A DNA stretch of 64,000 nt from Desulfomonile tiedjei (GTDB taxonomy: Bacteria; Desulfobacterota; Desulfomonilia; Desulfomonilales; Desulfomonilaceae), in NCBI GenBank assembly GCA_016218715.1, contig JACRDG010000002.1:1-64000 (forward strand), written 5' to 3'. Made by a program: the position numbers and the translations under genes. The number at the start of each line of letters is the position of its first letter. The first letter of the stretch is position 1. The notes under the pieces were generated by a model. It saw only the letters and a list, made by a program, of their open reading frames with translations. It did no database searches and had not been told where the DNA came from. This document shows, piece after piece, positions 1 through 64,000 of this stretch.

Positions 1-140
<140 letters not shown>

Positions 141-228
141 ATTGAATAACTGACATAAACGAACGTTCTACTATTCAGTTTTCAAAGACCAACGGACAGG
201 ACCCTGAGGTCGCAATCCCGACTGTTGT

Positions 229-257
229 AGTATAACCCGTTATCTCACGCTTGTCAA
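229..257 (-). promoter_or_regulatory. rRNA operon promoter P2 (sigma70-type)
   Basis: On the minus strand TTGACA (257-252) and TATACT (234-229) are separated by exactly 17 bases. It lies about 90 bases upstream of the 16S gene, where the start-proximal rrn promoter is expected. Confidence 0.85.
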
Positions 258-310
258 GACGTTTTCTTTCTTTCTCGTCTCGACCGTCCCTCGTTGCAGG
301 GGAAGCACTA

Positions 311-339
311 TGTATATCGTGACCCCCAGATTGTGTCAA
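311..339 (-). promoter_or_regulatory. rRNA operon promoter P1 (sigma70-type)
   Basis: A second near-consensus promoter on the minus strand: TTGACA (339-334), 17-base spacer, TATACA (316-311). It begins only about 10 bases beyond the stop codon of the hydantoinase-like gene, so that gene ends where the rrn promoter region starts. Confidence 0.8.
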
Positions 340-349
340 GCAAAAACTT

Positions 350-2392
350 TCACCACCCGATAATCAGGTTCCCGGCCGCATCCACCCTCGCTCTGCTCCC
401 CCTCGGCAGGTACGTCGTCGACGTCCATTCGCCTATCAGCGCGGGACCTTCGACCACCGAACCGTAGGGTAACTCCTCGCGATCATAAACGTCCGCGGGC
501 GTCGGTTCCCCGCGGTGGATCAACGTTCCGCGCTTCGCCGGGGTTCTCCGCCCCTCCCCTGCCGCGGGGAGCGCGGTGATGCGCGGTGATTCGGTCGCGT
601 GGATCAGGCGCGCTCTCACCGTCACCACCTCCACGCGGGATGCGCGCCTGGAAAATCCGTATGTCCTCTGATGGGCCTCGTGAAACGCTTCCACCGGGTC
701 TCCCGCCAAAGGAACCCGGACCTCGTGGGATTGCCCCACGTATCTCATGTCAAGGAACGCCTCGGCAGTCACGTCCTCGGGGCGAACCCCTTCGCCACTC
801 AGTTCTTCCATCCCCGAGCGGATGAGATCTGCCAGGATCGCGTCCCGCTCCTCCCGAGTGAGGTCGTCTGAACGTCGGAGTATCGTCTGGGAGACATCTC
901 TCGTTACGTCTGCCAGCGCCATGCCAAGAGCTGAGAACACTCCGGCGTTCCTCGGAACCAGAACGCTCGGTATGTTAAGAGACTGCGCCAGTTCGACCGC
1001 GTGAAGTCCCCCGGCTCCACCAAAGGTGACCAGCGTGAAGTCCCGTGGATTGTACCCCCTCTGGATGGATATGACCCGAATCGCGCGCTCCATGACCGCG
1101 TTTGCCACGGTCAGGATCCCTTGCGCGGCGCCGACGGGGTCGAGCCCCAGCGAGCTGGCAAGCTTACCCATCGGCTCACGAATCCTCTCCATCTCCACCT
1201 TCATAAGACCGCCGAGAAAGAAGGAAGTTTCCATCCGCCCTAGGAAAAAATGAGCGTCAGTAACTGTGACTTGATCGCCTCTGCCGTAGCAAACCGGCCC
1301 AGGATCGGCCCCCGCGCTCATGGGACCCACCTTGAGCCCGCCCCCCGAGTCCCGAAACGCGATGGACCCACCGCCCGCTCCGACGGTGTGGATGTCTATG
1401 ACCGGGACCCTCACCGGATAGCCCGCTATCACCTTTTCGCTCGCGATGGTGGGCCCCGAGTCGTACAGAGAGACATCGGTGGACGTCCCCCCCATGTCGA
1501 AGGTGATGATCCGCGACAATCCTGCCTCTCGTGCTACATGCGCGGCAGCGATCACTCCTCCTGCGGGACCGGAAAGAATCGTGTGAACCGGGAGCTTCCC
1601 CGCGATGCGCGTGGGCAGGATTCCGCCTGAGGATTGCATCACGCCGAGCCGGACGCCGGGGAGCCCGGTCTCGAGCCTGCCGAGGTACCCTTCCATGATC
1701 GGTCTGAGGCACGCGTTCACGACCACGGTGGAGGTTCGCTCAAACTCCCTGAATTCGCGAAGTACTCGACAGGAGAGAGACGTGGTCAGGTTTCGCTCGG
1801 CCGCTAGCGCGGCGATCAGCTCTTCGTGCTCCGGGTTGGCGTACGAATGGAGAAGGCAGACCGCCAGCGAATCCACGCCAAGGGTCCCGATCGTCTGAAG
1901 AAGCCCCCGCACCTCGTTGGGATCGAGCCGACGATGGACCGACCCATCAGCCAGAATGCGCTCGTTGACACCGAAGCGCAGCTCCGCGGGGATCAACGGG
2001 GGTACGGTGCGCGGGTGCAAATCGTACAGTCCGGGCCGGTTCTGGCGGCCGATCTCCAGGACGTCCTCGAAGCCCGCGGTGGTAATGAGCGCGGCGCGTG
2101 CAACCTTTCTTTCCAGGAGCGCGTTGGTCGCGACGGTCGTGCCGTGCACCACGCGACAGGCAGCCTCCTCTTCCACGGCAGCCAGGCCTTCGAGGACCGG
2201 ACGCGCGGGATCCGCCGGCCAAGAAGGTCGCTTGTCAACCTTAAGGTTGCCCGATCGGTCTACAATCACAAAGTCGGTGAACGTGCCGCCAGTGTCGACG
2301 CCGATAACGCGGGGCGATGCGGATGGGTCCGGCGTGAGAGGAGCATGGACAGGAAGAGACACTCCGCCCCCTGCATGGAAGTCGGACGTCAT
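350..2392 (-). CDS. hyuA: hydantoinase/oxoprolinase-family ATPase (HyuA-like)
   Basis: 680 residues, the usual length of the HyuA (N-methylhydantoinase A) family, which opens cyclic amides such as hydantoins or 5-oxoproline with ATP. The N-terminal actin-like phosphate loop GVDTGGTFTDF is at about residues 31-41, and a second glycine-rich stretch FDMGGTSTDVSLYD lies mid-protein. No HyuB partner is next to it; such lone HyuA proteins often have no known substrate, so the reaction is open. The ATG start has no visible Shine-Dalgarno and directly abuts a long inverted repeat, so an internal GTG near 2362 is possible. The first 28 residues precede the conserved domain and may be untranslated. Confidence 0.85.
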   Translation of the reverse strand: MTSDFHAGGGVSLPVHAPLTPDPSASPRVIGVDTGGTFTDFVIVDRSGNLKVDKRPSWPADPARPVLEGLAAVEEEAACRVVHGTTVATNALLERKVARAALITTAGFEDVLEIGRQNRPGLYDLHPRTVPPLIPAELRFGVNERILADGSVHRRLDPNEVRGLLQTIGTLGVDSLAVCLLHSYANPEHEELIAALAAERNLTTSLSCRVLREFREFERTSTVVVNACLRPIMEGYLGRLETGLPGVRLGVMQSSGGILPTRIAGKLPVHTILSGPAGGVIAAAHVAREAGLSRIITFDMGGTSTDVSLYDSGPTIASEKVIAGYPVRVPVIDIHTVGAGGGSIAFRDSGGGLKVGPMSAGADPGPVCYGRGDQVTVTDAHFFLGRMETSFFLGGLMKVEMERIREPMGKLASSLGLDPVGAAQGILTVANAVMERAIRVISIQRGYNPRDFTLVTFGGAGGLHAVELAQSLNIPSVLVPRNAGVFSALGMALADVTRDVSQTILRRSDDLTREERDAILADLIRSGMEELSGEGVRPEDVTAEAFLDMRYVGQSHEVRVPLAGDPVEAFHEAHQRTYGFSRRASRVEVVTVRARLIHATESPRITALPAAGEGRRTPAKRGTLIHRGEPTPADVYDREELPYGSVVEGPALIGEWTSTTYLPRGSRARVDAAGNLIIGW

Positions 2393-2429
2393 CTGGGGAG
2401 AACCTTTGTGAAAAAAGGTTTCTCCCCAG
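2393..2429 (-). terminator. long inverted repeat between ferredoxin and hyuA
   Basis: The arms CTGGGGAGAA and TTCTCCCCAG plus flanking bases form a stem of about 15 pairs around a T-rich loop. It lies 14 bases after the ferredoxin stop and touches the annotated hyuA ATG. It could end or attenuate ferredoxin transcription, or block the hyuA start. There is no T-run after the stem. Confidence 0.5.
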
Positions 2430-2443
2430 ACTTCTGATGGCGA

Positions 2444-2872
2444 TTAGGCCGATTGTTTGGCTTCGGCGGGCCAGACGAGTTGGACTGCTTTGACGGGGCA
2501 GGCAGCTTCGCAGAGGCCGCATCCGACACATGCCTTGGGATCGTAGAGGCCTGCGACCGATTCGTTGTTCAGCTCTCCCATGCCGAGTGCCTGGAAGGGG
2601 CAGACAGCCGTACACACCTCACACCCTACGCAGTCTTCGGTCCAGATGTAGGGCTTCGGCCAGAGTGCTCTCTTGATGCGGGGAGGGGTGTTCCCTTGCG
2701 CGTCTCGGATCGCTCCGTACGGGCAGGATCTGCCGCAGACTCCGCATTCGATGCACTTGCTCACATCGATGGTGTGGGGTTGTTTCTTTTCGCCGCTGGA
2801 TGCCCTGGTGGGGCATGCACGCGCGCAGGTATCGCAGCCTTTGCACTCCTCGGCCACTATTCGATAAGCCAT
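2444..2872 (-). CDS. polyferredoxin with four [4Fe-4S] cluster motifs
   Basis: 142 residues holding four CxxCxxCxxxCP-type motifs: CKGCDTCARACP, CIECGVCGRSCP, CVGCEVCTAVCP and CVGCGLCEAACP. The motifs are spread along the whole chain with no other domain, so it is a soluble cytoplasmic electron carrier for up to four [4Fe-4S] clusters. AAGGAG sits just before the ATG, and a TTGACA-17-TAAAGT promoter lies about 95 bases upstream. In acetogenic and sulfate-reducing anaerobes such proteins shuttle electrons among CODH, hydrogenases and heterodisulfide-reductase-like complexes; which partner it uses here cannot be read from the sequence. Confidence 0.93.
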   Translation of the reverse strand: MAYRIVAEECKGCDTCARACPTRASSGEKKQPHTIDVSKCIECGVCGRSCPYGAIRDAQGNTPPRIKRALWPKPYIWTEDCVGCEVCTAVCPFQALGMGELNNESVAGLYDPKACVGCGLCEAACPVKAVQLVWPAEAKQSA

Positions 2873-2965
2873 CTGTACTGCTCCTTCAATTTGCTGGGGG
2901 TCGTAGAAACAACGATGTGCGATGGGCCGGGCTTCCCTCGCGAGGAGGAGAAACTCGGAACCTCC

Positions 2966-2994
2966 ACTTTACTGTCTGAGAGGCTCAGTGTCAA
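2966..2994 (-). promoter_or_regulatory. probable sigma70 promoter for the polyferredoxin
   Basis: TTGACA (2994-2989), 17 bases, TAAAGT (2971-2966) on the minus strand. The rest of the 2873-3233 gap shows no gene I can support; it holds the ferredoxin leader and the region downstream of the NifU-domain gene. Confidence 0.65.
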
Positions 2995-3233
2995 GGCACG
3001 GATGGAACGTCGACGCACGCGGTACGTTCAGTGCTCACCTGCGACTGCAAAGGTTCCACCCGCAGTGCATGCCTCGAACGCTCCGTTGTACATCGAGGTG
3101 TTATGCGCGTTCCCGGGAGGACAAACCGGAGGAAGACTTCCCCGTCGGAACGATCTTCCCCCGGAGTGCGGTCGTTAGCAGAAAAGCGAGCCTTCTTAAC
3201 TCGTCAGAGACCCAGGAGAGGGTGCACTCATTC

Positions 3234-3458
3234 CTACTGAACGGCTTCGACGCTCTTCACCGCGGGGACTCTCTCCTTGAGAATTCTCTCGATACCCATT
3301 TTCAGCGTCATCTGGCTCATGGGGCATCCACCGCACGCGCCGGTGAGTCGCAGTTTTACGATTCCATCAGCCGTGACATCCACCAATACCGCGTCGCCGC
3401 CATCAGCCTGAAGTTGGGGCCGCACCAGATCGAGGGCCGCCTGGACTTCTTCTTTCAT
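3234..3458 (-). CDS. NifU C-terminal-domain protein (Fe-S scaffold/carrier)
   Basis: 74 residues from the ATG at 3458, chosen because AAAGGAGT precedes it; an in-frame upstream ATG at 3509 has no such site. The protein is a stand-alone NifU C-terminal domain with the cluster-binding ACGGCPMS motif (CxxC) and the usual [11 protein letters not shown] segment. The family holds and hands over [4Fe-4S] clusters to apo-proteins. Its place beside a polyferredoxin with four clusters suggests a supply role (inference). Confidence 0.9.
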
Positions 3459-3539
3459 GATCGTACTCCTTTCGCATTGCGCACCAAAAGTGTCACAAAG
3501 ATATAACATATTATAAGGCTGATGAAAGCCGAAGAAAAA

Positions 3540-5747
3540 TCATTCGGTTCCCGCACCGACGCGCTTGCGCTCCTGCAAACGCCATTTGTCGAGGGCTTTC
3601 AGCAGCTCTTCCGCGGAGATTTCCACCTCTCCGGCTGTCGCGCAGGGATTGTCTTCCAGAAGCCTACGCGCGGCCTGCAAGATAACACGACGGCACACTT
3701 CCTCGATGTCGCCGCCGGCGAGCCCTGCCGATTCCTGGACGACGCGCTCCAGGTCTCCACTGACCTTGAGCTTCTTTCTGTCCAGATACCGATCGAGAAT
3801 CTTCAGCCGATCGTCCGGACCCGGGAGGTTCAATCGCAGCTCCGTGCCGAAGCGCCCGGTCGAGGCCAGTTGAGGGGGCAGGTCGGCCGCGCGCTCGGCC
3901 ACTGCAACCACGAGCACCGGCTTGTCGCTCGTAATCGCGTTCATCTCCATTACGATCTGATTCACCACTCGGTCCATCACCTTGGAATCCGACCAGCCGG
4001 ACGAGGTCATGGCTTCGACGCCATCGAGAATGACTATCGTAGGGGCCATTTGCCTCGCTTGACGGAAGACCTCTCGTACGTTGCGCTCGCTTTCCCCGAC
4101 GTATTTCGAAAGGAACTCCGGGCCGCGGATCTCGATAACGTTGAATCCGCTCTCCTTGGCAAGGGACCTGGCCATGAGCGTCTTGCCCACCCGCGCAGGA
4201 CCTGTCAGGAGAAGGCCGCCGGCGTACCCGACACCCACCTCCGAAATGAACGGGAGATGCTGCAGCGGCCACAAGACCATCTCTTTGAGGAACTCGATCT
4301 CGGCCGCGTACCCGGAAATCCGTTTCCAGCCATAACCTTGCAGATTCACCTCGTAATCTCGGCCTGCGGACGGGCGCAAGTCCTTGAGCGCGGCCTCGAA
4401 ATCTTCCTGGTCAACGGTGATCGCGTCGAGAAAATCCTGTGAGAGTTCCTGGTCTGTCTGCTCGATGCCGGGCAGCAGGCGCATCAGGGCTCTGTACCCT
4501 GCTTCCTGGCATAGAGCCTTCACGTCCGCGCCGACAAACCCGTGGAGCTTTTCAGCCAACTCGTTGAGGTCTACCTCGCCGAGCGGCATGTGACGGGTAT
4601 GGATGAGGAGTATTTCCTTTCGACCCGCCTCGTCCGGCACTCCGATGAGCACTTCCCGGTCGAACCTCCCCGGCCGCCGCAGTGCGGAATCCAGGATGTG
4701 CGGGAGATTCGTGGCCGCGAGAACGATGACCGCGCCACGGTCCTCGAGGCCGTCCATAAGAGCCAGCAACTGCGCGGTCACCCGGCGTTCCACCTCACCT
4801 TCGGTGGTATCGCGACGAGGCGCCAGCGCGTCGATCTCGTCGATGAAGATGATGGCCGGCGCGTTCTTGCATGCGTCTTCAAATGCGGCACGGAGCTTGG
4901 CCTCGCTCTCGCCATAGTACTTGTCCATGATTTCCGTGCCGCTGACGCTCTTGAAATAACAACCGGTTTCGCCCGCCACCGCCCGCGCGATGAGCGTCTT
5001 GCCCGTTCCCGAGGGCCCGTGGAGGAGCACGCCCCGAGGCGGATCGACCCCCAATTGCTCGAAAATCTCGGGATGCTGCAGCGGAAGCTGCACCACCTCA
5101 CGGACCTTGCGCACCGCGTCTGCAAGCCCGCCCACATCCCGGAATGTGGTATCTCTTCGGCAGATGTATTCTTCTCCGGCTTCATTGACCAAGTCGATCT
5201 TCGTAGATCCGGAAATCCGAGACATGGTGGGAGGAGTCTTTTCTCTGATGCCGAATCGGATCTGCCTCCCCTTGGACGTGGTCAGAGTGAGTTCGTCGCG
5301 GTCACGAAGAATCGCCCCTTCAGCACGCCTCAGCAATGCCCGCACTTCTTGACGGTTCATCTCGGCCGATGCCGGCACCTCCAGCGTGACGCATTCAGAG
5401 TCCACACAAACCATTTTGCGGAGCTTCACCTGGCCAAAAAGCTGAACGCCAATCTCGTCGAGGGTACGACCGTCGATGGAAATCATCCTCGTGTCGACCC
5501 AGGGATTGGGATGCGAGCGCGCTTGCACGACGCACCCTTCGTGACCGACGATCTCGACGGAGTCTCCCTCCTCCAACTGGAGGGTATCCATGAAGGGTTT
5601 GGAGATGTACACCGTACCCGCTCCCGGATCTTCTCCCATTACCCTCGTGACGACAAAGGTGTACGTGGGCGCGTCATTGCCGTGGCAGTCGCATCCATCG
5701 TGGGAATGCCAGTCCCCGGGCAGGTGATCCTTACAATGGCAGTCCAT
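3540..5747 (-). CDS. CDC48/VAT-like double AAA+ ATPase with degenerate second ATPase site
   Basis: 735 residues. A CDC48-type N-domain (about 26-195) precedes two AAA modules. D1 is complete: Walker A GPSGTGKT (244-251), Walker B FIDEID (301-306), and RRPGRFD. D2 keeps a Walker A, GPARVGKT (516-523), but its Walker B reads VILDGVEAM, so the catalytic glutamate is glycine (576), and the usual RPGRFD is STGRFG. The first 22 residues are unusually rich in Cys and His (C3, H4, C5, H8, H14, H16, C19, C21, H22), which suggests a metal-binding tail. The family unfolds or remodels proteins as hexamers; here only D1 should hydrolyse ATP. AAGGAGC precedes the ATG. Confidence 0.9.
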   Translation of the reverse strand: MDCHCKDHLPGDWHSHDGCDCHGNDAPTYTFVVTRVMGEDPGAGTVYISKPFMDTLQLEEGDSVEIVGHEGCVVQARSHPNPWVDTRMISIDGRTLDEIGVQLFGQVKLRKMVCVDSECVTLEVPASAEMNRQEVRALLRRAEGAILRDRDELTLTTSKGRQIRFGIREKTPPTMSRISGSTKIDLVNEAGEEYICRRDTTFRDVGGLADAVRKVREVVQLPLQHPEIFEQLGVDPPRGVLLHGPSGTGKTLIARAVAGETGCYFKSVSGTEIMDKYYGESEAKLRAAFEDACKNAPAIIFIDEIDALAPRRDTTEGEVERRVTAQLLALMDGLEDRGAVIVLAATNLPHILDSALRRPGRFDREVLIGVPDEAGRKEILLIHTRHMPLGEVDLNELAEKLHGFVGADVKALCQEAGYRALMRLLPGIEQTDQELSQDFLDAITVDQEDFEAALKDLRPSAGRDYEVNLQGYGWKRISGYAAEIEFLKEMVLWPLQHLPFISEVGVGYAGGLLLTGPARVGKTLMARSLAKESGFNVIEIRGPEFLSKYVGESERNVREVFRQARQMAPTIVILDGVEAMTSSGWSDSKVMDRVVNQIVMEMNAITSDKPVLVVAVAERAADLPPQLASTGRFGTELRLNLPGPDDRLKILDRYLDRKKLKVSGDLERVVQESAGLAGGDIEEVCRRVILQAARRLLEDNPCATAGEVEISAEELLKALDKWRLQERKRVGAGTE

Positions 5748-5912
5748 CTCGTTTGCTCCTTAAAGCCGTCGGCAACGGAACCGGAACAAAAAAAGCAGAT
5801 TCCCGAACTCGGAAACAGTGGTCCATCTTCACACGGGACGGGACAACCCGTTTCGGGTTCCGTCACATCGTTGGGATCCGATCCGGGTGGGCCACTCTTC
5901 ACCGGCCTTCCG

Positions 5913-6275
5913 TCAAGCTGCTTTCGATGCTTCTGCCTTCAGCCACGAACGGAGTTCCTCGGTGATACCGCAAGCAGCATTTTTGCAAGCGAAAAACGCT
6001 ACCGAGTCATCGATGAGCTCTTGCGGCGCTTCCACCTCGGAGATCACCTCATAGTCTGCGTGGCTCTGTCGCACCAGCACGAGCCTGGCGGGTTTCTTTA
6101 TAGCATTGATTTTGAGGTAGACGCTGGCTTCGTTGCACGATTTGGCGTGGTTCAGCCCTCGGGACCAGTTGGTTCCCCATTCCAAGTACCTCGTCACCGC
6201 ATCAAAAGGATGGAGATCCCAATCCATGAGCCTTTCGATCTCTCTATCTTCCAACAAGTCTCTTATGCTTTTCAT
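5913..6275 (-). CDS. small conserved protein, DVU0772-like
   Basis: 120 residues, acidic, no signal peptide or membrane segment. The motif MDWDLHPFDAVTRYLEWG near the N-terminus resembles, from memory, small proteins of the DVU0772 family found in sulfate-reducing Deltaproteobacteria; function is unknown. AAGGAG lies 8 bases before the ATG. It is followed, 165 bases later on the same strand, by the CDC48-like gene, so both may be transcribed together. Confidence 0.7.
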   Translation of the reverse strand: MKSIRDLLEDREIERLMDWDLHPFDAVTRYLEWGTNWSRGLNHAKSCNEASVYLKINAIKKPARLVLVRQSHADYEVISEVEAPQELIDDSVAFFACKNAACGITEELRSWLKAEASKAA

Positions 6276-6482
6276 ACACGAACTCCTTCACCGCGGACTT
6301 GGGCAGGCTCCACCACCTCACCCGATAGTATATGATGCCGGTTGCGGAAAAACGTTGCACGTTTTCGTTCACCGCGCCTCCACACCTCCTCGTGGTGCCC
6401 CCGGTGAACGGTCTTACGAATTCCCCCGAGACAGCAGAACATGAGGATCTTCCAGTATAAGACTTCTCTTTTTCAATATGTT

Positions 6483-6492
6483 ATGGTATAAT
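6483..6492 (+). promoter_or_regulatory. extended -10 promoter element
   Basis: ATGGTATAAT: a perfect TATAAT (6487-6492) with the TGn extension, about 50 bases before the ATG at 6541. No good -35 is visible, as is usual for extended -10 promoters. Confidence 0.6.
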
Positions 6493-6540
6493 CATCATGC
6501 ACTACTCGATGTCTTCAGACTGATGTATGGAGGAATCCGT

Positions 6541-6810
6541 ATGAGATCGGTGTTTCGCGTTGTGGCCATCTTGGCCCTTATGCTCCTCATGGCGGCAGGG
6601 AGCGCTCTGGCCGTTGGATACGACCGGTACGAAGGAGGATATCATCGCGCAACACGCTCCCAGCGCGTCACGCACACCTCGGCTAGTGCCTGGGATACGG
6701 TAAGACAGGCCTCAATGTTGGAAAAGGTTCCCGGCGTAATCGATCGGGCGGCCATGGCGGTCAAAGACCTCCTGAGCCAATTCGGGCTGGTCGAAAAGAA
6801 GATCCCGTAA
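6541..6810 (+). CDS. small secreted protein of unknown function
   Basis: 89 residues from the ATG at 6541, chosen for the GGAGGA site before it and the signal peptide it starts. MRSVF, a hydrophobic core to about residue 22, then an AGSALA-V cleavage site. The mature part is short, with a basic Tyr/Arg/His-rich start and a C-terminal amphipathic segment. I do not recognise the family. Its promoter resembles that of the secreted protein at 10299. Confidence 0.75.
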   Translation: MRSVFRVVAILALMLLMAAGSALAVGYDRYEGGYHRATRSQRVTHTSASAWDTVRQASMLEKVPGVIDRAAMAVKDLLSQFGLVEKKIP

Positions 6811-6937
6811 TGCCGGTTGATTCCAGGAAGAGTGATGTAATTTTTCACCAGGCCGCCGTCGAATGGTCCGGCGATCGGCCCGAATCTTTCGGAACACCAA
6901 CCGGACGGAGCATCACGGGAATTGTGAGGAAACCACT

Positions 6938-9508
6938 ATGAAATGCCTACAGGCTACGCTTATGGTGTTACTCCTGTTTTCATTCTCCGTTATTACCGCC
7001 ATGAGCGCCGGTCCACATGATGATGCCCACTACCGCTTGGGGCTGCGCGCGGTGGAGGCCGGTGACGCCAGGAAGGCCGTCGACTTGTTTTCCCGAGCGA
7101 TCACGGCCAATCCGAACGATCACCGCTTATACAATGACAGGGGAGTCGCGTACAAGAGAAGTGGCGACATAGACCGGGCCCTTTCGGATTACAATCGGTC
7201 GCTCGAGATAAAGCCCGACTACGCCAACGCGCTAAACAATCGAGGGGTAGCCTATCTGCAGCAAGGCGAGTACGACAAGGCCATCGTCGATTTCAACGAG
7301 GCCCTCAAATATGGAGGGATCGCGGCAAAGCTTTACACCAATCTTGGCATCGCGTACGCGACCAAAGGTGACCATGTGGAGGCGGTAAAGCAATTCCGCA
7401 CTGCCTGTGCTTTCCGGCCCATCGACCCGCGTGCGTTCTTCTTCATGGGGAGGTCGCTGGAAGAGCTTGGTGACCTGCCCGGGGCTCTCAAAATGTACCG
7501 GTTGGCCTCAGGCATGATCAAGGACCAGCCGACCGAATCATTTATCGACAAGAAAATTGCTGCGCTCACTCAGAATGTGGGGACAGCTCCACAGGAACCT
7601 GCCGGAATCGTCGGCGCACAGCCCCCATCGAGCACAGCGGCAGCAAGCACGCCGGCTCAAAAATGGGGGGCGGAAAAGGCCCCGAGCAAGAAACGTGAAG
7701 TCGTTCTCCGACCTACCCGGCCTCAGCAGACTGCACCCGAGGTCCTGCCGCCGTCCCCTCCCGTACAATTCGACCCGACCGCTCTGGAGGCTGCAAACGG
7801 CCGAAGCCGGGCCCGTGCACGTCAGACCTTTTCTCCCGCGGCTGCCGAGATATTCCAACAGGGCCTGGATTTCATGGAGAGAAAAGATCCCCGGAAGGCC
7901 CTCATCCGTTTTGAGGACGTGCTGCAACTGGAAAAACGGAGGAAGAACGCCAAGGGAGCAGCCTGGTGCATGGTAGAGATCGGCCGCGCCGGACTGCGTA
8001 TTGGCGACTTTGTCAGGGCTTCGTCGCACCTGGAAGGGGCGGCACCGATACTTCGCAAGGCGAACTGGACAGAAGAGACCATTCTCGCACTTCTGGAGCT
8101 GGCAGCCGTGCAGCGAGCCCTCAACAAACCGGACAAAGCGGCTGCGTTCATCGCCCAGGCCAGCCACGAAGCCACTGCGGCCGGCCCTCAGCAGGTCGCG
8201 CTCCTTACTCAGCCGACCGATTCCAAGAATGGGGAGCCCCCACAGGCGCGCACGGCTTCAGCTACGGCCACGCCGGTAAAGATCGAGACGGAAGTGGGAA
8301 CGGCCCCCGTTCCGGCAAAGGTCCTGCCGACCATGCAGACTCCTCGCCCGGCGCCTGAATCGGCAAAAGGTTCTCAGGCTCGTCTTCCGGAAGTCGCCGG
8401 CAAAACCGAAAAGCGAGAAGGCGTCGAGCGGAAACCGACTATCTGGGGTAAGGCCGAGGATCGTGCAGAGAGCGCCAAACCGGCGGTCGTTGGGCCCAAA
8501 ACAGACCCCGAAAAGCGCGTGGCAGCACGTCCGCTCCCGCCGGAAACAGCGGTGGCTCCTCAACCTCAAAAGGCTATTCAGGAGCCGAAGAAACCGTTGC
8601 CGGAAAGCCCGCTCAGAGGAGAGACCCTCCAGGCTAAAGGGACGGAGCGTCTGCAGGAGCAACTGCGCAAGGCTGCAACTCCTCAGGTGAAAGAGGCCCG
8701 GCGGTCGACAGAGCCGCAGCGAAACGCGGAAAACCGCCAGGCTAGAGGAAAGACTCAAGCCCCCGAGACGACGGCGGCACGGAGAAGTGAATCTGCTCCA
8801 CAGGTTCCGCCGGCCAAGACTCTGGCTCAGGACCTGGCCGATCTCAAAAGGTATCGAGGCTCGGGGGACGAACTGAGCATGATCGTAGTCTTGGAGAGAA
8901 TCGCTGCTGCGTTTTCCCAGAGCCGACAATACGCCAAAGCCCTTCTCAGCCTTGAGGCTTCGACCGCCTTCCGGGAGAAGCTGCGTCTCACCAAAGACAT
9001 GGATCGGCTCCTCCAGGATCGCGGCAACCTTCGGGTCAAAATGGGCGATAAGGCCGGAGCGCTCGAAGATTTCACCCGCGGCGAGGTCCTCCTGAACCAG
9101 AAAGGGATGTCCGCAGCCGCAGCGGTGCTGGCAGACAAAGCTCGGACGCTCGCCGGCGAGCTCGGACTGGAACCCAACGCGGCCGTGAAGGCGCTCGAGG
9201 ACCTCTGGAGCGCTCGGGCCGTGAAGGATCGCAAGAGAGAAGTCAACGCCTTGCTTGCGGTCGCTCGTCTCTATGACAGGGCCGAGAGACCCGCCGAGGC
9301 GCTGAACTACTATGAACGATGCTCTGCTGCCATTCTCGCGGACAAGGCGCGGTTGTTGGAGAAGATCGGCCGGAAGAAGCTTGCGAGCGAGTCGTACACT
9401 GCCGCGCTTCAGGCTTTCAAGAAACTGGACTACTCCGGCTACCTTGGCATGCTGAACAGTTCGGGGTCGGCGGAGGTCCGTGCAGGCGTGCCCCGGGGTG
9501 CTCGCTGA
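6938..9508 (+). CDS. exported TPR-repeat protein with long Pro/Ala/Lys-rich middle
   Basis: 856 residues from the ATG at 6938, which is preceded by GTGAGGA and begins a clear signal peptide (MKCLQATLMVLLLFSF, cleavage after MSAG). Tetratricopeptide repeats fill residues about 25-200 (for example DRGVAYKRSGDIDRALSDYN, NNRGVAYLQQGEYDKA). A second helical block at about 290-400, then a low-complexity Pro/Ala/Lys/Glu segment to about 620, then another helical TPR-like block to the end. The layout suggests a periplasmic or envelope-anchored scaffold for protein contacts. No enzyme domain is visible. The in-frame start at 6863 would add 25 residues before the signal peptide and is unlikely. Confidence 0.85.
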   Translation: MKCLQATLMVLLLFSFSVITAMSAGPHDDAHYRLGLRAVEAGDARKAVDLFSRAITANPNDHRLYNDRGVAYKRSGDIDRALSDYNRSLEIKPDYANALNNRGVAYLQQGEYDKAIVDFNEALKYGGIAAKLYTNLGIAYATKGDHVEAVKQFRTACAFRPIDPRAFFFMGRSLEELGDLPGALKMYRLASGMIKDQPTESFIDKKIAALTQNVGTAPQEPAGIVGAQPPSSTAAASTPAQKWGAEKAPSKKREVVLRPTRPQQTAPEVLPPSPPVQFDPTALEAANGRSRARARQTFSPAAAEIFQQGLDFMERKDPRKALIRFEDVLQLEKRRKNAKGAAWCMVEIGRAGLRIGDFVRASSHLEGAAPILRKANWTEETILALLELAAVQRALNKPDKAAAFIAQASHEATAAGPQQVALLTQPTDSKNGEPPQARTASATATPVKIETEVGTAPVPAKVLPTMQTPRPAPESAKGSQARLPEVAGKTEKREGVERKPTIWGKAEDRAESAKPAVVGPKTDPEKRVAARPLPPETAVAPQPQKAIQEPKKPLPESPLRGETLQAKGTERLQEQLRKAATPQVKEARRSTEPQRNAENRQARGKTQAPETTAARRSESAPQVPPAKTLAQDLADLKRYRGSGDELSMIVVLERIAAAFSQSRQYAKALLSLEASTAFREKLRLTKDMDRLLQDRGNLRVKMGDKAGALEDFTRGEVLLNQKGMSAAAAVLADKARTLAGELGLEPNAAVKALEDLWSARAVKDRKREVNALLAVARLYDRAERPAEALNYYERCSAAILADKARLLEKIGRKKLASESYTAALQAFKKLDYSGYLGMLNSSGSAEVRAGVPRGAR

Positions 9509-9568
9509 GTCTGGATCGACGGGCCTGCGTCAGCGAGAGGATGCATGCAGTCAGGAAGAGGTTTGTGA

Positions 9569-9757
9569 ATGTTGCTGAAGATTCTCTCAAGCAATTGGGT
9601 CGCGATCCCGGTCTGGCTCATTGCCGGCGCCCTTTTGGTTGTCCTTTATCTCAAGGGACGGGCGCTCGAAGCAAAACTGGGGGCAGGCTTGCTCGTCTTG
9701 GCCCTGATTCTGATCATTTGGGGACGAAGAGGTCCGGACCCCGACGTCAAGGACTGA
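9569..9757 (+). CDS. small two-helix membrane protein
   Basis: 62 residues. Two hydrophobic segments, about 8-28 and 37-51, with a short basic-acidic loop and a polar C-terminus. AGGAAGAGG lies before the ATG. Its 3' end overlaps that of the opposite gene (stop at 9747) by 11 bases. Function unknown; it may be co-transcribed with the TPR protein 60 bases upstream. Confidence 0.6.
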   Translation: MLLKILSSNWVAIPVWLIAGALLVVLYLKGRALEAKLGAGLLVLALILIIWGRRGPDPDVKD

Positions 9758-10031
9758 CGATCTGGTAGGAATACGTGAACTTAAGCCCGTTGCACCCGTC
9801 AGAACAGACCCGGTGGGCATAGGCGTTGCAGGCCTGGTCCGCTTCAAATCCGATGTCAGGGGTTCTGTCCACCGGAATGACGAACGCGAAGTTCCCAACC
9901 GTATTGTCGCAGGAGCAACGGCACGTTATGTGACACTTGGTCCATATCTGCTCACTCCATGCGAAACTCGTCGGCACGAAGGCCAGAGCACAAACCAGCA
10001 CGAAGGCAATTTTGTACTTTGCAAAGCCCAT
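9747..10031 (-). CDS. small cysteine-rich exported protein
   Basis: 94 residues from the ATG at 10031, chosen because it begins the signal peptide (MGFAKYKIAFVLVCALAF) and is preceded by AAGGGTG. The mature part holds seven cysteines, several close together (KCHITCRCSC, then DQAC, VCSDGC), so disulfides or metal binding are likely in the periplasm. No family recognised. It converges with the small membrane protein gene. Confidence 0.65.
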   Translation of the reverse strand: MGFAKYKIAFVLVCALAFVPTSFAWSEQIWTKCHITCRCSCDNTVGNFAFVIPVDRTPDIGFEADQACNAYAHRVCSDGCNGLKFTYSYQIVSP

Positions 10032-10245
10032 TGGTTCACCCTTCGACGCTGTCGCGGACATCACCCTGATGAAACCCGCCTGCGCTATCTCCGTTCGCAA
10101 CTGAAAACCCGCCCCAGGCCGCCGGCGTCTGAAAGAGCCCCGGCCGGGCGTACCCCACGGGGCGCACGGGTAATTACTGTATCACAATTCCTTGCCGAAC
10201 TGCAACAGCGATCCCCGGAGAGCCGGAAGTATTCCTATAAACAAC

Positions 10246-10274
10246 TTGATTGGTAGTTCCTAACATGGTATAAT
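10246..10274 (+). promoter_or_regulatory. strong sigma70-type promoter for the 10299 gene
   Basis: TTGATT (10246-10251), 17-base spacer, TATAAT (10269-10274) with an extended TGG before the -10. The start codon follows 25 bases later, so the leader is short. Confidence 0.75.
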
Positions 10275-10298
10275 ATAATAGCTTATTGGAGGTTCCAT

Positions 10299-10799
10299 AT
10301 GACCAAGAACTTGCTCGGTTTTCTCGTGATCCTGGTTCTCTCGATGGCTCCGGTCTCGCCTGCTGCGGCAACCGGAGAAGAGATTCTGGGGCGCACCGGC
10401 CAGTACACCTTCTTCATCAAGCCCGTTCCCTGCGACAACACGACCTACTATCAGAAGATGGTACCCTGTGTCGCCACGGAGAAGGTTTTGGTCCCCCGTG
10501 TGGTGATACGGACTCTTCCGCTGCCCACGGTCGCAAGGCGACCCGCGGCCACGGTAATCACCGAAACCCCGGTCGGGTGTGCGCAAGGCGCTGATGACTG
10601 TGTGACCTGCTACCCGCAGCCGTCCTCACGGCCGGGATCCAAGGATCTTTGGGGCCCGAGACCGATACCGGTGCCGGTGGCGTACTACGAGTTCACGCCG
10701 AGAGAAATTACCCGTCGCGTGATGCTGCCGCAATGGTTTGCCGTCACGGAAGAGGTCAAACCGCCGAGAAAGATCAGGAAGGTCGGCATCGGCGGATAG
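10299..10799 (+). CDS. exported protein of unknown function
   Basis: 166 residues with a signal peptide (MTKNLLGFLVILVLSMAP, cleavage near PAAA-TG) and a Shine-Dalgarno GGAGGT. The mature part has four cysteines (PCDN, PCVA, GCAQG, DCVTCYP region) and many Val/Pro/Arg residues, with no catalytic motif I recognise. A strong promoter and short leader suggest it is well expressed. It could be an envelope or surface component. Confidence 0.7.
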   Translation: MTKNLLGFLVILVLSMAPVSPAAATGEEILGRTGQYTFFIKPVPCDNTTYYQKMVPCVATEKVLVPRVVIRTLPLPTVARRPAATVITETPVGCAQGADDCVTCYPQPSSRPGSKDLWGPRPIPVPVAYYEFTPREITRRVMLPQWFAVTEEVKPPRKIRKVGIGG

Positions 10800-10899
10800 C
10801 GATCCCGGGCGGGTTTGGTTCGCGTGGCGGTAACCAATCAGTTACCCGCGGCAACAGCTCAACACTGTTGCCCCAACGCCAAACCTGTGGCCTCACGTC

Positions 10900-10970
10900 G
10901 TCACCCCGGCGGGAACCGGGGCCCGGGAGATATTCAAAAACCTGGATTCCGGCCGCCGCAGGAATGATGG
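10900..10970. repeat. dispersed inverted repeat, family B (degenerate copy)
   Basis: GTCACCCCGGCGGGAACCGG and the distal CCTGGATTCCGGCCGCCGCAGG form the two ends of an imperfect palindrome also found at 25852 and 43759. The surrounding gap 10800-11131 holds no gene I can support. Confidence 0.7.
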
Positions 10971-11131
10971 ACAAGGAACTTCGCTCTCTTACGGGTTACG
11001 TTGTGCGCTCAAGTTCCCCAGCGTAACTCCATGGTTACGCGGAACGCTTTTCATACGTTGAATCTGCACGGAACGCATGCTACTCTTGGACGATTCCATC
11101 GGTCCCTACAGAATTCGGACGGGAGATCTCC

Positions 11132-12619
11132 ATGAACATAAGCGACCTGGTAGATCGCTTCGCCGGTGACATGCCGGATCACCCTGCGATCGTTTTCGAG
11201 GACAGAACCATCGTTTACCGTGACCTTCAGCGTTCCATCAACAAGCTGGCCAATGCGCTGACCAAGTTTGGGATCAGAAAGGGCGATCGGGTTCTCACGC
11301 TGTTGGCCAACCGACCCGAATTCGTCGTCGGGTATTTCGCGACGATCAAGATCGGGGCCATAGTCGTCACCATCAACCCTATCTGCACCGCGTACGAATT
11401 GAGCCACTATCTGGCGGACAGTAGACCTTCCGCCGTCCTCTGCACCGGCGATCAGATCCCCAAGGTGGAATCGCTGCGCGATCGAGCGGAGTATTTGAAG
11501 ACGATAGTCAGCACGGATTCGGCTCCGGGAGCGGTGACTTTTGCGGATGTGGAACAGGATTTCCCGGACACATTCACCTCGGTGGACTGCGATCCGGACG
11601 ATCCCGCGGTGGTCATATTCACCGCAGGCCTCCTCGGCAAAGCCCTCGGAGCGACTCTGAGCCACAAGAACCTCGACAGCAACTCCAACATGCTGCGCGA
11701 TACCTGCGGAAGAGGACCGGAAACGCATTCCCTGGCCCTGATCCCGCTGTTTCACGCCTTTGGCGCGGCCGTAAACCTTTTGAACACGGTCAAGGTCGGC
11801 GGTACCGTGTACCTGGTGGAGCGCGTCGATTTTCCGAAGCTGATCCCATGGCTACAGGAGGCCCGTGTCAGCTTCACGGGGATGGTCCCGATGGTCTTCT
11901 ATGGACTGCTCTACCACCCCGCGTGCAAGACGCTCGACTTGAAGAGCCTGGATATCGCCATCAGTGGCGGAGCGCCGCTCTCGTACTCGATCTACGAGGG
12001 CTTCTGCGAACGATACGGGATCGATGTATACCACGGGTACGGACTCACCGAGGCTTCGCCGGTCGTATCCTGGAACAATCCTCGCGTCCCCAACAAGCCG
12101 AAGACAGTTGGCCCACCGATAGACGATGTGGTTGTGAACATCCACGATGAATCCGGGAACCCGCTTCCAACAGGCGTGACAGGAGAAGTGGTGGTCAAAG
12201 GGCCGAACGTCATGTTGGGCTACCTCGACAGGCCGAATGAAACGCGCACGGTGATCAGAAACGGATGGCTTTACACCGGCGACCTCGGGAACCTCGACGA
12301 AGACGGCTATCTGACACTGACCGGAATCAAGAAGGATCTCATTATTACGTCCGGTTTCAACGTCTACTGCCAGGAAGTGGAAGAGATTTTAATACGGCAC
12401 TCCTTGGTGGCGGACGTTGCGCTCGTGGGTGTGGACGATTTGATGCGAGGCCAGGTGATTCATGCGCTGGTCGTGCCGGAGTCGGGAGCCAGGCCGGAAG
12501 AGCGAGAGATCATCCGTTTCTGTCGCGAGTTTCTCTCTCGATACAAATGCCCGCGAAAGGTAACTTTCGTGAACCAGATCGTGCGAGACGAACGAGGGAA
12601 ACCAGCCAGGTGGGACTGA
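11132..12619 (+). CDS. AMP-dependent acyl-CoA synthetase/ligase family protein, altered P-loop
   Basis: 495 residues of the ANL adenylating family, which activates carboxylic acids as acyl-AMP and then acyl-CoA. The A5-type motif HGYGLTEASPV, the YTGDLG hinge-region motif and the C-terminal subdomain with GKPARWD (catalytic lysine context) are present. The phosphate-binding loop, normally TSGTTGxPKG, reads TAGLLGKALG (164-173): Ser, both Thr and the Lys are replaced. The C-terminus also stops right after the catalytic lysine. It may therefore be inactive, favour the reverse direction, or act on an unusual substrate. The start has GGGAGATCTCC just upstream. Confidence 0.85.
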   Translation: MNISDLVDRFAGDMPDHPAIVFEDRTIVYRDLQRSINKLANALTKFGIRKGDRVLTLLANRPEFVVGYFATIKIGAIVVTINPICTAYELSHYLADSRPSAVLCTGDQIPKVESLRDRAEYLKTIVSTDSAPGAVTFADVEQDFPDTFTSVDCDPDDPAVVIFTAGLLGKALGATLSHKNLDSNSNMLRDTCGRGPETHSLALIPLFHAFGAAVNLLNTVKVGGTVYLVERVDFPKLIPWLQEARVSFTGMVPMVFYGLLYHPACKTLDLKSLDIAISGGAPLSYSIYEGFCERYGIDVYHGYGLTEASPVVSWNNPRVPNKPKTVGPPIDDVVVNIHDESGNPLPTGVTGEVVVKGPNVMLGYLDRPNETRTVIRNGWLYTGDLGNLDEDGYLTLTGIKKDLIITSGFNVYCQEVEEILIRHSLVADVALVGVDDLMRGQVIHALVVPESGARPEEREIIRFCREFLSRYKCPRKVTFVNQIVRDERGKPARWD

Positions 12620-12811
12620 TCCCGCGTGCACTGGCGCGCCGTAATCGCCCCGGTCGTCATCTCGGGGGACTGCATTTGTCCCGGTGAACGGTTACATCGT
12701 GCCGATCTGAGGAAATTATTCGGGTTGAAGGTCCCAGTGCATCCCCTGAAGCGGGCCTTCGACTCTCACCCGATTCCTGGGAAGGGTAGCAACGGAGGGA
12801 GGGGTTCCCAA

Positions 12812-14521
12812 GTGGGTATTCCCTGGCGAATTGCCCAGTTTTTCCAACCCGAACGTCCCAGCAGCGGTCCGGACTTTCGCAAGCGCGTCGAGTGGTTAAT
12901 GTTGTTGAGGCTGGTGGTCACGAGCCTTCTGCTCGGAGTCACCATAGTCGTTCAGCTCCAGGTCACCCCCGATGTTGCGTCGCATGCCGTTTTTCCCCTT
13001 TACGTTCTGATCGGGACCACGTTTCTCCTCAGCATCTTCTACTCGATATATCTGATTCTCGTACCCGACCTGTGGGCACTCTCCGTTCTCCAGGTTATGG
13101 TGGACCTGGTGTATGGGACCATTCTCATTCACTTCACCGGTGGCGCGACGAGTGTCTTCACCCTGCTGTACATTTTCCCCATCATCACCTCGGGGATTTT
13201 GCACTTCCGGCGCTTGGCTCTGGTAACCGCTTCGGCCGCGTCGATTCTGTTCGGGCTTCTCATCGACCTCCACTTCTACGGTGTGCTGCCTCAGAGCGAG
13301 TGGCCGTGGGTCATTCCGTGGGGGGCCAACGCGCCGTTCTACATTGTGTGGATCCTGGTCGTTCACATCACGTCGTTCTTTCTCGTGGCGATCGTGTCCA
13401 GCTCTTTCGCCGAGCAGCTCCAGCGGGCACGGGCCAGTCTGAGCATGACGGAAAAGGACCTGGAGGAGCTTTCCGATCTCCACACCAGCATCGTTCACTC
13501 CATCCCCAGCGGTATTGTGACGTCCGACGCGGAGGACACGATCAGCTTCGTGAACGCGGCCGGCGCGGCAATCCTGCGCGCTCCTCCCGAGAGAATCATC
13601 GGAGCGCCGCTCGACCAGATCTTTCCCGTGGCACGAAACCTCGGAACGCGAAGCAATGGGGGCCAGGAAACATTCCTTACGGTGAGGCAAGCCGGGGGCG
13701 AGCAGCTATTCATTGAACTCCTGACGAGCGATCTTCACGGCAGCGGCGGCACTCAACTCGGCCGACTCGTGGTTTTCCAGGACGTCACGCGAATAAGGAA
13801 AATGGAGGAGCGGGCCAAGATCAGCGAACAACAGGCCGCCTTCGTCAGGATGGCAGCTGCCATGGCACACGAGATAAGGAACCCGCTGGCCTCACTACGA
13901 GGCGCTGCGGAAATGCTCTCTCAAGACGCCGCGGCAGCCGAGTTCGAACCGCGTCTGCTCGGGATCGTGATCCGGGAATCGGATCGATTGAATGCCCTCC
14001 TGTGTGACTTCCTGACGCTGGTGGGCACCCGTAAGACCAACAAGGTCAGACTGATGTTGAACGAACTCATCGAGGAAATCATCGAGCTTTTCTCGCGAGA
14101 GCAACATGTGGGGAAGACTATATCCTTGGAAACGTTGATTCATAAAGGAGTGGAGATCGAGGGAGAACCCTCGCGGTTGAAACAGGCGATGTGGAATCTC
14201 GTCATCAACGCGCGCGAGGCCATCGAGAACCACGGGGTGATCCGGGTGGTGCTGGAATCGCACGTCGATTCGCAGCAAGCGGTGTTGACGATCCAGGATT
14301 CGGGGCCAGGAATTCCCCCTGAATTGATGGATAGGATATTCCAGCCGTTTACCACCACCAAGGAAAAGGGAACCGGTCTCGGCCTGTCGATGGCCCTGGC
14401 AATCGTTGAGGAGCACGGGGGGACCATCGACGTCCGAAGTTCTCCCGGCGCGGGCTCCCTGTTTACGATACGTCTTCCGCTGGCGTGCGCGGACGTGGGC
14501 GAGGGTAAAGGAGAACATTAG
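12812..14521 (+). CDS. PilS-like membrane sensor histidine kinase
   Basis: 569 residues from the GTG at 12812, chosen for the GGAGGGAGGGG site just upstream; a longer frame from 12626 has no such site. About six membrane segments (residues about 28-200), a PAS domain (about 225-330), then HisKA with AMAHEIRNPLASL (His353) and a HATPase with GTGLGLSMALAI. The layout matches PilS/NtrB-type kinases that drive NtrC-family regulators. The partner regulator starts two bases after the stop. Confidence 0.9.
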   Translation: MGIPWRIAQFFQPERPSSGPDFRKRVEWLMLLRLVVTSLLLGVTIVVQLQVTPDVASHAVFPLYVLIGTTFLLSIFYSIYLILVPDLWALSVLQVMVDLVYGTILIHFTGGATSVFTLLYIFPIITSGILHFRRLALVTASAASILFGLLIDLHFYGVLPQSEWPWVIPWGANAPFYIVWILVVHITSFFLVAIVSSSFAEQLQRARASLSMTEKDLEELSDLHTSIVHSIPSGIVTSDAEDTISFVNAAGAAILRAPPERIIGAPLDQIFPVARNLGTRSNGGQETFLTVRQAGGEQLFIELLTSDLHGSGGTQLGRLVVFQDVTRIRKMEERAKISEQQAAFVRMAAAMAHEIRNPLASLRGAAEMLSQDAAAAEFEPRLLGIVIRESDRLNALLCDFLTLVGTRKTNKVRLMLNELIEEIIELFSREQHVGKTISLETLIHKGVEIEGEPSRLKQAMWNLVINAREAIENHGVIRVVLESHVDSQQAVLTIQDSGPGIPPELMDRIFQPFTTTKEKGTGLGLSMALAIVEEHGGTIDVRSSPGAGSLFTIRLPLACADVGEGKGEH

Positions 14522-14522
14522 A

Positions 14523-15920
14523 ATGGCTGAGCGATTACTCGTGGTGGACGACGAGCCGAGCATGAGAGAGTTCCTCGAGATTATGCTCGCTCGGGAAAGC
14601 TACGAAGTCCGTACTGCGGCAACCGGGGAAGACGGTTTCAAACTGTTCCGAAAAGAGGAGTTCGACCTGGTGCTCACCGATGTCAAGATGCCGGGCATGA
14701 ACGGGCTCGAACTGATCAAGGAAATTCATTCCATAGACTCGTCGATTCCGATCATCGCAATCACCGCCTACGCGTCGGCAGATGACGCGATACGGGCAGT
14801 GCGGGCCGGTGCGTACGATTATCTCTCCAAGCCTTTCCAGATAGATGAATTGCGCGTCATCATCCGCAATGCCCTGGAAGCGAGACGCCTCCGGAAGGAA
14901 AACACCGAGTTGAAGCGGACCTGCGGGAGAGACCACCGCTTCGGCGAAATTATCGGCAAATCTCCGCAAATGGAGGACATTTTCGACCTCATTTCCCGCG
15001 TTGCACCCTCCAAGGCGAGCGTCCTGATTCTGGGGGAGTCGGGAACCGGGAAGGAACTCGTGGCACGGGCCATTCATCGCCTGTCCCCTCGGGCTGCTCG
15101 ACCGTTCATTACCATCAACTGCACCGCGATACCCGAAGGCCTCCTGGAATCTGAAATGTTCGGCCATCAGAAAGGATCGTTTACCGGCGCGCTGGGCAAT
15201 AAACCCGGCTTGGTGGAAATTGCTCATACCGGAACGCTGTTCCTGGACGAGGTGGGGGACATCCCTCTTTCCGTGCAGGCTAAACTCCTGCGCTTCCTCC
15301 AGGAGCGGGAGTTCAGGCGCGTTGGCGGAACCAACGACAAGAAGATCGATGTGAGAGTAATCGCAGCAACCAACAAGAAGCTCGAAAAGGAGATGGAGAA
15401 GGGAAACTTTCGGGAGGATCTCTATTACCGGCTGAATGTGATCCGCATTCGTCTCCCGCCCCTGGCGGAGAGAGAGGAAGACATCCCGCTCCTGGTAGGG
15501 CATTTCCTGAAAAAGTTCGCCAAAGAACAGGGAAAAGATATTACCAAAGTTTCCTCTCTGGCAATGCGGGTTCTCTGCAACTACCAGTACCCGGGAAACG
15601 TCAGGGAACTGGAAAACATCGTCGAACGGTGTGTCACTCTCGAGGGGTCGGATCAACTCACCGCGGACAATCTTCCGCCGAAACTCCTCGAACGACCAGG
15701 CGCGGCTGGAGTGAATCCCCTTGGGGAAATGGACATTCCTCCCGACGGGATAGATCTGAACCGTACCATGGAAAACATCGAGAGAAGACTCATCAACCGG
15801 GCACTGGACATTACCGGGGGTAACAGGTCTCGGGCTGCCACGCTGCTCGGGATATCCTTCAGGTCGCTACGATATCGGCTTTTGAAACTGGGAATGGACA
15901 GCGAAGAAGGGGCCGATTAA
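14523..15920 (+). CDS. PilR/NtrC-family sigma54-dependent response regulator
   Basis: 465 residues from the ATG at 14523. Receiver domain with phosphorylatable Asp53 (LVLTDVKMPG), AAA+ domain with Walker A GESGTGKE (171-178), the sigma54-contact loop as GSFTGA (218-223; consensus GAFTGA), Walker B LFLDEVGD, and a Fis-type helix-turn-helix at the C-terminus (NRSRAATLLGISFRSLRYRL). It activates sigma54 promoters. The kinase gene ends one base before it, so the two form one operon. PilR is the best guess from the kinase's membrane layout; no pilin gene lies in the window. Confidence 0.93.
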   Translation: MAERLLVVDDEPSMREFLEIMLARESYEVRTAATGEDGFKLFRKEEFDLVLTDVKMPGMNGLELIKEIHSIDSSIPIIAITAYASADDAIRAVRAGAYDYLSKPFQIDELRVIIRNALEARRLRKENTELKRTCGRDHRFGEIIGKSPQMEDIFDLISRVAPSKASVLILGESGTGKELVARAIHRLSPRAARPFITINCTAIPEGLLESEMFGHQKGSFTGALGNKPGLVEIAHTGTLFLDEVGDIPLSVQAKLLRFLQEREFRRVGGTNDKKIDVRVIAATNKKLEKEMEKGNFREDLYYRLNVIRIRLPPLAEREEDIPLLVGHFLKKFAKEQGKDITKVSSLAMRVLCNYQYPGNVRELENIVERCVTLEGSDQLTADNLPPKLLERPGAAGVNPLGEMDIPPDGIDLNRTMENIERRLINRALDITGGNRSRAATLLGISFRSLRYRLLKLGMDSEEGAD

Positions 15921-15958
15921 GTGTCGGGCGGCCTCCCCCTGCAGAGAAGGAGCGTTCT

Positions 15959-16756
15959 GTGAGAGATTACGCAATCGTTTTGGCTGCAGACCTGCCGACC
16001 CCCGAGGATGTGCTCTCCCTGGTGAAGCGCGTTGGGGACGTCGTTGACGGGGTCAAAGTCGGTGAAGCCACGCTCCTTCAAGGCGGTGTGGCTGTCCTGC
16101 AGCGCGTTCGAGACCTGACCCACGAGAAACCGCTGCTCGTGGACTTGAAAATCGCGGACATCGGGTTTCTTGCCGACACGGGTTGGCACGGCACAAACGG
16201 CAAGATTATCAAGAGCCTTGAGGATTCCGGCGCGACCCACGTAACGGTGCACGGTTTTCCCGGGCCTCTCTCGGTCGCGGAAGCGGTCGCGAAGGCACGA
16301 GAATCGTCCATCGGGGTTCTCCTGCTCCCGCTAATGAGCCACGCAGGGGCGAAGCTGTTCTTTTCCCGACCGCTGGTGCGAGACGACGTGATCGATTCGG
16401 CCTTGAAGGGTGGTCTTGATGTCCGCTTCCCCGAGGCGGCATCGTGCAAAGACGTCACGGACGGGATCCTGCTCCTGGGCGAGGCTCTGGGTGTCGAGGG
16501 ATACGTTGGACCTGCCACCAGGCCCGAAGAACTCCAGCGCTATCGGACTATAACAGACCGGCCGATATGGTGCCCGGGGTTCGGACGCCAGGATCGGCTC
16601 GGCAGAAGCCTGGGCGATCAGTTCCGTGAGTGGGCCATGATTGTGGGCCCTCGTTCCGCGGCCATAGTCGGTTCAACGATTTTCGGCGCGGCCGATCCAG
16701 TCGCGGCAGCGAGAGAGGTCGTTTCCCTGCGCGACTCGGCGACCGAGAACCATTGA
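15959..16756 (+). CDS. orotidine 5'-phosphate decarboxylase-family protein
   Basis: 265 residues, GTG start with AGAAGGAG upstream. The OMP decarboxylase active-site signature appears as LLVDLKIADIGF (D-K-x-x-D array), and GPATRPEEL matches the late phosphate-binding region of the family. The order and size look like the archaeal-type branch. If active, it makes UMP from OMP in pyrimidine synthesis; a PyrD-PyrK fusion lies at 52309. It sits 38 bases after the regulator gene but shares no obvious function with it. A 3-hexulose-6-phosphate synthase-like role is less likely. Confidence 0.8.
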   Translation: MRDYAIVLAADLPTPEDVLSLVKRVGDVVDGVKVGEATLLQGGVAVLQRVRDLTHEKPLLVDLKIADIGFLADTGWHGTNGKIIKSLEDSGATHVTVHGFPGPLSVAEAVAKARESSIGVLLLPLMSHAGAKLFFSRPLVRDDVIDSALKGGLDVRFPEAASCKDVTDGILLLGEALGVEGYVGPATRPEELQRYRTITDRPIWCPGFGRQDRLGRSLGDQFREWAMIVGPRSAAIVGSTIFGAADPVAAAREVVSLRDSATENH

Positions 16757-16810
16757 AGCGGGTAATGGATGAGGCAGCTGACGGAATCGCATGCGTGAAA
16801 CCGGAGCTTC

Positions 16811-16960
16811 GTATTCCATTTCATACATAGGGTCACGGATCTTAGGTTTCTTGGTGGGACAGGCATCTTGCCTGTCGCTTCTTAATGGACCGGCAAGATG
16901 CCGGCCCCACTGAACTTCCCGGGACCGGGACTCCGGGCAAGATACCGTATTTCCGAAACC
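16811..16960. repeat. composite repeat: family A palindrome flanked by family C ends
   Basis: Family A core at 16854-16910 (GTGGGACAGGCATCTTGCCT, then ACCGGCAAGATGCCGGCCCC) sits between an inverted GTATTCCATTTCATAC (16811-16826) and GATACCGTATTTCCGAAAC (16941-16959), parts of family C. No gene is supported in the gap 16757-17063. Confidence 0.75.
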
Positions 16961-17063
16961 GAGCACGTGCGCGACAGGGTGGCGCTACACACTCAGCACC
17001 GCAATCGTATGAGTCAAGCTCCTTGCTGCATACGACCGGCACGATTCCAGGGAGGGTCTTGCG

Positions 17064-17537
17064 ATGACTGTCTTGTTGGAGGGAGAGCAGATCGTCTCAT
17101 TAGCCCAAGGGCTCATTTCGGCCAAGAAACAGTGCGGCTCGTTTTCCATCGACCTCACGGTTCGTCGCATCGGGCTCGTGGCTGGCGGCGGAGCGCTCGA
17201 TTTCGGCGGGAGCGAGTATCGCGTGGCCTCAATCTCCGCCGTCATACCGGAAAAGAGATCACAGGAAGAACCCTATGGTTGGTGGGATCTCAGCCCCGGC
17301 CCGTACGTCATGGGATTCAACGAATCGATCGCGCCAGAGGGCGCAGGCTTGATCCTCGTTTTTCCCCACAGCAGGCTTCTTGCCGCGGGTGGGTTCCATC
17401 CGGCCACAACCCTTGACGTTCTGAACCAGGAGGTTTGGGTTGTCCTTCAAGTAGGCTCCGGCGGTCTGGCCATTAAAGAGAATGCACGCGTGTCGCGGGC
17501 GGTTGTCCTGGCCGAAACGACCAGGACAATCCAGTAG
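17064..17537 (+). CDS. divergent dUTPase/dCTP-deaminase-fold protein
   Basis: 157 residues. The segment YVMGFNESIAPEGAGLILVF, then PHSRLL, then IKENARVSRAVVL follows the pattern of archaeal-type dUTPase/dCTP deaminase proteins (xFNExxxxPxxxxG, PRSSLLR, NARIAQLVF). The catalytic loop that usually reads WDPGYRG is LDVLNQEVW here, and PRSS is PHSR, so nucleotide hydrolysis is doubtful. The next gene, PAS-GGDEF, starts ten bases after the stop, suggesting one transcript. Confidence 0.65.
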   Translation: MTVLLEGEQIVSLAQGLISAKKQCGSFSIDLTVRRIGLVAGGGALDFGGSEYRVASISAVIPEKRSQEEPYGWWDLSPGPYVMGFNESIAPEGAGLILVFPHSRLLAAGGFHPATTLDVLNQEVWVVLQVGSGGLAIKENARVSRAVVLAETTRTIQ

Positions 17538-17546
17538 GGGGCTGGC

Positions 17547-18491
17547 ATGAACGTCGACGCCGAATTCTGGAAGACGATCCTGGATTATCTCTACGACGGG
17601 GTCTACGTCGTCAACCGTGACAGGACGATCACGTATTGGAACAGGGGGGCCGAACGGATCAGCGGACTGACCGGTGACGAAACCGTGGGGACCCAATGTT
17701 GGGAGAATGTTCGGGCCTACCTCGATGAGTTGGAGCGCAGCCGGTCAAGTTCAGTCCCGTCCCCCCGGACCGACTTCGGTGGAGACGGGCTGTATCACGA
17801 AGAACAGGTTGTCGTACGCCACAAGGAAGGACACCGCATTCCTGTTATGACTCGTATGGCGGTAATCAGGGATGTCGATGAGACGATCACCGGCGCTGTG
17901 GTGCTCTTCAGCGACAATCGCGCGATGACCGAGGCTCGCGTGAAGATAGGTCAGCTTGAGAAGATGGCGCTCCTGGACCCGCTCACTCAGCTCGGCAACC
18001 GGCAGTACGCCAGGGCGCAACTGCAACGAAGTCTCGATGAGCTGCGCCGGTATAGCTGGCCGTTCGGGGTCCTGATTGTCAGTCTGGCCGATTTCAGCAA
18101 ACTCAGTGAGACCCATGGAGTTGAAGTGGGGGAACAGGCCCTCAAGACGGTTGCAAAGACCATCGGGGCAAACGTGCGGTCGTCCGATACGATCGCTCGG
18201 TGGGGTACCGATGAGCTGCTCGTGATCCTCTTGAACATGGCCGACAGCCATCTCCTCCCTGTGGCAACCAAGCTCTGCGGGCTCGTATCCGAATCGACCG
18301 TGACGATTGGGACTGAACTGCAGCCGCTCACGGTGTCCATCGCAGCGACCATGGGAGACCCGAGTGATACCGTGGCGTCTATTATTGAACGCGAGGAAAG
18401 GGTGATCGCCCACGCGAGGGCGGAAGGAGGCAATCGCGTCACCGTGGCCCTGAGTCCTCAGCCAAATTCAACCGAGCCGTCCGAAGAGTAG
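17547..18491 (+). CDS. PAS-GGDEF protein with altered GGDEF signature
   Basis: 314 residues. PAS domain about 8-125 (YLYDGVYVVNRDRTITYWN) followed by a GGDEF domain opening with DPLTQLGNR. The active-site loop reads RWGTDELLV instead of RYGGDEF, and the preceding metal site region is LIVSLADFSKLSETHG rather than the usual DxDxFKxxND. Both changes argue against diguanylate cyclase activity, so it more likely senses or binds GTP or c-di-GMP, or acts through protein contact. No membrane segment. GGGGG lies before the ATG. Confidence 0.85.
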   Translation: MNVDAEFWKTILDYLYDGVYVVNRDRTITYWNRGAERISGLTGDETVGTQCWENVRAYLDELERSRSSSVPSPRTDFGGDGLYHEEQVVVRHKEGHRIPVMTRMAVIRDVDETITGAVVLFSDNRAMTEARVKIGQLEKMALLDPLTQLGNRQYARAQLQRSLDELRRYSWPFGVLIVSLADFSKLSETHGVEVGEQALKTVAKTIGANVRSSDTIARWGTDELLVILLNMADSHLLPVATKLCGLVSESTVTIGTELQPLTVSIAATMGDPSDTVASIIEREERVIAHARAEGGNRVTVALSPQPNSTEPSEE

Positions 18492-18568
18492 AGCGATTGC
18501 AGTAGCAATCGCGAGAATGCCTGTCGGATTCTCAGGTCCGGAAGACGCAGCACGCGCGATCACGGATT

Positions 18569-18623
18569 GGTCGGACAGGCGTCTCGCTTGTCCATGAAGG
18601 ACCGGCAAGATGCCGGCCCCACC
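18569..18623. repeat. dispersed palindromic repeat, family A
   Basis: GGTCGGACAGGCGTCTCGCT then GACCGGCAAGATGCCGGCCC. It is the second full copy of family A. The gap 18492-18867 holds only this repeat; the short frames across it are repeat translation. Confidence 0.75.
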
Positions 18624-18867
18624 AGGAGCCTGTCATGTAACCTCAGGATCATGCTTGACCATGCTATTCCGGTGAAATCGGCAGTGTTGTCAGGACAAAG
18701 AGCGGTTCCTAGAAAGTCTGACAGACTAAGGGGTGGCCTGGTTGCCTTTTACCAAAATGCTGCAAATCGACCGGCATCGTAGCACGTTGTCGGGAAAACA
18801 TTGCGGGCGCAACAGCCTCCAAGGCGCGGTTGTCTGCCAGAATTGTTAGTTTGCACGTGAGCCGGCG

Positions 18868-19380
18868 TCAACCCGTTGCCACAGTCCGCCGATACACTTC
18901 CAGGTCCTTGTTGGAAAATAGAACGAAGTAAACGCGCTCGATGGCGGGAAAGCGCTTGAGTTGTTCCAGAGCGGTCTTCACCGCGATTTCGGAGGCTAGG
19001 GCGATCGGGTACCCGTAGGCGCCGGTGCTGATCGAAGGAAACGCAATAGTCTTGAGCTTGTTCTCATGCGCCACCTCGAAGCACCGCCGGTAGCAGCTCT
19101 TCAACAGCTCCGGTTCCCGGGATGTCCCCCCGCGATAAATCGGACCTACAGTATGGATGACGTGACGGGCTTTCAGCAGATAACCGCCCGTGATCTTGGC
19201 GTCCCCGGTGTCGCACCCACCGAGTGTCCTGCATTCCTTGAGAAGGTCGGGGCCGGCTGTTCGGTGAATGGCTCCGTCGACCCCCCCGCCCCCAAGGAGG
19301 GAATTGTTCGCGGCATTGACGATGGCATCCACGTCCATTGTGGTGATGTCACCCTGAAGCAGCTCTATCTTTTCCTTCAT
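18868..19380 (-). CDS. macrodomain protein, O-acetyl-ADP-ribose deacetylase type
   Basis: 170 residues, a single MacroD/YmdB-type domain. The ADP-ribose-binding signatures are intact: [20 protein letters not shown] and later [12 protein letters not shown]. The family removes the acetyl group from O-acetyl-ADP-ribose or ADP-ribose from acidic residues. Cytoplasmic. AAGGAAAAG-like bases cover the start, and GGGAGGGGGGC lies upstream. It follows lon by 100 bases on the same strand and could be read through from it. Confidence 0.93.
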
Positions 19381-19480
19381 AGCCCCCCTCCCTGAAGCCG
19401 TTGTGTGAACGCGACACGGAGCGCTCCAGCGAGCGCCGCCGCGTCACCTTTTTTTTGATGCAATGGATGTCGAGCAGGAC

Positions 19481-21889
19481 CTACTGTTTGAAGTGAAAGT
19501 CTGACTCAAGAGCTAGAGGCTCTTCCGAGAGAACCGTCGATTCCAACCCCCCGAATAGGATGCTGAGCACCTCATCCATGTGGGTCACCGGCACGATTTC
19601 CATTCCTTTACGGACGCCTGACGGCACCTCACGAAGATCCTTTTCATTCTCAGCGGGTATGATGACTCGCGCGATGAGACCCCGTCTGGCCGCCAGCAAT
19701 TTTTCCTTCAGCCCCCCGATGGGGAGGACGCGCCCGCGCAAGGTGATCTCGCCCGTCATGGCAACGTCGTTGGGGAACGGCTTCTTGGTAAGAGCGGAAA
19801 CGAGGGCCGCGGTGATCGTGATGCCGGCCGATGGACCATCCTTCGGAGTGGCCCCTTCCGGCACGTGAATGTGCAGGTCGATCTTGTTGTAGAAGTCTGC
19901 CTTCAGGCCAAGCGCCCAGGCTCGGGAACGCACGTAACTCATGGCCGCTTGCGCGGATTCCTGCATGACCTCGCCGAGCTTTCCGGTCACGATCAGCTTG
20001 CCGGAGCCGGGCATCAGGGCCACCTCCACAATGAGAAGCTCGCCGCCTGCTTCGGTCCATGCGAGCCCCGTGCCGATTCCGATATTCTCCTTCTCTTCCT
20101 TGACGCCGTATCTGAACTTCGGAACACCGAGGAATCTGCCGACTTGTTTCGGTTCCAGCTCCGTAAAGAGTTCAGTCTCTCCGCTGACGACTTTCGTGGC
20201 GACCTTGCGGCAAACTTTCGCAATTTGCCGCTCCAGATTTCGCACCCCGGCTTCTCGGGTATAATTCCGGACGATACGCAGCAAGGCCCTGCGCGCGAAA
20301 CCAATCTGCTCCTCGGTCAAGCCGTTTGCCTGCCGCTGCTTCGGGACCAGAAACTGCTCGGCAATGTGCAGCTTTTCAACCTCGGTATATCCGGCCAAGC
20401 GTATGATCTCCATACGGTCCTGTAGTGGGGCCGGGATGCCGTGCAGGGTGTTGGCCGTGGTGATGAACAGGATCTGGGACAGGTCGTAGTCCACATCAAG
20501 ATAGTGGTCGTTAAAAGCGTGGTTCTGCTCCGGATCGAGCACCTCCAGCAGGGCCGCAGATGGATCGCCCCGGAAATCCATGCTCATCTTATCCACTTCG
20601 TCCAGAAGCATCACCGGATTGATGGTTTCGACTTTCTTCATGCTCTGGATGATCTTACCCGGCAGGGCTCCGATGTACGTCCGCCGGTGGCCTCTGATCT
20701 CGGCTTCGTCTCGCACGCCGCCGAGGCTGATACGGACAAACTCCCGTCCCGTTGCCCGCGCGACCGACTTGGCCAGTGAAGTCTTCCCCACGCCGGGTGG
20801 ACCCACGAGGCAAAGAATCGGACCCTTCGTCTGTTGGACCAGCATCTGCACCGCCAGATACTCGACGATGCGTTGCTTGACCTCCTTCAGCCCGTAGTGG
20901 TCCTCATCCAGAATGCGCTGAGCGTCCTGAATCGTAAGCTCCGATTCCGCCGTCTTGGTCCAGGGGAGCATGAGAAACCAGTCGACGTAGTTTCGTACCA
21001 CCGTAGCTTCCGCGGACATGGGAGACATGAATCTCAGCTTCCGGATCTCCTTGCGGACCTTTGCGTCCGCATCCGCAGGGAGGTTCTTCTTGGCCACCTG
21101 CTCTTCGAGGTCCGCCAACTCCGCCTTGAAATCGTCCTTCTCCCCCATCTCCTTCTGGATGGCACGCATCTGCTCGTTAAGGTAGTATTCCTTCTGGCTC
21201 TTCTCCATCTGTTTCTTGACGCGGTCCCGGATCTTCTTCTCGATCTCCGCGATCTCGATCTCGCTCTGCATCAATTCCAGCAGTTTTTCGATGCGTTCCT
21301 TCAGTGACGTCCGTTCCAGCAGCTCCTGCTTGTCCTCCATCTTGAGGTTGAGCTGTCCGGCGATGGTGTCTGCCAGCCGAGCCGGCTCGTTCATTGCGCG
21401 AACCGCGGTCACGAACTCCTGAGGCACCTTCTTGTTGTACGCCAGGTAATTTTCGAATACCGTTTTCAAGCCCCGAACCAGGGCTTGAACCTCTACCTCT
21501 CGTCCTCTGAATTCATCTCTGAGCAGAGCGACCTCTACCTTGAAAAAGCGCTCGTTGTCCACAAAGCGCTGGATCGCGCCGCGGCGCTTGCCTTCGACGA
21601 ACACCTTGATGGTGCTGTCAGGCAGCTTCAACATCTGGATGATCTGGCCGATCGTTCCGACCTGAAAAATGTCTTCCTGCTGCGGGTTAGTTTGCTGCGC
21701 GGTCTTCTGCGCCGCGAGAAAGATCATTTTGTCCGTCTGCATGGCAGTCTCAAGCGCTTTGATGGACCGCTCTCTCCCGACAAATAGAGGGACAACCATG
21801 TGTGGGAATACAACGATGTCCCGGAGAGGAAGCAGAGGCAAAGCGGCAACACTAGTGTTAGAAGTTTCTTCCTTCTTTCCGAAAAACAT
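19481..21889 (-). CDS. lon: ATP-dependent protease Lon (first paralog)
   Basis: 802 residues, full length. LON substrate-binding N-domain ([20 protein letters not shown]), AAA+ module with Walker A GPPGVGKT (363-370) and Walker B LLDEVDK, and the protease domain with the Ser-Lys dyad Ser687 (PKDGPSAG) and Lys730 (GGLKEK). It degrades misfolded and regulatory proteins. It is the last of the tig-clpP-clpX-lon set, all on the minus strand. A second full Lon lies at 57433. Confidence 0.97.
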
Positions 21890-22038
21890 CTCTCATTCCT
21901 CGCGATGACTCTTGGGGAGGGGCTCCCGGTCCGCCCCTCGGAGCCACGGATCGGAAGCCCTACAGGGGGTTTCCTGGGTTTCAGCGGCCCGGTTGTAGGC
22001 AATTGCCGCTGTTATCGCTCAGGCGACGTCGGCAGAAC

Positions 22039-23292
22039 TCATGAGGCCGATTCAGCCTCTTTCTCAAATACGAGGATACAGTCGTCATGGGCACGAATTA
22101 CTTCCTCATTGACGATAACCTCTTGGAGGTTCTTGTAATCCGGCAATTCGTACATCACATCGAGCATGGTCGCTTCCAGTATCGAGCGCAGGCCCCGAGC
22201 GCCGGTCTTGCGATGCAACGCCTCGGTGGCAATGGCCTTGAGGGCTTCCTCGGTAAATCTGAGCTTCACGTGCTCGAAGCTGAACAGCTTCTTGTACTGC
22301 TTCACCAAAGCATTCTTCGGCTCCAGAAGGATACGGACCAGCGCCTCCTCGTCCAATTCGTGGAGGTTCGCGATCACCGGGAGTCGTCCCACAAACTCGG
22401 GAATGAGGCCGTAATGAATCAGATCTTCCGGCTGGACCATCTCGAGGATGTTCTCGCTCCCCTCGCTCGCGGGTCCGCCGATTTGTGCATTGAACCCCAT
22501 CGACTTCATGTTCATCCGCTGATGAACGATCTTGTCAAGACCCACAAAGGCTCCACCGCACACGAACAGAATATTGGTAGTATCCACCTGAAGGAATTCT
22601 TGCTGCGGGTGTTTGCGCCCACCTTTCGGAGGCACATTGGCCAAAGTCCCCTCGACGATCTTGAGGAGTGCCTGCTGGACGCCTTCGCCGGAAACGTCTC
22701 GGGTGATACTCGGATTTTCCGTCTTGCGGGATATCTTGTCGATCTCGTCGATATAGACGATACCCCGGCATGCACGAGAGATGTCGTAGTCTGCATTCTG
22801 CAGGAGCATCAGGATGATGTTTTCGACGTCCTCCCCGACGTACCCTGCCTCGGTCAGCGTGGTTGCGTCGGCAATGGCGAAGGGCACGTTGAGTATCCGG
22901 GCGAGCGTCTGAGCCAGGAGGGTCTTACCAGAGCCGGTCGGGCCGATGAGCAGAATATTGCTCTTCTGCAGCTCCACGCCGTCCAGATCCGGCTTGGATT
23001 CGATCCGCTTGTAGTGGTTGTGCACCGCTACGGAGAGGATCTTCTTGGCCTTTTCCTGGCCGATCACGTACTCGTCCAGATTCTTCTTCAGTTCCGACGG
23101 CGTCGGCACCTTAGAACGTGCTCGTCCCAGTTCCTCTTTCTCGTACTCCTCGGCAATAATCTCATTGCACAGCTCGATGCACTCGTCGCAGATATAGACC
23201 GTGGGTCCTGCTATGAGCTTTCGAACCTCATCCTGACTTTTCCCGCAAAAAGAACAGTACAAGGATGAAAAATTACCTTTTCTGCCCGCCAT
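22039..23292 (-). CDS. clpX: ClpX, ATPase subunit of ClpXP protease
   Basis: 417 residues. N-terminal zinc-binding domain with Cys13, Cys16, Cys35 and Cys38 (CSFCGK, CDEC), AAA+ Walker A GPTGSGKT (117-124), Walker B VYIDEIDK, and the ClpP-binding and sensor regions of the family. It unfolds substrates and feeds them to ClpP, whose gene lies 84 bases upstream. GGAGGAATTC precedes the ATG. Confidence 0.97.
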
Positions 23293-23376
23293 GAATTCCT
23301 CCTTGAGCCTCGGTCCTCGCAGGCAGACCGCCTAGTCCTGATTGCCCGCCGGGGTCCGCACCGATCGGCGGTGGGT

Positions 23377-23982
23377 TCAAGTTCTCTTGGGGCCAGGGGT
23401 CTGCTCCCGCTGGGAGATCACCCTGTCCACGATTCCGTAATTCGCGGCTTCTTCACCGCCCATAAAGTAATCTCTATCAGTATCGCTTTCAATTCTTTCC
23501 AACGGTTGTCCGGTATGATGAGCAAGAATCCTGTTCAGTTCGGATTTCATGCGCAGGATCTCTCTCGCATGAATCTCGATGTCGGTGGCCTGACCCTGGA
23601 AACCGCCCATCGGCTGATGTATCAGGATACGGGCATGTGGGAGGGTGAAGCGCTTCCCGTGCGTTCCCGCGGCAAGCAGGAGAGCGCCCATGCTAGCGGC
23701 CTGACCGATGCAGATCGTCTGCACGTCAGGTTTAATATACTGCATGGTATCGTAGATGGCCAGACCCGAGGTCACGATTCCGCCGGGAGAGTTCACGTAG
23801 AAGTTGATATCTTTTTCCGGGTCTTCGCTCTCCAGGAACAGAAACTGAGCGATGATCAGGTTCGCCACCATGTCATCCACCGCGGTTCCCAGGAAGATGA
23901 TGCGTTCCTTGAGGAGCCGTGAATAGATGTCGTATGATCTTTCACCGCGACTGGTTTGTTCGACGACTATCGGTACAAGCAT
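23377..23982 (-). CDS. clpP: ClpP, proteolytic subunit of Clp protease
   Basis: 201 residues with the serine-protease triad Ser97 (GQAASMGA), His122 (LIHQPMGG) and Asp171, the same numbering as the E. coli mature enzyme. It forms the tetradecameric chamber served by ClpX. The tig stop lies six bases before its start, so translation is probably coupled. Confidence 0.97.
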
Positions 23983-23988
23983 GGGCTG

Positions 23989-25350
23989 TTACTCTTTCGC
24001 AGGTTCAGGTTCCGCCTCGCCGGCCGTTTCCGGCGTTTCGGGTTTTTCCGATTTCTTCGGAGGTTCTTCTTCGGTGATCCGTGCGCTCTCCACTATCAGT
24101 TTGAGCACCTTCTCGTCAAGGAGACCGGCCCGCACCTCCCCGATCCGGTTGTCGCGTTCGAGCTGATCCTTGAGATAATCCGCTGACATATTCAGCTCGT
24201 CCGCCTTCTTCGCAATCGCGGCCTGGACGTCGTCGTCGGTGACCTCGATCTTCTCCTGGTCGCTTATGGCAGATAGAATCAGACTCCTTTGCACGGAGCG
24301 AGTCGCCGCCGGCCGGACATGATCCCGATACTCAGGCGTGTTGATCGGAAAACGCTTCGGATCGAGTCCCTGGGCGGCCAAGCCCCTCAGGGACTCTTGC
24401 AGCACGTAATCGACCTGGCCTTCCACCATCGATTCCGGAACATCGAAGGTATTGCGTTCCAGCAGTTGCTCGATGATCTGTGCGTCCATCTCCTTGTCGG
24501 ACTGGCTGTCCAGCATCTTCCTCAGGTCTTGCCCGATCTCCTCTTTCAGCGCGTCCAGGGTATCAAACTGGCCGAGATCCTTGGCGAAGTCATCATCGAG
24601 GTCCGGCAGGAGCATCTCTTTGGCCTCTTTCACCGTCACCTCGAACTCGGCCTTCTTGCCGGCTATTTGCTTCCGCGGGAAGTTCTCCGGCAGATCGAGG
24701 GATATGGCCTTGGTCTCGTCAATTCCCATCCCTTCGAGATGTGTATCGAAGTCGGGGAGGTAGAAGTTCCGGCCCACCTCCAGGTGGTAGTCGGTCACTG
24801 TGAGAGCTGGATACGCGCTCCCGTCCACTTCGGCTTTGATGTCCACCACCAGATGATGACCGGCCGCGACCTTCGTCCCTTCGGGCAACGGAGCCAGCCT
24901 CGCGTGGCGCTCACGCAGGTGATTGAGTTGCTCCTCGATCTGGGCGTCCGTAACGTTGCGGATATATTTCTTCAGCTCCATCTCCTTGTAGCCTTGAATC
25001 TCAAGGGGAGGGAGCACTTCAATTTCCGCGATAAACTTGAACGGCTTGCCTTCTTCGACCCCGTCAGAATCGATGTTGACCACCGAGACCGGTTTGATCT
25101 TCTGCTCTTCCAGACCCGGGGACATGGTCTCCTCGATGATTTGGCGTGCGGAATCGGCCTGGACTTGGCTCTTGAAATGGATCCGCAGGATCTCCATCGG
25201 GACTTTCCCACGGCGGAATCCTTTGATCTGGACCGTCTTCTTCAAATCCTTGTACTGAGCGTCCATCACTTCCAGAACTCGTTCCTGAGGAATCTCGAAG
25301 GAGACCTTCTTCTTGATGTCGCTCACATTCTCAACCTGTATGTTCGTCAT
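23989..25350 (-). CDS. tig: trigger factor, ribosome-bound chaperone
   Basis: 453 residues. Ribosome-binding N-domain with the GFRRGKVPMEIL signature loop (about 44-56), a central FKBP-like peptidyl-prolyl isomerase domain (about 155-240) and a helical C-domain. The last 25 residues are Glu/Pro/Lys-rich. It catches nascent chains at the ribosome exit. First gene of the tig-clpP-clpX-lon set; AGAGGAAC lies before the ATG. Confidence 0.97.
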   Translation of the reverse strand: MTNIQVENVSDIKKKVSFEIPQERVLEVMDAQYKDLKKTVQIKGFRRGKVPMEILRIHFKSQVQADSARQIIEETMSPGLEEQKIKPVSVVNIDSDGVEEGKPFKFIAEIEVLPPLEIQGYKEMELKKYIRNVTDAQIEEQLNHLRERHARLAPLPEGTKVAAGHHLVVDIKAEVDGSAYPALTVTDYHLEVGRNFYLPDFDTHLEGMGIDETKAISLDLPENFPRKQIAGKKAEFEVTVKEAKEMLLPDLDDDFAKDLGQFDTLDALKEEIGQDLRKMLDSQSDKEMDAQIIEQLLERNTFDVPESMVEGQVDYVLQESLRGLAAQGLDPKRFPINTPEYRDHVRPAATRSVQRSLILSAISDQEKIEVTDDDVQAAIAKKADELNMSADYLKDQLERDNRIGEVRAGLLDEKVLKLIVESARITEEEPPKKSEKPETPETAGEAEPEPAKE

Positions 25351-25851
25351 GGTTCCTCTTTCACGAAAAGGCCGTCTGATAGGTCATGCAGCCCCGCAAG
25401 ACCCTCGGCCCGAAAATGCAACAGTCGGCCGCACACTCCCCTGTTGTATACATCCGTTTGTCAACGGAAAAGTTGCCGTTAAAAGTCCCGAAGGACCACC
25501 CCGCACTCCCGACATCGTTTCCAGCGACTCCGGAGGCCGGACCCCGAAAACGCGCCGGGCCGCCGCCCGCCTGTTGTCCCGGAAACGTCCGTTTCCTCAC
25601 TTTGCATTATACGGCAAAGGGGTTCGAAAGGGAAGGGCATGGGAGTTCGCTGCGAAACCCGATCCCCATTTTTCTTGAACCTCATTAGTGGATCTGGTAC
25701 ACAGGTTTCCCGGTTACAACCCTGGCAAAACACTGCCGGGCCAGGCCCGTTCCGTGTGCACGCGGCAGGAGGCCGCCATCGGTGTGACCATTCACGTACG
25801 CGGGGGACCTCACGCTTGAGCAAGACCATGAACTTGAGGAGTTCCTCCTCC

Positions 25852-25921
25852 GTCATTCCGGCGGAGTCCGGAATCCAGGTTTTTCAGCACTTGCTGGACC
25901 CCGGCCTTCGCCGGAATGACG
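25852..25921. repeat. dispersed inverted repeat, family B
   Basis: GTCATTCCGGCGGAGTCCGG at one end and CCCCGGCCTTCGCCGGAATG at the other make a near-perfect palindrome with a 30-base centre. The gap 25351-26073 holds the tig leader region and this repeat; I support no gene there. Confidence 0.85.
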
Positions 25922-26073
25922 GAGGAGGGTGAACCGGCATATCTTTGAGGCAGCAGCGTGGAACCGTTGGCCCGGATAACTGAATGCCTACCCACCGGCA
26001 CTCTTTCTTTTCGGGCCGCAGCGGTGTACAAGTATGCGTCTGATACCGTTGTGATCGCAAGCGAGGATTCCCC

Positions 26074-27138
26074 TTGAAAGATAGCGACGTGACTGGCCGA
26101 CCGGTCCTCAGTATTGTGATTCCGCTCTACAACGAAGCAGACAACGTCGAGACGCTCGTTCGGCGCTTGGAAGGAGTCATGGGCCGGCTTGGCTGCCACT
26201 GGGAGTTCGTTTTCGCGCTGGACCCGAGCCCGGACGGCACCCGCGAGAAGATACTCGAATTGCTCCGGGCTGGCCATCCGGTAAGATTGATCACCTTTTC
26301 CCGAAGAATCGGCAAACCGCTCTCGCTCCTCGCGGGGTTAGAGCATTGTCGCGGGGATGCCTGCGTCATCATCGACGCCGACCTCCAGGACCCGCCTGAA
26401 CTGATCGAGGAGATGTACCGGAAGTGGCAGGACGGATATGAAGTCGTCATCCCGCAGAGAGTCTCCCGGAAAGGGGAGAATTATCTGTATCTCAAAGCGG
26501 CCGAAACATTCTACTGGCTGCTGGACAAGATTGCGGAAGTCAGAGTACCGAGAAACACGGGAGATTTCAGGCTGCTGGACGCGCGTGTCGTCCGGGAAGT
26601 CTGCCGATTTCGGGAGCGTCACGGGTTTCTCAGGGGCATCACTGCGGCCGCGGGATTTCGCACCACGGTCATCCCCTATCACCGGGACGCCCGACTGACC
26701 GGCAAGACTCAGATACCGCTGTCCGGTGCAATCAACATCGCACTCGACGGGCTGGTACCGTTTTCACGAGTGCCGGTGAGGACGATCTTCGTTCTGGGAG
26801 CGGCTCTCATGGCCCTGGCCGCAGGCACTTCACTGGCGTGGATCGCTCTGGGGCTGATAACCGGCTTTTCGTCTTCATGGCCGTTCATGGCCTTAGCAAT
26901 TCTTATGCTCCTCCTATCCGGGATCGTGCTGTCTGGTATGGGGATCCTCGGCGAATACCTCGTCAGGGCGTACGAGGACTCCCGCGATCGGCCGCTCTAC
27001 ATCGTGGACGCAATCGAGGAGGCTGATACCCTTCCCCGGAGGATTGTCAACGCGGAACTCGCCTCGCCCGCCGTTGGCCGCGAACCATCGATCCACGGTC
27101 AGGCCGCCGATTCGGCGAAAGGAACGCCAGGCCGATGA
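26074..27138 (+). CDS. family 2 glycosyltransferase, DPM1/GtrB type, membrane-anchored
   Basis: 354 residues, TTG start with GCGAGGA upstream. GT-A catalytic domain with LSIVIPLYNEADNVETLV at the N-terminus and the DADLQDPPELI metal-binding motif, followed by two C-terminal membrane segments (about 227-250 and 268-292). Such enzymes move a sugar from a nucleotide donor to polyprenyl phosphate on the cytoplasmic face. The stop overlaps the next start (ATGA), so the epimerase is translationally coupled and may prepare its sugar donor. Confidence 0.9.
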   Translation: MKDSDVTGRPVLSIVIPLYNEADNVETLVRRLEGVMGRLGCHWEFVFALDPSPDGTREKILELLRAGHPVRLITFSRRIGKPLSLLAGLEHCRGDACVIIDADLQDPPELIEEMYRKWQDGYEVVIPQRVSRKGENYLYLKAAETFYWLLDKIAEVRVPRNTGDFRLLDARVVREVCRFRERHGFLRGITAAAGFRTTVIPYHRDARLTGKTQIPLSGAINIALDGLVPFSRVPVRTIFVLGAALMALAAGTSLAWIALGLITGFSSSWPFMALAILMLLLSGIVLSGMGILGEYLVRAYEDSRDRPLYIVDAIEEADTLPRRIVNAELASPAVGREPSIHGQAADSAKGTPGR

Positions 27139-28145
27139 AAGCTCTGATCACCGGAGGCGCGGGCTTTATCGGGAGCCATATTGTGGACGAGTTGGTCCGC
27201 CGCGGTTGCCGGGTGATCGTGTACGACAACTTCTCCACCGGTCACCGGCTGCACCTGGAACCGGCTTTGCGCTCGGGCCTCGTCACCGTGGTGGAAGGAG
27301 ACATCCTCGATCTTCCGGAACTGACCGCTGCAATGGAGGGGGTCTCGACTGTTTTCCACCTCGCGGCCAATGCGGACGTGCGCGGCGGCATGGCCGACAC
27401 GCGGAGCGACCTGGAGCAGAACACCGTGGGGACTCACCGGGTTCTGGAAGCCATGCGGAGCGTCCGCGCGGACACCATCGTCTTCACCAGTTCGGCCACG
27501 GTCTACGGCGAACCGAGTGTCTTCCCGACGCCGGAAGACTATGCACCCCTCCAGACATCGCTCTACGGAGCGTCGAAACTGGCCGCGGAGGCCATGATCC
27601 AGGCGTACGGCGAGTACTTCGAGATACGCAGCTACACTTTCCGGTTCGTCTCCTGGATTGGGGAACGCTACTCCCACGGCGTGGTCTTTGACTTCGTGAA
27701 GAAGCTCCTCGGCAACCCCGAGGAACTGGAAATCCTGGGCGATGGGAACCAGCGCAAATCGTACCTGCACGTGGCCGACGGGATACGGGGTATTTTCGCA
27801 GCCGTGGACACGATCCAGGACCGCAAAAGCGTCCTGAACCTCGGCCACGTCGAATTCATGACCGTGAAGGATCTGGCTCGGATCGTCACCGAGGAAATGG
27901 GCCTCAGCAACGTTGCCTTCCGTTACACCGGAGGCGTGCGCGGCTGGCTTGGCGACAGCCCGTTCGTGCTCCTTGACACCTCCAGGATTCAGGCCACCGG
28001 GTTCTCCCCGCAGGTGAGCATCGAAGAGGGCATTCGGCGGACGACCCGCTACCTGCTCGCCAACCGCTGGCTGCTGGAGGCCCGGCCGACAGGCAAGCAC
28101 CTGACCCGGCAAGGAAAAGCATGCCTTGCCCGAGAACCCCAGTAA
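27135..28145 (+). CDS. NAD-dependent sugar-nucleotide epimerase/dehydratase
   Basis: 336 residues of the extended short-chain dehydrogenase family. The NAD-binding loop GGAGFIGSHI is at the N-terminus, and the catalytic triad appears as SSATVYGE and YGASK. The best comparison is UDP-glucose 4-epimerase-like enzymes; substrate specificity cannot be assigned. It overlaps the glycosyltransferase by four bases and probably serves envelope polysaccharide or glycolipid assembly with it. Confidence 0.88.
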   Translation: MKALITGGAGFIGSHIVDELVRRGCRVIVYDNFSTGHRLHLEPALRSGLVTVVEGDILDLPELTAAMEGVSTVFHLAANADVRGGMADTRSDLEQNTVGTHRVLEAMRSVRADTIVFTSSATVYGEPSVFPTPEDYAPLQTSLYGASKLAAEAMIQAYGEYFEIRSYTFRFVSWIGERYSHGVVFDFVKKLLGNPEELEILGDGNQRKSYLHVADGIRGIFAAVDTIQDRKSVLNLGHVEFMTVKDLARIVTEEMGLSNVAFRYTGGVRGWLGDSPFVLLDTSRIQATGFSPQVSIEEGIRRTTRYLLANRWLLEARPTGKHLTRQGKACLAREPQ

Positions 28146-28179
28146 TTTCTGCGTAAAATCCTCGTAGCTTGGTCGCAAG

Positions 28180-29259
28180 TTGAGAATCATCGACCGGTAC
28201 ATAATGCTCGAGTTCTTGAAGGTCTTCTGCATCTGCGTGATGGGGTTCGTCCTCGTGTTACTGCTCGTGGAGATGACGGAGCGAATCAAGGAGTACTTCC
28301 AGTACAACCCACCGGGATGGCTTATGCTGGAGTACTTTCTCGTAAAAATACCGGGCTGGATGTTCTACGCCATTCCCTTGAGTATTCTCCTGGGCAGCAT
28401 GTTGTCGCTCCTGACGATGGCTCGGCATTCGGAAATCATCGCCATGCAGGCCAACGGCATAGATGCAATGAGCGTCGCGAGGCCGGCGCTCATCATCGGA
28501 GTGGCTGCGAGCCTGCTCATGATGCTGGCCAATGAAACGGTCATTCCCTGGTCGAACCGATACAGCAAGACCGTTCTGGACAGAATCGCCGGCAAGGCGG
28601 ATACGACTCTGTTCAAGCAGGACGGGATATGGATGCGATCCCCGGACTCCATCATTCACATCCGAAAATACGACAAGGCAAAACAGACTTTACACGGGGT
28701 CGCCATCATTTTCTGGGATGCGGACTACCTGTTCTCGTCTCGGATCTTCGCGGATAAGGGTGTATGGCACAAGAACGGATGGAGGCTCTACGGGGTCAAC
28801 AAGACCGTCAGAACCGCGGATAACCGTTTCAGCGTGGAGATTCAGCCCGTGCTGGAAGGAGTGCTGAATAAGCCCCCGACAGACTTCGAGAAAGTCGAGA
28901 AGCCCGTCTCGGAAATGAATCTGGTGCAGCTCGGGGATTACATCGAGAAGATCGAGCAGGAAGGGCAATCACCAACCCGCTACCTCGTGGACTGGCACGA
29001 CAAGATCGCGTTTCCCTTCGCATGTTTGATCATGTCGGCCTTGAGCGTCCCTTTCGCGATCAAGATACGGCCCAGAGGGGGAGGCGTGGCAATCGGGCTC
29101 GCGATATCTCTTGTCGTGGCCTTTTCCTATTGGATCGTCCATGCTCTGTTCGTCGCCCTGGGGCACGGAGGTTACCTGCCCCCAACGGCCGCTGCATGGG
29201 CCACAAACGTGATATTCGGGCTCTCCTCCGCCATGATGCTCCTGCATGTAGACACGTAG
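28180..29259 (+). CDS. lptG: LptG/YjgQ-family lipopolysaccharide export permease
   Basis: 359 residues, TTG start. Three N-terminal membrane segments (about 10-32, 55-78, 98-118), a beta-rich periplasmic region of about 140 residues, then three C-terminal segments: the standard LptF/LptG layout. It starts MRIIDRYIMLEFLKVF, typical of LptG. With LptB2 and LptF it would lift LPS from the inner membrane. No lptF is next to it in the window. It follows the sugar genes by 34 bases. Confidence 0.88.
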   Translation: MRIIDRYIMLEFLKVFCICVMGFVLVLLLVEMTERIKEYFQYNPPGWLMLEYFLVKIPGWMFYAIPLSILLGSMLSLLTMARHSEIIAMQANGIDAMSVARPALIIGVAASLLMMLANETVIPWSNRYSKTVLDRIAGKADTTLFKQDGIWMRSPDSIIHIRKYDKAKQTLHGVAIIFWDADYLFSSRIFADKGVWHKNGWRLYGVNKTVRTADNRFSVEIQPVLEGVLNKPPTDFEKVEKPVSEMNLVQLGDYIEKIEQEGQSPTRYLVDWHDKIAFPFACLIMSALSVPFAIKIRPRGGGVAIGLAISLVVAFSYWIVHALFVALGHGGYLPPTAAAWATNVIFGLSSAMMLLHVDT

Positions 29260-29312
29260 TCCTTCCTGGCGCTAATACGGGCTCCCATCGAGGCTGTTCT
29301 CTTGGCTGTACA

Positions 29313-29370
29313 GTGGGGCCGGCATCTTGCCGGTCCTTGAGGAAATCACAGGCAAGATGCCTGTCCCACC
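29313..29370. repeat. dispersed palindromic repeat, family A (inverted orientation)
   Basis: GTGGGGCCGGCATCTTGCCG then ACAGGCAAGATGCCTGTCCC: the same two half-sites as at 16854 in the opposite order. The gap 29260-29687 also holds the half-copy at 29574; no gene is supported. Confidence 0.8.
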
Positions 29371-29573
29371 AATAGAGCCAGCCTCTGAAGGGTACGGTGG
29401 GCGAAGCGAACCGAACCGGTGGAGGAATTCGCTGCGGGCAACTCAGCCAGAAAAACAATGAGCGGTGCGGTTCGCACGCGGCTGCCGTGCTCACCGGCAC
29501 CCTACGGGGGCTGTACGCAACCTAAATTCGGTCTACTGAGTGCTGTTGATGGAGGGGAGCGTTGCCGAGGAAT

Positions 29574-29595
29574 GGCCGGCAAGATGCCGGCCCCA
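29574..29595. repeat. half-copy of repeat family A
   Basis: GGCCGGCAAGATGCCGGCCC, followed by CAC: one half of the family A palindrome. Confidence 0.75.
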
Positions 29596-29687
29596 CTGAA
29601 GAACAAAGGATAGAAACCAAGATTACAGAGGTGAAAGAGAAAACTCAGGCTTGGCCTAGTGTCAACTCCAAAACGCTGTTGGGGGGA

Positions 29688-30161
29688 TCACTTGAGCCTT
29701 TTGAACTGGACGAACAAACCGGGATCTGGGGTCCCTTCGTACACTTCGATCGTAGTGAATTGGTCCGGATTGTCGAATCTCAGGTACAGGACCTCCTCCT
29801 CGACCGCACCTTTTCGCTGATGGCGCAGCTCACGACCCGCAAGCTTCCAAGTACCTTCCTCGACGCTTTCACCGGAACCGATCCGGGAAATCCGCCGAAA
29901 TGTGCCGTCCTTGCCGTACTCCATGAGGAGGCAAAATGCATTGGGGCCTTTGCTGACAAAGGACTTCCCTTTGTACCCTGCCCGGTAGGGTTGCGCGGGC
30001 TCCTTGGTCTGGGTGACCTCCCAGAGACCGATCAACCGCTCCGAGTCCTGAACCGGAGGGGCAGGCCCGCCTCCCTTCTCGTGCTGAGCGTATGCCGGGC
30101 CGAGCAGAAGACCTAGCCACAGGCTTACTGCAATAATTAGGACGTTCCACCGGGTATTCAC
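29688..30161 (-). CDS. exported lipocalin-like protein of unknown function
   Basis: 157 residues, GTG start with GAGGAG nine bases upstream. Signal peptide to about residue 25 (LLGPAYA-QHE). The mature part has the beta-strand pattern LIGLWEVTQT, GTFRRISRIGSGESVEEGTW and ELRHQRKG seen in small lipocalin-like domains, so ligand binding in the periplasm is possible. Function unknown. Confidence 0.7.
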   Translation of the reverse strand: MNTRWNVLIIAVSLWLGLLLGPAYAQHEKGGGPAPPVQDSERLIGLWEVTQTKEPAQPYRAGYKGKSFVSKGPNAFCLLMEYGKDGTFRRISRIGSGESVEEGTWKLAGRELRHQRKGAVEEEVLYLRFDNPDQFTTIEVYEGTPDPGLFVQFKRLK

Positions 30162-30331
30162 GGCATGCTCCTCTCTGGTTGCCTCTCATCTCCGGATCGG
30201 CGGGGGACAAAACTTTGAAAATAGCTTCCAAGGCCGGTCTTGGACGATCGACACCCTAGCACACCCGCCGCGCGCGTGCAACGGTACGTTTTCTCTTGAC
30301 ATCATGGGAAGTCGGCGGGCATGAAACTTGA

Positions 30332-31840
30332 ATGACCGATTTCAAACGCGTCGCCGGCAGAGTGTGGTTTTGGGCCAACCATGAAGCCCTGGTGGGATTG
30401 GTGCTTCTAGCCGTCGGATTGTACATCGGGAGAGACGGCTATCTGAAGCTGCGGGAGCTGTGGGGGCTGTTCTCGGGGCTGTTCCCCCTACAACTGCAGG
30501 AAGATGTCGGGGAGCGAGTGCTCAACTCCCTGCCGGTCATCTCCACGATATTCGTGAGTACCGTCAGCTCCATCGCCGCGGTCTTGATGGGTGTCGCGTG
30601 GACTGTGACCGGTTTCTTCGAGTTTGTACAACGCCGCGGGAATTCCACCGAGACCGCGACGTTGAAGGATCCGGTGCTGGTGGCCGAGATCGTCCGGACC
30701 GGCAAGAATCAGTACTGGAAGAGAGCCTCTTGGCCGATCCAGATCATGGGGAGACTCTGGGCGAGGGCTCGTTTCATCAGCCCGGTGTCGTTTCAGATCT
30801 TCGGGGACCTGTGGCGATCCTCCTGGCGAGTCGTGTTCATAGGTATTCTGATCTTCGGAGTCCACTCTGGCCTGCACTTCCTTCCCGCTCTGCTCGAGCG
30901 CGCCCTGAAAATTCAGGTGGTACTGCCCATCCCTCCGGCAAAGCCGCTGTATTTCCTCCTCGGATTCGTGCTCCTGGTGTACGCATTGACAGCACTGAGC
31001 CTCATGCCTTTCAGAAGAGGGGTCCTGGAACGCAGCACCGACTTGCTCGCGGTCAAAGGCCGGGGAGATCCCCACGCATTCTTTGCTCTCCTGGAGGAGG
31101 GGTTCAAACTCCTCAGTGCCAAGGGAGTCACAGCGGGGAGGCCCTTCCGACTGGAGTCCGAGCAAGATCCTCAAATCAGAGCGACGCTTGTGGAGACTTC
31201 TCCGGAACCGCTGCGATCGGTTGCCAGGCCGGCCGCGTATTTTTGTCTCCCGCTGGTCTTTCTCTTGATGACGATGGGTTTCAGCAGGCTGGTGCACTTT
31301 CAGCGCCCTGCCCCTTCGATGCCGTATCAGGAATTCCTGACCAAGAACCTCTTGAGTTATTCATTCGAAGCGGCCTTTGCGATCGGTCTCATCCTCGTCG
31401 GCGTTCACTTCTCGAGCCAAGCCCGCAAGCTGTTTAGGATCCGTGTACACAGGAGCGGCATCGTTTTGGCCCACGTGACCGCTGACGTCGCGGCTCCAGA
31501 GGTGGTTGAACCGGAGGCGGCCAATCCAGCATTGATGACCGAGCCCGAGGTAATACCGTGGAAGAACGCGGAAGGAGCGGACGACCGGTTTGCCGAATGG
31601 GTCCGGGCACCCCATGGGAACAACTCCTTCCGGGTAATCGTCTACTGGGCCGAAGCGATCTCTGAAGGCGCCACCGCCGAGGGACCCCGGTTTCTCATCA
31701 GTCTTCGGAAATCGATTCCGCTGGACGCGGCCATGGCGCACATCGTCAAGTTACCGTTCAACGTAGCTTTTGACGCCGATGCGCCCAATGTTGCCCGAAG
31801 AACGGACGCTGAAGGCCGGCCCGAACCCTCTGTGGACTGA
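30332..31840 (+). CDS. six-helix membrane protein of unknown function
   Basis: 502 residues. Hydrophobic segments at about 13-35, 65-100, 165-190, 210-232, 290-312 and 340-365; a polar C-terminal region of about 125 residues carries no motif I know. It reads as a coherent protein with the codon pattern of its neighbours. There is no clear Shine-Dalgarno before the ATG. It converges with acsE on the other strand. I cannot assign a family. Confidence 0.7.
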   Translation: MTDFKRVAGRVWFWANHEALVGLVLLAVGLYIGRDGYLKLRELWGLFSGLFPLQLQEDVGERVLNSLPVISTIFVSTVSSIAAVLMGVAWTVTGFFEFVQRRGNSTETATLKDPVLVAEIVRTGKNQYWKRASWPIQIMGRLWARARFISPVSFQIFGDLWRSSWRVVFIGILIFGVHSGLHFLPALLERALKIQVVLPIPPAKPLYFLLGFVLLVYALTALSLMPFRRGVLERSTDLLAVKGRGDPHAFFALLEEGFKLLSAKGVTAGRPFRLESEQDPQIRATLVETSPEPLRSVARPAAYFCLPLVFLLMTMGFSRLVHFQRPAPSMPYQEFLTKNLLSYSFEAAFAIGLILVGVHFSSQARKLFRIRVHRSGIVLAHVTADVAAPEVVEPEAANPALMTEPEVIPWKNAEGADDRFAEWVRAPHGNNSFRVIVYWAEAISEGATAEGPRFLISLRKSIPLDAAMAHIVKLPFNVAFDADAPNVARRTDAEGRPEPSVD

Positions 31841-32001
31841 TACCGATTTGGTTTCGAAGAAGAAATCTGGGAGTTTCTTGAGGAGGGGTTGGGAGGAACC
31901 TCTTTGCTCAAAGATGTTCCTCTCAACGCTACTCTTTGGCTCGCGACTTGGTATGAGACGTTCCGCGCGCTACTCCAGCCCGATCGCCAAACCACAAAGA
32001 A

Positions 32002-32892
32002 TCAGAGTTCAAGCCAGGAATGAGAATAGAGAGACTGGCCAAGCAACAGCCTGGTCGTCTTCACGTAATCGACCTGTCGTTTATCCAATCCGCTCGTGTC
32101 GACTTCCTCGCCGTCGAAGACGCGACCGACCAGGTCCTCGAGGTCCATGGCCTGATCGTGCGCGATCCGGACGATCTCTTCGTCAAAGCCGTCAAGAATC
32201 GCCGACGTGATACCGCATTTCTTAAGAACGATGAGGTACACCTGGTTGAGGATGTCCCGCAGCTCATCGGGCGAGCCGTTGGAAACGTTGGAGAGACCGC
32301 AGGTGGACTGGGAACCGGGCGCCAGTTCCGGCAACCACTGCATGAAGGTCGTGCAGCCCTGAAGTTCCTGTTGCTGCGAAGAGACCGGCACTACGATGGG
32401 ATCGAACCAGATCCTGGTCAGGTCGATGTCCAGTTCGGCGGCTTTGGTCATCATGCTGTCCAACAACACCGACCGCTCGTTCTCATCGCGGGGAATCCCG
32501 TCCGGACCCCACATCAAGCCGACCATGTTGCAGTTGTACTTCTGGACCAGCGGCATCTGGAGATCCATGCGGTCAGGTTTCGCCATGATGGAATTGATGA
32601 CCGCGGGGCCCTTCTTCGGGACGTACACCTGCAAGCCGGCTTCTATGGCGTCGTTGTTGGTGGTGTCCAGGAACAGAGGCAAGTCCGTCACTTCCTGAAC
32701 CACTTTGACGAGCCACTGCATCATTTCCTGGCCGCCCTTCCTGGCCGGGCCCACATTGAGGTCGAGGAGATCCGCGCCTCTCTCGGTGAGCTTCTCAGCC
32801 CACTCCTGGATCGGCTTGGGGTCCTTCTCCCTCATGGCAGTGCCCGTATACTTCGACATGATATTGATGTTCTCAGCCACCACCTTTATCAT
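32002..32892 (-). CDS. acsE: methyl-tetrahydrofolate:corrinoid iron-sulfur protein methyltransferase
   Basis: 296 residues of the pterin-binding TIM-barrel family. Markers are the early VVAENIN, DLLDLNVGP (pterin-binding Asp/Asn region), LFLDTTN and STCGLSNVSNG segments, the same order as Moorella AcsE. It passes the methyl group of methyl-tetrahydrofolate to the cobalamin of AcsC/AcsD in the Wood-Ljungdahl pathway. AGGAGGT precedes the ATG. It is the last gene of the CODH/ACS operon, 186 bases after acsC, with a strong hairpin in the gap. Confidence 0.95.
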   Translation of the reverse strand: MIKVVAENINIMSKYTGTAMREKDPKPIQEWAEKLTERGADLLDLNVGPARKGGQEMMQWLVKVVQEVTDLPLFLDTTNNDAIEAGLQVYVPKKGPAVINSIMAKPDRMDLQMPLVQKYNCNMVGLMWGPDGIPRDENERSVLLDSMMTKAAELDIDLTRIWFDPIVVPVSSQQQELQGCTTFMQWLPELAPGSQSTCGLSNVSNGSPDELRDILNQVYLIVLKKCGITSAILDGFDEEIVRIAHDQAMDLEDLVGRVFDGEEVDTSGLDKRQVDYVKTTRLLLGQSLYSHSWLEL

Positions 32893-33017
32893 TGAAAGCT
32901 ACCTCCTGATTTGGCTCCCGTTCCTGCGCGGAACGCTCTCTATAATGGTTAGCACAGCGACGGACAAGTAGAAAGAAGAATTTACAGGTGCCCGTCGAGG
33001 TGCCCCGAAAAGGAGAA

Positions 33018-33048
33018 CTTCGGGGAAGAGACGCTCTCTTCCCCGAAG
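33018..33048 (-). promoter_or_regulatory. intergenic stem-loop between acsC and acsE
   Basis: CTTCGGGGAAGAGA / TCTCTTCCCCGAAG, a perfect 14-base stem with a three-base loop. No clean T-run follows on the minus strand. Partial termination, processing or mRNA stabilisation are all possible. Confidence 0.7.
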
Positions 33049-33078
33049 ACCGTTAACGTCGAAACACTCGAATTTCAG

Positions 33079-34422
33079 TTATGCCACGTAGTTCTGACGA
33101 AGATAGGCGGGTATATGAGCTCCCTCTCTGGGGCCGATGGCAACTTCCCAGCCCGAAAGCTCTTCTTCCAAATCGCCGCTAATAATAGCCGCAGCTCCCG
33201 GTATGACCAGCTTTCTCGTCTTGGTCTTCTCTTCGATTCCGGATTTCTTGACAAAGGGAGCGATCAAGTCCGCCACGAACTTGCCGGCTGCCCATGCGGT
33301 CAAAACCGACAGTCCATCTGTGTTCAGAACCAGCAGCCACGACGGCACACGGCTGGCCTCCACTTCGCCGGAAACGATGAAGTAGGTCAACGAGAAGTTG
33401 CTGGTGATCAGCACCGGAGAACTCTCGGTCGGATTGCCGATCGGGTATATTCCCTGCTCCGTGGTCATGGGCCGCTGAGGATCCGTGAAGATGTTCAACC
33501 GCTGCAGCAACAGCGGGAAGACCAGTTCGCCACGGAGGTCGCTCAGGATCGCGATGCCGCCGTACTTCGAGATGAACGTCCCTGCCACCAACGCTTCGTC
33601 TGTCGGAGTATCCGCCATCTCACACGGGAAGATGATGGTCGGAAAGCCCAACGGCCGGTACAGGTTTTCCAGCGCGAGGCGGCGGATCATCACGTTGTCT
33701 CGGAGCAGAGGTGCAAGCTCACGCGAGCCGGTGTCGAGGACGATGTCCTTGAAACCTTGTTCCACCAGTTTCGAACTCAGACGGGCGACATCTCCGACTT
33801 TGTCGGCCTTCACCGTGATCGGGCAGTCGAACTCTTTGGCCAGTGCGGCCATGGCGTCGAGATTCGCCGCGGTCGCCGCGTAGAGAAGAGGCTTCGCCTT
33901 TCCCACCTGACCCAGTGCCGCCTTCATAGCGTCCAGGTTGTCACTCATGAGGATCACGGCCGCGCCGGCATCAGACGCCTTCTTCGCGATCTTGGCGAAC
34001 CGGGCAGGGTCTCCGCTGTCTTTTACTGCGATCAACTCCGGCTTCAGGGTAAGACCGACTCGTTCGTATCGCAGCTCTTTGAAGGCCTTCAGCTTGCCGT
34101 CCACGGCCTTGTCGGCTTCCGACGTGGCTATGAGGCATCCGAGGGCAGTCGGGTTGTTGAAAGTCTTCTCGTGCCGGAAGAGAACCGTTTCTCCACCCGC
34201 CTTCACTGCTGCGTCCCCCACGCCGATCTGCACGGTGCGTATGGGTGGCGCGGACGCGGAGGCGAGTTTCTCTTTCGCGTCATCGCTCACGTACGGACAC
34301 AAATCCAGCTCGGCCTTGCCCGCAGCCAGATTCATGGCAAAGGCGAGGCAGGTGGGAACCCCACATTCCCCGCAGTTCTTTTTGGGCATTAGCTTGAATA
34401 TCTGTATTCCGGAAAGCGCCAT
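33079..34422 (-). CDS. acsC: corrinoid iron-sulfur protein large subunit (CFeSP gamma)
   Basis: 447 residues. N-terminal [4Fe-4S] domain with Cys17, Cys20, Cys25 and Cys42 (NCGECGVPTC), then a TIM barrel and the C-terminal corrinoid-binding domain. With AcsD it carries the methyl-cobalamin between AcsE and the AcsB A-cluster. Length and motif spacing match the bacterial AcsC family. GGGGAGG precedes the ATG. Its partner AcsD is not separate here but is the N-terminal part of the protein at 36858. Confidence 0.96.
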   Translation of the reverse strand: MALSGIQIFKLMPKKNCGECGVPTCLAFAMNLAAGKAELDLCPYVSDDAKEKLASASAPPIRTVQIGVGDAAVKAGGETVLFRHEKTFNNPTALGCLIATSEADKAVDGKLKAFKELRYERVGLTLKPELIAVKDSGDPARFAKIAKKASDAGAAVILMSDNLDAMKAALGQVGKAKPLLYAATAANLDAMAALAKEFDCPITVKADKVGDVARLSSKLVEQGFKDIVLDTGSRELAPLLRDNVMIRRLALENLYRPLGFPTIIFPCEMADTPTDEALVAGTFISKYGGIAILSDLRGELVFPLLLQRLNIFTDPQRPMTTEQGIYPIGNPTESSPVLITSNFSLTYFIVSGEVEASRVPSWLLVLNTDGLSVLTAWAAGKFVADLIAPFVKKSGIEEKTKTRKLVIPGAAAIISGDLEEELSGWEVAIGPREGAHIPAYLRQNYVA

Positions 34423-34494
34423 GGATTATAACCTCCCCCCTCGAGGTACGACCCCAAGGAGTAAAAAGTTGAGTTCTGTCAAAGATAAGGTTGA

Positions 34495-34522
34495 GGGGGC
34501 TCCGGGGAGAGAAAGAGCCCCC
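34495..34522 (-). promoter_or_regulatory. intergenic stem-loop between acsB and acsC
   Basis: GGGGGCTC / GAGCCCCC with a 12-base loop, in the 143-base gap. No T-run. One of three hairpins, one per gap in this operon. Confidence 0.65.
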
Positions 34523-34565
34523 ATTGGACCTTAGTCATGCCGCGGCCGAACCTGTCGGCCCCGCC

Positions 34566-36773
34566 TTACCCAACGATGGAAGGCATGCTTACCGCGGGAT
34601 GCTCCTTCTCCTGGAGGAACGGATAGATCTCGTCTTCGGTCACGCCGACGCTCTCGTCAGCGATCCGATCCGCGAGGTTCGCTACCCCTCGCTCCTCGCC
34701 ACGAGCGTTGATCTTATCCCGCAGCATCTCCTTGAGGGCTTTGGGCATCCATACCAAGCGCAGAACACCACCTTCCGCGGAGACGAACTTCTTGGATCCG
34801 ACGAACAGCTTGCTGTGGCCGACAAAGCCCGGGGTGATGTTCCCACCGCCCGCGCTTCCAGCGAGGGTGGTGAACTTCATACCGCACGGAGTGGGGCCTT
34901 TGTAATCGCGGTCCACGGTCATGACGCCGTTACACACGGGCAACACCGCCGCGATGGCCTCGAAGCAGCCGCAGGAAGTCATCGGATCTTCCATGATGGA
35001 GTACGCGTTGTACTTCTGAACCTTGCCTCTCGATGCCTTCTGCACGAACTCGTTGACACCCGACCATTGGCCGAGACGCTCGTCGAGGACGTCGCCTTTC
35101 TCGATGGGCTGGTTCGGACCTGTGGGATTGATCTCGAAGGAGGCCTTGCAGTCGAGCCAGTTATATGCGCCGCAGAGCCCGGTCCGCTCCGGAGTCACCA
35201 CGCACACATGCGACGGTGCAAAGCTCTGGCAAAGCGTGCAGGAATAGAAAGTCGGCTCGTCTTCGTCGGTCATGCCTTCGACGCGGGCGTCTCTCTTGGT
35301 GTAGACCGCACGAGCTTGTTTGAGAAGGTCTTTGACCGCTTTCTCCTCGGTGAAGAGCTTCACCTGGACCTTGTCGAGAACCGACCCGAAGTCCTGATGG
35401 AACTTGGCATGGAGGATGGAGCCGATGTGGGAGAGACTGAACCCCTTCTCCACCGAGCCCTTGCCGATACGCACCCACGCGATGTCTCGCTGTCCGATGT
35501 GCATCAGGCCCTGAGCGTAGTTGATGAGGTGGTGGATCTGGCGCTCCAGGATCGGCTCGAAGTCGCTCTGCATCTTCCGGCCTGCGACTTCCACCAGGAT
35601 TCCCAGTGGCAAACGAGTCCCAGGCTTGATATCCTTAAGGTCGGGTCCGAAGACCTCCACCTTGCCGTCTTCCACTTCGGTCATATCCTTCATGACCGTG
35701 AGTTCTACGGCCTGGGTCTTCCCGCCACCGGCCTCCATGTAGATATCTTCGCCGCGGATCCGCTCGCCCTCGAAAGCCGGACCGTACGCCACCGGGACCG
35801 GAACTTCCGTCACGGTGACCTTCAGGCCGCGGACTTCAATGGCCTTGGCCACGATATCCTTATGAGGAATGTTGGAGATGACGTGCTCGTACGTGCAGAC
35901 ACCGGTCGGGAGGATCTCGGGAATGGGAGTGTCGGCGATGGTCGGGAAGCCATAGTTGATCGCTCCCGCCGCCGCGGCATACCATTCGTCGGAAACGTCG
36001 CCCAGAGCCAACACGAACGCGAAGACGCGGTCTTTGTTGTAGATGAGCACCTTGCGAAAATCGCCCGGCTCGATGCCACCAAAGCTCAGAGCCGCTCTAG
36101 TGGCAAACCCGACCGCGAATACTGCGGAAGAGATGTCGGGGCCGAATGGAACGAGACGGGTCGGCCAACCGATCTGCACGCCTGCGTCTACCAGCTGCTG
36201 CGAGAAGCTCGTCCCCGCATGATCTGCGGCCATGAAGACGTAGAGGTTCTTCTTCTGAAGCTCCAGCGCCATCTCCGCAGCGATCTCCTTTGTGGGAGCG
36301 CTTCCCACGATAGCCGCGAAACCGGGAGCCGTTCCATCCACGAACTCCACACCTCTTTTTCGGAGGATGATGTCGTCCGCGGCTCCCAGCCATAGTTTCT
36401 CGTCCGTGGGGTCTTCCGCTGGGAGGTAGTAATCAGGCTCCTCGATGTACCGAATCGCCTCGATGATCTCAAAATTGAACAGCGTGGCCATACCAGCGTC
36501 TAGAACCGGACCGAGATACGGCAGATGGGTCTTTTCCCTCACCGGGGGCGGGAGGAGCTGTTCGGAACGATCTAACACCACGCCGGCATCGCCGAGGTTC
36601 TTCACCGGGAATCCGAGAATCCCGTAAATAACCGGCAGGTAGTATCCTGTGTTGGGGAAGGCGAGCTCTTTCTTCTTTCCGAATTTCTGCACAGCCTTCT
36701 CGTATTTCGTCCGGGCCTTCTCGTAAACCTTGTGAGCACCGGCTATGACGTTTGCTGCGATTATCTTGGACAC
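34566..36773 (-). CDS. acsB: acetyl-CoA synthase (ACS catalytic subunit)
   Basis: 735 residues, GTG start with AGGAGG upstream. The A-cluster ligands are Cys512, Cys515, Cys524, Cys534, Cys601 and Cys603 (SCTLCQSF, HVC, GLC, SCGCF), each exactly six positions beyond the Moorella residues 506, 509, 518, 528, 595 and 597. Cys601-Gly-Cys603 is the site of the distal nickel. The enzyme joins a methyl group, CO and CoA into acetyl-CoA, or runs in reverse. The N-terminal domain that docks on CODH is present, so it should still bind the CooS part of the fusion. Confidence 0.97.
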   Translation of the reverse strand: MSKIIAANVIAGAHKVYEKARTKYEKAVQKFGKKKELAFPNTGYYLPVIYGILGFPVKNLGDAGVVLDRSEQLLPPPVREKTHLPYLGPVLDAGMATLFNFEIIEAIRYIEEPDYYLPAEDPTDEKLWLGAADDIILRKRGVEFVDGTAPGFAAIVGSAPTKEIAAEMALELQKKNLYVFMAADHAGTSFSQQLVDAGVQIGWPTRLVPFGPDISSAVFAVGFATRAALSFGGIEPGDFRKVLIYNKDRVFAFVLALGDVSDEWYAAAAGAINYGFPTIADTPIPEILPTGVCTYEHVISNIPHKDIVAKAIEVRGLKVTVTEVPVPVAYGPAFEGERIRGEDIYMEAGGGKTQAVELTVMKDMTEVEDGKVEVFGPDLKDIKPGTRLPLGILVEVAGRKMQSDFEPILERQIHHLINYAQGLMHIGQRDIAWVRIGKGSVEKGFSLSHIGSILHAKFHQDFGSVLDKVQVKLFTEEKAVKDLLKQARAVYTKRDARVEGMTDEDEPTFYSCTLCQSFAPSHVCVVTPERTGLCGAYNWLDCKASFEINPTGPNQPIEKGDVLDERLGQWSGVNEFVQKASRGKVQKYNAYSIMEDPMTSCGCFEAIAAVLPVCNGVMTVDRDYKGPTPCGMKFTTLAGSAGGGNITPGFVGHSKLFVGSKKFVSAEGGVLRLVWMPKALKEMLRDKINARGEERGVANLADRIADESVGVTEDEIYPFLQEKEHPAVSMPSIVG

Positions 36774-36812
36774 TTTTTGAATCCTCCTGTGAATGCTTTG
36801 GGCATAGCGGAT

Positions 36813-36834
36813 GGGGAGGAGGCTTCTCCTCCCC
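36813..36834 (-). promoter_or_regulatory. intergenic stem-loop between acsD-cooS and acsB
   Basis: GGGGAGGAG / CTCCTCCCC around a GCTT-type loop, in the 84-base gap. It is a strong GC stem with no T-run. Confidence 0.65.
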
Positions 36835-36857
36835 CTTTTGAATGCCGAAACTCACAC

Positions 36858-39800
36858 TTATGCGATTTCCCGCCTCATGGCCATGTCGGCGAGGACGCGC
36901 TCTCTCGCCTTGTCGATGCCGAGGGCTTTCCTCTTGGCGTCGATTTGTTCGATGCATCTTTTGGCCATTTCGATGGGATCTTTTTCCACGAAGTCCCACT
37001 TGCCGCCGTACACCTTCTCGATGTCCTTGAAGAGGTAGTTGGTGCAAACGTCTTCGTTGATCGTGGGGAAGCCGGCGCCGAAGAGTACGTAGACGCCCGA
37101 CGCGACGAAGTACTGGCCGATGGACACGGCTTTCTCGCTCATCCACTCAGGGGCGACACCGACCGCTGGAACGTCGGAGATGTCGTCACCCAGGCCGCCG
37201 TCTCTCACCACTGCCGTCGCTGCCATAAGGATTCTCGTGTTATCCACGCAGGATCCCATGTGGAGGACCGGCGGGATGCCGACCGTTTCGCACACCTGGG
37301 CCAGGTTCTCACCGGCATACTTGTGAGCCGCTTCCGGCGTCAGAAGACCCGCTTTGCCGAGGGCAATGGCCGCACAGCCGGTGGTCAGCACGAGAACGTC
37401 GTTCTTGATCAGCTCCTTGGCCAGTTCCACGTGCAGGTAGTCGTGCTTGATGCGTGCATTCCCGCAGCCCACGATTCCGGCCAGACCTCGGACCTTACCG
37501 TTGATGATGTTGTCGTTCAACGGCCGGTAGCTGGCCCGGAACATTCCGCCGAGCAGGTAGTTGATCGTCTCGTGGCTGAACCCTACGACCATGTCCTGCT
37601 GCTCGGTGGGGATGGAGACCTTGTTCTTGTCACGGTTGGGATAGTTGTCGATCGCATCCTTGACGATCGACTTGGCCGTCTCGAGACCGTACCGCTCGTC
37701 GTAGGCGTAGTGCTTGTACGCGCCCTGCATCTGGGCGATCGGGCTGGTGGTCACGACCTGAGTGTGGAAGCACTTGGCCAACTCGGCAACTCCCTGCATG
37801 ACGCACTGAACGTCGACCACCATGGCTTCCAAGGCGCCGGTGATAATCGCCATCTCCTGCTGCAGGTAATTACCGGCAATCGGGATGCCGTGGCGCATGA
37901 GGATCTCGTTGGAGGTGCAGCAGATCCCGCCGAGGCTGATTCCGCCGCTTGCACCCTTGCTCTGGGCGTATGCGATCATCTCGGGATCCTGCACCGCCTG
38001 GACGATGATCTCGGACAGTGACGGCTCATGCCCGTGCACGATGATGTTCACGGTGTCTTCTTTCATGCAGCCGAGGTTGACCTTGCCCAGGATCGGCACC
38101 GGTGTGCCATACAGGATGTCGGACAGATCGGTGGCGATCATCGAGCCGCCCCAGCCGTCCGCCAGAGCACACTTGGTGCCGAGCCGGATGATGTGCTCCA
38201 TATCCTGGTTCACACCCATGTGGGTCATGTGCATGACTTCCACCACCGGCCGGTCGATACCCTGGGGTATAACCCCTTCTTTTCTCCAGATTTCCTGACG
38301 CTTCAGGGGCGCCCGTTTGGCGTAGACAATCTCTCCGTCCTGCTGGCCGTATTGAGCTAGCGCCTTCTCGCCTAGTTCGACGGCTATGTCTTTGACCTCA
38401 CGGCCCTTGGTCTCGATGCCGAAGTCCATGGCCACTGCCATGAGTTTGGGGATGTCTTTGATATGGTAATCGGGAAGCTCGCCCTTGGCGGCATGGAGGA
38501 AGGTGTGAGCCACATGGCGGCCGTGATCGCTGTGCGCAGCAGCGCCGGCTGCGATCATTCTGGCGAAGTTCCTGGCAGCGATGGTCTCCGGAGTGGCGCC
38601 GCAGAGGCCGCAGCGTTTCTTTCTCTCTTCGGGGGTTTCTGTCTTCCCCTTGGCCGGCAGCACACGACAGGGTCCCATGTTGCATATCTTACAGCAGGAA
38701 CCGCCTTTGCCGATGGGGCAGGCGCTCAGCGTGCGCGCACGGTGGAAAGCGGTGGAATATCCTTCCCGATCGGCGATCTTCAGCCCTTCCAGGGTCACCG
38801 GATCGGCAGTGAACTGGGTCCAGTCTGCGGGTCCCAGCTCTTTCTTCTTCGGGGGAGCGGCGACCACCGAGGGCGCTTCCGCCTTGGCCGGCGCAGCAGC
38901 AGGGGCCGCTGCGGGAACCTGACCGGAAACCAGTGCTCCGAGACCGGTCGCCAGGTTCTTCACGGCCTTGAAGACCCCTACCATCTCTTTCAGGCCCTGA
39001 ACTTCATCCTTGGTCAATCCCATAATTTCTACCTCTTCTTCGGCCGCGGCCGCGGCTGCGGGTGCGGCGGGTTTTTCCACTGCCGGCGCGGGCTTGATTG
39101 CAGCGGGCGCAGGTGCAGGCTCAGCAGCCTTTGCTACCGCAGGCGCAGGCGTGGGAGCCTCCGCCTTCTTTTCAGCGGGCTTTGCCGCGGGTGCGGGCTT
39201 CTTTTCTTCCGGCTTTGCTGCAGGCTTGGCCGGGGCTTTGGGGGCTTCGGCAGCCAGAGACAGGTCAACCACCATGGAATCGAGGTCCGTCTCTACCATC
39301 AGGCTCGCGAGGTACTTTCTGACGTGTTCCAGTGTCTTTGGGTGCCTGAGGATGAGCACGTCACTACCGGCTTGGAGTGCGCTCAACGCGGTGATTGCCT
39401 CGAGGTTGATCCCACGGGTTCCTGCCTCCCCGAGTTTCGGGTCTTCCTTGGTGGGGAGTTTGGCTTCCTTGGTCTTCCAGACTTCTTCGGCGACGTTGTT
39501 GATGACCGGATACTGCAGTTTCTCATCGTTTTGGGTGAGAGCGGCTTGCCGGATACGCTCCATGATGGAGTAGCAGTACTCCATACCGTACCCGACGCTG
39601 CCGGTGGTCGGATCGATCAGTATCCTGTCAGTGGGAACACCGAGGTTCTCCAGGAGAATGTTCAATTGTTTTGCCAGGTTGATATCAATAGGCGTATTCG
39701 CGGCAACCGTATGCTTGTATGCGATAGCTGCGGCACCGACCTGTTTGTAATTCCCCTCGGTAACGGGGCCGATCACGATGTTGTAACCGCTGCACGCTTC

Positions 39801-40232
39801 GGCAACCGCTTTGAGGACCTCTGTGTTCTTTTCGTCGCTCGACACCCCCCACACGATCAGCGGAACGTTGATGGCTTCCGCCACCTTCTTGGCCACCTCC
39901 GCCGCGTGTTCGGCAGAGAGGTTCTTGCCGTTGGGGTCCGTGCCTTGGAGCCACAGGGTCACGATATCGGCCTTGTAGACCTCAACGCACTTCTTCGCCC
40001 AGGCCACGGGGTCTCCGACGACGTCCTTGAACGGTTCCAGCGCTTCCTCGGCCCATTCCTCCGGCACTATATCCAAGATCTGGAGCGCCAACTTCGGGGC
40101 ATTGGGCGTCTTGCCTTCAAAGGAGTAGAAACTGTAACCAGTCTCTCCTCCCACCACCACTTCACATCCGGGCTTACCTATCTTGATTTCGCGGATTTTT
40201 CCCGAATACTTGACTTTGGGCAACTGAGCCAT
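36858..40232 (-). CDS. fusion of CFeSP small subunit (AcsD) with nickel CO dehydrogenase (CooS/AcsA)
   Basis: A single 1124-residue frame. Residues 1-330 are AcsD (CFeSP small subunit, TIM barrel; starts KVKYSGKIREIKIGK, with LIDPTTGSVGYGMEY). Residues 331-398 are an Ala/Pro/Lys/Glu linker, 399-438 a short amphipathic segment, 439-468 a second Ala/Pro linker. Residues 469-1124 are a complete CODH: D/B-cluster Cys505, 513, 514, 517, 522, 541, and C-cluster ligands in VHGH (733-735), GICCTSNE (771/772), VQC810, GC923GN, TGC953 and GSC995, with Lys1034 near the proton path. CODH interconverts CO and CO2; AcsD with AcsC carries the methyl group. In the well-studied bacteria the two are separate genes. 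AAGGAAGG precedes the ATG. Confidence 0.93.
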   Translation of the reverse strand: MAQLPKVKYSGKIREIKIGKPGCEVVVGGETGYSFYSFEGKTPNAPKLALQILDIVPEEWAEEALEPFKDVVGDPVAWAKKCVEVYKADIVTLWLQGTDPNGKNLSAEHAAEVAKKVAEAINVPLIVWGVSSDEKNTEVLKAVAEACSGYNIVIGPVTEGNYKQVGAAAIAYKHTVAANTPIDINLAKQLNILLENLGVPTDRILIDPTTGSVGYGMEYCYSIMERIRQAALTQNDEKLQYPVINNVAEEVWKTKEAKLPTKEDPKLGEAGTRGINLEAITALSALQAGSDVLILRHPKTLEHVRKYLASLMVETDLDSMVVDLSLAAEAPKAPAKPAAKPEEKKPAPAAKPAEKKAEAPTPAPAVAKAAEPAPAPAAIKPAPAVEKPAAPAAAAAAEEEVEIMGLTKDEVQGLKEMVGVFKAVKNLATGLGALVSGQVPAAAPAAAPAKAEAPSVVAAPPKKKELGPADWTQFTADPVTLEGLKIADREGYSTAFHRARTLSACPIGKGGSCCKICNMGPCRVLPAKGKTETPEERKKRCGLCGATPETIAARNFARMIAAGAAAHSDHGRHVAHTFLHAAKGELPDYHIKDIPKLMAVAMDFGIETKGREVKDIAVELGEKALAQYGQQDGEIVYAKRAPLKRQEIWRKEGVIPQGIDRPVVEVMHMTHMGVNQDMEHIIRLGTKCALADGWGGSMIATDLSDILYGTPVPILGKVNLGCMKEDTVNIIVHGHEPSLSEIIVQAVQDPEMIAYAQSKGASGGISLGGICCTSNEILMRHGIPIAGNYLQQEMAIITGALEAMVVDVQCVMQGVAELAKCFHTQVVTTSPIAQMQGAYKHYAYDERYGLETAKSIVKDAIDNYPNRDKNKVSIPTEQQDMVVGFSHETINYLLGGMFRASYRPLNDNIINGKVRGLAGIVGCGNARIKHDYLHVELAKELIKNDVLVLTTGCAAIALGKAGLLTPEAAHKYAGENLAQVCETVGIPPVLHMGSCVDNTRILMAATAVVRDGGLGDDISDVPAVGVAPEWMSEKAVSIGQYFVASGVYVLFGAGFPTINEDVCTNYLFKDIEKVYGGKWDFVEKDPIEMAKRCIEQIDAKRKALGIDKARERVLADMAMRREIA
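39021..39035 (-). promoter_or_regulatory. possible internal translation start inside the AcsD-CooS frame
   Basis: In-frame ATG (39023-39021, Met404) preceded by GAGGT at 39035-39031, seven bases upstream, within the codons for Glu-Glu-Val-Glu-Ile. A ribosome starting here would make a separate CODH of 721 residues with a short N-terminal tail. Confidence 0.4.
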
Positions 40233-40320
40233 AAACCACCTTCCTTAAGGGGGAGCTGTGTCCTAACAGACTTCGGATCTTCATCAATCGGGATACTATG
40301 TCGAAGAGCTGGTCGAGATC

Positions 40321-40551
40321 CTAGGCGGGATTCTTCCGTTTCTCACTCCCGAACCAATCTTGCGAATAAAAGTATCTTTCCGCGGTACGCAGGTACCTTT
40401 GCACAGGTTCGGTCTCCTCCCCAAGATTCACGTAGTTGATATTCTTTCTCCACTGATATTGGTCCTGATCCGTGCCCGCGGCGTAGGTAGGCAGCAGGAT
40501 TTTCACCTTTTGCCCGTCAAATCTCTCTTTCTCCTCGTAGTTGTCGGCCAT
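40321..40551 (-). CDS. small hypothetical protein leading the CODH/ACS operon
   Basis: 76 residues, hydrophilic, rich in Tyr, Arg, Lys and Glu, no cysteine, no signal peptide or membrane segment. GAGGAG precedes the ATG and the fusion gene follows after 88 bases on the same strand, which supports a real, co-transcribed gene. The segment YQWRKNINYVNLGEETEPVQ and the YLRTAERYFYSQDWF stretch look like a folded small domain rather than random sequence. I do not recognise it; it is not CooC/AcsF (no P-loop). Confidence 0.65.
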   Translation of the reverse strand: MADNYEEKERFDGQKVKILLPTYAAGTDQDQYQWRKNINYVNLGEETEPVQRYLRTAERYFYSQDWFGSEKRKNPA

Positions 40552-42357
40552 AAAGAACTCCTCTCTCTCTGGTGAATAATTGCCACTCTATAACGGCAAA
40601 AGATTCCAGGGGTCTTGCTTTTCCCGGGAACTCGGGTGTGCGATGGGTGCGACCGCAATTATGGAACGTTCTGATCTCCGCTGCAATAATTTTTTCAAAA
40701 ATTTCCGGTAGTAACACGAATAAAAAAGAACCGCGCGCTTCTCATCTCCCACCGCGTAGGATCTGCCACGGTGGTTCTTCATGGTGAACCCCAAGTAACA
40801 CCCTCGATCACGATCCGCCAAGGGCTCCGTTCAGCGCGTCGCGAGAGCGCGGGAGTCGGCGCACACGCGCTCCCACCGAGTTGGTTGCCGTGGAGCGATC
40901 GAAGGGAGTGCCAGTTCGCTCACGCCGCCGCGCTGCTCTGAATTCTTGATGCCGTGAACCTCTATTTCAAGAATCTCCAACATGGACAGGAGTTCGTAAC
41001 CCTGAAAGCCGGCAGTAGTGGCCAATCCGCGGCCCATTCCTCCAGGTCCGCGCTCAACCACATGACGGTCGCTCCTTCCCTTTGAGCTGTCATAATACCA
41101 GGTTTTACTACCGGTCCGCAATAGACTGCCACGACGACCCGCTCCACGCGGGTACCTCCCCCTCCCTGTTCACCCATGCCTCGATCCTTTCCTTTTTCGG
41201 TGGAACGAATAATTGTGGGACACTCTCCTTCTGTTCCCCCTCTCCTCATTCGTTCCCGGAATGCGCGCGGTTTCGATCCCCAGGGATGGAAACTTCCCGT
41301 CCCGGCCCCATGCCGGACCGCTGGGGGTAAAAGACGCACTTCGGTCGTGCGTATGCGCAAAAAATGCACGGCAGCAGAGGCGCAACTTGTTGATTTTTCT
41401 AGCTGTGGCATTTCACCCGAGTGATTTTCAAGCATATGGCCGCGAGGGAGGTGGTCCGCGCGAGGATCACGACTCGCCGCCGACATCCGTATATGGTTTA
41501 TTTCACTATATTATCCAGAAATCTACTCGCACCTGCATTGATGGCATGAAGGTTGCTTTGCATGAGGCAGCACCGGAGAGTCGCTGGACTTCGTACCCGA
41601 GGCGCACAGCGAACAGCGTAACCCGTCCAGCGGCTGCCGCCAGGGATGCCCCGGTGCCGGTAACGACCACCCCGCTGCCTCGGGTGCCATTACGGAAGGG
41701 GTAGGAGATGTGAAGTCAACCTTTTCCTTTGTCCTGAGTGTGTAAGAGTCAAGCAGGGGGAGTTGCGGCCGGTCGTACAGGCAGCGACTCTCTACGGATC
41801 TACTTCCGAGATTCATGAATAGGTTGGAATTGAGGCAAATGCCGCGCGAAGGGGCTCTCAAGGGTCCTCTTTGCGCACTTCGGTAACATGAGGGATACGG
41901 CGGCACATGGTGGTCGATGACCTGGGCCATCAGCAGCGGTTGCACGCTCTCGTTGTTTCCGAGCCGTGGCTCAAGAGTTCCCCTTGGAACGGCGAGAGCC
42001 GTTAGGGATGCGATCGCAGCCGCCTATCCCCCCAATTACAGCACCCATCACAATTTCTGACTCATATGGACGCCGAAGACAGGCGTCGCTTTCACAAGCA
42101 ACTACTCTTATTCCTAAGTTCGGTCGCGTATTCGCCCTACCTTCAAGGTCTCGTAGTGCCCGGTGCCACGGCTGCCTTGCCGGAAGCACTACCGGCCAAG
42201 CCAGCAGTGGAACCCATGCAAGCAACCGGGCTTCGGCCGCCGAAATGTCGCCGATGGAGGAGAGCTTCGCCGGGGGAAGGGCCGGCAATATGCCGGCCAC
42301 ACTCGACAGCCAAGAGCAGGGACCCCAAGGGAGATACCGTATTTATGAAATGGAATA
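40552..42357. other. 1.8 kb region without a supported gene
   Basis: It contains the leader of the CODH operon on the left and, on the right, repeat pieces of families A and C. Several short frames on both strands lack ribosome sites and family resemblance. A decayed gene between about 40900 and 41400 on the minus strand is possible, since two frames there look weakly protein-like, but I cannot name it. Confidence 0.5.
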
Positions 42358-42358
42358 C
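42280..42358. repeat. half-copy of repeat A followed by a family C end
   Basis: GGGCCGGCAATATGCCGGCC (42280-42299) and GATACCGTATTTATGAAATG (42333-42352), the same order as at 16891-16960. The right end touches the tupC stop codon. Confidence 0.65.
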
Positions 42359-43011
42359 TAAGCGGAAGCGAGCCTTCCCTGGGAGAGTCGAAGCACTCGA
42401 TGGCCGAGAGCCTGGGCCTGGGCCTGGTCGTGGGTGGTAAAGACGATCGTCGTCCCTTGATCGCGGTTGAGCCGCAGGACAATTTCTTCGGTCCGCAGCA
42501 CACTCTCCCGGTCCATGTGGCTGCCGGGCTCGTCGAGCAGGAAAACCTCCGGTTCCAGGACGAGCGCTCGCGCCAGCGCTACCCGTTGGGTTTCGCCGCC
42601 TGAAAGGGACCGGGCGGGTCGGTGCTCAAACCCCGACAATCCGACGCGTTCCAGAGCAGCCGTTGCCATCCTCCGGCACTCCGGTCTGGGAACATGCCGA
42701 ATGCGAAGGCCCCACATCACATTGTCCAGAACCGAGGAATGGAAGAGATAAGGAACTTGGAGGAGCAAGCCGACTCTGCGACGAAAACTCAGGATTCTCT
42801 TTCTCGTCACGGTTTCTCCGCAGAAGAGCATGCTCCCGCGATCCGGGTCCTGGAGGAACGCCAGCAGGTGCAGAAGGCTAGTCTTTCCCGCGCCGTTCGG
42901 ACCGACAAGCGCGACGACCTCGCCCTGGAGAATCTCAAGATGCTCGACCTCCAGCACGACCGGGCCATCGTACGAGAAGACGAGGTCTGAAACCGAATAG
43001 ACTCTGGTCAC
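42358..43011 (-). CDS. tupC: tungstate ABC transporter ATP-binding protein
   Basis: 217 residues, GTG start overlapping the tupB stop by four bases (GTGA). Walker A GPNGAGKT, signature ARSLSGGETQRVALARAL, Walker B EVFLLDEPGSHMD and the switch histidine (FTTHDQ) are all present. It powers import through TupB. Substrate is inferred from TupA. Confidence 0.93.
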   Translation of the reverse strand: MTRVYSVSDLVFSYDGPVVLEVEHLEILQGEVVALVGPNGAGKTSLLHLLAFLQDPDRGSMLFCGETVTRKRILSFRRRVGLLLQVPYLFHSSVLDNVMWGLRIRHVPRPECRRMATAALERVGLSGFEHRPARSLSGGETQRVALARALVLEPEVFLLDEPGSHMDRESVLRTEEIVLRLNRDQGTTIVFTTHDQAQAQALGHRVLRLSQGRLASA

Positions 43012-43700
43012 GACCTCCCCTTTTGGAGCAGGAATAGGAGCAAGTTGACCAATAGAGCGACCCCAAGCAGGACCATCCCGAGGGCGAGCCCCAGAGCGAA
43101 TTCGCCTTTGCTCGTTTCAAGGGCGATGGCCGTGGTCATGGTGCGCGTGAACCCTCTTATGTTACCACCCAACATCATGGCGATCCCCACTTCGGAGATC
43201 ACCCTGCCGAAGGCCACTACAATGGCCGCAAGGACCGCGTAGCGCCCTTCCTTCAAGATCATCCACCCCTGCTGAGCGACCGTTGCCCCCAAGAGCTTTA
43301 CCGTAAGAAACAGCCGTGGGTCCAGGTGCCGTATGGCGGCAATTACCAGGTTCACCACGGTCGGGAGCGCGAGTACCGTCAGGCCGAGAGCGATTCCGGT
43401 AGGCGTATAGAGGATGCCGGCTGCTCCCAGCGGTCCCTGACGGCTGAGCAGGCCGTAGAAGAACAGCCCCACTACCACGGTCGGGAGCGCCATGAGCGTG
43501 TTGAGAACCACAAGGATCGCAGATTTGCCTCGAAACTCAGTTACCGCCAGGACGAGGCCGAAGGGCACCCCTATGAGCGACGCAATGAGCGTCGAAGAGC
43601 CGGCCACCAGCATGGACGTCCAGACCACAAAATAGACTTCGGGATCGAACCCGAAAACGAGGGTGAGGGCATTCCAGAATGCATTACCGAGAAACGTCAA
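43008..43700 (-). CDS. tupB: tungstate ABC transporter permease
   Basis: 230 residues, probable TTG start with GGGA upstream. Five to six membrane segments and the EAA-like loop of binding-protein-dependent permeases (AFGRVISEVGIAMMLGGN). The family is close to TupB/WtpB. It lies between tupA (267 bases upstream, with repeat B in the gap) and tupC. Confidence 0.9.
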   Translation of the reverse strand: MTFLGNAFWNALTLVFGFDPEVYFVVWTSMLVAGSSTLIASLIGVPFGLVLAVTEFRGKSAILVVLNTLMALPTVVVGLFFYGLLSRQGPLGAAGILYTPTGIALGLTVLALPTVVNLVIAAIRHLDPRLFLTVKLLGATVAQQGWMILKEGRYAVLAAIVVAFGRVISEVGIAMMLGGNIRGFTRTMTTAIALETSKGEFALGLALGMVLLGVALLVNLLLFLLQKGRS

Positions 43701-43758
43701 CTTAACGTTCCCTTTGCGCGTATCCGCGCCAATCTAAGGCTGGCCTGTTCTGCCGTCC

Positions 43759-43827
43759 GTCATTCCGGCGAAGGCCGGAATCCAGTTTCTTCAACGCCTT
43801 CTGGACTCCGGTCTCAGCCGGGGTGAC
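43759..43827. repeat. dispersed inverted repeat, family B, inside the tup operon
   Basis: GTCATTCCGGCGAAGGCCGG and the distal CTCCGGTCTCAGCCGGGGTG arms. It lies between tupA and tupB, so it is transcribed with them. Confidence 0.85.
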
Positions 43828-43967
43828 GTCGCCACACTTGAGGCAAATAGCTGCTATCACAACTGATTTCACTGGAAGCTGCCACCTATGCCTCTAGTAC
43901 GGCCAGCCACTCGGACCTCGCTGCCCGTGCTCGATCGAGGAGAGCGTCGCGGCCGGCCTCGGCCGGC

Positions 43968-44777
43968 TCATTTAGTCGCATCGGGAAAGAAGAGCTGTTT
44001 TCCACCCTGTTTGAAGCCCGCTATGATGCCTTGGCCTTCGGGGCCCGTCACGTACTCGATGAACTTCATCGCCAGGTCATACTGGGCATGGAGATGTTTC
44101 TTCGGGTTGACGGCAATGATTCCATAAGGGTTGAAGAGCGCTTTGTCGCCCTGGCTCACAATCACCAGGTCGATCTTGGGCTCGAACGCGATGAACGTCC
44201 CTCGGTCCGCGAGCGCGTATCCCTGCTTGTTAAAAGCCATTTGAAGCACAGCTCCCATTCCGACCCCTGCTTCGACATACCACGGCCCGCTGGGCTTTAT
44301 TTCGGCCGCCTTCCAGAGCTCTTTTTCCTTCTGGTGAGTCCCGGATTCGTCCGCACGAGAGATGAAGGGCGCTTTCCCCTCGGCCAGGCGTTTGAAGGCA
44401 TCCACCGCGGTCTTAGCGTCCTTTAACCCCGCGGGATCGCTCTTGGGGCCGACAACAACGTAATCGTTGTACATGACATCTCTGCGATTGACCCCGAACC
44501 CGTTCGCGACAAACGCATCCTCTAGGGGTCTGGCATGGACGAACACGACGTCCACATCGCCGTTCTCGCCGAGCTTCAAGGCTTTACCCGTCCCGACGGA
44601 GATAACATCGACCTTCACGTTGTTTGCCTTCTCAAACGGCGGCAGCAATACCGCTAACAGCCCTGAGGCTTCCGTACTTGTCGTGGTGCTCATCCGAAGA
44701 TGCGTCTGCGCATGAGCTGCGAGAGCCACGGTCAGAAACACGGCCAGCATGGCTCCAGCGACGAAGAATTTTCTCAT
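43968..44777 (-). CDS. tupA: tungstate-binding periplasmic protein
   Basis: 269 residues with a signal peptide (MRKFFVAGAMLAVFLTVALA, cleavage after AHA). The mature start RMSTTTSTEASGLL is the TupA anion-binding signature (TTTS), and VISVGTGKALKLGENGDVDVVFVHA is also typical. TupA proteins bind tungstate far better than molybdate; a mixed preference cannot be ruled out. GAGGAGGT precedes the ATG. A truncated second copy of its 5' end lies at 45273-45380. Confidence 0.93.
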   Translation of the reverse strand: MRKFFVAGAMLAVFLTVALAAHAQTHLRMSTTTSTEASGLLAVLLPPFEKANNVKVDVISVGTGKALKLGENGDVDVVFVHARPLEDAFVANGFGVNRRDVMYNDYVVVGPKSDPAGLKDAKTAVDAFKRLAEGKAPFISRADESGTHQKEKELWKAAEIKPSGPWYVEAGVGMGAVLQMAFNKQGYALADRGTFIAFEPKIDLVIVSQGDKALFNPYGIIAVNPKKHLHAQYDLAMKFIEYVTGPEGQGIIAGFKQGGKQLFFPDATK

Positions 44778-44935
44778 CGATAACCTCCTCTATTTCAGCC
44801 GGGCATGGCCAATGATTGGCATATCTCTCTCATTGCCCGGCGTATGCGGCGGCGGCGGTTTAGGCCTGATCGGGTCGTGGCATGGGAAGCCAGACGGTGA
44901 ACAGGGTTCCTTCCTCGTCCGATTTCACGGAAATG
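44674..44935 (-). repeat. direct repeat copy 1: kinase 3' end plus tupA 5' end
   Basis: About 262 bases that match 45277-45538 at roughly 85 percent by eye. On the minus strand it runs from a kinase C-terminus, through an intergenic spacer, into the first 35 codons of the intact tupA. Confidence 0.9.
44860..44935 (-). pseudogene. remnant of a second Cache-PAS histidine kinase (last 25 codons)
   Basis: Translates to a tail with VKSDEEGTLFTVWLPMPRPD and the final Gln-Ala-stop, the same as the end of the intact kinase at 45463. No kinase sequence precedes it. Confidence 0.85.
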
Positions 44936-45124
44936 GAATTCTCCTGTCCGAAATGACATAACTCCCCTGACAGGTCAAGCCCCATTTTTTCCCCGGGGTT
45001 CGCTATTCCGATATCACCCGGTAATTAAATCAGCGGTTCCATGAGGCACGGTGGTGGGTTCGGCTCCCGCACGGTGAACTGATCCCAAATTCGCGACTAA
45101 ACAAGTGGTACTGCGGGTGGGCGT

Positions 45125-45187
45125 TCCTGGGAGGTCTCCGGAGCGCACTCAGGCTGTGCCGTCCGTAGCGGAGGAGACCTCCCAGGA
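45125..45187 (-). ncRNA. strong stem-loop upstream of tupA, candidate Moco/Tuco-type riboswitch
   Basis: Perfect 15-base arms TCCTGGGAGGTCTCC (45125-45139) and GGAGACCTCCCAGGA (45173-45187) enclose 33 bases. On the minus strand the interior holds a nested GCAC-AGCCTGA-GTGC hairpin. No T-run follows, so it is not a simple terminator. Molybdenum- and tungsten-cofactor RNAs are known before Mo/W transport genes in this group; the match to that motif is a hypothesis only. Confidence 0.35.
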
Positions 45188-45272
45188 GAAGCCCTTGGTA
45201 GGCTCCTCGAATATTACCGGTTATAAAGCGAATGAGTGAGAAGCAGCTATCCGCCTGAGATCATTCAGCGGC

Positions 45273-45380
45273 TTAAGTACTTGTGGTGGTACTCATCTGA
45301 AGATGCGTCCGGGCATGGGCAGCGAGGGCGACGGTCATAACCACGGCCGGCATGGCCCCAGCGAAGAAGAACTTTCTCAT
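45273..45380 (-). pseudogene. truncated second tupA (35 codons then stop)
   Basis: Starts MRKFFFAGAMPAVVMTVALA and ends MSTTTST followed by TAA, where the intact tupA continues EASGLL. Its ribosome site has decayed (GTGACGG against GAGGAGG). Confidence 0.88.
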
Positions 45381-45538
45381 CGATAACCGTCACTATCTCA
45401 GCCGGGCGCGGCCAACGATTGGCATATCGCTCTCATTGCCCGGCGTATGCGGCCGCGGCGGTTTATGCCTGATCGGGCCGTGGCATGGGGAGCCAGACGG
45501 TGAACAGGGTCCCTTCCTCGTCCGATTTCACGGAAACT
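45277..45538 (-). repeat. direct repeat copy 2: intact kinase 3' end plus truncated tupA 5' end
   Basis: Second copy of the 262-base junction. Between the two copies (44936-45276) lie 341 bases with the 15-base stem-loop and no gene. Confidence 0.9.
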
Positions 45539-47700
45539 GAGCCTTCGTGGTCCTCGATGATCCTCTTGGCCAGCGTCAGGCCTATCCCCGTCCCGTAATC
45601 CTTCGTCGTATAAAACGGGCTGAAAATCTTGTGCAAGTCTTCCGGCGGGATGACTTTACCGAAGTTTCGGATTTTCAGCTCAAAAAACGTTTCCCACTCG
45701 AGTCCTCCCGTTTCGGAAGCCTTCCCGCTCGGGATCGATGCCCCGCTCTCGACATAGATCGCTGCGCCGGGAGGTGAGGCCTCCACGGCGTTGGAAACGA
45801 GATTGCGAACCACCTGCTCGAACCGGTCCGGGTCCAGCAGTATTTCGCCGACCTCGGTACCGAGGACCGTCTCGAGCGTGATCCCTTTGTCCTTCATCCT
45901 TCCCTGGTATGCGTTGAGAACCCCTTCGATGATCCGGTTGGGATCGCACTTTTCCAGTCTGAGACTCTCGTGCCTCGTAAACTCGATAAGGTTTACCAGG
46001 ATCCGTTCCAGTCGCTGCACTTCCGAGACCATGATCCGGCAGTACTGTCGCTGGTCGAATGCAAGGAGGGGTTCCCCGGCGTCCATTTGGCGGGCCATTC
46101 GCCGTGCGAAGCCACCGATAATGGCGAGCGGTTGTCTTAGCTCATGCGCCACTTCCGCAGTATGATCAGCTATTGCCTTCGCTTTCCCCGACTGAACAAT
46201 GTGCTCGTACAGGTCGTCGATGATTCTGATTTTCTCCAGGAGCTCTTCTCGAGAGTTGTTGACTTCCTGTTCCAGCTTCTTCCTTCGGGTGATGTCGCGG
46301 ATCACTCCTTCAAACCGAACAGGGCCCGTCTCATCCTGCCGAAAGGCCTTGCATCGAATTCTGGCCCATTTCTCGCCACCCCGTGCGTCCACGAGGCCGA
46401 CCTCCTCATCCCAGATCATATCCAGACTCATACTGAGGAGCCCGTCAATCTTCGGCTTATACTCAGGCGCCACGTAGTCCTTCAGCGGTTGCTCAAGGAC
46501 CTCCTGGACTGGACACTCGAAAAGCTTCTCCACCTGGATGTTGGTATAGGTGAGGCGGCCGTCGGCATCCATGAGGAAAATGACATCCGGGACCTCTTCA
46601 AGCAGGACGCGGTATCGCCGTTCGGAATCCCGCAGCCACTGTTCGACGCGTCGGCGTTCGGCCAATTCTCTCTGGAGACTCTCGGTGCTCTCCAGGACCT
46701 GCCGTTCCAACTCACCGGCATGGATGATCAGTTTGCCCGCCAAAGGACGTACTGACAACACCACGGCAAAAGTGCCTATGAGGATCAACCCGAGTATCAG
46801 CTGTGCGGTCGCAATGATCTGGCGATTGACCGGCGCATAGAGTTCGTCCTCGTTCATTCGTACGACGATACCCCACTGGCCGCCCCGGATCGGCCCGTAG
46901 GCCATCACCTGTCTGCCGTCCCGACCGTTTTCCGAAACGAGCAGTCCGGACTGTTTCAGCGCCGCCTTCTCCATAGCCTGGCCGAGCGGGCTTGCTTTCG
47001 CCACGGTGCGCGCGACGGTGCCCGAGTCGTCTCGGAACGGGAATACCAGATCGACTCGGTCCGCGTGCACCACCCCCAGAACCGTGTCACCGGTCTGTCC
47101 CAGTCCTGTGGCATCGGAAACGATACGGTGCAGGTGGTAAAGTCTGAAAAGGATTAAATCGGTTCCGAATCGCGTCCCTTTCCTGTCCCGAATTGGAGCC
47201 GCCACGACCAGATACGGCCGTCTGCCCAGCGTGATGGGGTCCAAGAACGTCTCTTCCCGCATGTTGTCCAAGCGGCCCTGCCAGGCTTCCGATGGTATTT
47301 CCAGGCCTAGCTCCAAAACGGGGGTGCCGTGCGCGTCCAACCGCGTGATCCCCCAAACTTCATGAGAATATGCGATGGCGTCGGAAAGGTCGATGCTGCT
47401 AACCCGCGCGAGTTCAGTGAGATCGAGTTGGCCCTCATTGTATGCCTGAAGTCTTTCTCTCGGAACGGTACGGCTGGCAATCTGGCCTGCGACATCCTTG
47501 GCCCGGGTGAGATACTCTTCTACCGCCGCGGTCTTCGTATTCAACGCGAGAACGAGGTTTCGCGCCTCTTCCTTGCGGAGGTACTCGTAGAGCGGGACAA
47601 TGCTTGCTACCGCGACGATGACTCCTACGAGCAGGATTCCGACCGCGGATGATATGACGATGGATCGTTGCAGTTGTTTCGCGCGACTATCCGCACCCAT
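45463..47700 (-). CDS. Cache-PAS sensor histidine kinase
   Basis: 745 residues. Membrane segment 13-36, an extracytoplasmic Cache-type sensor (about 40-290), membrane segment 296-318, coiled coil, PAS (about 355-475), HisKA with VAHELRQPLAII (His519) and a HATPase with GTGIGLTLAKRI. It would sense an outside ligand. No response regulator is adjacent. Its gene lies just upstream of the tungstate transporter, and a duplicate of the kinase-tupA junction shows the two have long been neighbours. Confidence 0.92.
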   Translation of the reverse strand: MGADSRAKQLQRSIVISSAVGILLVGVIVAVASIVPLYEYLRKEEARNLVLALNTKTAAVEEYLTRAKDVAGQIASRTVPRERLQAYNEGQLDLTELARVSSIDLSDAIAYSHEVWGITRLDAHGTPVLELGLEIPSEAWQGRLDNMREETFLDPITLGRRPYLVVAAPIRDRKGTRFGTDLILFRLYHLHRIVSDATGLGQTGDTVLGVVHADRVDLVFPFRDDSGTVARTVAKASPLGQAMEKAALKQSGLLVSENGRDGRQVMAYGPIRGGQWGIVVRMNEDELYAPVNRQIIATAQLILGLILIGTFAVVLSVRPLAGKLIIHAGELERQVLESTESLQRELAERRRVEQWLRDSERRYRVLLEEVPDVIFLMDADGRLTYTNIQVEKLFECPVQEVLEQPLKDYVAPEYKPKIDGLLSMSLDMIWDEEVGLVDARGGEKWARIRCKAFRQDETGPVRFEGVIRDITRRKKLEQEVNNSREELLEKIRIIDDLYEHIVQSGKAKAIADHTAEVAHELRQPLAIIGGFARRMARQMDAGEPLLAFDQRQYCRIMVSEVQRLERILVNLIEFTRHESLRLEKCDPNRIIEGVLNAYQGRMKDKGITLETVLGTEVGEILLDPDRFEQVVRNLVSNAVEASPPGAAIYVESGASIPSGKASETGGLEWETFFELKIRNFGKVIPPEDLHKIFSPFYTTKDYGTGIGLTLAKRIIEDHEGSVSVKSDEEGTLFTVWLPMPRPDQA

Positions 47701-47745
47701 GTCTGGGCTTCTCCATCCTACGGGGCGAGTTCTTCGGCGCGGTCT

Positions 47746-48420
47746 TCAACGCTTTTCGTAGGGCTTCAGGAACTCGACCAAGTCCCGGCGCCCCATGGAA
47801 GCAGCCCACATGAGAGCGGTCCAGCCGTTCCTGTCCGTAGCAGACACGTCTGCGCCGGCTTCGACGAGTATCTTGACGAGGCCTGGATAATATTCTGCTG
47901 TGGCAATAATCAGTGGGGTGGCTCCATATTGATCTCGCGCTTCCAGGTCTGCGCCCTTCTGGAGGAGCTCTCTGACCACGTCAGTGTATCCGCGGCGGCA
48001 GGCGCGCTCGAGAGGGGTCCAGGCGAAGTCGTCCTTGACGTTGACATCCGCTCCGTGGGCGAGCAGCAGGCGTACCACTTCCACGTGCCCGCGACGGCAT
48101 GCCTTCATCAATGAGGTCGCGCCGTACTGGTCTTTGGCCTCCGCATCCGCCCCGTCGCGCAGAAGCCGTTCAACCACCTCAGGGTAGTTCATGGAAGCAG
48201 CCCAGAGCAAAGCCGTCCATCCGGACGTGGTCCTGGCGTTGACGTGAGCCCCCTTGGCCAGAAGCGCCTTCACCATCTCGGCTCTCCCTTCGGAACTGGC
48301 CAGGATCAGAGGAGTGTACCCGTATTCATCCGCCACATTGGGATCAACGCCCTTGGCCAGAAGCGACTCGACTTTGGCCAGGTCCCCCTCTCCAACAGCT
48401 TTCAAAAGCTTGTTCTTCAT
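47746..48420 (-). CDS. ankyrin-repeat protein
   Basis: 224 residues from the ATG at 48420, chosen for AAGGAACG upstream; a longer frame from 48513 has no such site. Six to seven 33-residue ankyrin repeats (for example GYTPLILASSEGRAEMVKAL, GATSLMKACRRGHVEVVRLL) and no other domain. No signal peptide, so cytoplasmic. A protein-binding scaffold; partner unknown. It ends 45 bases before the kinase start, on the same strand. Confidence 0.92.
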   Translation of the reverse strand: MKNKLLKAVGEGDLAKVESLLAKGVDPNVADEYGYTPLILASSEGRAEMVKALLAKGAHVNARTTSGWTALLWAASMNYPEVVERLLRDGADAEAKDQYGATSLMKACRRGHVEVVRLLLAHGADVNVKDDFAWTPLERACRRGYTDVVRELLQKGADLEARDQYGATPLIIATAEYYPGLVKILVEAGADVSATDRNGWTALMWAASMGRRDLVEFLKPYEKR

Positions 48421-48755
48421 GGTGGTCCGTTCCTTATCGGCTGGAAGTCCGGACAGGAACAGCTCGTGCCCGGAAGGGACTCGGCCACGCAAAAGGCCGC
48501 GGTCATAAATCATAGCATTAATCGGTCAAACGTGGAATCCCCGGCTCGTCCTTACCTCAGGAAAGGTACCGTTGCGAGCCCCTTCCCTCGGGGCATGAAC
48601 CCCTCACCCGTTATCTCAGGGCCTGTGGACAATCTTTCAGCGAATTCACGCGTGTGACCGTGCGTCGGGATCAGGCACAACAACCAAAGTACATCATTCC
48701 AGGGGCACGGGATTGTCAAGACAAATCCCCAGCTTGTCTTCCCGGATCATTCGCC

Positions 48756-48784
48756 TTGACAAGGGCAGGCGTTCCGGCTAGGAT
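48756..48784 (+). promoter_or_regulatory. sigma70-type promoter for the HU gene
   Basis: TTGACA (48756-48761), 17-base spacer, TAGGAT (48779-48784), with the HU ATG 52 bases further on. The gap 48421-48835 holds this promoter and the ankyrin gene's upstream region. Confidence 0.8.
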
Positions 48785-48835
48785 TCCGCGCTGTTCTATG
48801 TTGTTTCAACCTATTGATTTTGCAGGAGGTAGAAG

Positions 48836-49114
48836 ATGACGAAAGCAGATCTCGTGTCCCGGATGGCCAAAGACGCCGGAATTTCCCAGAAGGCGGCCGA
48901 TGCGGCCCTCACAGCCATAGTAGGAGCAATTCACCAGGTCCTAAAGGGTTCCGAAGGCCAAGTCCGCATTGCTGACCTTGGAACGTTCAAAACGTCCAAG
49001 CGCAGCGCCCGGATCGGTGTAAACCCGAGATCGGGCGCCAAGATCACGATCCCCGCGACGGTCGTCCCGACTTTCTCGGCAGCCAAAGCCTTGAAGGATT
49101 CGGCCAAGGGATGA
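48836..49114 (+). CDS. HU-family DNA-binding protein
   Basis: 92 residues, the normal HU/IHF length. Starts MTKADLVSRMAKDAGISQKA and carries the DNA-binding arm ending in RIGVNPRSGAKITIPAT (the Arg-Asn-Pro tip of the family). GGAGGTAGAAG before the ATG and a good promoter suggest high expression. It bends and packs DNA as a dimer. Confidence 0.96.
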   Translation: MTKADLVSRMAKDAGISQKAADAALTAIVGAIHQVLKGSEGQVRIADLGTFKTSKRSARIGVNPRSGAKITIPATVVPTFSAAKALKDSAKG

Positions 49115-49231
49115 TCGTGACGATCGAATAATAGGACAGCGCCGGATGACCGAGATGGCGGGAACGATGTCGCCCGGATCGGATACGTTCCGGGCGGGGC
49201 ACCGCCCTTTCTCGAAGCGGAGGTCCGGAAG

Positions 49232-49435
49232 ATGACGACGCGGGAAGACGGAAACGAGAGGAAGAAGGTTTCACCCGCGTCAGTCGGGGCATCCAGCGGT
49301 CCGCTGAGGATGATCACCGACGAAGGAAAACTGTTTGTGACGGGTTTCGGTCTCTGGATCGAGGTGCCGAACGAAGACGAAGGGCTACGTTTGATAGCGG
49401 AACTCGAAGACCAGGGTTACCGAATCTGCTACTGA
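49232..49435 (+). CDS. small hypothetical protein
   Basis: 67 residues. A GGAGGT site lies eight bases before the ATG. The C-terminal half (GKLFVTGFGLWIEVPNEDEG) looks like a compact alpha-beta domain. No family recognised; it follows HU by 117 bases. Confidence 0.55.
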   Translation: MTTREDGNERKKVSPASVGASSGPLRMITDEGKLFVTGFGLWIEVPNEDEGLRLIAELEDQGYRICY

Positions 49436-49590
49436 CCCGGCAGTTTCTCGGACACCATCACGGACCCTGCAGTCAGAGGCGCCTCCCGTGGTGGATACGA
49501 CGACGCGGCCATGACGCTGCACTGTGAACGGCCCCCCCAAGTACCCTGGGGCAATGCCTTTCGCTTCCGCCTCGTCAGGAGAACGCAGCA

Positions 49591-50214
49591 TCAGTCCTCA
49601 AAGGATCGGGCATAACCCCCTTCGGAGCTGTCCTCTCTCCATGTGCCGGTCCTCAGTGTCTGATCTTCTTTCATCTTCTCATACTGATCGTACTCTTCCT
49701 GGCAACGAACGCACAATCGTGCCGCGGGGAAGAGTCTGAGACGCTGTTCCGGTATCGGCTCCCCGCATTCTTCGCACGTGCCGTACTCTCCGTGCCTGAG
49801 TCTGTCGAGCGCGTCCTCTATTTCTTTGATTTGTCTATGCTTCCTCATTGAGATACGCGCGTCCAAATCACGGGAGATTTCGCCGGTGGCCAAATCTATT
49901 TCATCGCCTTTTTCGATGGCGTCTATACTTCTCCCCACGTTCATGGAGACGAGTTGCTCCAAGAGCACCTGCTTGGGATTAAACACTCCGGAGCGGTCCA
50001 CTGCTGGTTTCTTCACTTCCGGAACGGGCGCTGCCAAGGTCTCGCGGTGAGCCTCTTGCGCGGCGATTCGCTCGAGGGTCTCCGGATCCTTGATGCGGTA
50101 GAGGTTCTTTCCATCCTCGACTTTTCGTTCAATATGGCCTTTCTGAACCTTGCCCCGCACGCTATTGGGAACAATGCCCAGCGCTGCCGCTACCTCTTCG
50201 CGAGTCATCCACAT
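49591..50214 (-). CDS. helix-turn-helix protein with DksA/TraR zinc finger
   Basis: 207 residues from the ATG at 50214, chosen because AAGGAG lies nine bases upstream; the frame extends to 50418 without a site. The N-terminus (MTREEVAAALGIVPNSVRGK) is an excisionase/MerR-like helix-turn-helix; a linker follows, then a coiled coil and the four-cysteine zinc finger CEEC-x17-CVRC typical of DksA/TraR. DksA acts on RNA polymerase with ppGpp; adding a DNA-binding head suggests a site-specific regulator. Its own targets are unknown. Confidence 0.85.
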   Translation of the reverse strand: MWMTREEVAAALGIVPNSVRGKVQKGHIERKVEDGKNLYRIKDPETLERIAAQEAHRETLAAPVPEVKKPAVDRSGVFNPKQVLLEQLVSMNVGRSIDAIEKGDEIDLATGEISRDLDARISMRKHRQIKEIEDALDRLRHGEYGTCEECGEPIPEQRLRLFPAARLCVRCQEEYDQYEKMKEDQTLRTGTWREDSSEGGYARSFED

Positions 50215-50634
50215 GATCCAGCACTCCTTGTTGAAAGTTTCCGCCCGCGTTAGATAATCATTCAACGCCGGGTAGGCAAGACCCCTGGAGACTTTCAGCA
50301 AACTTTCTTCAAGCGCTGCCGCGTCTCGGGACCGGCTCGAGAAATCCGGTGAGACACTGAGTGCCGCCACGTCGCAGAGCACCGAGCCGTTGGGCCAGTC
50401 TAGCCGTTCAATTGCCACTCGCCGCCAGGAAATCCAGATACCGCGGCATGTGGGGCCAAGATGCTACCTTGCCTCTCATCGACTGTCAAGTATTTTGTCG
50501 GCCAGCGCGTGACTCTGCAGGTCCATGGAATCAATCGTTGAGAAGTTTGTTACGGTTATGCCAAAATATGGTTGATATTTTAGGGTATTCGAGATAAGGT
50601 GATCTTGACAAATTCCGTTGCGTGGAGAGAACGG

Positions 50635-51162
50635 ATGAGAAGCAGCCTTCTGCTCTGTCTCCTGTTGGCAAGTATGACGATGGTTCACTCGGTTTACGGC
50701 GAGCCGGCTCAGCAGCCGACCTCTTCGCCGGCCGTTGCGCCTCAGCCGCGCGTGACGCCTTATGTCCCGGGTGCAGCGCCCTATGTCTCGGGTGCGGCTT
50801 CGAACGTCGCTCCCGCGATGCAGCCCGAACGACCTTATCCCACCCAGCCGCGCGCCGCACAACCTGAGGCCCGATTCACCGGTCCTGACGTTCCGTACTA
50901 TCCGTACCCGCCTTACCATAATCCTTATTATGAAGAGTACGCCCGCAACAACTCCATGGCTGAGAGCATCGATCGGCTCCGAAACTGGTCGTCAGACGTG
51001 TGGGATCGCGTCTCCGACGTGGTGACTAACCGTTTCTACCCGACCAGGCCTGCGGCCCAGGGGAGTTCCACGGCGGGAGAACGAGGCCTTCCCGCGCCTA
51101 CAGGCTATTACCGGGGAGACCAACCTGTTCAGCCTGCACCCACTGCGCCGATCCCACGATAG
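50635..51162 (+). CDS. exported proline/tyrosine-rich protein
   Basis: 175 residues from the ATG at 50635, which starts the signal peptide (MRSSLLLCLLLASMTMVHSV, cleavage after VYG) and has GGAGAGA upstream. The mature part is rich in Pro, Tyr, Ala and Arg (YYPYPPYHNPYYEEY), with one helical stretch (SMAESIDRLRNWSSDVWDRV). A TTGATA-17-TAAGGT element lies about 30 bases before the start. Surface or periplasmic structural role is possible; family unknown. Confidence 0.7.
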   Translation: MRSSLLLCLLLASMTMVHSVYGEPAQQPTSSPAVAPQPRVTPYVPGAAPYVSGAASNVAPAMQPERPYPTQPRAAQPEARFTGPDVPYYPYPPYHNPYYEEYARNNSMAESIDRLRNWSSDVWDRVSDVVTNRFYPTRPAAQGSSTAGERGLPAPTGYYRGDQPVQPAPTAPIPR

Positions 51163-51480
51163 TCCACCGGCGAGCGTCCGGCACGCGCCAGGTTTCTCGA
51201 ACCGAGGAGTCCGGTCTTGGGACTTCGATCATCGACGGCTCATTTAGACTCGTTCTAGAAGAGTGCCGAGCCTTCTCTAGCGCGGCACGCTTCGAGCATT
51301 CGCGGCTGCGGTTTGGGATTGACAGCGTCGCCAAAACACTTCAGATTATGAATTCGCCTCAACTGCTTCGTGTTCGCGGGGAAAGCCCCTGCAACACAGC
51401 GCGGGCACGGGCAGGGAAATAGCCGCTACGCGCGACCGGAGTTCGTCCGCACGATCCCGCTTCAGCAGAACGAAAGTCCC

Positions 51481-52128
51481 ATGATCGATTACGCGAGCGC
51501 CAGAAAAGCGATGGTCGACAGGCAACTCAAGGCTCGAGGCATCAGGGATGACCGGGTCCTGGCTGCGATGATGGACGTTCCGCGACACCTTTTTGTCGAG
51601 GAGCCTCTGGGGCGGGAGGCGTACGATGATAACCCCCTCCCGATAGGTGAAGGTCAAACGATCAGTCAACCGTACATGGTGGCGATCATGACCGAGCTCC
51701 TCGAGCTGGAAGGCAATGAAAAGGTACTCGAAATTGGCACCGGCTCCGGGTACCAGGCTGCGGTGCTCAGTAGGTTGTGTCAATGGATCTACACCATCGA
51801 ACGCCTGGAGCGTCTTTCCAGTAGGGCAAAGCGGACCCTTGAGCTTTGCGGCTATCGAAACGTGACACTCCTCGTTGGCGACGGAACCGAGGGCTGGCCC
51901 GCAGAAGCACCGTATGACGCGATAATCGTTACCGCGGGAGCGCCGGGCGTTCCAGAAACCCTCGTGGATCAGCTTCGTCTGGGAGGAAGGCTTGTCATAC
52001 CGGTCGGCGACCGTTTTACCCAAACACTCAAGCGCGTGACCAGGAGACAGGGGTATACGACATCAGAAGAGCACACCGGATGCCGCTTCGTCGACCTTGT
52101 GGGCAGGCACGGCTGGACCGAGCGCTAG
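51481..52128 (+). CDS. pcm: protein-L-isoaspartate O-methyltransferase
   Basis: 215 residues from the ATG at 51481, the length of bacterial Pcm; an upstream in-frame start at 51370 would add 37 unconserved residues. Signatures: [11 protein letters not shown], the SAM-binding [16 protein letters not shown], and [20 protein letters not shown]. It methylates abnormal isoaspartyl residues so they can be repaired. Cytoplasmic. The ribosome site is weak. Confidence 0.95.
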
Positions 52129-52129
52129 G

Positions 52130-52170
52130 TACACCATTTCACAAATACGGGCGCGTATTCCTGTAGGGCA
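52130..52170 (-). repeat. dispersed repeat, family C
   Basis: On the minus strand CTACAGGAATACGCGCCCGT followed by ATTTGTGAAATGGTGTAC; it matches 57223-57262 at about 35 of 41 positions. A palindrome GCCGGCCTCGGACGGC follows at 52220-52256. Confidence 0.75.
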
Positions 52171-52308
52171 CGGTTTCCGTGTGTCGCCGTGGCTTCACTG
52201 ACTGATCTGAAAACCCCGGATGCCGGCCTCGGACGGCATGACGGTGAAGGCCGTCTCGGCCGCATGGCATCGGTTTCGCGGTCTTCGTACCGTTAACAGG
52301 CATTTAGC

Positions 52309-53982
52309 ATGACTTCGTGGTTCGAACCTCTCTCGGCAAGACTCTCCAACACCGGGCTCGCGGGCCTGGGCATTCGCGCGCCGTTTACCATTCCTTCAGG
52401 AATCGTGACCACTGTGCCTTCGGTGATCGCGCGTCTTGCCCGGGAGGTGCCAAGCCTCGGCTTTCTCACCACCAAGACCTTGAGCCTCGCTCCCAGGCCC
52501 GGGTACCGAGAACCGATCATTCATGAGTATTATCCGGGTTGTTTTGTCAACGCGGTCGGGTTGGCGAATCCGGGAGCGTCTCGGTTTCGCGAGACCATGC
52601 AACCGCTGCTCCCGCTGGCAGAAGGCAAACCTCTCTTCGTCTCGATCATGGGGCAAGATCCGGAGGAATTCCTCGAATGCGCCCTCGTACTGGACTGCAT
52701 CGCAGACGCATTCGAGTTGAATCTCTCCTGTCCGCACGTCAAAGGTGTGGGACAGGGGGTGGGGTCCGATCCGGGAATGGTGCGTGCTATCATCCGACTG
52801 CTCAAGGAGCGGATCGGCAAACCGATCGTTCCCAAGCTGTCGCCCAACCTCGCGGATATCGCGGGGATGGCCCGCTTGTGCGCGGACGCGGGAGCGGATG
52901 CACTCTCGCTCGTCAACACCGTCGGCCCCGGCGTGGCAACGGATACCGACGGTTATCCGATCCTTACCAATGTGGCAGGAGGGCTCTCGGGAGCCGGTAT
53001 TCTCCCCGTAGGATTAAAGGCCGTCAGGGAGGCGGCCGCGGTGGTCGACGTACCGATCATCGCTTCGGGCGGGATCGCTTCGGTCGCGCACGTGCGGGCT
53101 TACTACCAGGCGGGAGCCTCCCTCTTTGCCGTAGGATCGGCCCTCGCGGGCATGAGCACGTCGGAACTCGTGACCTTCTTCGCGGTTCTCGAACGGGATC
53201 TGGAACTCGCACCTGAAGAACGGTCAGGAAGGGTCGTCACTCCTCGGCCCCCCCTCACCGCGTACCGGAAGAGCCTGATAGTCGCGAATGAGGGGATCGG
53301 AGACAACATGTTCCGATTGCGCCTCGAAGCCGGACCCTCGTGCGACCCGGGCCGCTTTTTCTTTCTCCGTCTGCCCGGCGAGGGGGAGAAGCCCTTCTCT
53401 CCCGCGGACGATGAAGGGCCGGAGTACCTCGTTCGCAAGGTGGGACCCTTTACCGCGGCCATGGAGGCGCTTAAACCGGGCAATGAGATCTCTATGCGCG
53501 GTCCTTATGGAAAGGGGTTCCCGGAGCCGAGGCCCGGGCGACGGCTTGTTCTCGTGGGAGGCGGTACTGGTGTCGCGCCGCTCATGCTGGCCGCGAGGCG
53601 TTGGCCTGACCGCATATCCCGTGCATTTTTCGGGTTCTCCAAAGAGGTGAATCCGGCTTTTCGCGCGGAAATCATGACACTGATCCCCCAGGCCCAAGTG
53701 GTTATCGACCCACCCGGCGCGGTGGGTGAGGTTACGAGGGCGTTGATCGAGGATATGGCAACTGCCCCGGACCTGTACGAGGAGTGTCAGGCCTTCCTCT
53801 GCGGCCCGGGTCCCATGATGGACCTCGCGAGCAACGTCCTGCGAACGACGGTACCGTCGAATGCCATCTTCATCGCCCGGGAAGACATAATGCGCTGCGG
53901 AATAGGCGTTTGCGGCAGTTGCGGCACCAGAGGCGGCCTAAGGTCGTGCGTGGACGGCCCGGTCATGCCCCCGGAAGAATGA
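52309..53982 (+). CDS. fused dihydroorotate dehydrogenase (PyrD, class 1B) and its PyrK electron-transfer subunit
   Basis: 557 residues. Residues 1-305 are a class-1 dihydroorotate dehydrogenase with the catalytic cysteine in ELNLSCPHVKG and FMN-site segments ALSLVNTVG and IIASGGIAS. Residues 315-557 are PyrK-like: FAD domain, NAD-like nucleotide-binding segment LVLVGGGTGVAPLM, and a C-terminal [2Fe-2S] site (MRCGIGVCGSCG then LRSC). In most bacteria PyrD and PyrK are two genes. It oxidises dihydroorotate to orotate and passes electrons to NAD. The product feeds the OMP decarboxylase step (see 15959). No clear ribosome site is visible. Confidence 0.9.
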   Translation: MTSWFEPLSARLSNTGLAGLGIRAPFTIPSGIVTTVPSVIARLAREVPSLGFLTTKTLSLAPRPGYREPIIHEYYPGCFVNAVGLANPGASRFRETMQPLLPLAEGKPLFVSIMGQDPEEFLECALVLDCIADAFELNLSCPHVKGVGQGVGSDPGMVRAIIRLLKERIGKPIVPKLSPNLADIAGMARLCADAGADALSLVNTVGPGVATDTDGYPILTNVAGGLSGAGILPVGLKAVREAAAVVDVPIIASGGIASVAHVRAYYQAGASLFAVGSALAGMSTSELVTFFAVLERDLELAPEERSGRVVTPRPPLTAYRKSLIVANEGIGDNMFRLRLEAGPSCDPGRFFFLRLPGEGEKPFSPADDEGPEYLVRKVGPFTAAMEALKPGNEISMRGPYGKGFPEPRPGRRLVLVGGGTGVAPLMLAARRWPDRISRAFFGFSKEVNPAFRAEIMTLIPQAQVVIDPPGAVGEVTRALIEDMATAPDLYEECQAFLCGPGPMMDLASNVLRTTVPSNAIFIAREDIMRCGIGVCGSCGTRGGLRSCVDGPVMPPEE

Positions 53983-54117
53983 GGAACGGGTGCGGTTTTT
54001 CGAGAAAGGTCATGTTGTTGCTTGCTTTTGACCGGGTTTTTGTGTATAGTTGATCTGCCTTTCGGACGGGAGGCGTGGTTTTCTGATTTCGTTGCATTTC
54101 AAGGAGGTTGGACGAGC

Positions 54118-54612
54118 ATGAAGTTGCCGGCTGGCCATGCTAGAAGGCTTTTTCTTGGTTTTACGTGCTCTATCATGTTTCTTGTTGTCTTTGCTCTTCT
54201 GATCGCCCATAACAGCGAGGCTGAATCCGCAAACTATGCCAGGGCCGCAGTAGAAGACTATCCCCTTACCATTCCGATCCCGACAGGGAACCCTGAGGGT
54301 ACCATCAGTTTCTACAAACGGCTCGGTTTCAAGACGACCGACCCGCTTTCCGGCGGGCTGGACATGGTGCGGATGGAGAAGAAGGGAACGCCATACAAGC
54401 TCGAGATCTGCCACAACAAGTCTGCGGACTCCGGGCATCTCACGGGCGGCGTCTCGGGAATGAGCTTCCGCGTGAACGATCTCAAGAGAGCAGTTAAAGC
54501 GCTCCAGGGCAAAGGTCTCACGTTTCAAGAAACGTGGGGTAAGCGGGACGGCGTCAGCTACGCGTCGCTCCTCGATCCCAATGGGATTAGCATCAAACTC
54601 TTCGAGCCCTGA
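54118..54612 (+). CDS. exported VOC (glyoxalase-fold) protein
   Basis: 164 residues from the ATG at 54118, chosen for AAGGAGGT upstream. An N-terminal hydrophobic segment (about 10-32) acts as signal peptide or anchor. The rest is one VOC domain (TISFYKRLGFKTTDPLSG, ASLLDPNGISIKLFEP) of the glyoxalase/bleomycin-resistance superfamily. The segment DMVRMEKKGTPYKLEICHN may carry metal ligands. Export of a VOC protein is uncommon; substrate unknown. Confidence 0.85.
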   Translation: MKLPAGHARRLFLGFTCSIMFLVVFALLIAHNSEAESANYARAAVEDYPLTIPIPTGNPEGTISFYKRLGFKTTDPLSGGLDMVRMEKKGTPYKLEICHNKSADSGHLTGGVSGMSFRVNDLKRAVKALQGKGLTFQETWGKRDGVSYASLLDPNGISIKLFEP

Positions 54613-54643
54613 CAGCGGCGGTTCACACCACGGTAATGCGATC

Positions 54644-54667
54644 AAGGGGGCCCTTTGCGGCCCCCTT
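54644..54667 (+). terminator. GC-rich hairpin after the VOC gene
   Basis: AAGGGGGCC / GGCCCCCTT with a six-base loop, 31 bases after the stop. Only a short T-rich run follows, so termination may be partial. Confidence 0.5.
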
Positions 54668-54751
54668 GTCGCGTGAGATGGCCACAACATCCCGCTCCTG
54701 CAAGCGGGATCGAGGGAACTCATGCGCCGCGCTGGCAAACCAGGGAATCCC

Positions 54752-54857
54752 TGCCCCCCTAACCCCAACCTACTGCCAGAGGGAGAAGGAATTCACCGGC
54801 TAGTTGCCAGCGCCACTGAGAGTCCCCTCTCCCAGCGGGAAAGGGCGAGGGTTGGCC
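54752..54857. repeat. dispersed repeat, family D
   Basis: CCCCTAACCCCAACC and, inverted further on, CCCCTCTCCCAGCGGGAAAG; shares its core with 57121-57156. Together with the hairpin it fills the 54613-54861 gap. Confidence 0.6.
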
Positions 54858-54861
54858 AACT

Positions 54862-55971
54862 TCAGCGTCTGTGTGTGAAATCGTGCGATGTAGCTACCGC
54901 GGCCGCATAATCCCACAGTTCCGTCCTTATCTGTTCCAAGTCTTCCGCTTCCGGTGGAAACGGAAAATTCCGTATGCCGGAGCCGGGTTTTTCATTGCCA
55001 TACGGACGATTGCAGGCGACTATGCCATCTTGCCCCGGACAGCCTGACGTCTCAAAGGGCTCTCCGCTCATGATTACCGCTTCAAGGTCTGCGTCCGGCA
55101 GTCCAAAATGCTTGATTCTGCCCAGTCCGTCGAACTGCATGGCCTCTATCCGAGTCCGATCCCGGTCGATCAACCAACGGGCCAACTGAATGCGCCGATA
55201 GGTCCCGACGGGCGGCTGGGGATGGTGTTCCATCGCCGACCCTTTCTCAGGAAAGAACGAAAAGAGGTGCGTCGTACCACCCATGGTTCGTGCCCGCCAA
55301 ATGGCTCCGGCCAGCTCCTGCTCGGTCTCGCCCAAGCCGCAAATCAGATGTACGCCGGCCATACCTTCTCCGAAGATCTCGAGGCTCTGCTGGAAAGTGC
55401 GCCAGTATGTGTCCCATCGGTGGGGGCCTCCGACGGGCTTGCCCCGCAACCGGTCGAAGATTTCGCTCGTTGCCGCGTCTATAGCCACACCGATTCTGTC
55501 CGCGCCCGCGTCTTTCATGGCCCACAGGTCATCTTTCGTGAGGACGGAGGGAGCGATCAAGAGAGACACCGGCTTGCCGGTGTCACGAGCGACGCGACGA
55601 CACACCGCGAGCACGTCTCTTTTCGCGTGGGGGTGAGTGATCATGGAGACGCACACGCGACCCACGTTGGCAGGAGCGTCGCTCGTCGCAGCTATGACCT
55701 CGTCCAGAGGGAACGTTTGCCACGGAACCCGTATGAACTTCCCGCGCGCAACGGCCTGCTCGCTCTTTTCTGCAGCCAGGCCGCAGAAGGCGCAATTGGC
55801 CGCGCATCCGCGGTCGTACGTCAACAACAGGTTGATGCATCGGAGTTTGGCATTCCGATAGAACCAGCCTTTCGTGAATCCAAGGGTCATGGCTGCTGCC
55901 AGGGAGAGCCTTACATGTTCGGGGCTCTCTCTCTTCGCCGTGCCGACTAAAGGGATCTCTGATCGACTCAT
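54862..55971 (-). CDS. radical SAM protein, probable LipS-type lipoyl synthase subunit
   Basis: 369 residues from the ATG at 55971, chosen for GAAGAGGAGAAG upstream. Radical SAM cluster motif CAANCAFC (Cys56, 60, 63) in a biotin-synthase-like barrel; INLLLTYDRGC and SMITHPHAKRDV resemble the biotin-synthase-related family COG2516. The partner at 56061 resembles COG1856. Paired genes of these two types are LipS1/LipS2, which insert the two sulfurs into octanoyl groups in archaea and some bacteria (established for Thermococcus). Lipoyl groups are needed by the glycine cleavage H protein and 2-oxoacid dehydrogenases. Assignment is from memory of family features; no lipoate ligase is seen nearby. 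Confidence 0.75.
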   Translation of the reverse strand: MSRSEIPLVGTAKRESPEHVRLSLAAAMTLGFTKGWFYRNAKLRCINLLLTYDRGCAANCAFCGLAAEKSEQAVARGKFIRVPWQTFPLDEVIAATSDAPANVGRVCVSMITHPHAKRDVLAVCRRVARDTGKPVSLLIAPSVLTKDDLWAMKDAGADRIGVAIDAATSEIFDRLRGKPVGGPHRWDTYWRTFQQSLEIFGEGMAGVHLICGLGETEQELAGAIWRARTMGGTTHLFSFFPEKGSAMEHHPQPPVGTYRRIQLARWLIDRDRTRIEAMQFDGLGRIKHFGLPDADLEAVIMSGEPFETSGCPGQDGIVACNRPYGNEKPGSGIRNFPFPPEAEDLEQIRTELWDYAAAVATSHDFTHRR

Positions 55972-56060
55972 GAGCAATGACTTCTCCTCTTCCAGGGAAA
56001 CCCATGGCCACAGACAATTGCAGCGCATGGATACTCAACCCGTCAGCAGTACGGAAACCC

Positions 56061-57014
56061 TCATCCATCCAGGGAACAGCACGTCTCGCGGTAGACGATT
56101 TCGAGCCCGCGCGTGCGCGCCTCTTCCAATGCCGGCTCCGAGGGGAGAGCCAGTGAGTTTATGCCTGCCTTGATCGCGAGCAGGTCGAGCTCGCGACGAT
56201 ATCGCCCTCGCGGCCGCGCACATCCGAGTGAAGCACGGACCTGCGGCAGAGTCAGCCTCGCGAGGGCCACGAAAGCAGCCACCGTCTCTGGAGGCGGAGG
56301 CTGGACCTGGGCCATCGGGGTTCCGCGGAACGGCATGATCACAACTACGACGTAATTGCCGAGCCGATATTCCTTCAGGATCTCGAGGGCAGCTTTCTCG
56401 CCCTTCTCGGTGCCGTAGTGAATACCGAACAGGATGTGGGGGACTATCTCCAGACCCGCTTCGGCCAGGGCATCGAGGGTCCTGCGGATGACCGCGGTCC
56501 CTTCAGCGAGGTGGTACACCTCCCGCACCGTGGTATCGTCTCCCATCACATCCACCAGCGCCTGATCCACTCCCGCGTCCTTGAGCGCCCTGGCGGTTTC
56601 CCGGTCGGTCTGCCCCGCGTGGACCGTTATGGTGAGGCCGGTGGTCGACTTCAGCCTGGCGATGGCCGGAATGAACTGTTTCCAGGGAAGCCTTCCGGCC
56701 GCGTCGCAGCCTCCGGTGACGAGCATGCCATGGTCGCCGCGGCTCTGAGCCTCGCAGCCGAGGCGGAACAACGTCTCCGGGTCGGGCGCGTGCGGCATCG
56801 TCCGGAGAAGCTGCCCCTTGCAGTGCTCGCAATCGAGTTCGCATCGCGAGGCAGTGATCGAGATCGCTCGATACCTCCCGCGCCTTCCGTCCACCACAAA
56901 CATTCCGGGAATGTGAACGGTCAGGCGGTTACCGTGGTGTCGACGAGAGAGGCTCCACGCCTGGTGGAGTCTCGAAGCAAGCTCGGGGTCCAAGTTGTTG
57001 AAGTTCGGTGTCAA
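56061..57014 (-). CDS. radical SAM protein, probable LipS-type lipoyl synthase subunit (partner)
   Basis: 317 residues. Cluster motif CELDCEHC (Cys58, 62, 65), followed by KGQLLRTM, typical of the COG1856 biotin-synthase homologs. Other conserved parts are LVTGGCDAAGRLPW and the HILFGIHYGTEKGEKAALEIL segment. The C-terminus ends with paired cysteines (ETCCSLDG). It lies 89 bases upstream of the other radical SAM gene on the same strand, so the two are probably one operon and one enzyme system. Confidence 0.75.
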   Translation of the reverse strand: MTPNFNNLDPELASRLHQAWSLSRRHHGNRLTVHIPGMFVVDGRRGRYRAISITASRCELDCEHCKGQLLRTMPHAPDPETLFRLGCEAQSRGDHGMLVTGGCDAAGRLPWKQFIPAIARLKSTTGLTITVHAGQTDRETARALKDAGVDQALVDVMGDDTTVREVYHLAEGTAVIRRTLDALAEAGLEIVPHILFGIHYGTEKGEKAALEILKEYRLGNYVVVVIMPFRGTPMAQVQPPPPETVAAFVALARLTLPQVRASLGCARPRGRYRRELDLLAIKAGINSLALPSEPALEEARTRGLEIVYRETCCSLDG

Positions 57015-57120
57015 ACCTGCAGTTCTCTCGCTCTCGTCCCGGCCTTTTCTACCCGAAGAGGGGCGGAAGCTCGCGGGGCACAGAAAATCGTGGTACGACT
57101 GGATTTAGATACGTTTGAAG

Positions 57121-57262
57121 AACCCTCACCCCCACCCTCTCCCAAAGGGAGAGGGAAATCACCGGCAAGATGCCTGTCCGACCAACACAGCCAGTGAGGC
57201 CGCGGTGACGAAGGGAAACTGCGTCCCACAGGAATACGCGACCGTATTTCTGAAATGGCATA
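57121..57262. repeat. cluster of repeat families D, A and C
   Basis: 57121-57156 carries CCCTCTCCC and GGGAGAGGG (D); 57161-57184 carries ACCGGCAAGATGCCTGTCCG (half of A); 57223-57262 carries CCCACAGGAATACGCGACCG (C). The gap 57015-57432 holds no gene I can support. Confidence 0.7.
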
Positions 57263-57432
57263 CTTGGTTCGCACGTCTACTTCCTGCGAACCGGTTGACT
57301 ATACACGAAAACGCCGCGGTGTGGCGAGAAGTGGCTGCACGGAGAAGACTCTGTAGTGAACGAGTCTTCTCCGTGCAGCGAGACGAGATGTTTTGTACAT
57401 TTCCGAAGGAGGTGTCGAAGTTGGCCCGCGGG

Positions 57433-59907
57433 CTAGGAATCCTGTTCAGCGGATGCCCTCACGGTGGGACCCTTGGCGCCGAGGGCAACGTCCTGCTGCT
57501 GGTCGTTGAAGGCTGGGAGCATGGATTGGTCGGTCAGCGGCACCGGATAACAAGTCGCAGGCTCGGTGACGAGTGCGAATCTAATCGCTTCACCGACGTC
57601 GTTGATGAAGTGTATGGTCATATCCTGTTTCACGTAGTCGGGGAGGTCCTGGAGGCTGGCCTCGTTTCTGCTGGGAAGAATGACTTCCCGAACGCCAGCC
57701 CTCCGTGCGGCCAAGAGCTTCTCTTTGACGCCACCGACGGGGAGGACCCGACCGCGTAGGGTGAGTTCCCCGGTCATTGCGACGTCCCTGCGCACCGGGA
57801 TGCCTGTAAAGAAGGAGGCTAGCGCAACGGCGATCGTGATGCCGGCGGACGGGCCGTCTTTCGGGATCGCACCAGCGGGGACGTGAACGTGCAGGTCTGC
57901 CTGTGACAGGAACTGTTCGTCGATGCCATGGACGCTGGAGGTCTGCCGGAGATAGGTCAGTGCGGCCCGGGCCGACTCCTGCATGACCTCGCCCAGCGAA
58001 CCGGTCATTGTGAGATCTTTCCGGCCCTTGAAACCGGCCACCTCGATGAAGATGATGTCTCCGCCATGTTCGGTCCAGGCCAAACCCGTGGCCACACCGA
58101 CCTTGTCTTCCTCTTCGGCCAAGTCGAAGAAGTACTTGGGCGGGCCGAGGAGTTCCGGCACCGTTCCCATCTCGATCGTTTCACGCAACGGTTTTTCCTG
58201 AGTAAGCTCGCGTGCGATCTTCCGGAGCACCGAGTTTAATTCCCGTTCGAGGTTCCGTACCCCCGCCTCACGGGTGTACGACTGGATGAGGAACCGAATC
58301 GCCTCGGAAGCAAATTCCAAGGGCTGCTCTTTCATGCCATTTTCATCCAACGCCTTGGGCACGAGGAACAATTCGGCGATCTGTTGTTTCTCCTCGTCGG
58401 TGTAACCGGGGATTCGGATGACTTCCATGCGGTCGCGCAGTGGAGCCGGTACGGGATCGAGCTGGTTCGCTGTGGCGATAAACATGACATGGCTGAGATC
58501 GAACGCCATGTCCAGATAGTGATCGCCAAAGGCGAAGTTCTGTTCCGGATCGAGTACTTCGAGAAGGGCACACGCTGGGTCGCCCCTGAAGTCCTGCCCA
58601 ATTTTGTCTACTTCGTCGAGCATGAATACCGGATTGTTGGTTCCGGCCCTGCGGATTTCCTGGATAATACGGCCGGGCATGGCGCCGATGTACGTGCGCC
58701 GGTGTCCGCGGATCTCCGCTTCGTCCCGCATTCCACCGAGCGAAACCCGAATGAACTTCCTGCCCAAAGCCCTCGCAATGGATCTACCGAGGGACGTCTT
58801 GCCCACTCCAGGAGGGCCCACGAGGCACAGGATCGGACCTTTATTCTCCTGTCTGAGCTTTCGCACCGCGAGAAATTCGAGGATGCGGTCCTTTATCTTC
58901 ACGAGGTTGTAGTGGTCCTCGTCGAGAATGCGCTGGGCCCGATTGATGTCCAGGTTGTCCTCGGTACTGACTGCCCATGGCAGGGTCGTCAGCACCTCCA
59001 GATACGTTCGCGAAACCGTGTACTCCGGCGAATGCGGAGGAATGCGTTCCAGCCGCTGAAGCTCCCGCATGGCCATTTCCACCGCGTCCTCGGGCATGCC
59101 GGAATCGCGGATCTTGCCATGGAACTCTTGGATTTCCGACGCGTGAGGATCCTCGGGTGCTCCCAGGTCCTTCTGGATGGTCCGCATCTGTTGACGCAGC
59201 TCTGTGTCCCGCTGGCGCCGTGCAGCGCCCGACCCCTGCATCCCATCGGCAGCTGAGAGGAGCTTCGGCTGCAGAGCCTGGAAATCGGTCTGCAGATAGA
59301 AAAAGGCTTTCTTGAACCGCTCGAGCGGGTCTTCGATCTCCAGGAGGGCCTGTTTCACATCTGCTTTCAATGGCAGATAGACCGCGATCAGGTCTGCGAG
59401 CTTGCCGGGGTCGTCCGCCCGGTCGATCATGGCCGCGGAGTGATCGCTTACCGGCCTCCCGAGGCTGAGCGTGAACTTGAACAGCGTCGCCACCGAACGG
59501 ACGAGCGTGTCCAGCATCTCCTGAGGCCGGCTCTCTTCCTCTACCAGGGCCACTTCGCCCATCAAATAGGGGTCCGTCTGGATTTGCCGAATCAGGCGCA
59601 CACGACAGATTCCGTCGGCGATGGCCTTGACTCCTCCATTGTCCAGCGGCATCACCTGCTGGATACGAGCCAGAGTGCCTACCGTCGAGACTTCCTCGCG
59701 GAGGAAGTTCACGCGAGTGCGGCTCTTCTGATAGAAGAGGCCGACGAAACTGTCTCCGCCTACCACCGATTCGGCGAGTTTTACGACACGAGATCCCTTC
59801 AGGAATAAAGGAATCATCACATTGGGAAAGACAACCATATCCCTCAAGGGAAGAATAGGCACAACTGTGGGGAAATTCCCCACTAACCTGGAAGAGTTCA
59901 TGGTCAC
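57433..59907 (-). CDS. ATP-dependent protease Lon (second paralog)
   Basis: 824 residues with the same layout as the Lon at 19481: N-domain ([20 protein letters not shown]), Walker A GPPGVGKT (364-371), DEVDK, and the dyad Ser687 (PKDGPSAG) and Lys730. The N-domain and the mid-helical region are clearly diverged, and a 45-residue C-terminal tail is extra. It stands alone rather than in the clp cluster. Two Lon genes occur in several Deltaproteobacteria (in Myxococcus one is developmental); here the division of labour is unknown. Confidence 0.95.
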
Positions 59908-60075
59908 GTCACACCCGTCCCGTCAAAATATGGATCGAACCTGTCCCTCTAATATAGGTGCGTAGTGACGCTAACATACCTGATTTTCATGGAAAAGTCA
60001 AGCAGGGTCTTACTTGGGGCATTTACGAACTCGAAATGCAATTTTGTTTATCAACAATAACAGTTGGTAACAGAT

Positions 60076-62055
60076 TCAAGCTAATAGTATGCTTTCAACA
60101 ATTCTGAAGTCTCCTCGCTGACCCCGGTTTAACAACCACCAGTGTGTCTGGAGGTCGGGATCTCGAAAGAGCACCTCCTCCCAGCGGTCTCCGTGAATTA
60201 CGCGGAGCCGCTCCAGCAGCCGCCGAGGATCGTCCGCCAGGCTCATAGCAGGTTGTGAAATGAGTAACGGCGTTTCCGATTGCGCAAGGTTTGAGTCATC
60301 AATCTCCTGAGGTTCCCAAATTATTCCCGCCAGTGAGGCAAACTCTTGCGAAAGGTCCCTGCGCAGCTGCCGGCTCCCTGGATCAGGGCGGATAACCCAG
60401 AAGTTCAGGGTTACGACTTCTCCTTCACCATACAGGGGCCGATAGGACCGGTTCATGAAATGCGCGGGTGTTGCGCCGGCCTCCAAAGCCTGCTGGAGGA
60501 AGTCCGGACGGGGAAGCTCCGACAATTCAAGGACCACGTGCAATAGCGCGTGCGGATTGGCCTCTGCAAACGCGGCGATGATCTCGATCATGCCAGAGTC
60601 TTGGCTGTGGCCTCTGAACCAGAGCGTAAACGGGTCGGCGGCTCGCGCGCACGCGTCCTGCAACACACTTGGCCAGGCCGCGTCATCGACGTTTACGATC
60701 CATTTGCTGAAATATTCCGCCGCGCGCACGTCGGTGCTTACGCCCGGCCCGGAGTCCACGAGAGTCGGCGGGGCAATATAGTCCAGTTCCATGTCGAAGA
60801 GGCTCTCACACTCCAGGAGCGCGGGTCTGAATGCTACCTCCGGGAAGGTGCGCGTAGATCGCACGTAGTACGGCGGCCGAGGATCGTACGTTATCCCCAG
60901 GCTCGCCGCGGATGCCCGGAAATCTGTCCCCGGAAGAATCGACAGGACAAAGGGATGCACCACGGAGTAGGCCTCGGTCCGCTTCAGCCATGCCAAGGTT
61001 TTCGAGAAGCCGCGCGGGGTATCTTCCGGCAGTCCAAGAATAATTCCGGTAGTAACGTCTATTCCCGCGTCTTTCAATAAGGCTGCTCCTCGGGCCACTT
61101 TTTCGGGGTCGCCCCCGCGGCCGGCCGCGCGCAGCGCGTCGGGATTCACGCTCTGCAACCCGATCTCGGCTGAGACCAGCCCAGCTTCGTGGAGCAAGAG
61201 CACGTCGTCGCGAGTCAGGAGATCCGCTCGCAACTCTGTGTGGAGGTCCACCTCTTTGGATTCACGTCGCCGTACGAGCGACCTGAGCAGGTCCTGAAAT
61301 CCTTCGCGCGTATTGAATGTCGGGTCCATCAGGTAGATCTCGCGTACGGGAGACTCCTCGGAGTATGCGAAATCCAGGACGCGCTCAACGGTCGCAGAAA
61401 GGTACGAACGCGTCTTGGTGAAGGCCTTGTGGTAATAGCAGTAACGGCACCGAAAGGGGCAGCCTCGGACAGTTTCCAGGAAGAGCGTTCCGTCTCCCGA
61501 TGGAGAGATTTTGCCTGTGAGATAGGGATAGACCGCTCGACTGAGGTCCCAGGCCGCAGGGCTTTCCGTGTTCAACACCAGCTCTTTTCGATCTTTGAAG
61601 AACGTGCCGGGAATGCGGTCGGGGTTCCTGCGAGACAGGAGCGTCTCGAGGAGGGGCACGATCCGCGACTCTCCTTCGCCGAAGACACCCGAATCCACCG
61701 CGGGATGGCGCAGAACCCAACGATTATCGGGGGTCACTTCCGGCCCACCCACGACGACGAGCGTCTGGGGAAGAGCCCTCTTGACGTTGGACGCCAGAAA
61801 GAGGCTACGCTCCACGTTCCACACGTACAGGCTCATAGCGAGGACCGCCGGACGACGTGCGACGATGGATCGCAAGACGGCCCGATCGCCGAGCACGTCA
61901 GCTCGCTCTGGTTCGAGGATTTCCGTCATCATCCCTTGGCAGCCGGCCGAGTCCATCGCGGCAGCGAGAAAACCGGCTGCGAGAGGAATATTCGTCGGCG
62001 GTTCGTGAAAGGCAAAGCGAGGAGGCGGAAGCTGGATGAAGAGTACGCGGTTCAT
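60076..62055 (-). CDS. B12-binding-domain radical SAM protein
   Basis: 659 residues. An N-terminal cobalamin-binding-like Rossmann domain (about 1-150; the DxHxxG cobalt-ligand motif is not seen), a radical SAM domain with CPFRCRYC (Cys199, 203, 206), and a C-terminal region of about 250 residues typical of BchE-like proteins. Such enzymes methylate, cyclise or rearrange small molecules; the product here is unknown. It stands alone, with no biosynthetic partners beside it. The 168-base gap before lon2 is AT-rich and may hold the lon promoter. Confidence 0.87.
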   Translation of the reverse strand: MNRVLFIQLPPPRFAFHEPPTNIPLAAGFLAAAMDSAGCQGMMTEILEPERADVLGDRAVLRSIVARRPAVLAMSLYVWNVERSLFLASNVKRALPQTLVVVGGPEVTPDNRWVLRHPAVDSGVFGEGESRIVPLLETLLSRRNPDRIPGTFFKDRKELVLNTESPAAWDLSRAVYPYLTGKISPSGDGTLFLETVRGCPFRCRYCYYHKAFTKTRSYLSATVERVLDFAYSEESPVREIYLMDPTFNTREGFQDLLRSLVRRRESKEVDLHTELRADLLTRDDVLLLHEAGLVSAEIGLQSVNPDALRAAGRGGDPEKVARGAALLKDAGIDVTTGIILGLPEDTPRGFSKTLAWLKRTEAYSVVHPFVLSILPGTDFRASAASLGITYDPRPPYYVRSTRTFPEVAFRPALLECESLFDMELDYIAPPTLVDSGPGVSTDVRAAEYFSKWIVNVDDAAWPSVLQDACARAADPFTLWFRGHSQDSGMIEIIAAFAEANPHALLHVVLELSELPRPDFLQQALEAGATPAHFMNRSYRPLYGEGEVVTLNFWVIRPDPGSRQLRRDLSQEFASLAGIIWEPQEIDDSNLAQSETPLLISQPAMSLADDPRRLLERLRVIHGDRWEEVLFRDPDLQTHWWLLNRGQRGDFRIVESILLA

Positions 62056-62110
62056 CCGTTGAGTTTACTTCAGGTGCAACGCGTTGGGAATATTCTGTTC
62101 GGAGCCTGGA

Positions 62111-62147
62111 GGAAGGAAAAAAGAAAAGCCCCGGGAATGCCGGGGCT
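62111..62147 (-). terminator. intrinsic terminator after the Spy-like gene
   Basis: On the minus strand AGCCCCGG-CATTC-CCGGGGCT followed by TTTCTTTTTTCC. Stem of eight GC-rich pairs and a clear T-run; it ends the sigma/anti-sigma/metal-stress transcript. Confidence 0.9.
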
Positions 62148-62200
62148 CTCTGAGAGGATAGCCTGGAATCAACCTGTGCAGGGGGATAGCACTATGGAGG

Positions 62201-62728
62201 TCAACTTCCGAGCCCCTTGCCCATGCCAGGGCCGCGGCCGGAGCCGGGTCCGCCGCCCATGCCGCAGCAGCCGCCTCGGCCACCGCCCATGCCCATTCCG
62301 CAGCCGCCACCTCGGGCGCCGCCGAATCCCAGACCGAACGGGCCGATTTCCTTCTTCTGCTCAGGGGTGAGGAGGGATCTGACCTTGGTCCCGAACGCAC
62401 GGAAGTCGTTGCGCTCACTGTCCTTGAGCGCCCAGATCTCCTGCCTCTTTTTGTCGATGGCCTGCTCGTCGGGTTTATCCTTGGACGCCAGCTCCATCAT
62501 TTCAATTCTCTTTTTGGCTATCTGGGAGCGCAGGTCCTCGTGCTTCTTGATGAGATCGAACCGCAGAGCTTCAACCTGTTTCTGTTGATCGGGGCTCAAT
62601 TGCTTCCAAATGGCTCCCAGGCCTCCGCCTCCCGGCCCTCGCCCCATGCCCCCGTACGCGTACGCGCCCGCGGCCATCAATAAGACCAGCAATGAAACGA
62701 CGGGGATCATGACTTTCGCGTTCTTCAT
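62201..62728 (-). CDS. Spy/ZraP-like periplasmic protein with Gly/Met/Cys-rich tail
   Basis: 175 residues, signal peptide to about residue 24 (AAGAYA-YGG). A helical LTxxQ-type region (LSPDQQKQVEALRFDLIKKH, RSLLTPEQKKEI) as in Spy, CpxP and ZraP, then a tail of Gly, Met and Cys (GGCGMGMGGGRGGCCGMGGG) suited to bind metal such as zinc or copper. It would act in the periplasm as a chaperone or metal buffer. Last gene of the sigma-factor set, followed by a terminator. Confidence 0.87.
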   Translation of the reverse strand: MKNAKVMIPVVSLLVLLMAAGAYAYGGMGRGPGGGGLGAIWKQLSPDQQKQVEALRFDLIKKHEDLRSQIAKKRIEMMELASKDKPDEQAIDKKRQEIWALKDSERNDFRAFGTKVRSLLTPEQKKEIGPFGLGFGGARGGGCGMGMGGGRGGCCGMGGGPGSGRGPGMGKGLGS

Positions 62729-62764
62729 GTTACAGCCTCCTTCGGCGAAAAATTGTTCTCTCTG

Positions 62765-63298
62765 TCATTCACTTACCGGCGGAGGTGCTGAATCCCGCGA
62801 AAAATTCTTCGCATCCGGCGGAGGAGGGCCACCAGGACCGCGCATCATGCGAGGTCCACAGGGCCGCATCCCCATGCCTGGTCCCATCCTGACCCGGCTC
62901 TTGAGGAATGCGAGAAACTGAGCGCGCTTCTCTTCGGGGAGGCTCGCCAGGATCTGAGTCAGGTCGGCAAAAGCCCTTTTCTCCATTTCGCTCCTCATCG
63001 CAATCAGCTCGTTGACGCTCTTTTCCGCTGCCGCAGGATTTCCAGGATTCGCTGCGAGCGTATCGAACACCTCGGCCCTTTTGGCAAAGATCTTGCCCAT
63101 GGCCTCGCGTCCCTCACCTCCGTGCCAGGCCCTGCGGAGCTGCTTCCATTCCTGTCTGCTGAACGGCATCTCCTGCGCAGACAACGCCGCCAGAGGCGGA
63201 TGCGTCTCCATCCACCAGTGCCACCCCAGGGTCCCTGCTACTGCGAGGTTGAGGGCGAGTGAGAAGATGAAAACCCCGGTGACCACTGTCTTGTTCAT
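62765..63298 (-). CDS. periplasmic metal-sensor-like protein (CnrX/Spy family)
   Basis: 177 residues with one N-terminal membrane segment (about 5-25). The periplasmic part is helical with the family pattern (REAMGKIFAKRAEVFDTLAA, ELIAMRSEMEKRAFADLTQI, LPEEKRAQFLAFLKSR), then a Met/Pro/Gly-rich tail. In CnrYXH-type systems such a protein senses metal and frees the sigma factor through the anti-sigma factor. Its ATG overlaps the anti-sigma stop (ATGA), so they are coupled. Confidence 0.85.
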   Translation of the reverse strand: MNKTVVTGVFIFSLALNLAVAGTLGWHWWMETHPPLAALSAQEMPFSRQEWKQLRRAWHGGEGREAMGKIFAKRAEVFDTLAANPGNPAAAEKSVNELIAMRSEMEKRAFADLTQILASLPEEKRAQFLAFLKSRVRMGPGMGMRPCGPRMMRGPGGPPPPDAKNFSRDSAPPPVSE

Positions 63299-63741
63299 TG
63301 CCCGTTCTCCTCGGACGAGACGTTCATCACCACTTCGGCCAGAGAGTAGTCTGTCGCTGGTGCGACAATCTCCAGGAGCGCCTCCGGCTGCTCAGCGCTC
63401 ACGGTGCCGAGCATCGACCGGCCCGCTAGATTGCCCAGCCCTAAAGCCAACAGAATGATCATCGCCGCCAGCGGCACGCGAATCCAATCGGGAAACGCGC
63501 GCTGCTCGTCGCGACGCGTAGCGACCCTGGCGATCCGGACCTTTACCTGACCGGCGAGATCGGGTTGCGGCCGCTCCGTGGGCATCGCTTTCAACGCTGC
63601 ATCCAGAGCGGCCACGCGCTCGTACCGGCTCCGACATTCCCGACACTGGGCAAGGTGCTCCCGCAAGGCTTCGGTAGCGGCCGGTCCCAGCTCCGCGTCA
63701 ACGAACGACGAAATTTGTCGTTGGAATGTCCGGCAGTTCAT
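63295..63741 (-). CDS. zinc-finger anti-sigma factor
   Basis: 148 residues. N-terminal zf-HC2 domain with HLAQCREC (HxxxCxxC), one membrane segment (about 90-110) and a periplasmic tail of about 40 residues. The layout is that of RsrA/ChrR-like membrane anti-sigma factors. It lies 128 bases after the ECF sigma gene on the same strand and should hold that sigma until a periplasmic signal arrives. Confidence 0.9.
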   Translation of the reverse strand: MNCRTFQRQISSFVDAELGPAATEALREHLAQCRECRSRYERVAALDAALKAMPTERPQPDLAGQVKVRIARVATRRDEQRAFPDWIRVPLAAMIILLALGLGNLAGRSMLGTVSAEQPEALLEIVAPATDYSLAEVVMNVSSEENGQ

Positions 63742-63869
63742 GGACTTCTCCTCTACGTGTCATTACCGCGCAGGCCGGTGCTTCCCGCGCGGTTCGGACG
63801 ATTTGTTTGCAGCGAAGAACTGTTTCTCAGAAATGCCGCATCCTGCATCAGCACTTTCCACATTCCTAC

Positions 63870-64000
63870 CTACCGTTCCAATAGCTCGATGACTCGCCGC
63901 CTCGCACGGAAGATCAGCGACTCGACCGCGGAGCTGGAGCTGTTCATGATGCGAGCGATCTCCTCGTAGCTCAACTCCTCCTGAGTCTTCAGGATCAGCG
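63870..64000 (-). CDS. ECF sigma factor, C-terminal part only (cut by window edge)
   Basis: The last 43 codons read LILKTQEELSYEEIARIMNS, then SSSAVESLIFRARRRVIELLER and a TAG stop: region 4 helix-turn-helix of RpoE-type sigma factors. The start lies beyond 64000. With the anti-sigma factor and two metal-stress proteins it forms an envelope-stress regulon. Confidence 0.92.
   Translation of the reverse strand, partial: LILKTQEELSYEEIARIMNSSSSAVESLIFRARRRVIELLER

Follow-up and report, generated by a model that had tools for sequence, protein, structure and literature searches.

In the acetyl-CoA pathway enzymes of the Moorella, Clostridium autoethanogenum and Carboxydothermus type, CO dehydrogenase (CODH) and AcsD, the small subunit of the corrinoid protein CoFeSP, are separate chains, as they are in the PDB. 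At one locus of Desulfomonile tiedjei both are read in a single frame, which raises the question of whether two normally separate enzymes are built here as one protein and what their joining may achieve. The analysis described below suggests that they probably are, and that the joined form probably holds the methyl carrier near the catalytic core. The mobile CoFeSP, which visits AcsE and then acetyl-CoA synthase (ACS), is hard to study in this pathway; a natural tether in the cultured D. tiedjei, whose genome is finished, would make carrier movement directly testable, and a tethered enzyme could yield a stabilised complex for structural work.

The Fusion Gene and its Operon

The window (the whole stretch of 64,000 nucleotides that was analysed) encodes the fusion as 1124 residues and a stop codon on the minus strand, the plus-strand translation being interrupted by stops (Table 1). 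An earlier note on this DNA had recognized AcsD and CODH in one frame of this length, and translation, Pfam and NCBIfam bear it out; its coordinates were exact with the minus strand left unstated, and its estimate of roughly 117 kDa gives way to a calculated mass of 120.3 kDa.

Table 1. Features of the AcsD-CODH locus (positions in the window)
Feature	Position	Strand	Remarks
76-aa conserved small protein	40321..40551	minus	directly upstream of the fusion
AcsD-linker-CODH fusion gene	36858..40232	minus	1124 aa; begins with ATG, span includes the stop
AcsD (CoFeSP small subunit) part	39297..40232	minus	residues 1-312
Linker 1	39024..39296	minus	residues 313-403; Ala/Pro/Lys/Glu rich, predicted disordered
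Shine-Dalgarno-like GAAGAAGAGGT run	39031..39041	minus	ahead of internal ATG
Internal ATG, codon 404	39021..39023	minus	proposed second start
Amphipathic helix module	38931..39023	minus	residues 404-434; predicted
Linker 2	38796..38924	minus	residues 437-479; from conservation and AlphaFold2
Ni-CO dehydrogenase part	36861..38795	minus	residues 480-1124
AcsB, acetyl-CoA synthase	34566..36773	minus	735 aa; Pfam, NCBIfam
AcsC, CoFeSP large subunit	33079..34422	minus	447 aa; Pfam, NCBIfam
AcsE-like methyltetrahydrofolate:corrinoid methyltransferase	32002..32892	minus	296 aa; best model 218 bits, below cut-off of 259

The N-terminal part carries the CdhD domain (PF03599, residues 15–256, 1.3e-45, above cut-off) and aligns over the known small-subunit length with its closest solved chains, 2h9a_B (4–311) and 9fzy_E (3–311); the gene of its partner AcsC lies alongside (NF003195, 591.2 bits against a cut-off of 306). 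The NCBIfam AcsD subfamily model NF003377 covers residues 3–408 with 516.6 bits, slightly below its cut-off of 527, and NF003376 is exceeded (404.4 against 280). The C-terminal part matches the Prismane/CODH domain (513–1086, 8.6e-162) and reaches 598.9 bits with TIGR01702 (480–1106, cut-off 478), which places it among the Ni-CODHs; its closest solved chains are 6ytt_B and 9fzy_B (476–1106). Its motifs comprise CX7CCX2CX4C (505), CGLCGAT (541), AHSDHGRH (566), HGHEP (733), GGICC (768), DVQC (807), GIVGC (919), TTGC (950), HMGSC (991) and WMSEK (1030). By pattern, and with motif residues assigned to individual clusters after work on CooSII, these amount to full ligand sets for the B- and C-clusters, a D-cluster of type II and the His/Lys acid-base pair. 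The same combination marks E-1 and F-1 in a published Ni-CODH table (PMC6344411). As judged from motifs and models, the CODH part is a complete Ni-CODH, and the reading of the earlier note, a whole small subunit followed by a CODH with all placeable ligands, holds on both alignments and motifs. Conservation points to a working enzyme.

The operon order (76-aa protein, fusion, AcsB, AcsC, AcsE) is common to the Desulfomonilaceae and to G067, a bin of a second family. The 76-aa protein has no Pfam or NCBIfam match and no convincing PDB relative (best E 0.27), and its structure prediction is uninformative (pTM 0.27); in a sister clade its homologues are fused onto the C-terminus of AcsD. Together with the AcsD fusions, this conserved small protein points to components of the complex missed by the annotation libraries searched.

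The Linker and its Helix

The whole linker (residues 313–479, positions 38796–39296) is rich in Ala, Pro, Lys and Glu and has an amphipathic helix embedded in it; the earlier note had described an Ala/Pro/Lys linker with such a segment, within slightly narrower limits (38880–39240). These four residues make up 72–91% of linker 1 in seven fusions, where mean pairwise identity is 33% (residues 333–396); identity is 51% in linker 2, 63% in the helix with its acidic flank and 72% in the helix core. AlphaFold2 predicts two folded ends, AcsD and CODH, with residues 313–465 mostly at pLDDT <50, and draws a helix at 408–434 with low confidence (pLDDT about 34–45).

The helix also ends the free AcsD paralogues and begins the CODH of G006, a family member in which AcsD and CODH are separate proteins, each bearing the helix. 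A profile built from 17 Desulfomonilaceae sequences, which match it by construction, had no further match among 12,357 ORFs of the collected loci (next E 3) and revealed no kinship with the linkers of G067 or of the MetF-AcsD fusions discussed below.

Distribution and Origin

Among 18 Desulfomonilaceae genomes searched (G000–G017), the single-frame fusion occurs in seven, including the finished genome of D. tiedjei DSM 6799 (G005). Three more are fused, their AcsD part being truncated where the contig ends, one (G006) is split, the junction was not seen in five and nothing was found in two. The AcsD-linker-CODH layout, with an unrelated helix, is found again in G067. As for the statement that no characterised enzyme has this form, no printed description of an AcsD-CODH fusion was found, the supplementary table of fused Ni-CODHs in PMC6344411 left aside; the fusion itself recurs, a second family included.

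AcsD was found in 254 of 395 genomes of the phylum (253 by a second query), and among the matches listed frames >1000 aa were those of G000, G003, G004 and G067. The frame of G070 (1047) looks like a MetF-AcsD with a longer linker and is kept as a candidate. AcsD or CODH frames >950 in G050, G061, G062, G063, G072, G077 and G090 are read-through, their AcsD frames alone having 313–540 aa, and were therefore not counted as fusions. At least one fusion (L051, the contig of G008) stands among at least 80 AcsD loci from named genome records, of which many belong to Chloroflexota, and no relative was found on viral contigs.

Two separate origins for the fusions of the Desulfomonilaceae and G067 are only favoured by the trees, since AU tests neither support nor reject a common origin (p 0.106 for CODH, 0.0645 for four proteins). 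The value of p ~1e-37 obtained for grouping the fused Desulfomonilaceae with G067 to the exclusion of G006 mostly reflects the strong Desulfomonilaceae clade that includes G006.

A Proposed Internal Start Within the Linker

A conserved Shine-Dalgarno-like run and ATG in the linker suggest that ribosomes may begin translation at the helix as well, yielding a CODH without AcsD, the predicted product being a 721-aa, 77.4-kDa CODH with the helix at its N-terminus. The internal Met is present in all 10 Desulfomonilaceae fusions compared and in none of 6 stand-alone AcsDs; the separate CODH of G006 begins at the matching Met, and the G067 fusion has no Met at that place. The Shine-Dalgarno energy at this ATG is −6.0 to −12.1 across the ten genes; in six of them no other in-frame ATG tested has a lower value, and in all ten it ranks within the best six. 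In the window, the five operon starts (−8.6 to −12.0) all surpass the internal site (−7.1). A conserved internal start may thus yield additional untethered CODH, so that the fused form would not be the sole product.

Codon −4 before the internal ATG is GAG in nine genes and GGG in one, GAG accounting for 301 of 782 Glu codons summed over those ten genes or gene parts. Glu-rich runs by themselves create Shine-Dalgarno-like sequence, and the ten genomes are related.

What the Fusion May Achieve

The preferred reading, to which a probability of about 0.55 is given, is a tether with a docking helix and an internal start that supplies extra untethered CODH. The tether would hold CoFeSP with its methyl group close to the CODH-ACS core, given that AcsD pairs with AcsC (the beta and alpha subunits of CoFeSP, respectively), and would raise its local concentration during shuttling between AcsE and ACS. 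The linker helix would serve as a docking or self-association piece, and parts lacking the peptide bond could still meet through it, since free AcsD paralogues end in the helix and the split CODH begins with it. The earlier note had likewise proposed a tethered methyl carrier; fusion, flexible linker and helix agree with it, but the corrinoid is not carried by AcsD itself, and the AcsC/AcsD pair would thus be tethered by way of its small subunit. In a published AlphaFold3 model of CODH-ACS-CoFeSP, the N-terminal domain of ACS lies against the CoFeSP beta subunit (PMC12289521).

Several observations count against this reading, among them the missing Met of G067, the features of the Shine-Dalgarno-like site given above and the low confidence of the predicted helix. 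A strict 1:1 fusion cannot give the 1.7–2.9 AcsCD per AcsB reported for C. autoethanogenum (PMC9040625), and in G006, split with a free AcsD present, the peptide bond is evidently dispensable. It is tentatively suggested that in the Desulfomonilaceae the tie is adjustable, the internal start giving both tethered and free CODH and homotypic helix contacts docking free AcsD or CODH.

It is rather unlikely that the product is a polyprotein, with post-translational cleavage of the linker, or initiation at the internal start instead, leaving working subunits as separate as in other bacteria. The linker is long and probably accessible to proteases, the internal start is conserved and G006 manages without fusion; but the fused AcsD is the only one found in G000 (99.99% complete), G003 (96%) and G008 (99%), where free AcsD would require a cut every time, linker 1 at 33% identity shows no conserved cleavage motif by eye, and G067 has a similar fusion.

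Still less probable is that the fusion chiefly serves to fix AcsD and CODH at 1:1 and to let them fold together, with carrier proximity of no catalytic importance. The two genes adjoin on one strand in many relatives, often within 100 bases, so the fusion joins neighbours; a 165-residue linker with a conserved helix is, however, not needed for this, and the ratio would be spoiled both ways by the internal start and by the additional free AcsDs of five genomes (G004, G005, G007, G011 and G015, the last copy a fragment at a contig end).

The helix might instead anchor the complex to a membrane or scaffold near electron-transfer partners, which appears improbable. It is amphipathic, with a net charge at the best window of +2 to +4 in seven of nine sequences computed, but the value falls to 0 in the G004 fusion and to −3 in G067, and partner docking would explain just as well why the helix is shared by AcsD tails and the start of CODH. 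Nor is the helix found elsewhere in its own genome, where a search with the 50-residue segment gave nothing else convincing (best other E 1.75); a genome-wide docking tag was rejected on the same result. Lastly, chance, or an error of assembly or sequencing that removed a stop or introduced a frameshift, is ruled out for practical purposes, even though some of the genomes, several in number, are metagenome bins broken into many contigs, because six more full-length frames with 81–87% identity to that of the window occur, one in a finished isolate genome, and the second family has the fusion too.

Related Systems

The tethered enzyme preferred here resembles the bacterial CODH/ACS systems named at the outset in the clustering of its CODH/ACS, CoFeSP and methyltransferase genes and in the alignment of solved chains over nearly the whole length of CODH and AcsD, and differs in its single chain, helix-bearing linker and apparent internal start. 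E2 chains of 2-oxoacid dehydrogenases carry a small ordered segment flanked by flexible linkers rich in Ala and Pro, for which a local-concentration effect has been proposed. The swinging arms invoked in the earlier note are matched by such linkers as an analogy only: Pfam finds CdhD and Prismane and no lipoyl or E3-binding domain, and the tied subunit, AcsD, is itself without cofactor.

Other Desulfobacterota have long-tailed AcsDs (about 500–550 aa), whose tails are often rich in Ala, Lys and Pro and whose neighbour is usually CODH; what closes the tail is either a charged, helix-like segment or the 76-aa-protein domain instead of CODH. Judged by sequence, AcsD fusions in the phylum take several forms, with CODH, MetF or the 76-aa protein as partner, and AcsD, being joined elsewhere to the latter two, may be a tethering hub. 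In the MetF-linker-AcsD fusions (families f30, f65 and f93) AcsD is likewise tied through a long, charged, Pro/Ala-rich linker, but the partner is methylene-THF reductase and is N-terminal. Their linkers have no TPR repeats in G069, marginal ones in G192 and TPR repeats in G301.

The AcsD–CODH fusion and its operon

By sequence, the fusion of AcsD, the CoFeSP small subunit, with CO dehydrogenase (CODH) is a real, conserved architecture, present in one family, the Desulfomonilaceae, and once outside it. The earlier note had described one uninterrupted frame for both; the frame stands, and its translation places it on the minus strand. Pfam and NCBIfam assign residues 3–312 to AcsD/CdhD and about 480–1106 to CODH, and solved chains align with each end at nearly full length. 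The claim that the CODH cluster ligands are kept was borne out by motif: a D-cluster of type II is present, as are the acid-base pair and the cysteines and histidine of the B and C clusters, judged against the pattern table in section 11 of PMC6344411. The minus-strand gene order is a conserved 76-aa protein, the fusion, AcsB, AcsC (CoFeSP large subunit) and an AcsE-like methyltransferase.

An AlphaFold2 model (49-row alignment; mean pLDDT 78.0, pTM 0.62) has both ends folded and residues 313–465 mostly at pLDDT <50. Of the proposed linker with an amphipathic helix, the disorder is predicted at 313–465, and the helix appears with low confidence only, at 408–434.

Features of the window and of related loci
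Feature	Location	Strand	Remarks
AcsD–CODH fusion	36858-40232	minus	1124 codons, ATG start
Linker 1	residues 313-403 of fusion		
Helix	residues 404-434 of fusion		
Linker 2	residues 437-479 of fusion		
76-aa protein	40321-40551	minus	first of operon, before fusion
TupA-like tungstate-binding protein, permease-like protein, ABC ATPase	42358-44777	minus	upstream of CODH/ACS operon
Two full-length Lon proteases	19481-21889 and 57433-59907	minus	
255-aa protein, ankyrin-repeat-rich	47746-48513	minus	adjoins sensor kinase
Dihydroorotate dehydrogenase part (15-279) + electron-transfer-subunit-like part (339-553)	52309-53982	plus	one 557-aa frame
MetF–linker–AcsD fusions	L147:5602-8274, L148:5677-8337, L149:6815-8980		small-genome families, same phylum

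Occurrence and origin

The family sample comprised the genome of the window (G000) and 17 other Desulfomonilaceae genomes. Seven carry the whole fusion in a single frame (G000, G002, G003, G004, G005, G008, G010). In G007, G011 and G015 a contig end cuts the frame inside AcsD or its tail, and the remainder continues through the linker into CODH. AcsD and CODH are separate frames in G006; the junction was not seen in G001, G013, G014, G016 and G017, and the family search found nothing in G009 and G012. The second contig of G005 is 100% identical to plasmid NC_018026.1 over the 12,000 bases compared, which identifies this genome as Desulfomonile tiedjei DSM 6799, so the fusion is present in the finished genome of a cultured species, described in the covered part of PMC4197683 as 6.53 Mb with one plasmid. 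An assembly or sequencing artefact is ruled out by this recurrence across the family, the finished genome included.

The earlier note had suggested searching for proteins with both domains and mapping them on a tree; beyond the family this turned up one more fusion. A phylum-wide sample of 395 genomes held AcsD in 254; among the matches listed for two AcsD queries, frames >1000 aa occurred in G000, G003, G004 and G067. The last is a bin from a different family, with 94% completeness and 6% contamination; its single 1123-codon frame has the same layout and operon with a different helix. Among named genome records, 1 of 80 AcsD loci is fused (L051, a contig of G008).

In a four-protein tree (AcsD, CODH, AcsB, AcsC; 55 loci) the Desulfomonilaceae group with a clade bearing the 76-aa domain at the AcsD C-terminus (starred support, 99). 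G067 is placed apart, without starred support, and constraining it with the family was not rejected (p 0.0645 for four proteins, p 0.106 for CODH alone). The seven fused family rows, which represent six genomes (L037 and L051 being the same one), group together to the exclusion of G006 (starred support, 96), which may therefore have arisen by fission or be in the unfused state. Fission or deletion looks the more likely, because its CODH begins with the helix and its operon lacks AcsD.

Selection seems to act on both halves as enzymes, given mean identities among seven full fusions of 85% (AcsD part) and 89% (CODH part) against 33% for linker 1. The fused AcsD is the only one found in G000, G003 and G008 (99.99, 96 and 99% complete). 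G000 has one further CODH, 44% identical, matching only the CODH part.

The linker helix and a possible internal start

The helix core is 72% identical inside fast-changing linkers. Six family genomes encode a stand-alone AcsD with an Ala/Pro/Lys tail that terminates in this helix, beside the fusion in G004, G005, G007, G011 and G015 (in the last a contig-end fragment of 133 aa) and in its place in G006, where the helix is also the N-terminal start of the split CODH. A profile built from 17 family fusion, free-AcsD and split-CODH sequences had no further matches among the 12,357 ORFs of the loci searched, nor did G000 hold another convincing copy (best other E 1.75). Since it is common to two subunits that must meet, the helix would most readily be explained as an element for docking or self-association.

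In G004 (L033/L034) the acsD of the fusion and the free acsD share 95.8% identity across 1122 bases, yet the helix differs, which suggests gene conversion. One contig each of G007, G011 and G015 (L043–L045) has an outward-facing acsD start at both ends, fitting an assembly break caused by a repeat.

A Met directly precedes the helix in 10/10 fusions, and the G006 CODH starts there; it is found in 0/6 stand-alone AcsDs, and the G067 fusion has none at the matching place. Codon -4 is GAG in nine of the ten and GGG in one, although across these genes (three being gene parts) only 301 of 782 Glu codons are GAG. Shine-Dalgarno pairing energies, calculated with an E. coli-type anti-Shine-Dalgarno tail, are -6.0 to -12.1 kcal/mol; the site is the lowest of the tested in-frame ATGs in 6/10 genes and within the best six in the rest. 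In the window it reaches -7.1, against -8.6 to -12.0 for five operon starts. Because the genomes are related, these counts are non-independent, and a Shine-Dalgarno-like sequence is expected from acidic runs anyway.

Other ties of AcsD and the 76-aa protein

Three loci, in families f30, f65 and f93, encode MetF (MTHFR) and AcsD as one chain, with a long linker between MetF and the N-terminus of AcsD (ORF and Pfam evidence). TPR repeats occur in the L147 linker, with a marginal TPR match in L148, and eight single-frame matches, query genome counted, span nearly the whole query. The 76-aa protein is fused to the AcsD C-terminus in the family's sister clade (6/80 named loci and L135 of G074); elsewhere it is a separate gene directly upstream of acsD, in loci of Desulfobacterota, Chloroflexota and Spirochaetota. 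With these and the CODH fusions, AcsD appears tied to its neighbours by several routes. The 76-aa protein of the window, which ends in FGSEKRKNPA, has no match in Pfam or NCBIfam and no convincing one in the PDB (best E 0.27), and is likely an unrecognised CODH/ACS-associated protein.

Proposed role and novelty

The tether would keep CoFeSP close to CODH–ACS, the helix might dock partners, and internal starts could yield extra CODH. Tying AcsD to CODH is sterically sensible; CoFeSP alpha corresponds to AcsC and beta to AcsD. The fusion alone would set a 1:1 ratio, in contrast to Clostridium autoethanogenum, where AcsCD exceeds AcsB 1.7–2.9 fold (covered part of PMC9040625). Free AcsD genes could restore an excess in five family genomes, though not in G000, G003 and G008.

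In agreement with the earlier note, which knew of no characterised enzyme of this form, neither the AcsD–CODH nor the MetF–AcsD fusion is described in the covered portions of the literature searched, supplementary tables lying outside it (PMC12827605, PMC6344411, PMC12137691, PMC2702500, PMC3584212, PMC7857596, PMC10553843, PMC5736913). The words 'fusion' and 'fused' are absent from the main text of PMC12827605; PMC6344411, in the part covered, refers a classification of fused Ni-CODHs to its Supplementary Table 1. The protein sequence presumably became public with the deposition of the D. tiedjei genome. The fusion is a variant of the CODH/ACS system and not a new kind of enzyme; it is new to print as far as searched, and its proposed role is open to experiment.

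Other features of the window

The 557-aa frame is another apparent subunit fusion, all its matches being under curated cut-offs. Genes for ClpX and trigger factor lie near the first Lon. The TupA-like protein scores 250 bits, below the cut-off of 400; the protein between its gene and the ABC ATPase has no Pfam match and is permease-like by eye, and a 35-aa frame at 45273-45380 resembles, also by eye, the TupA N-terminus.
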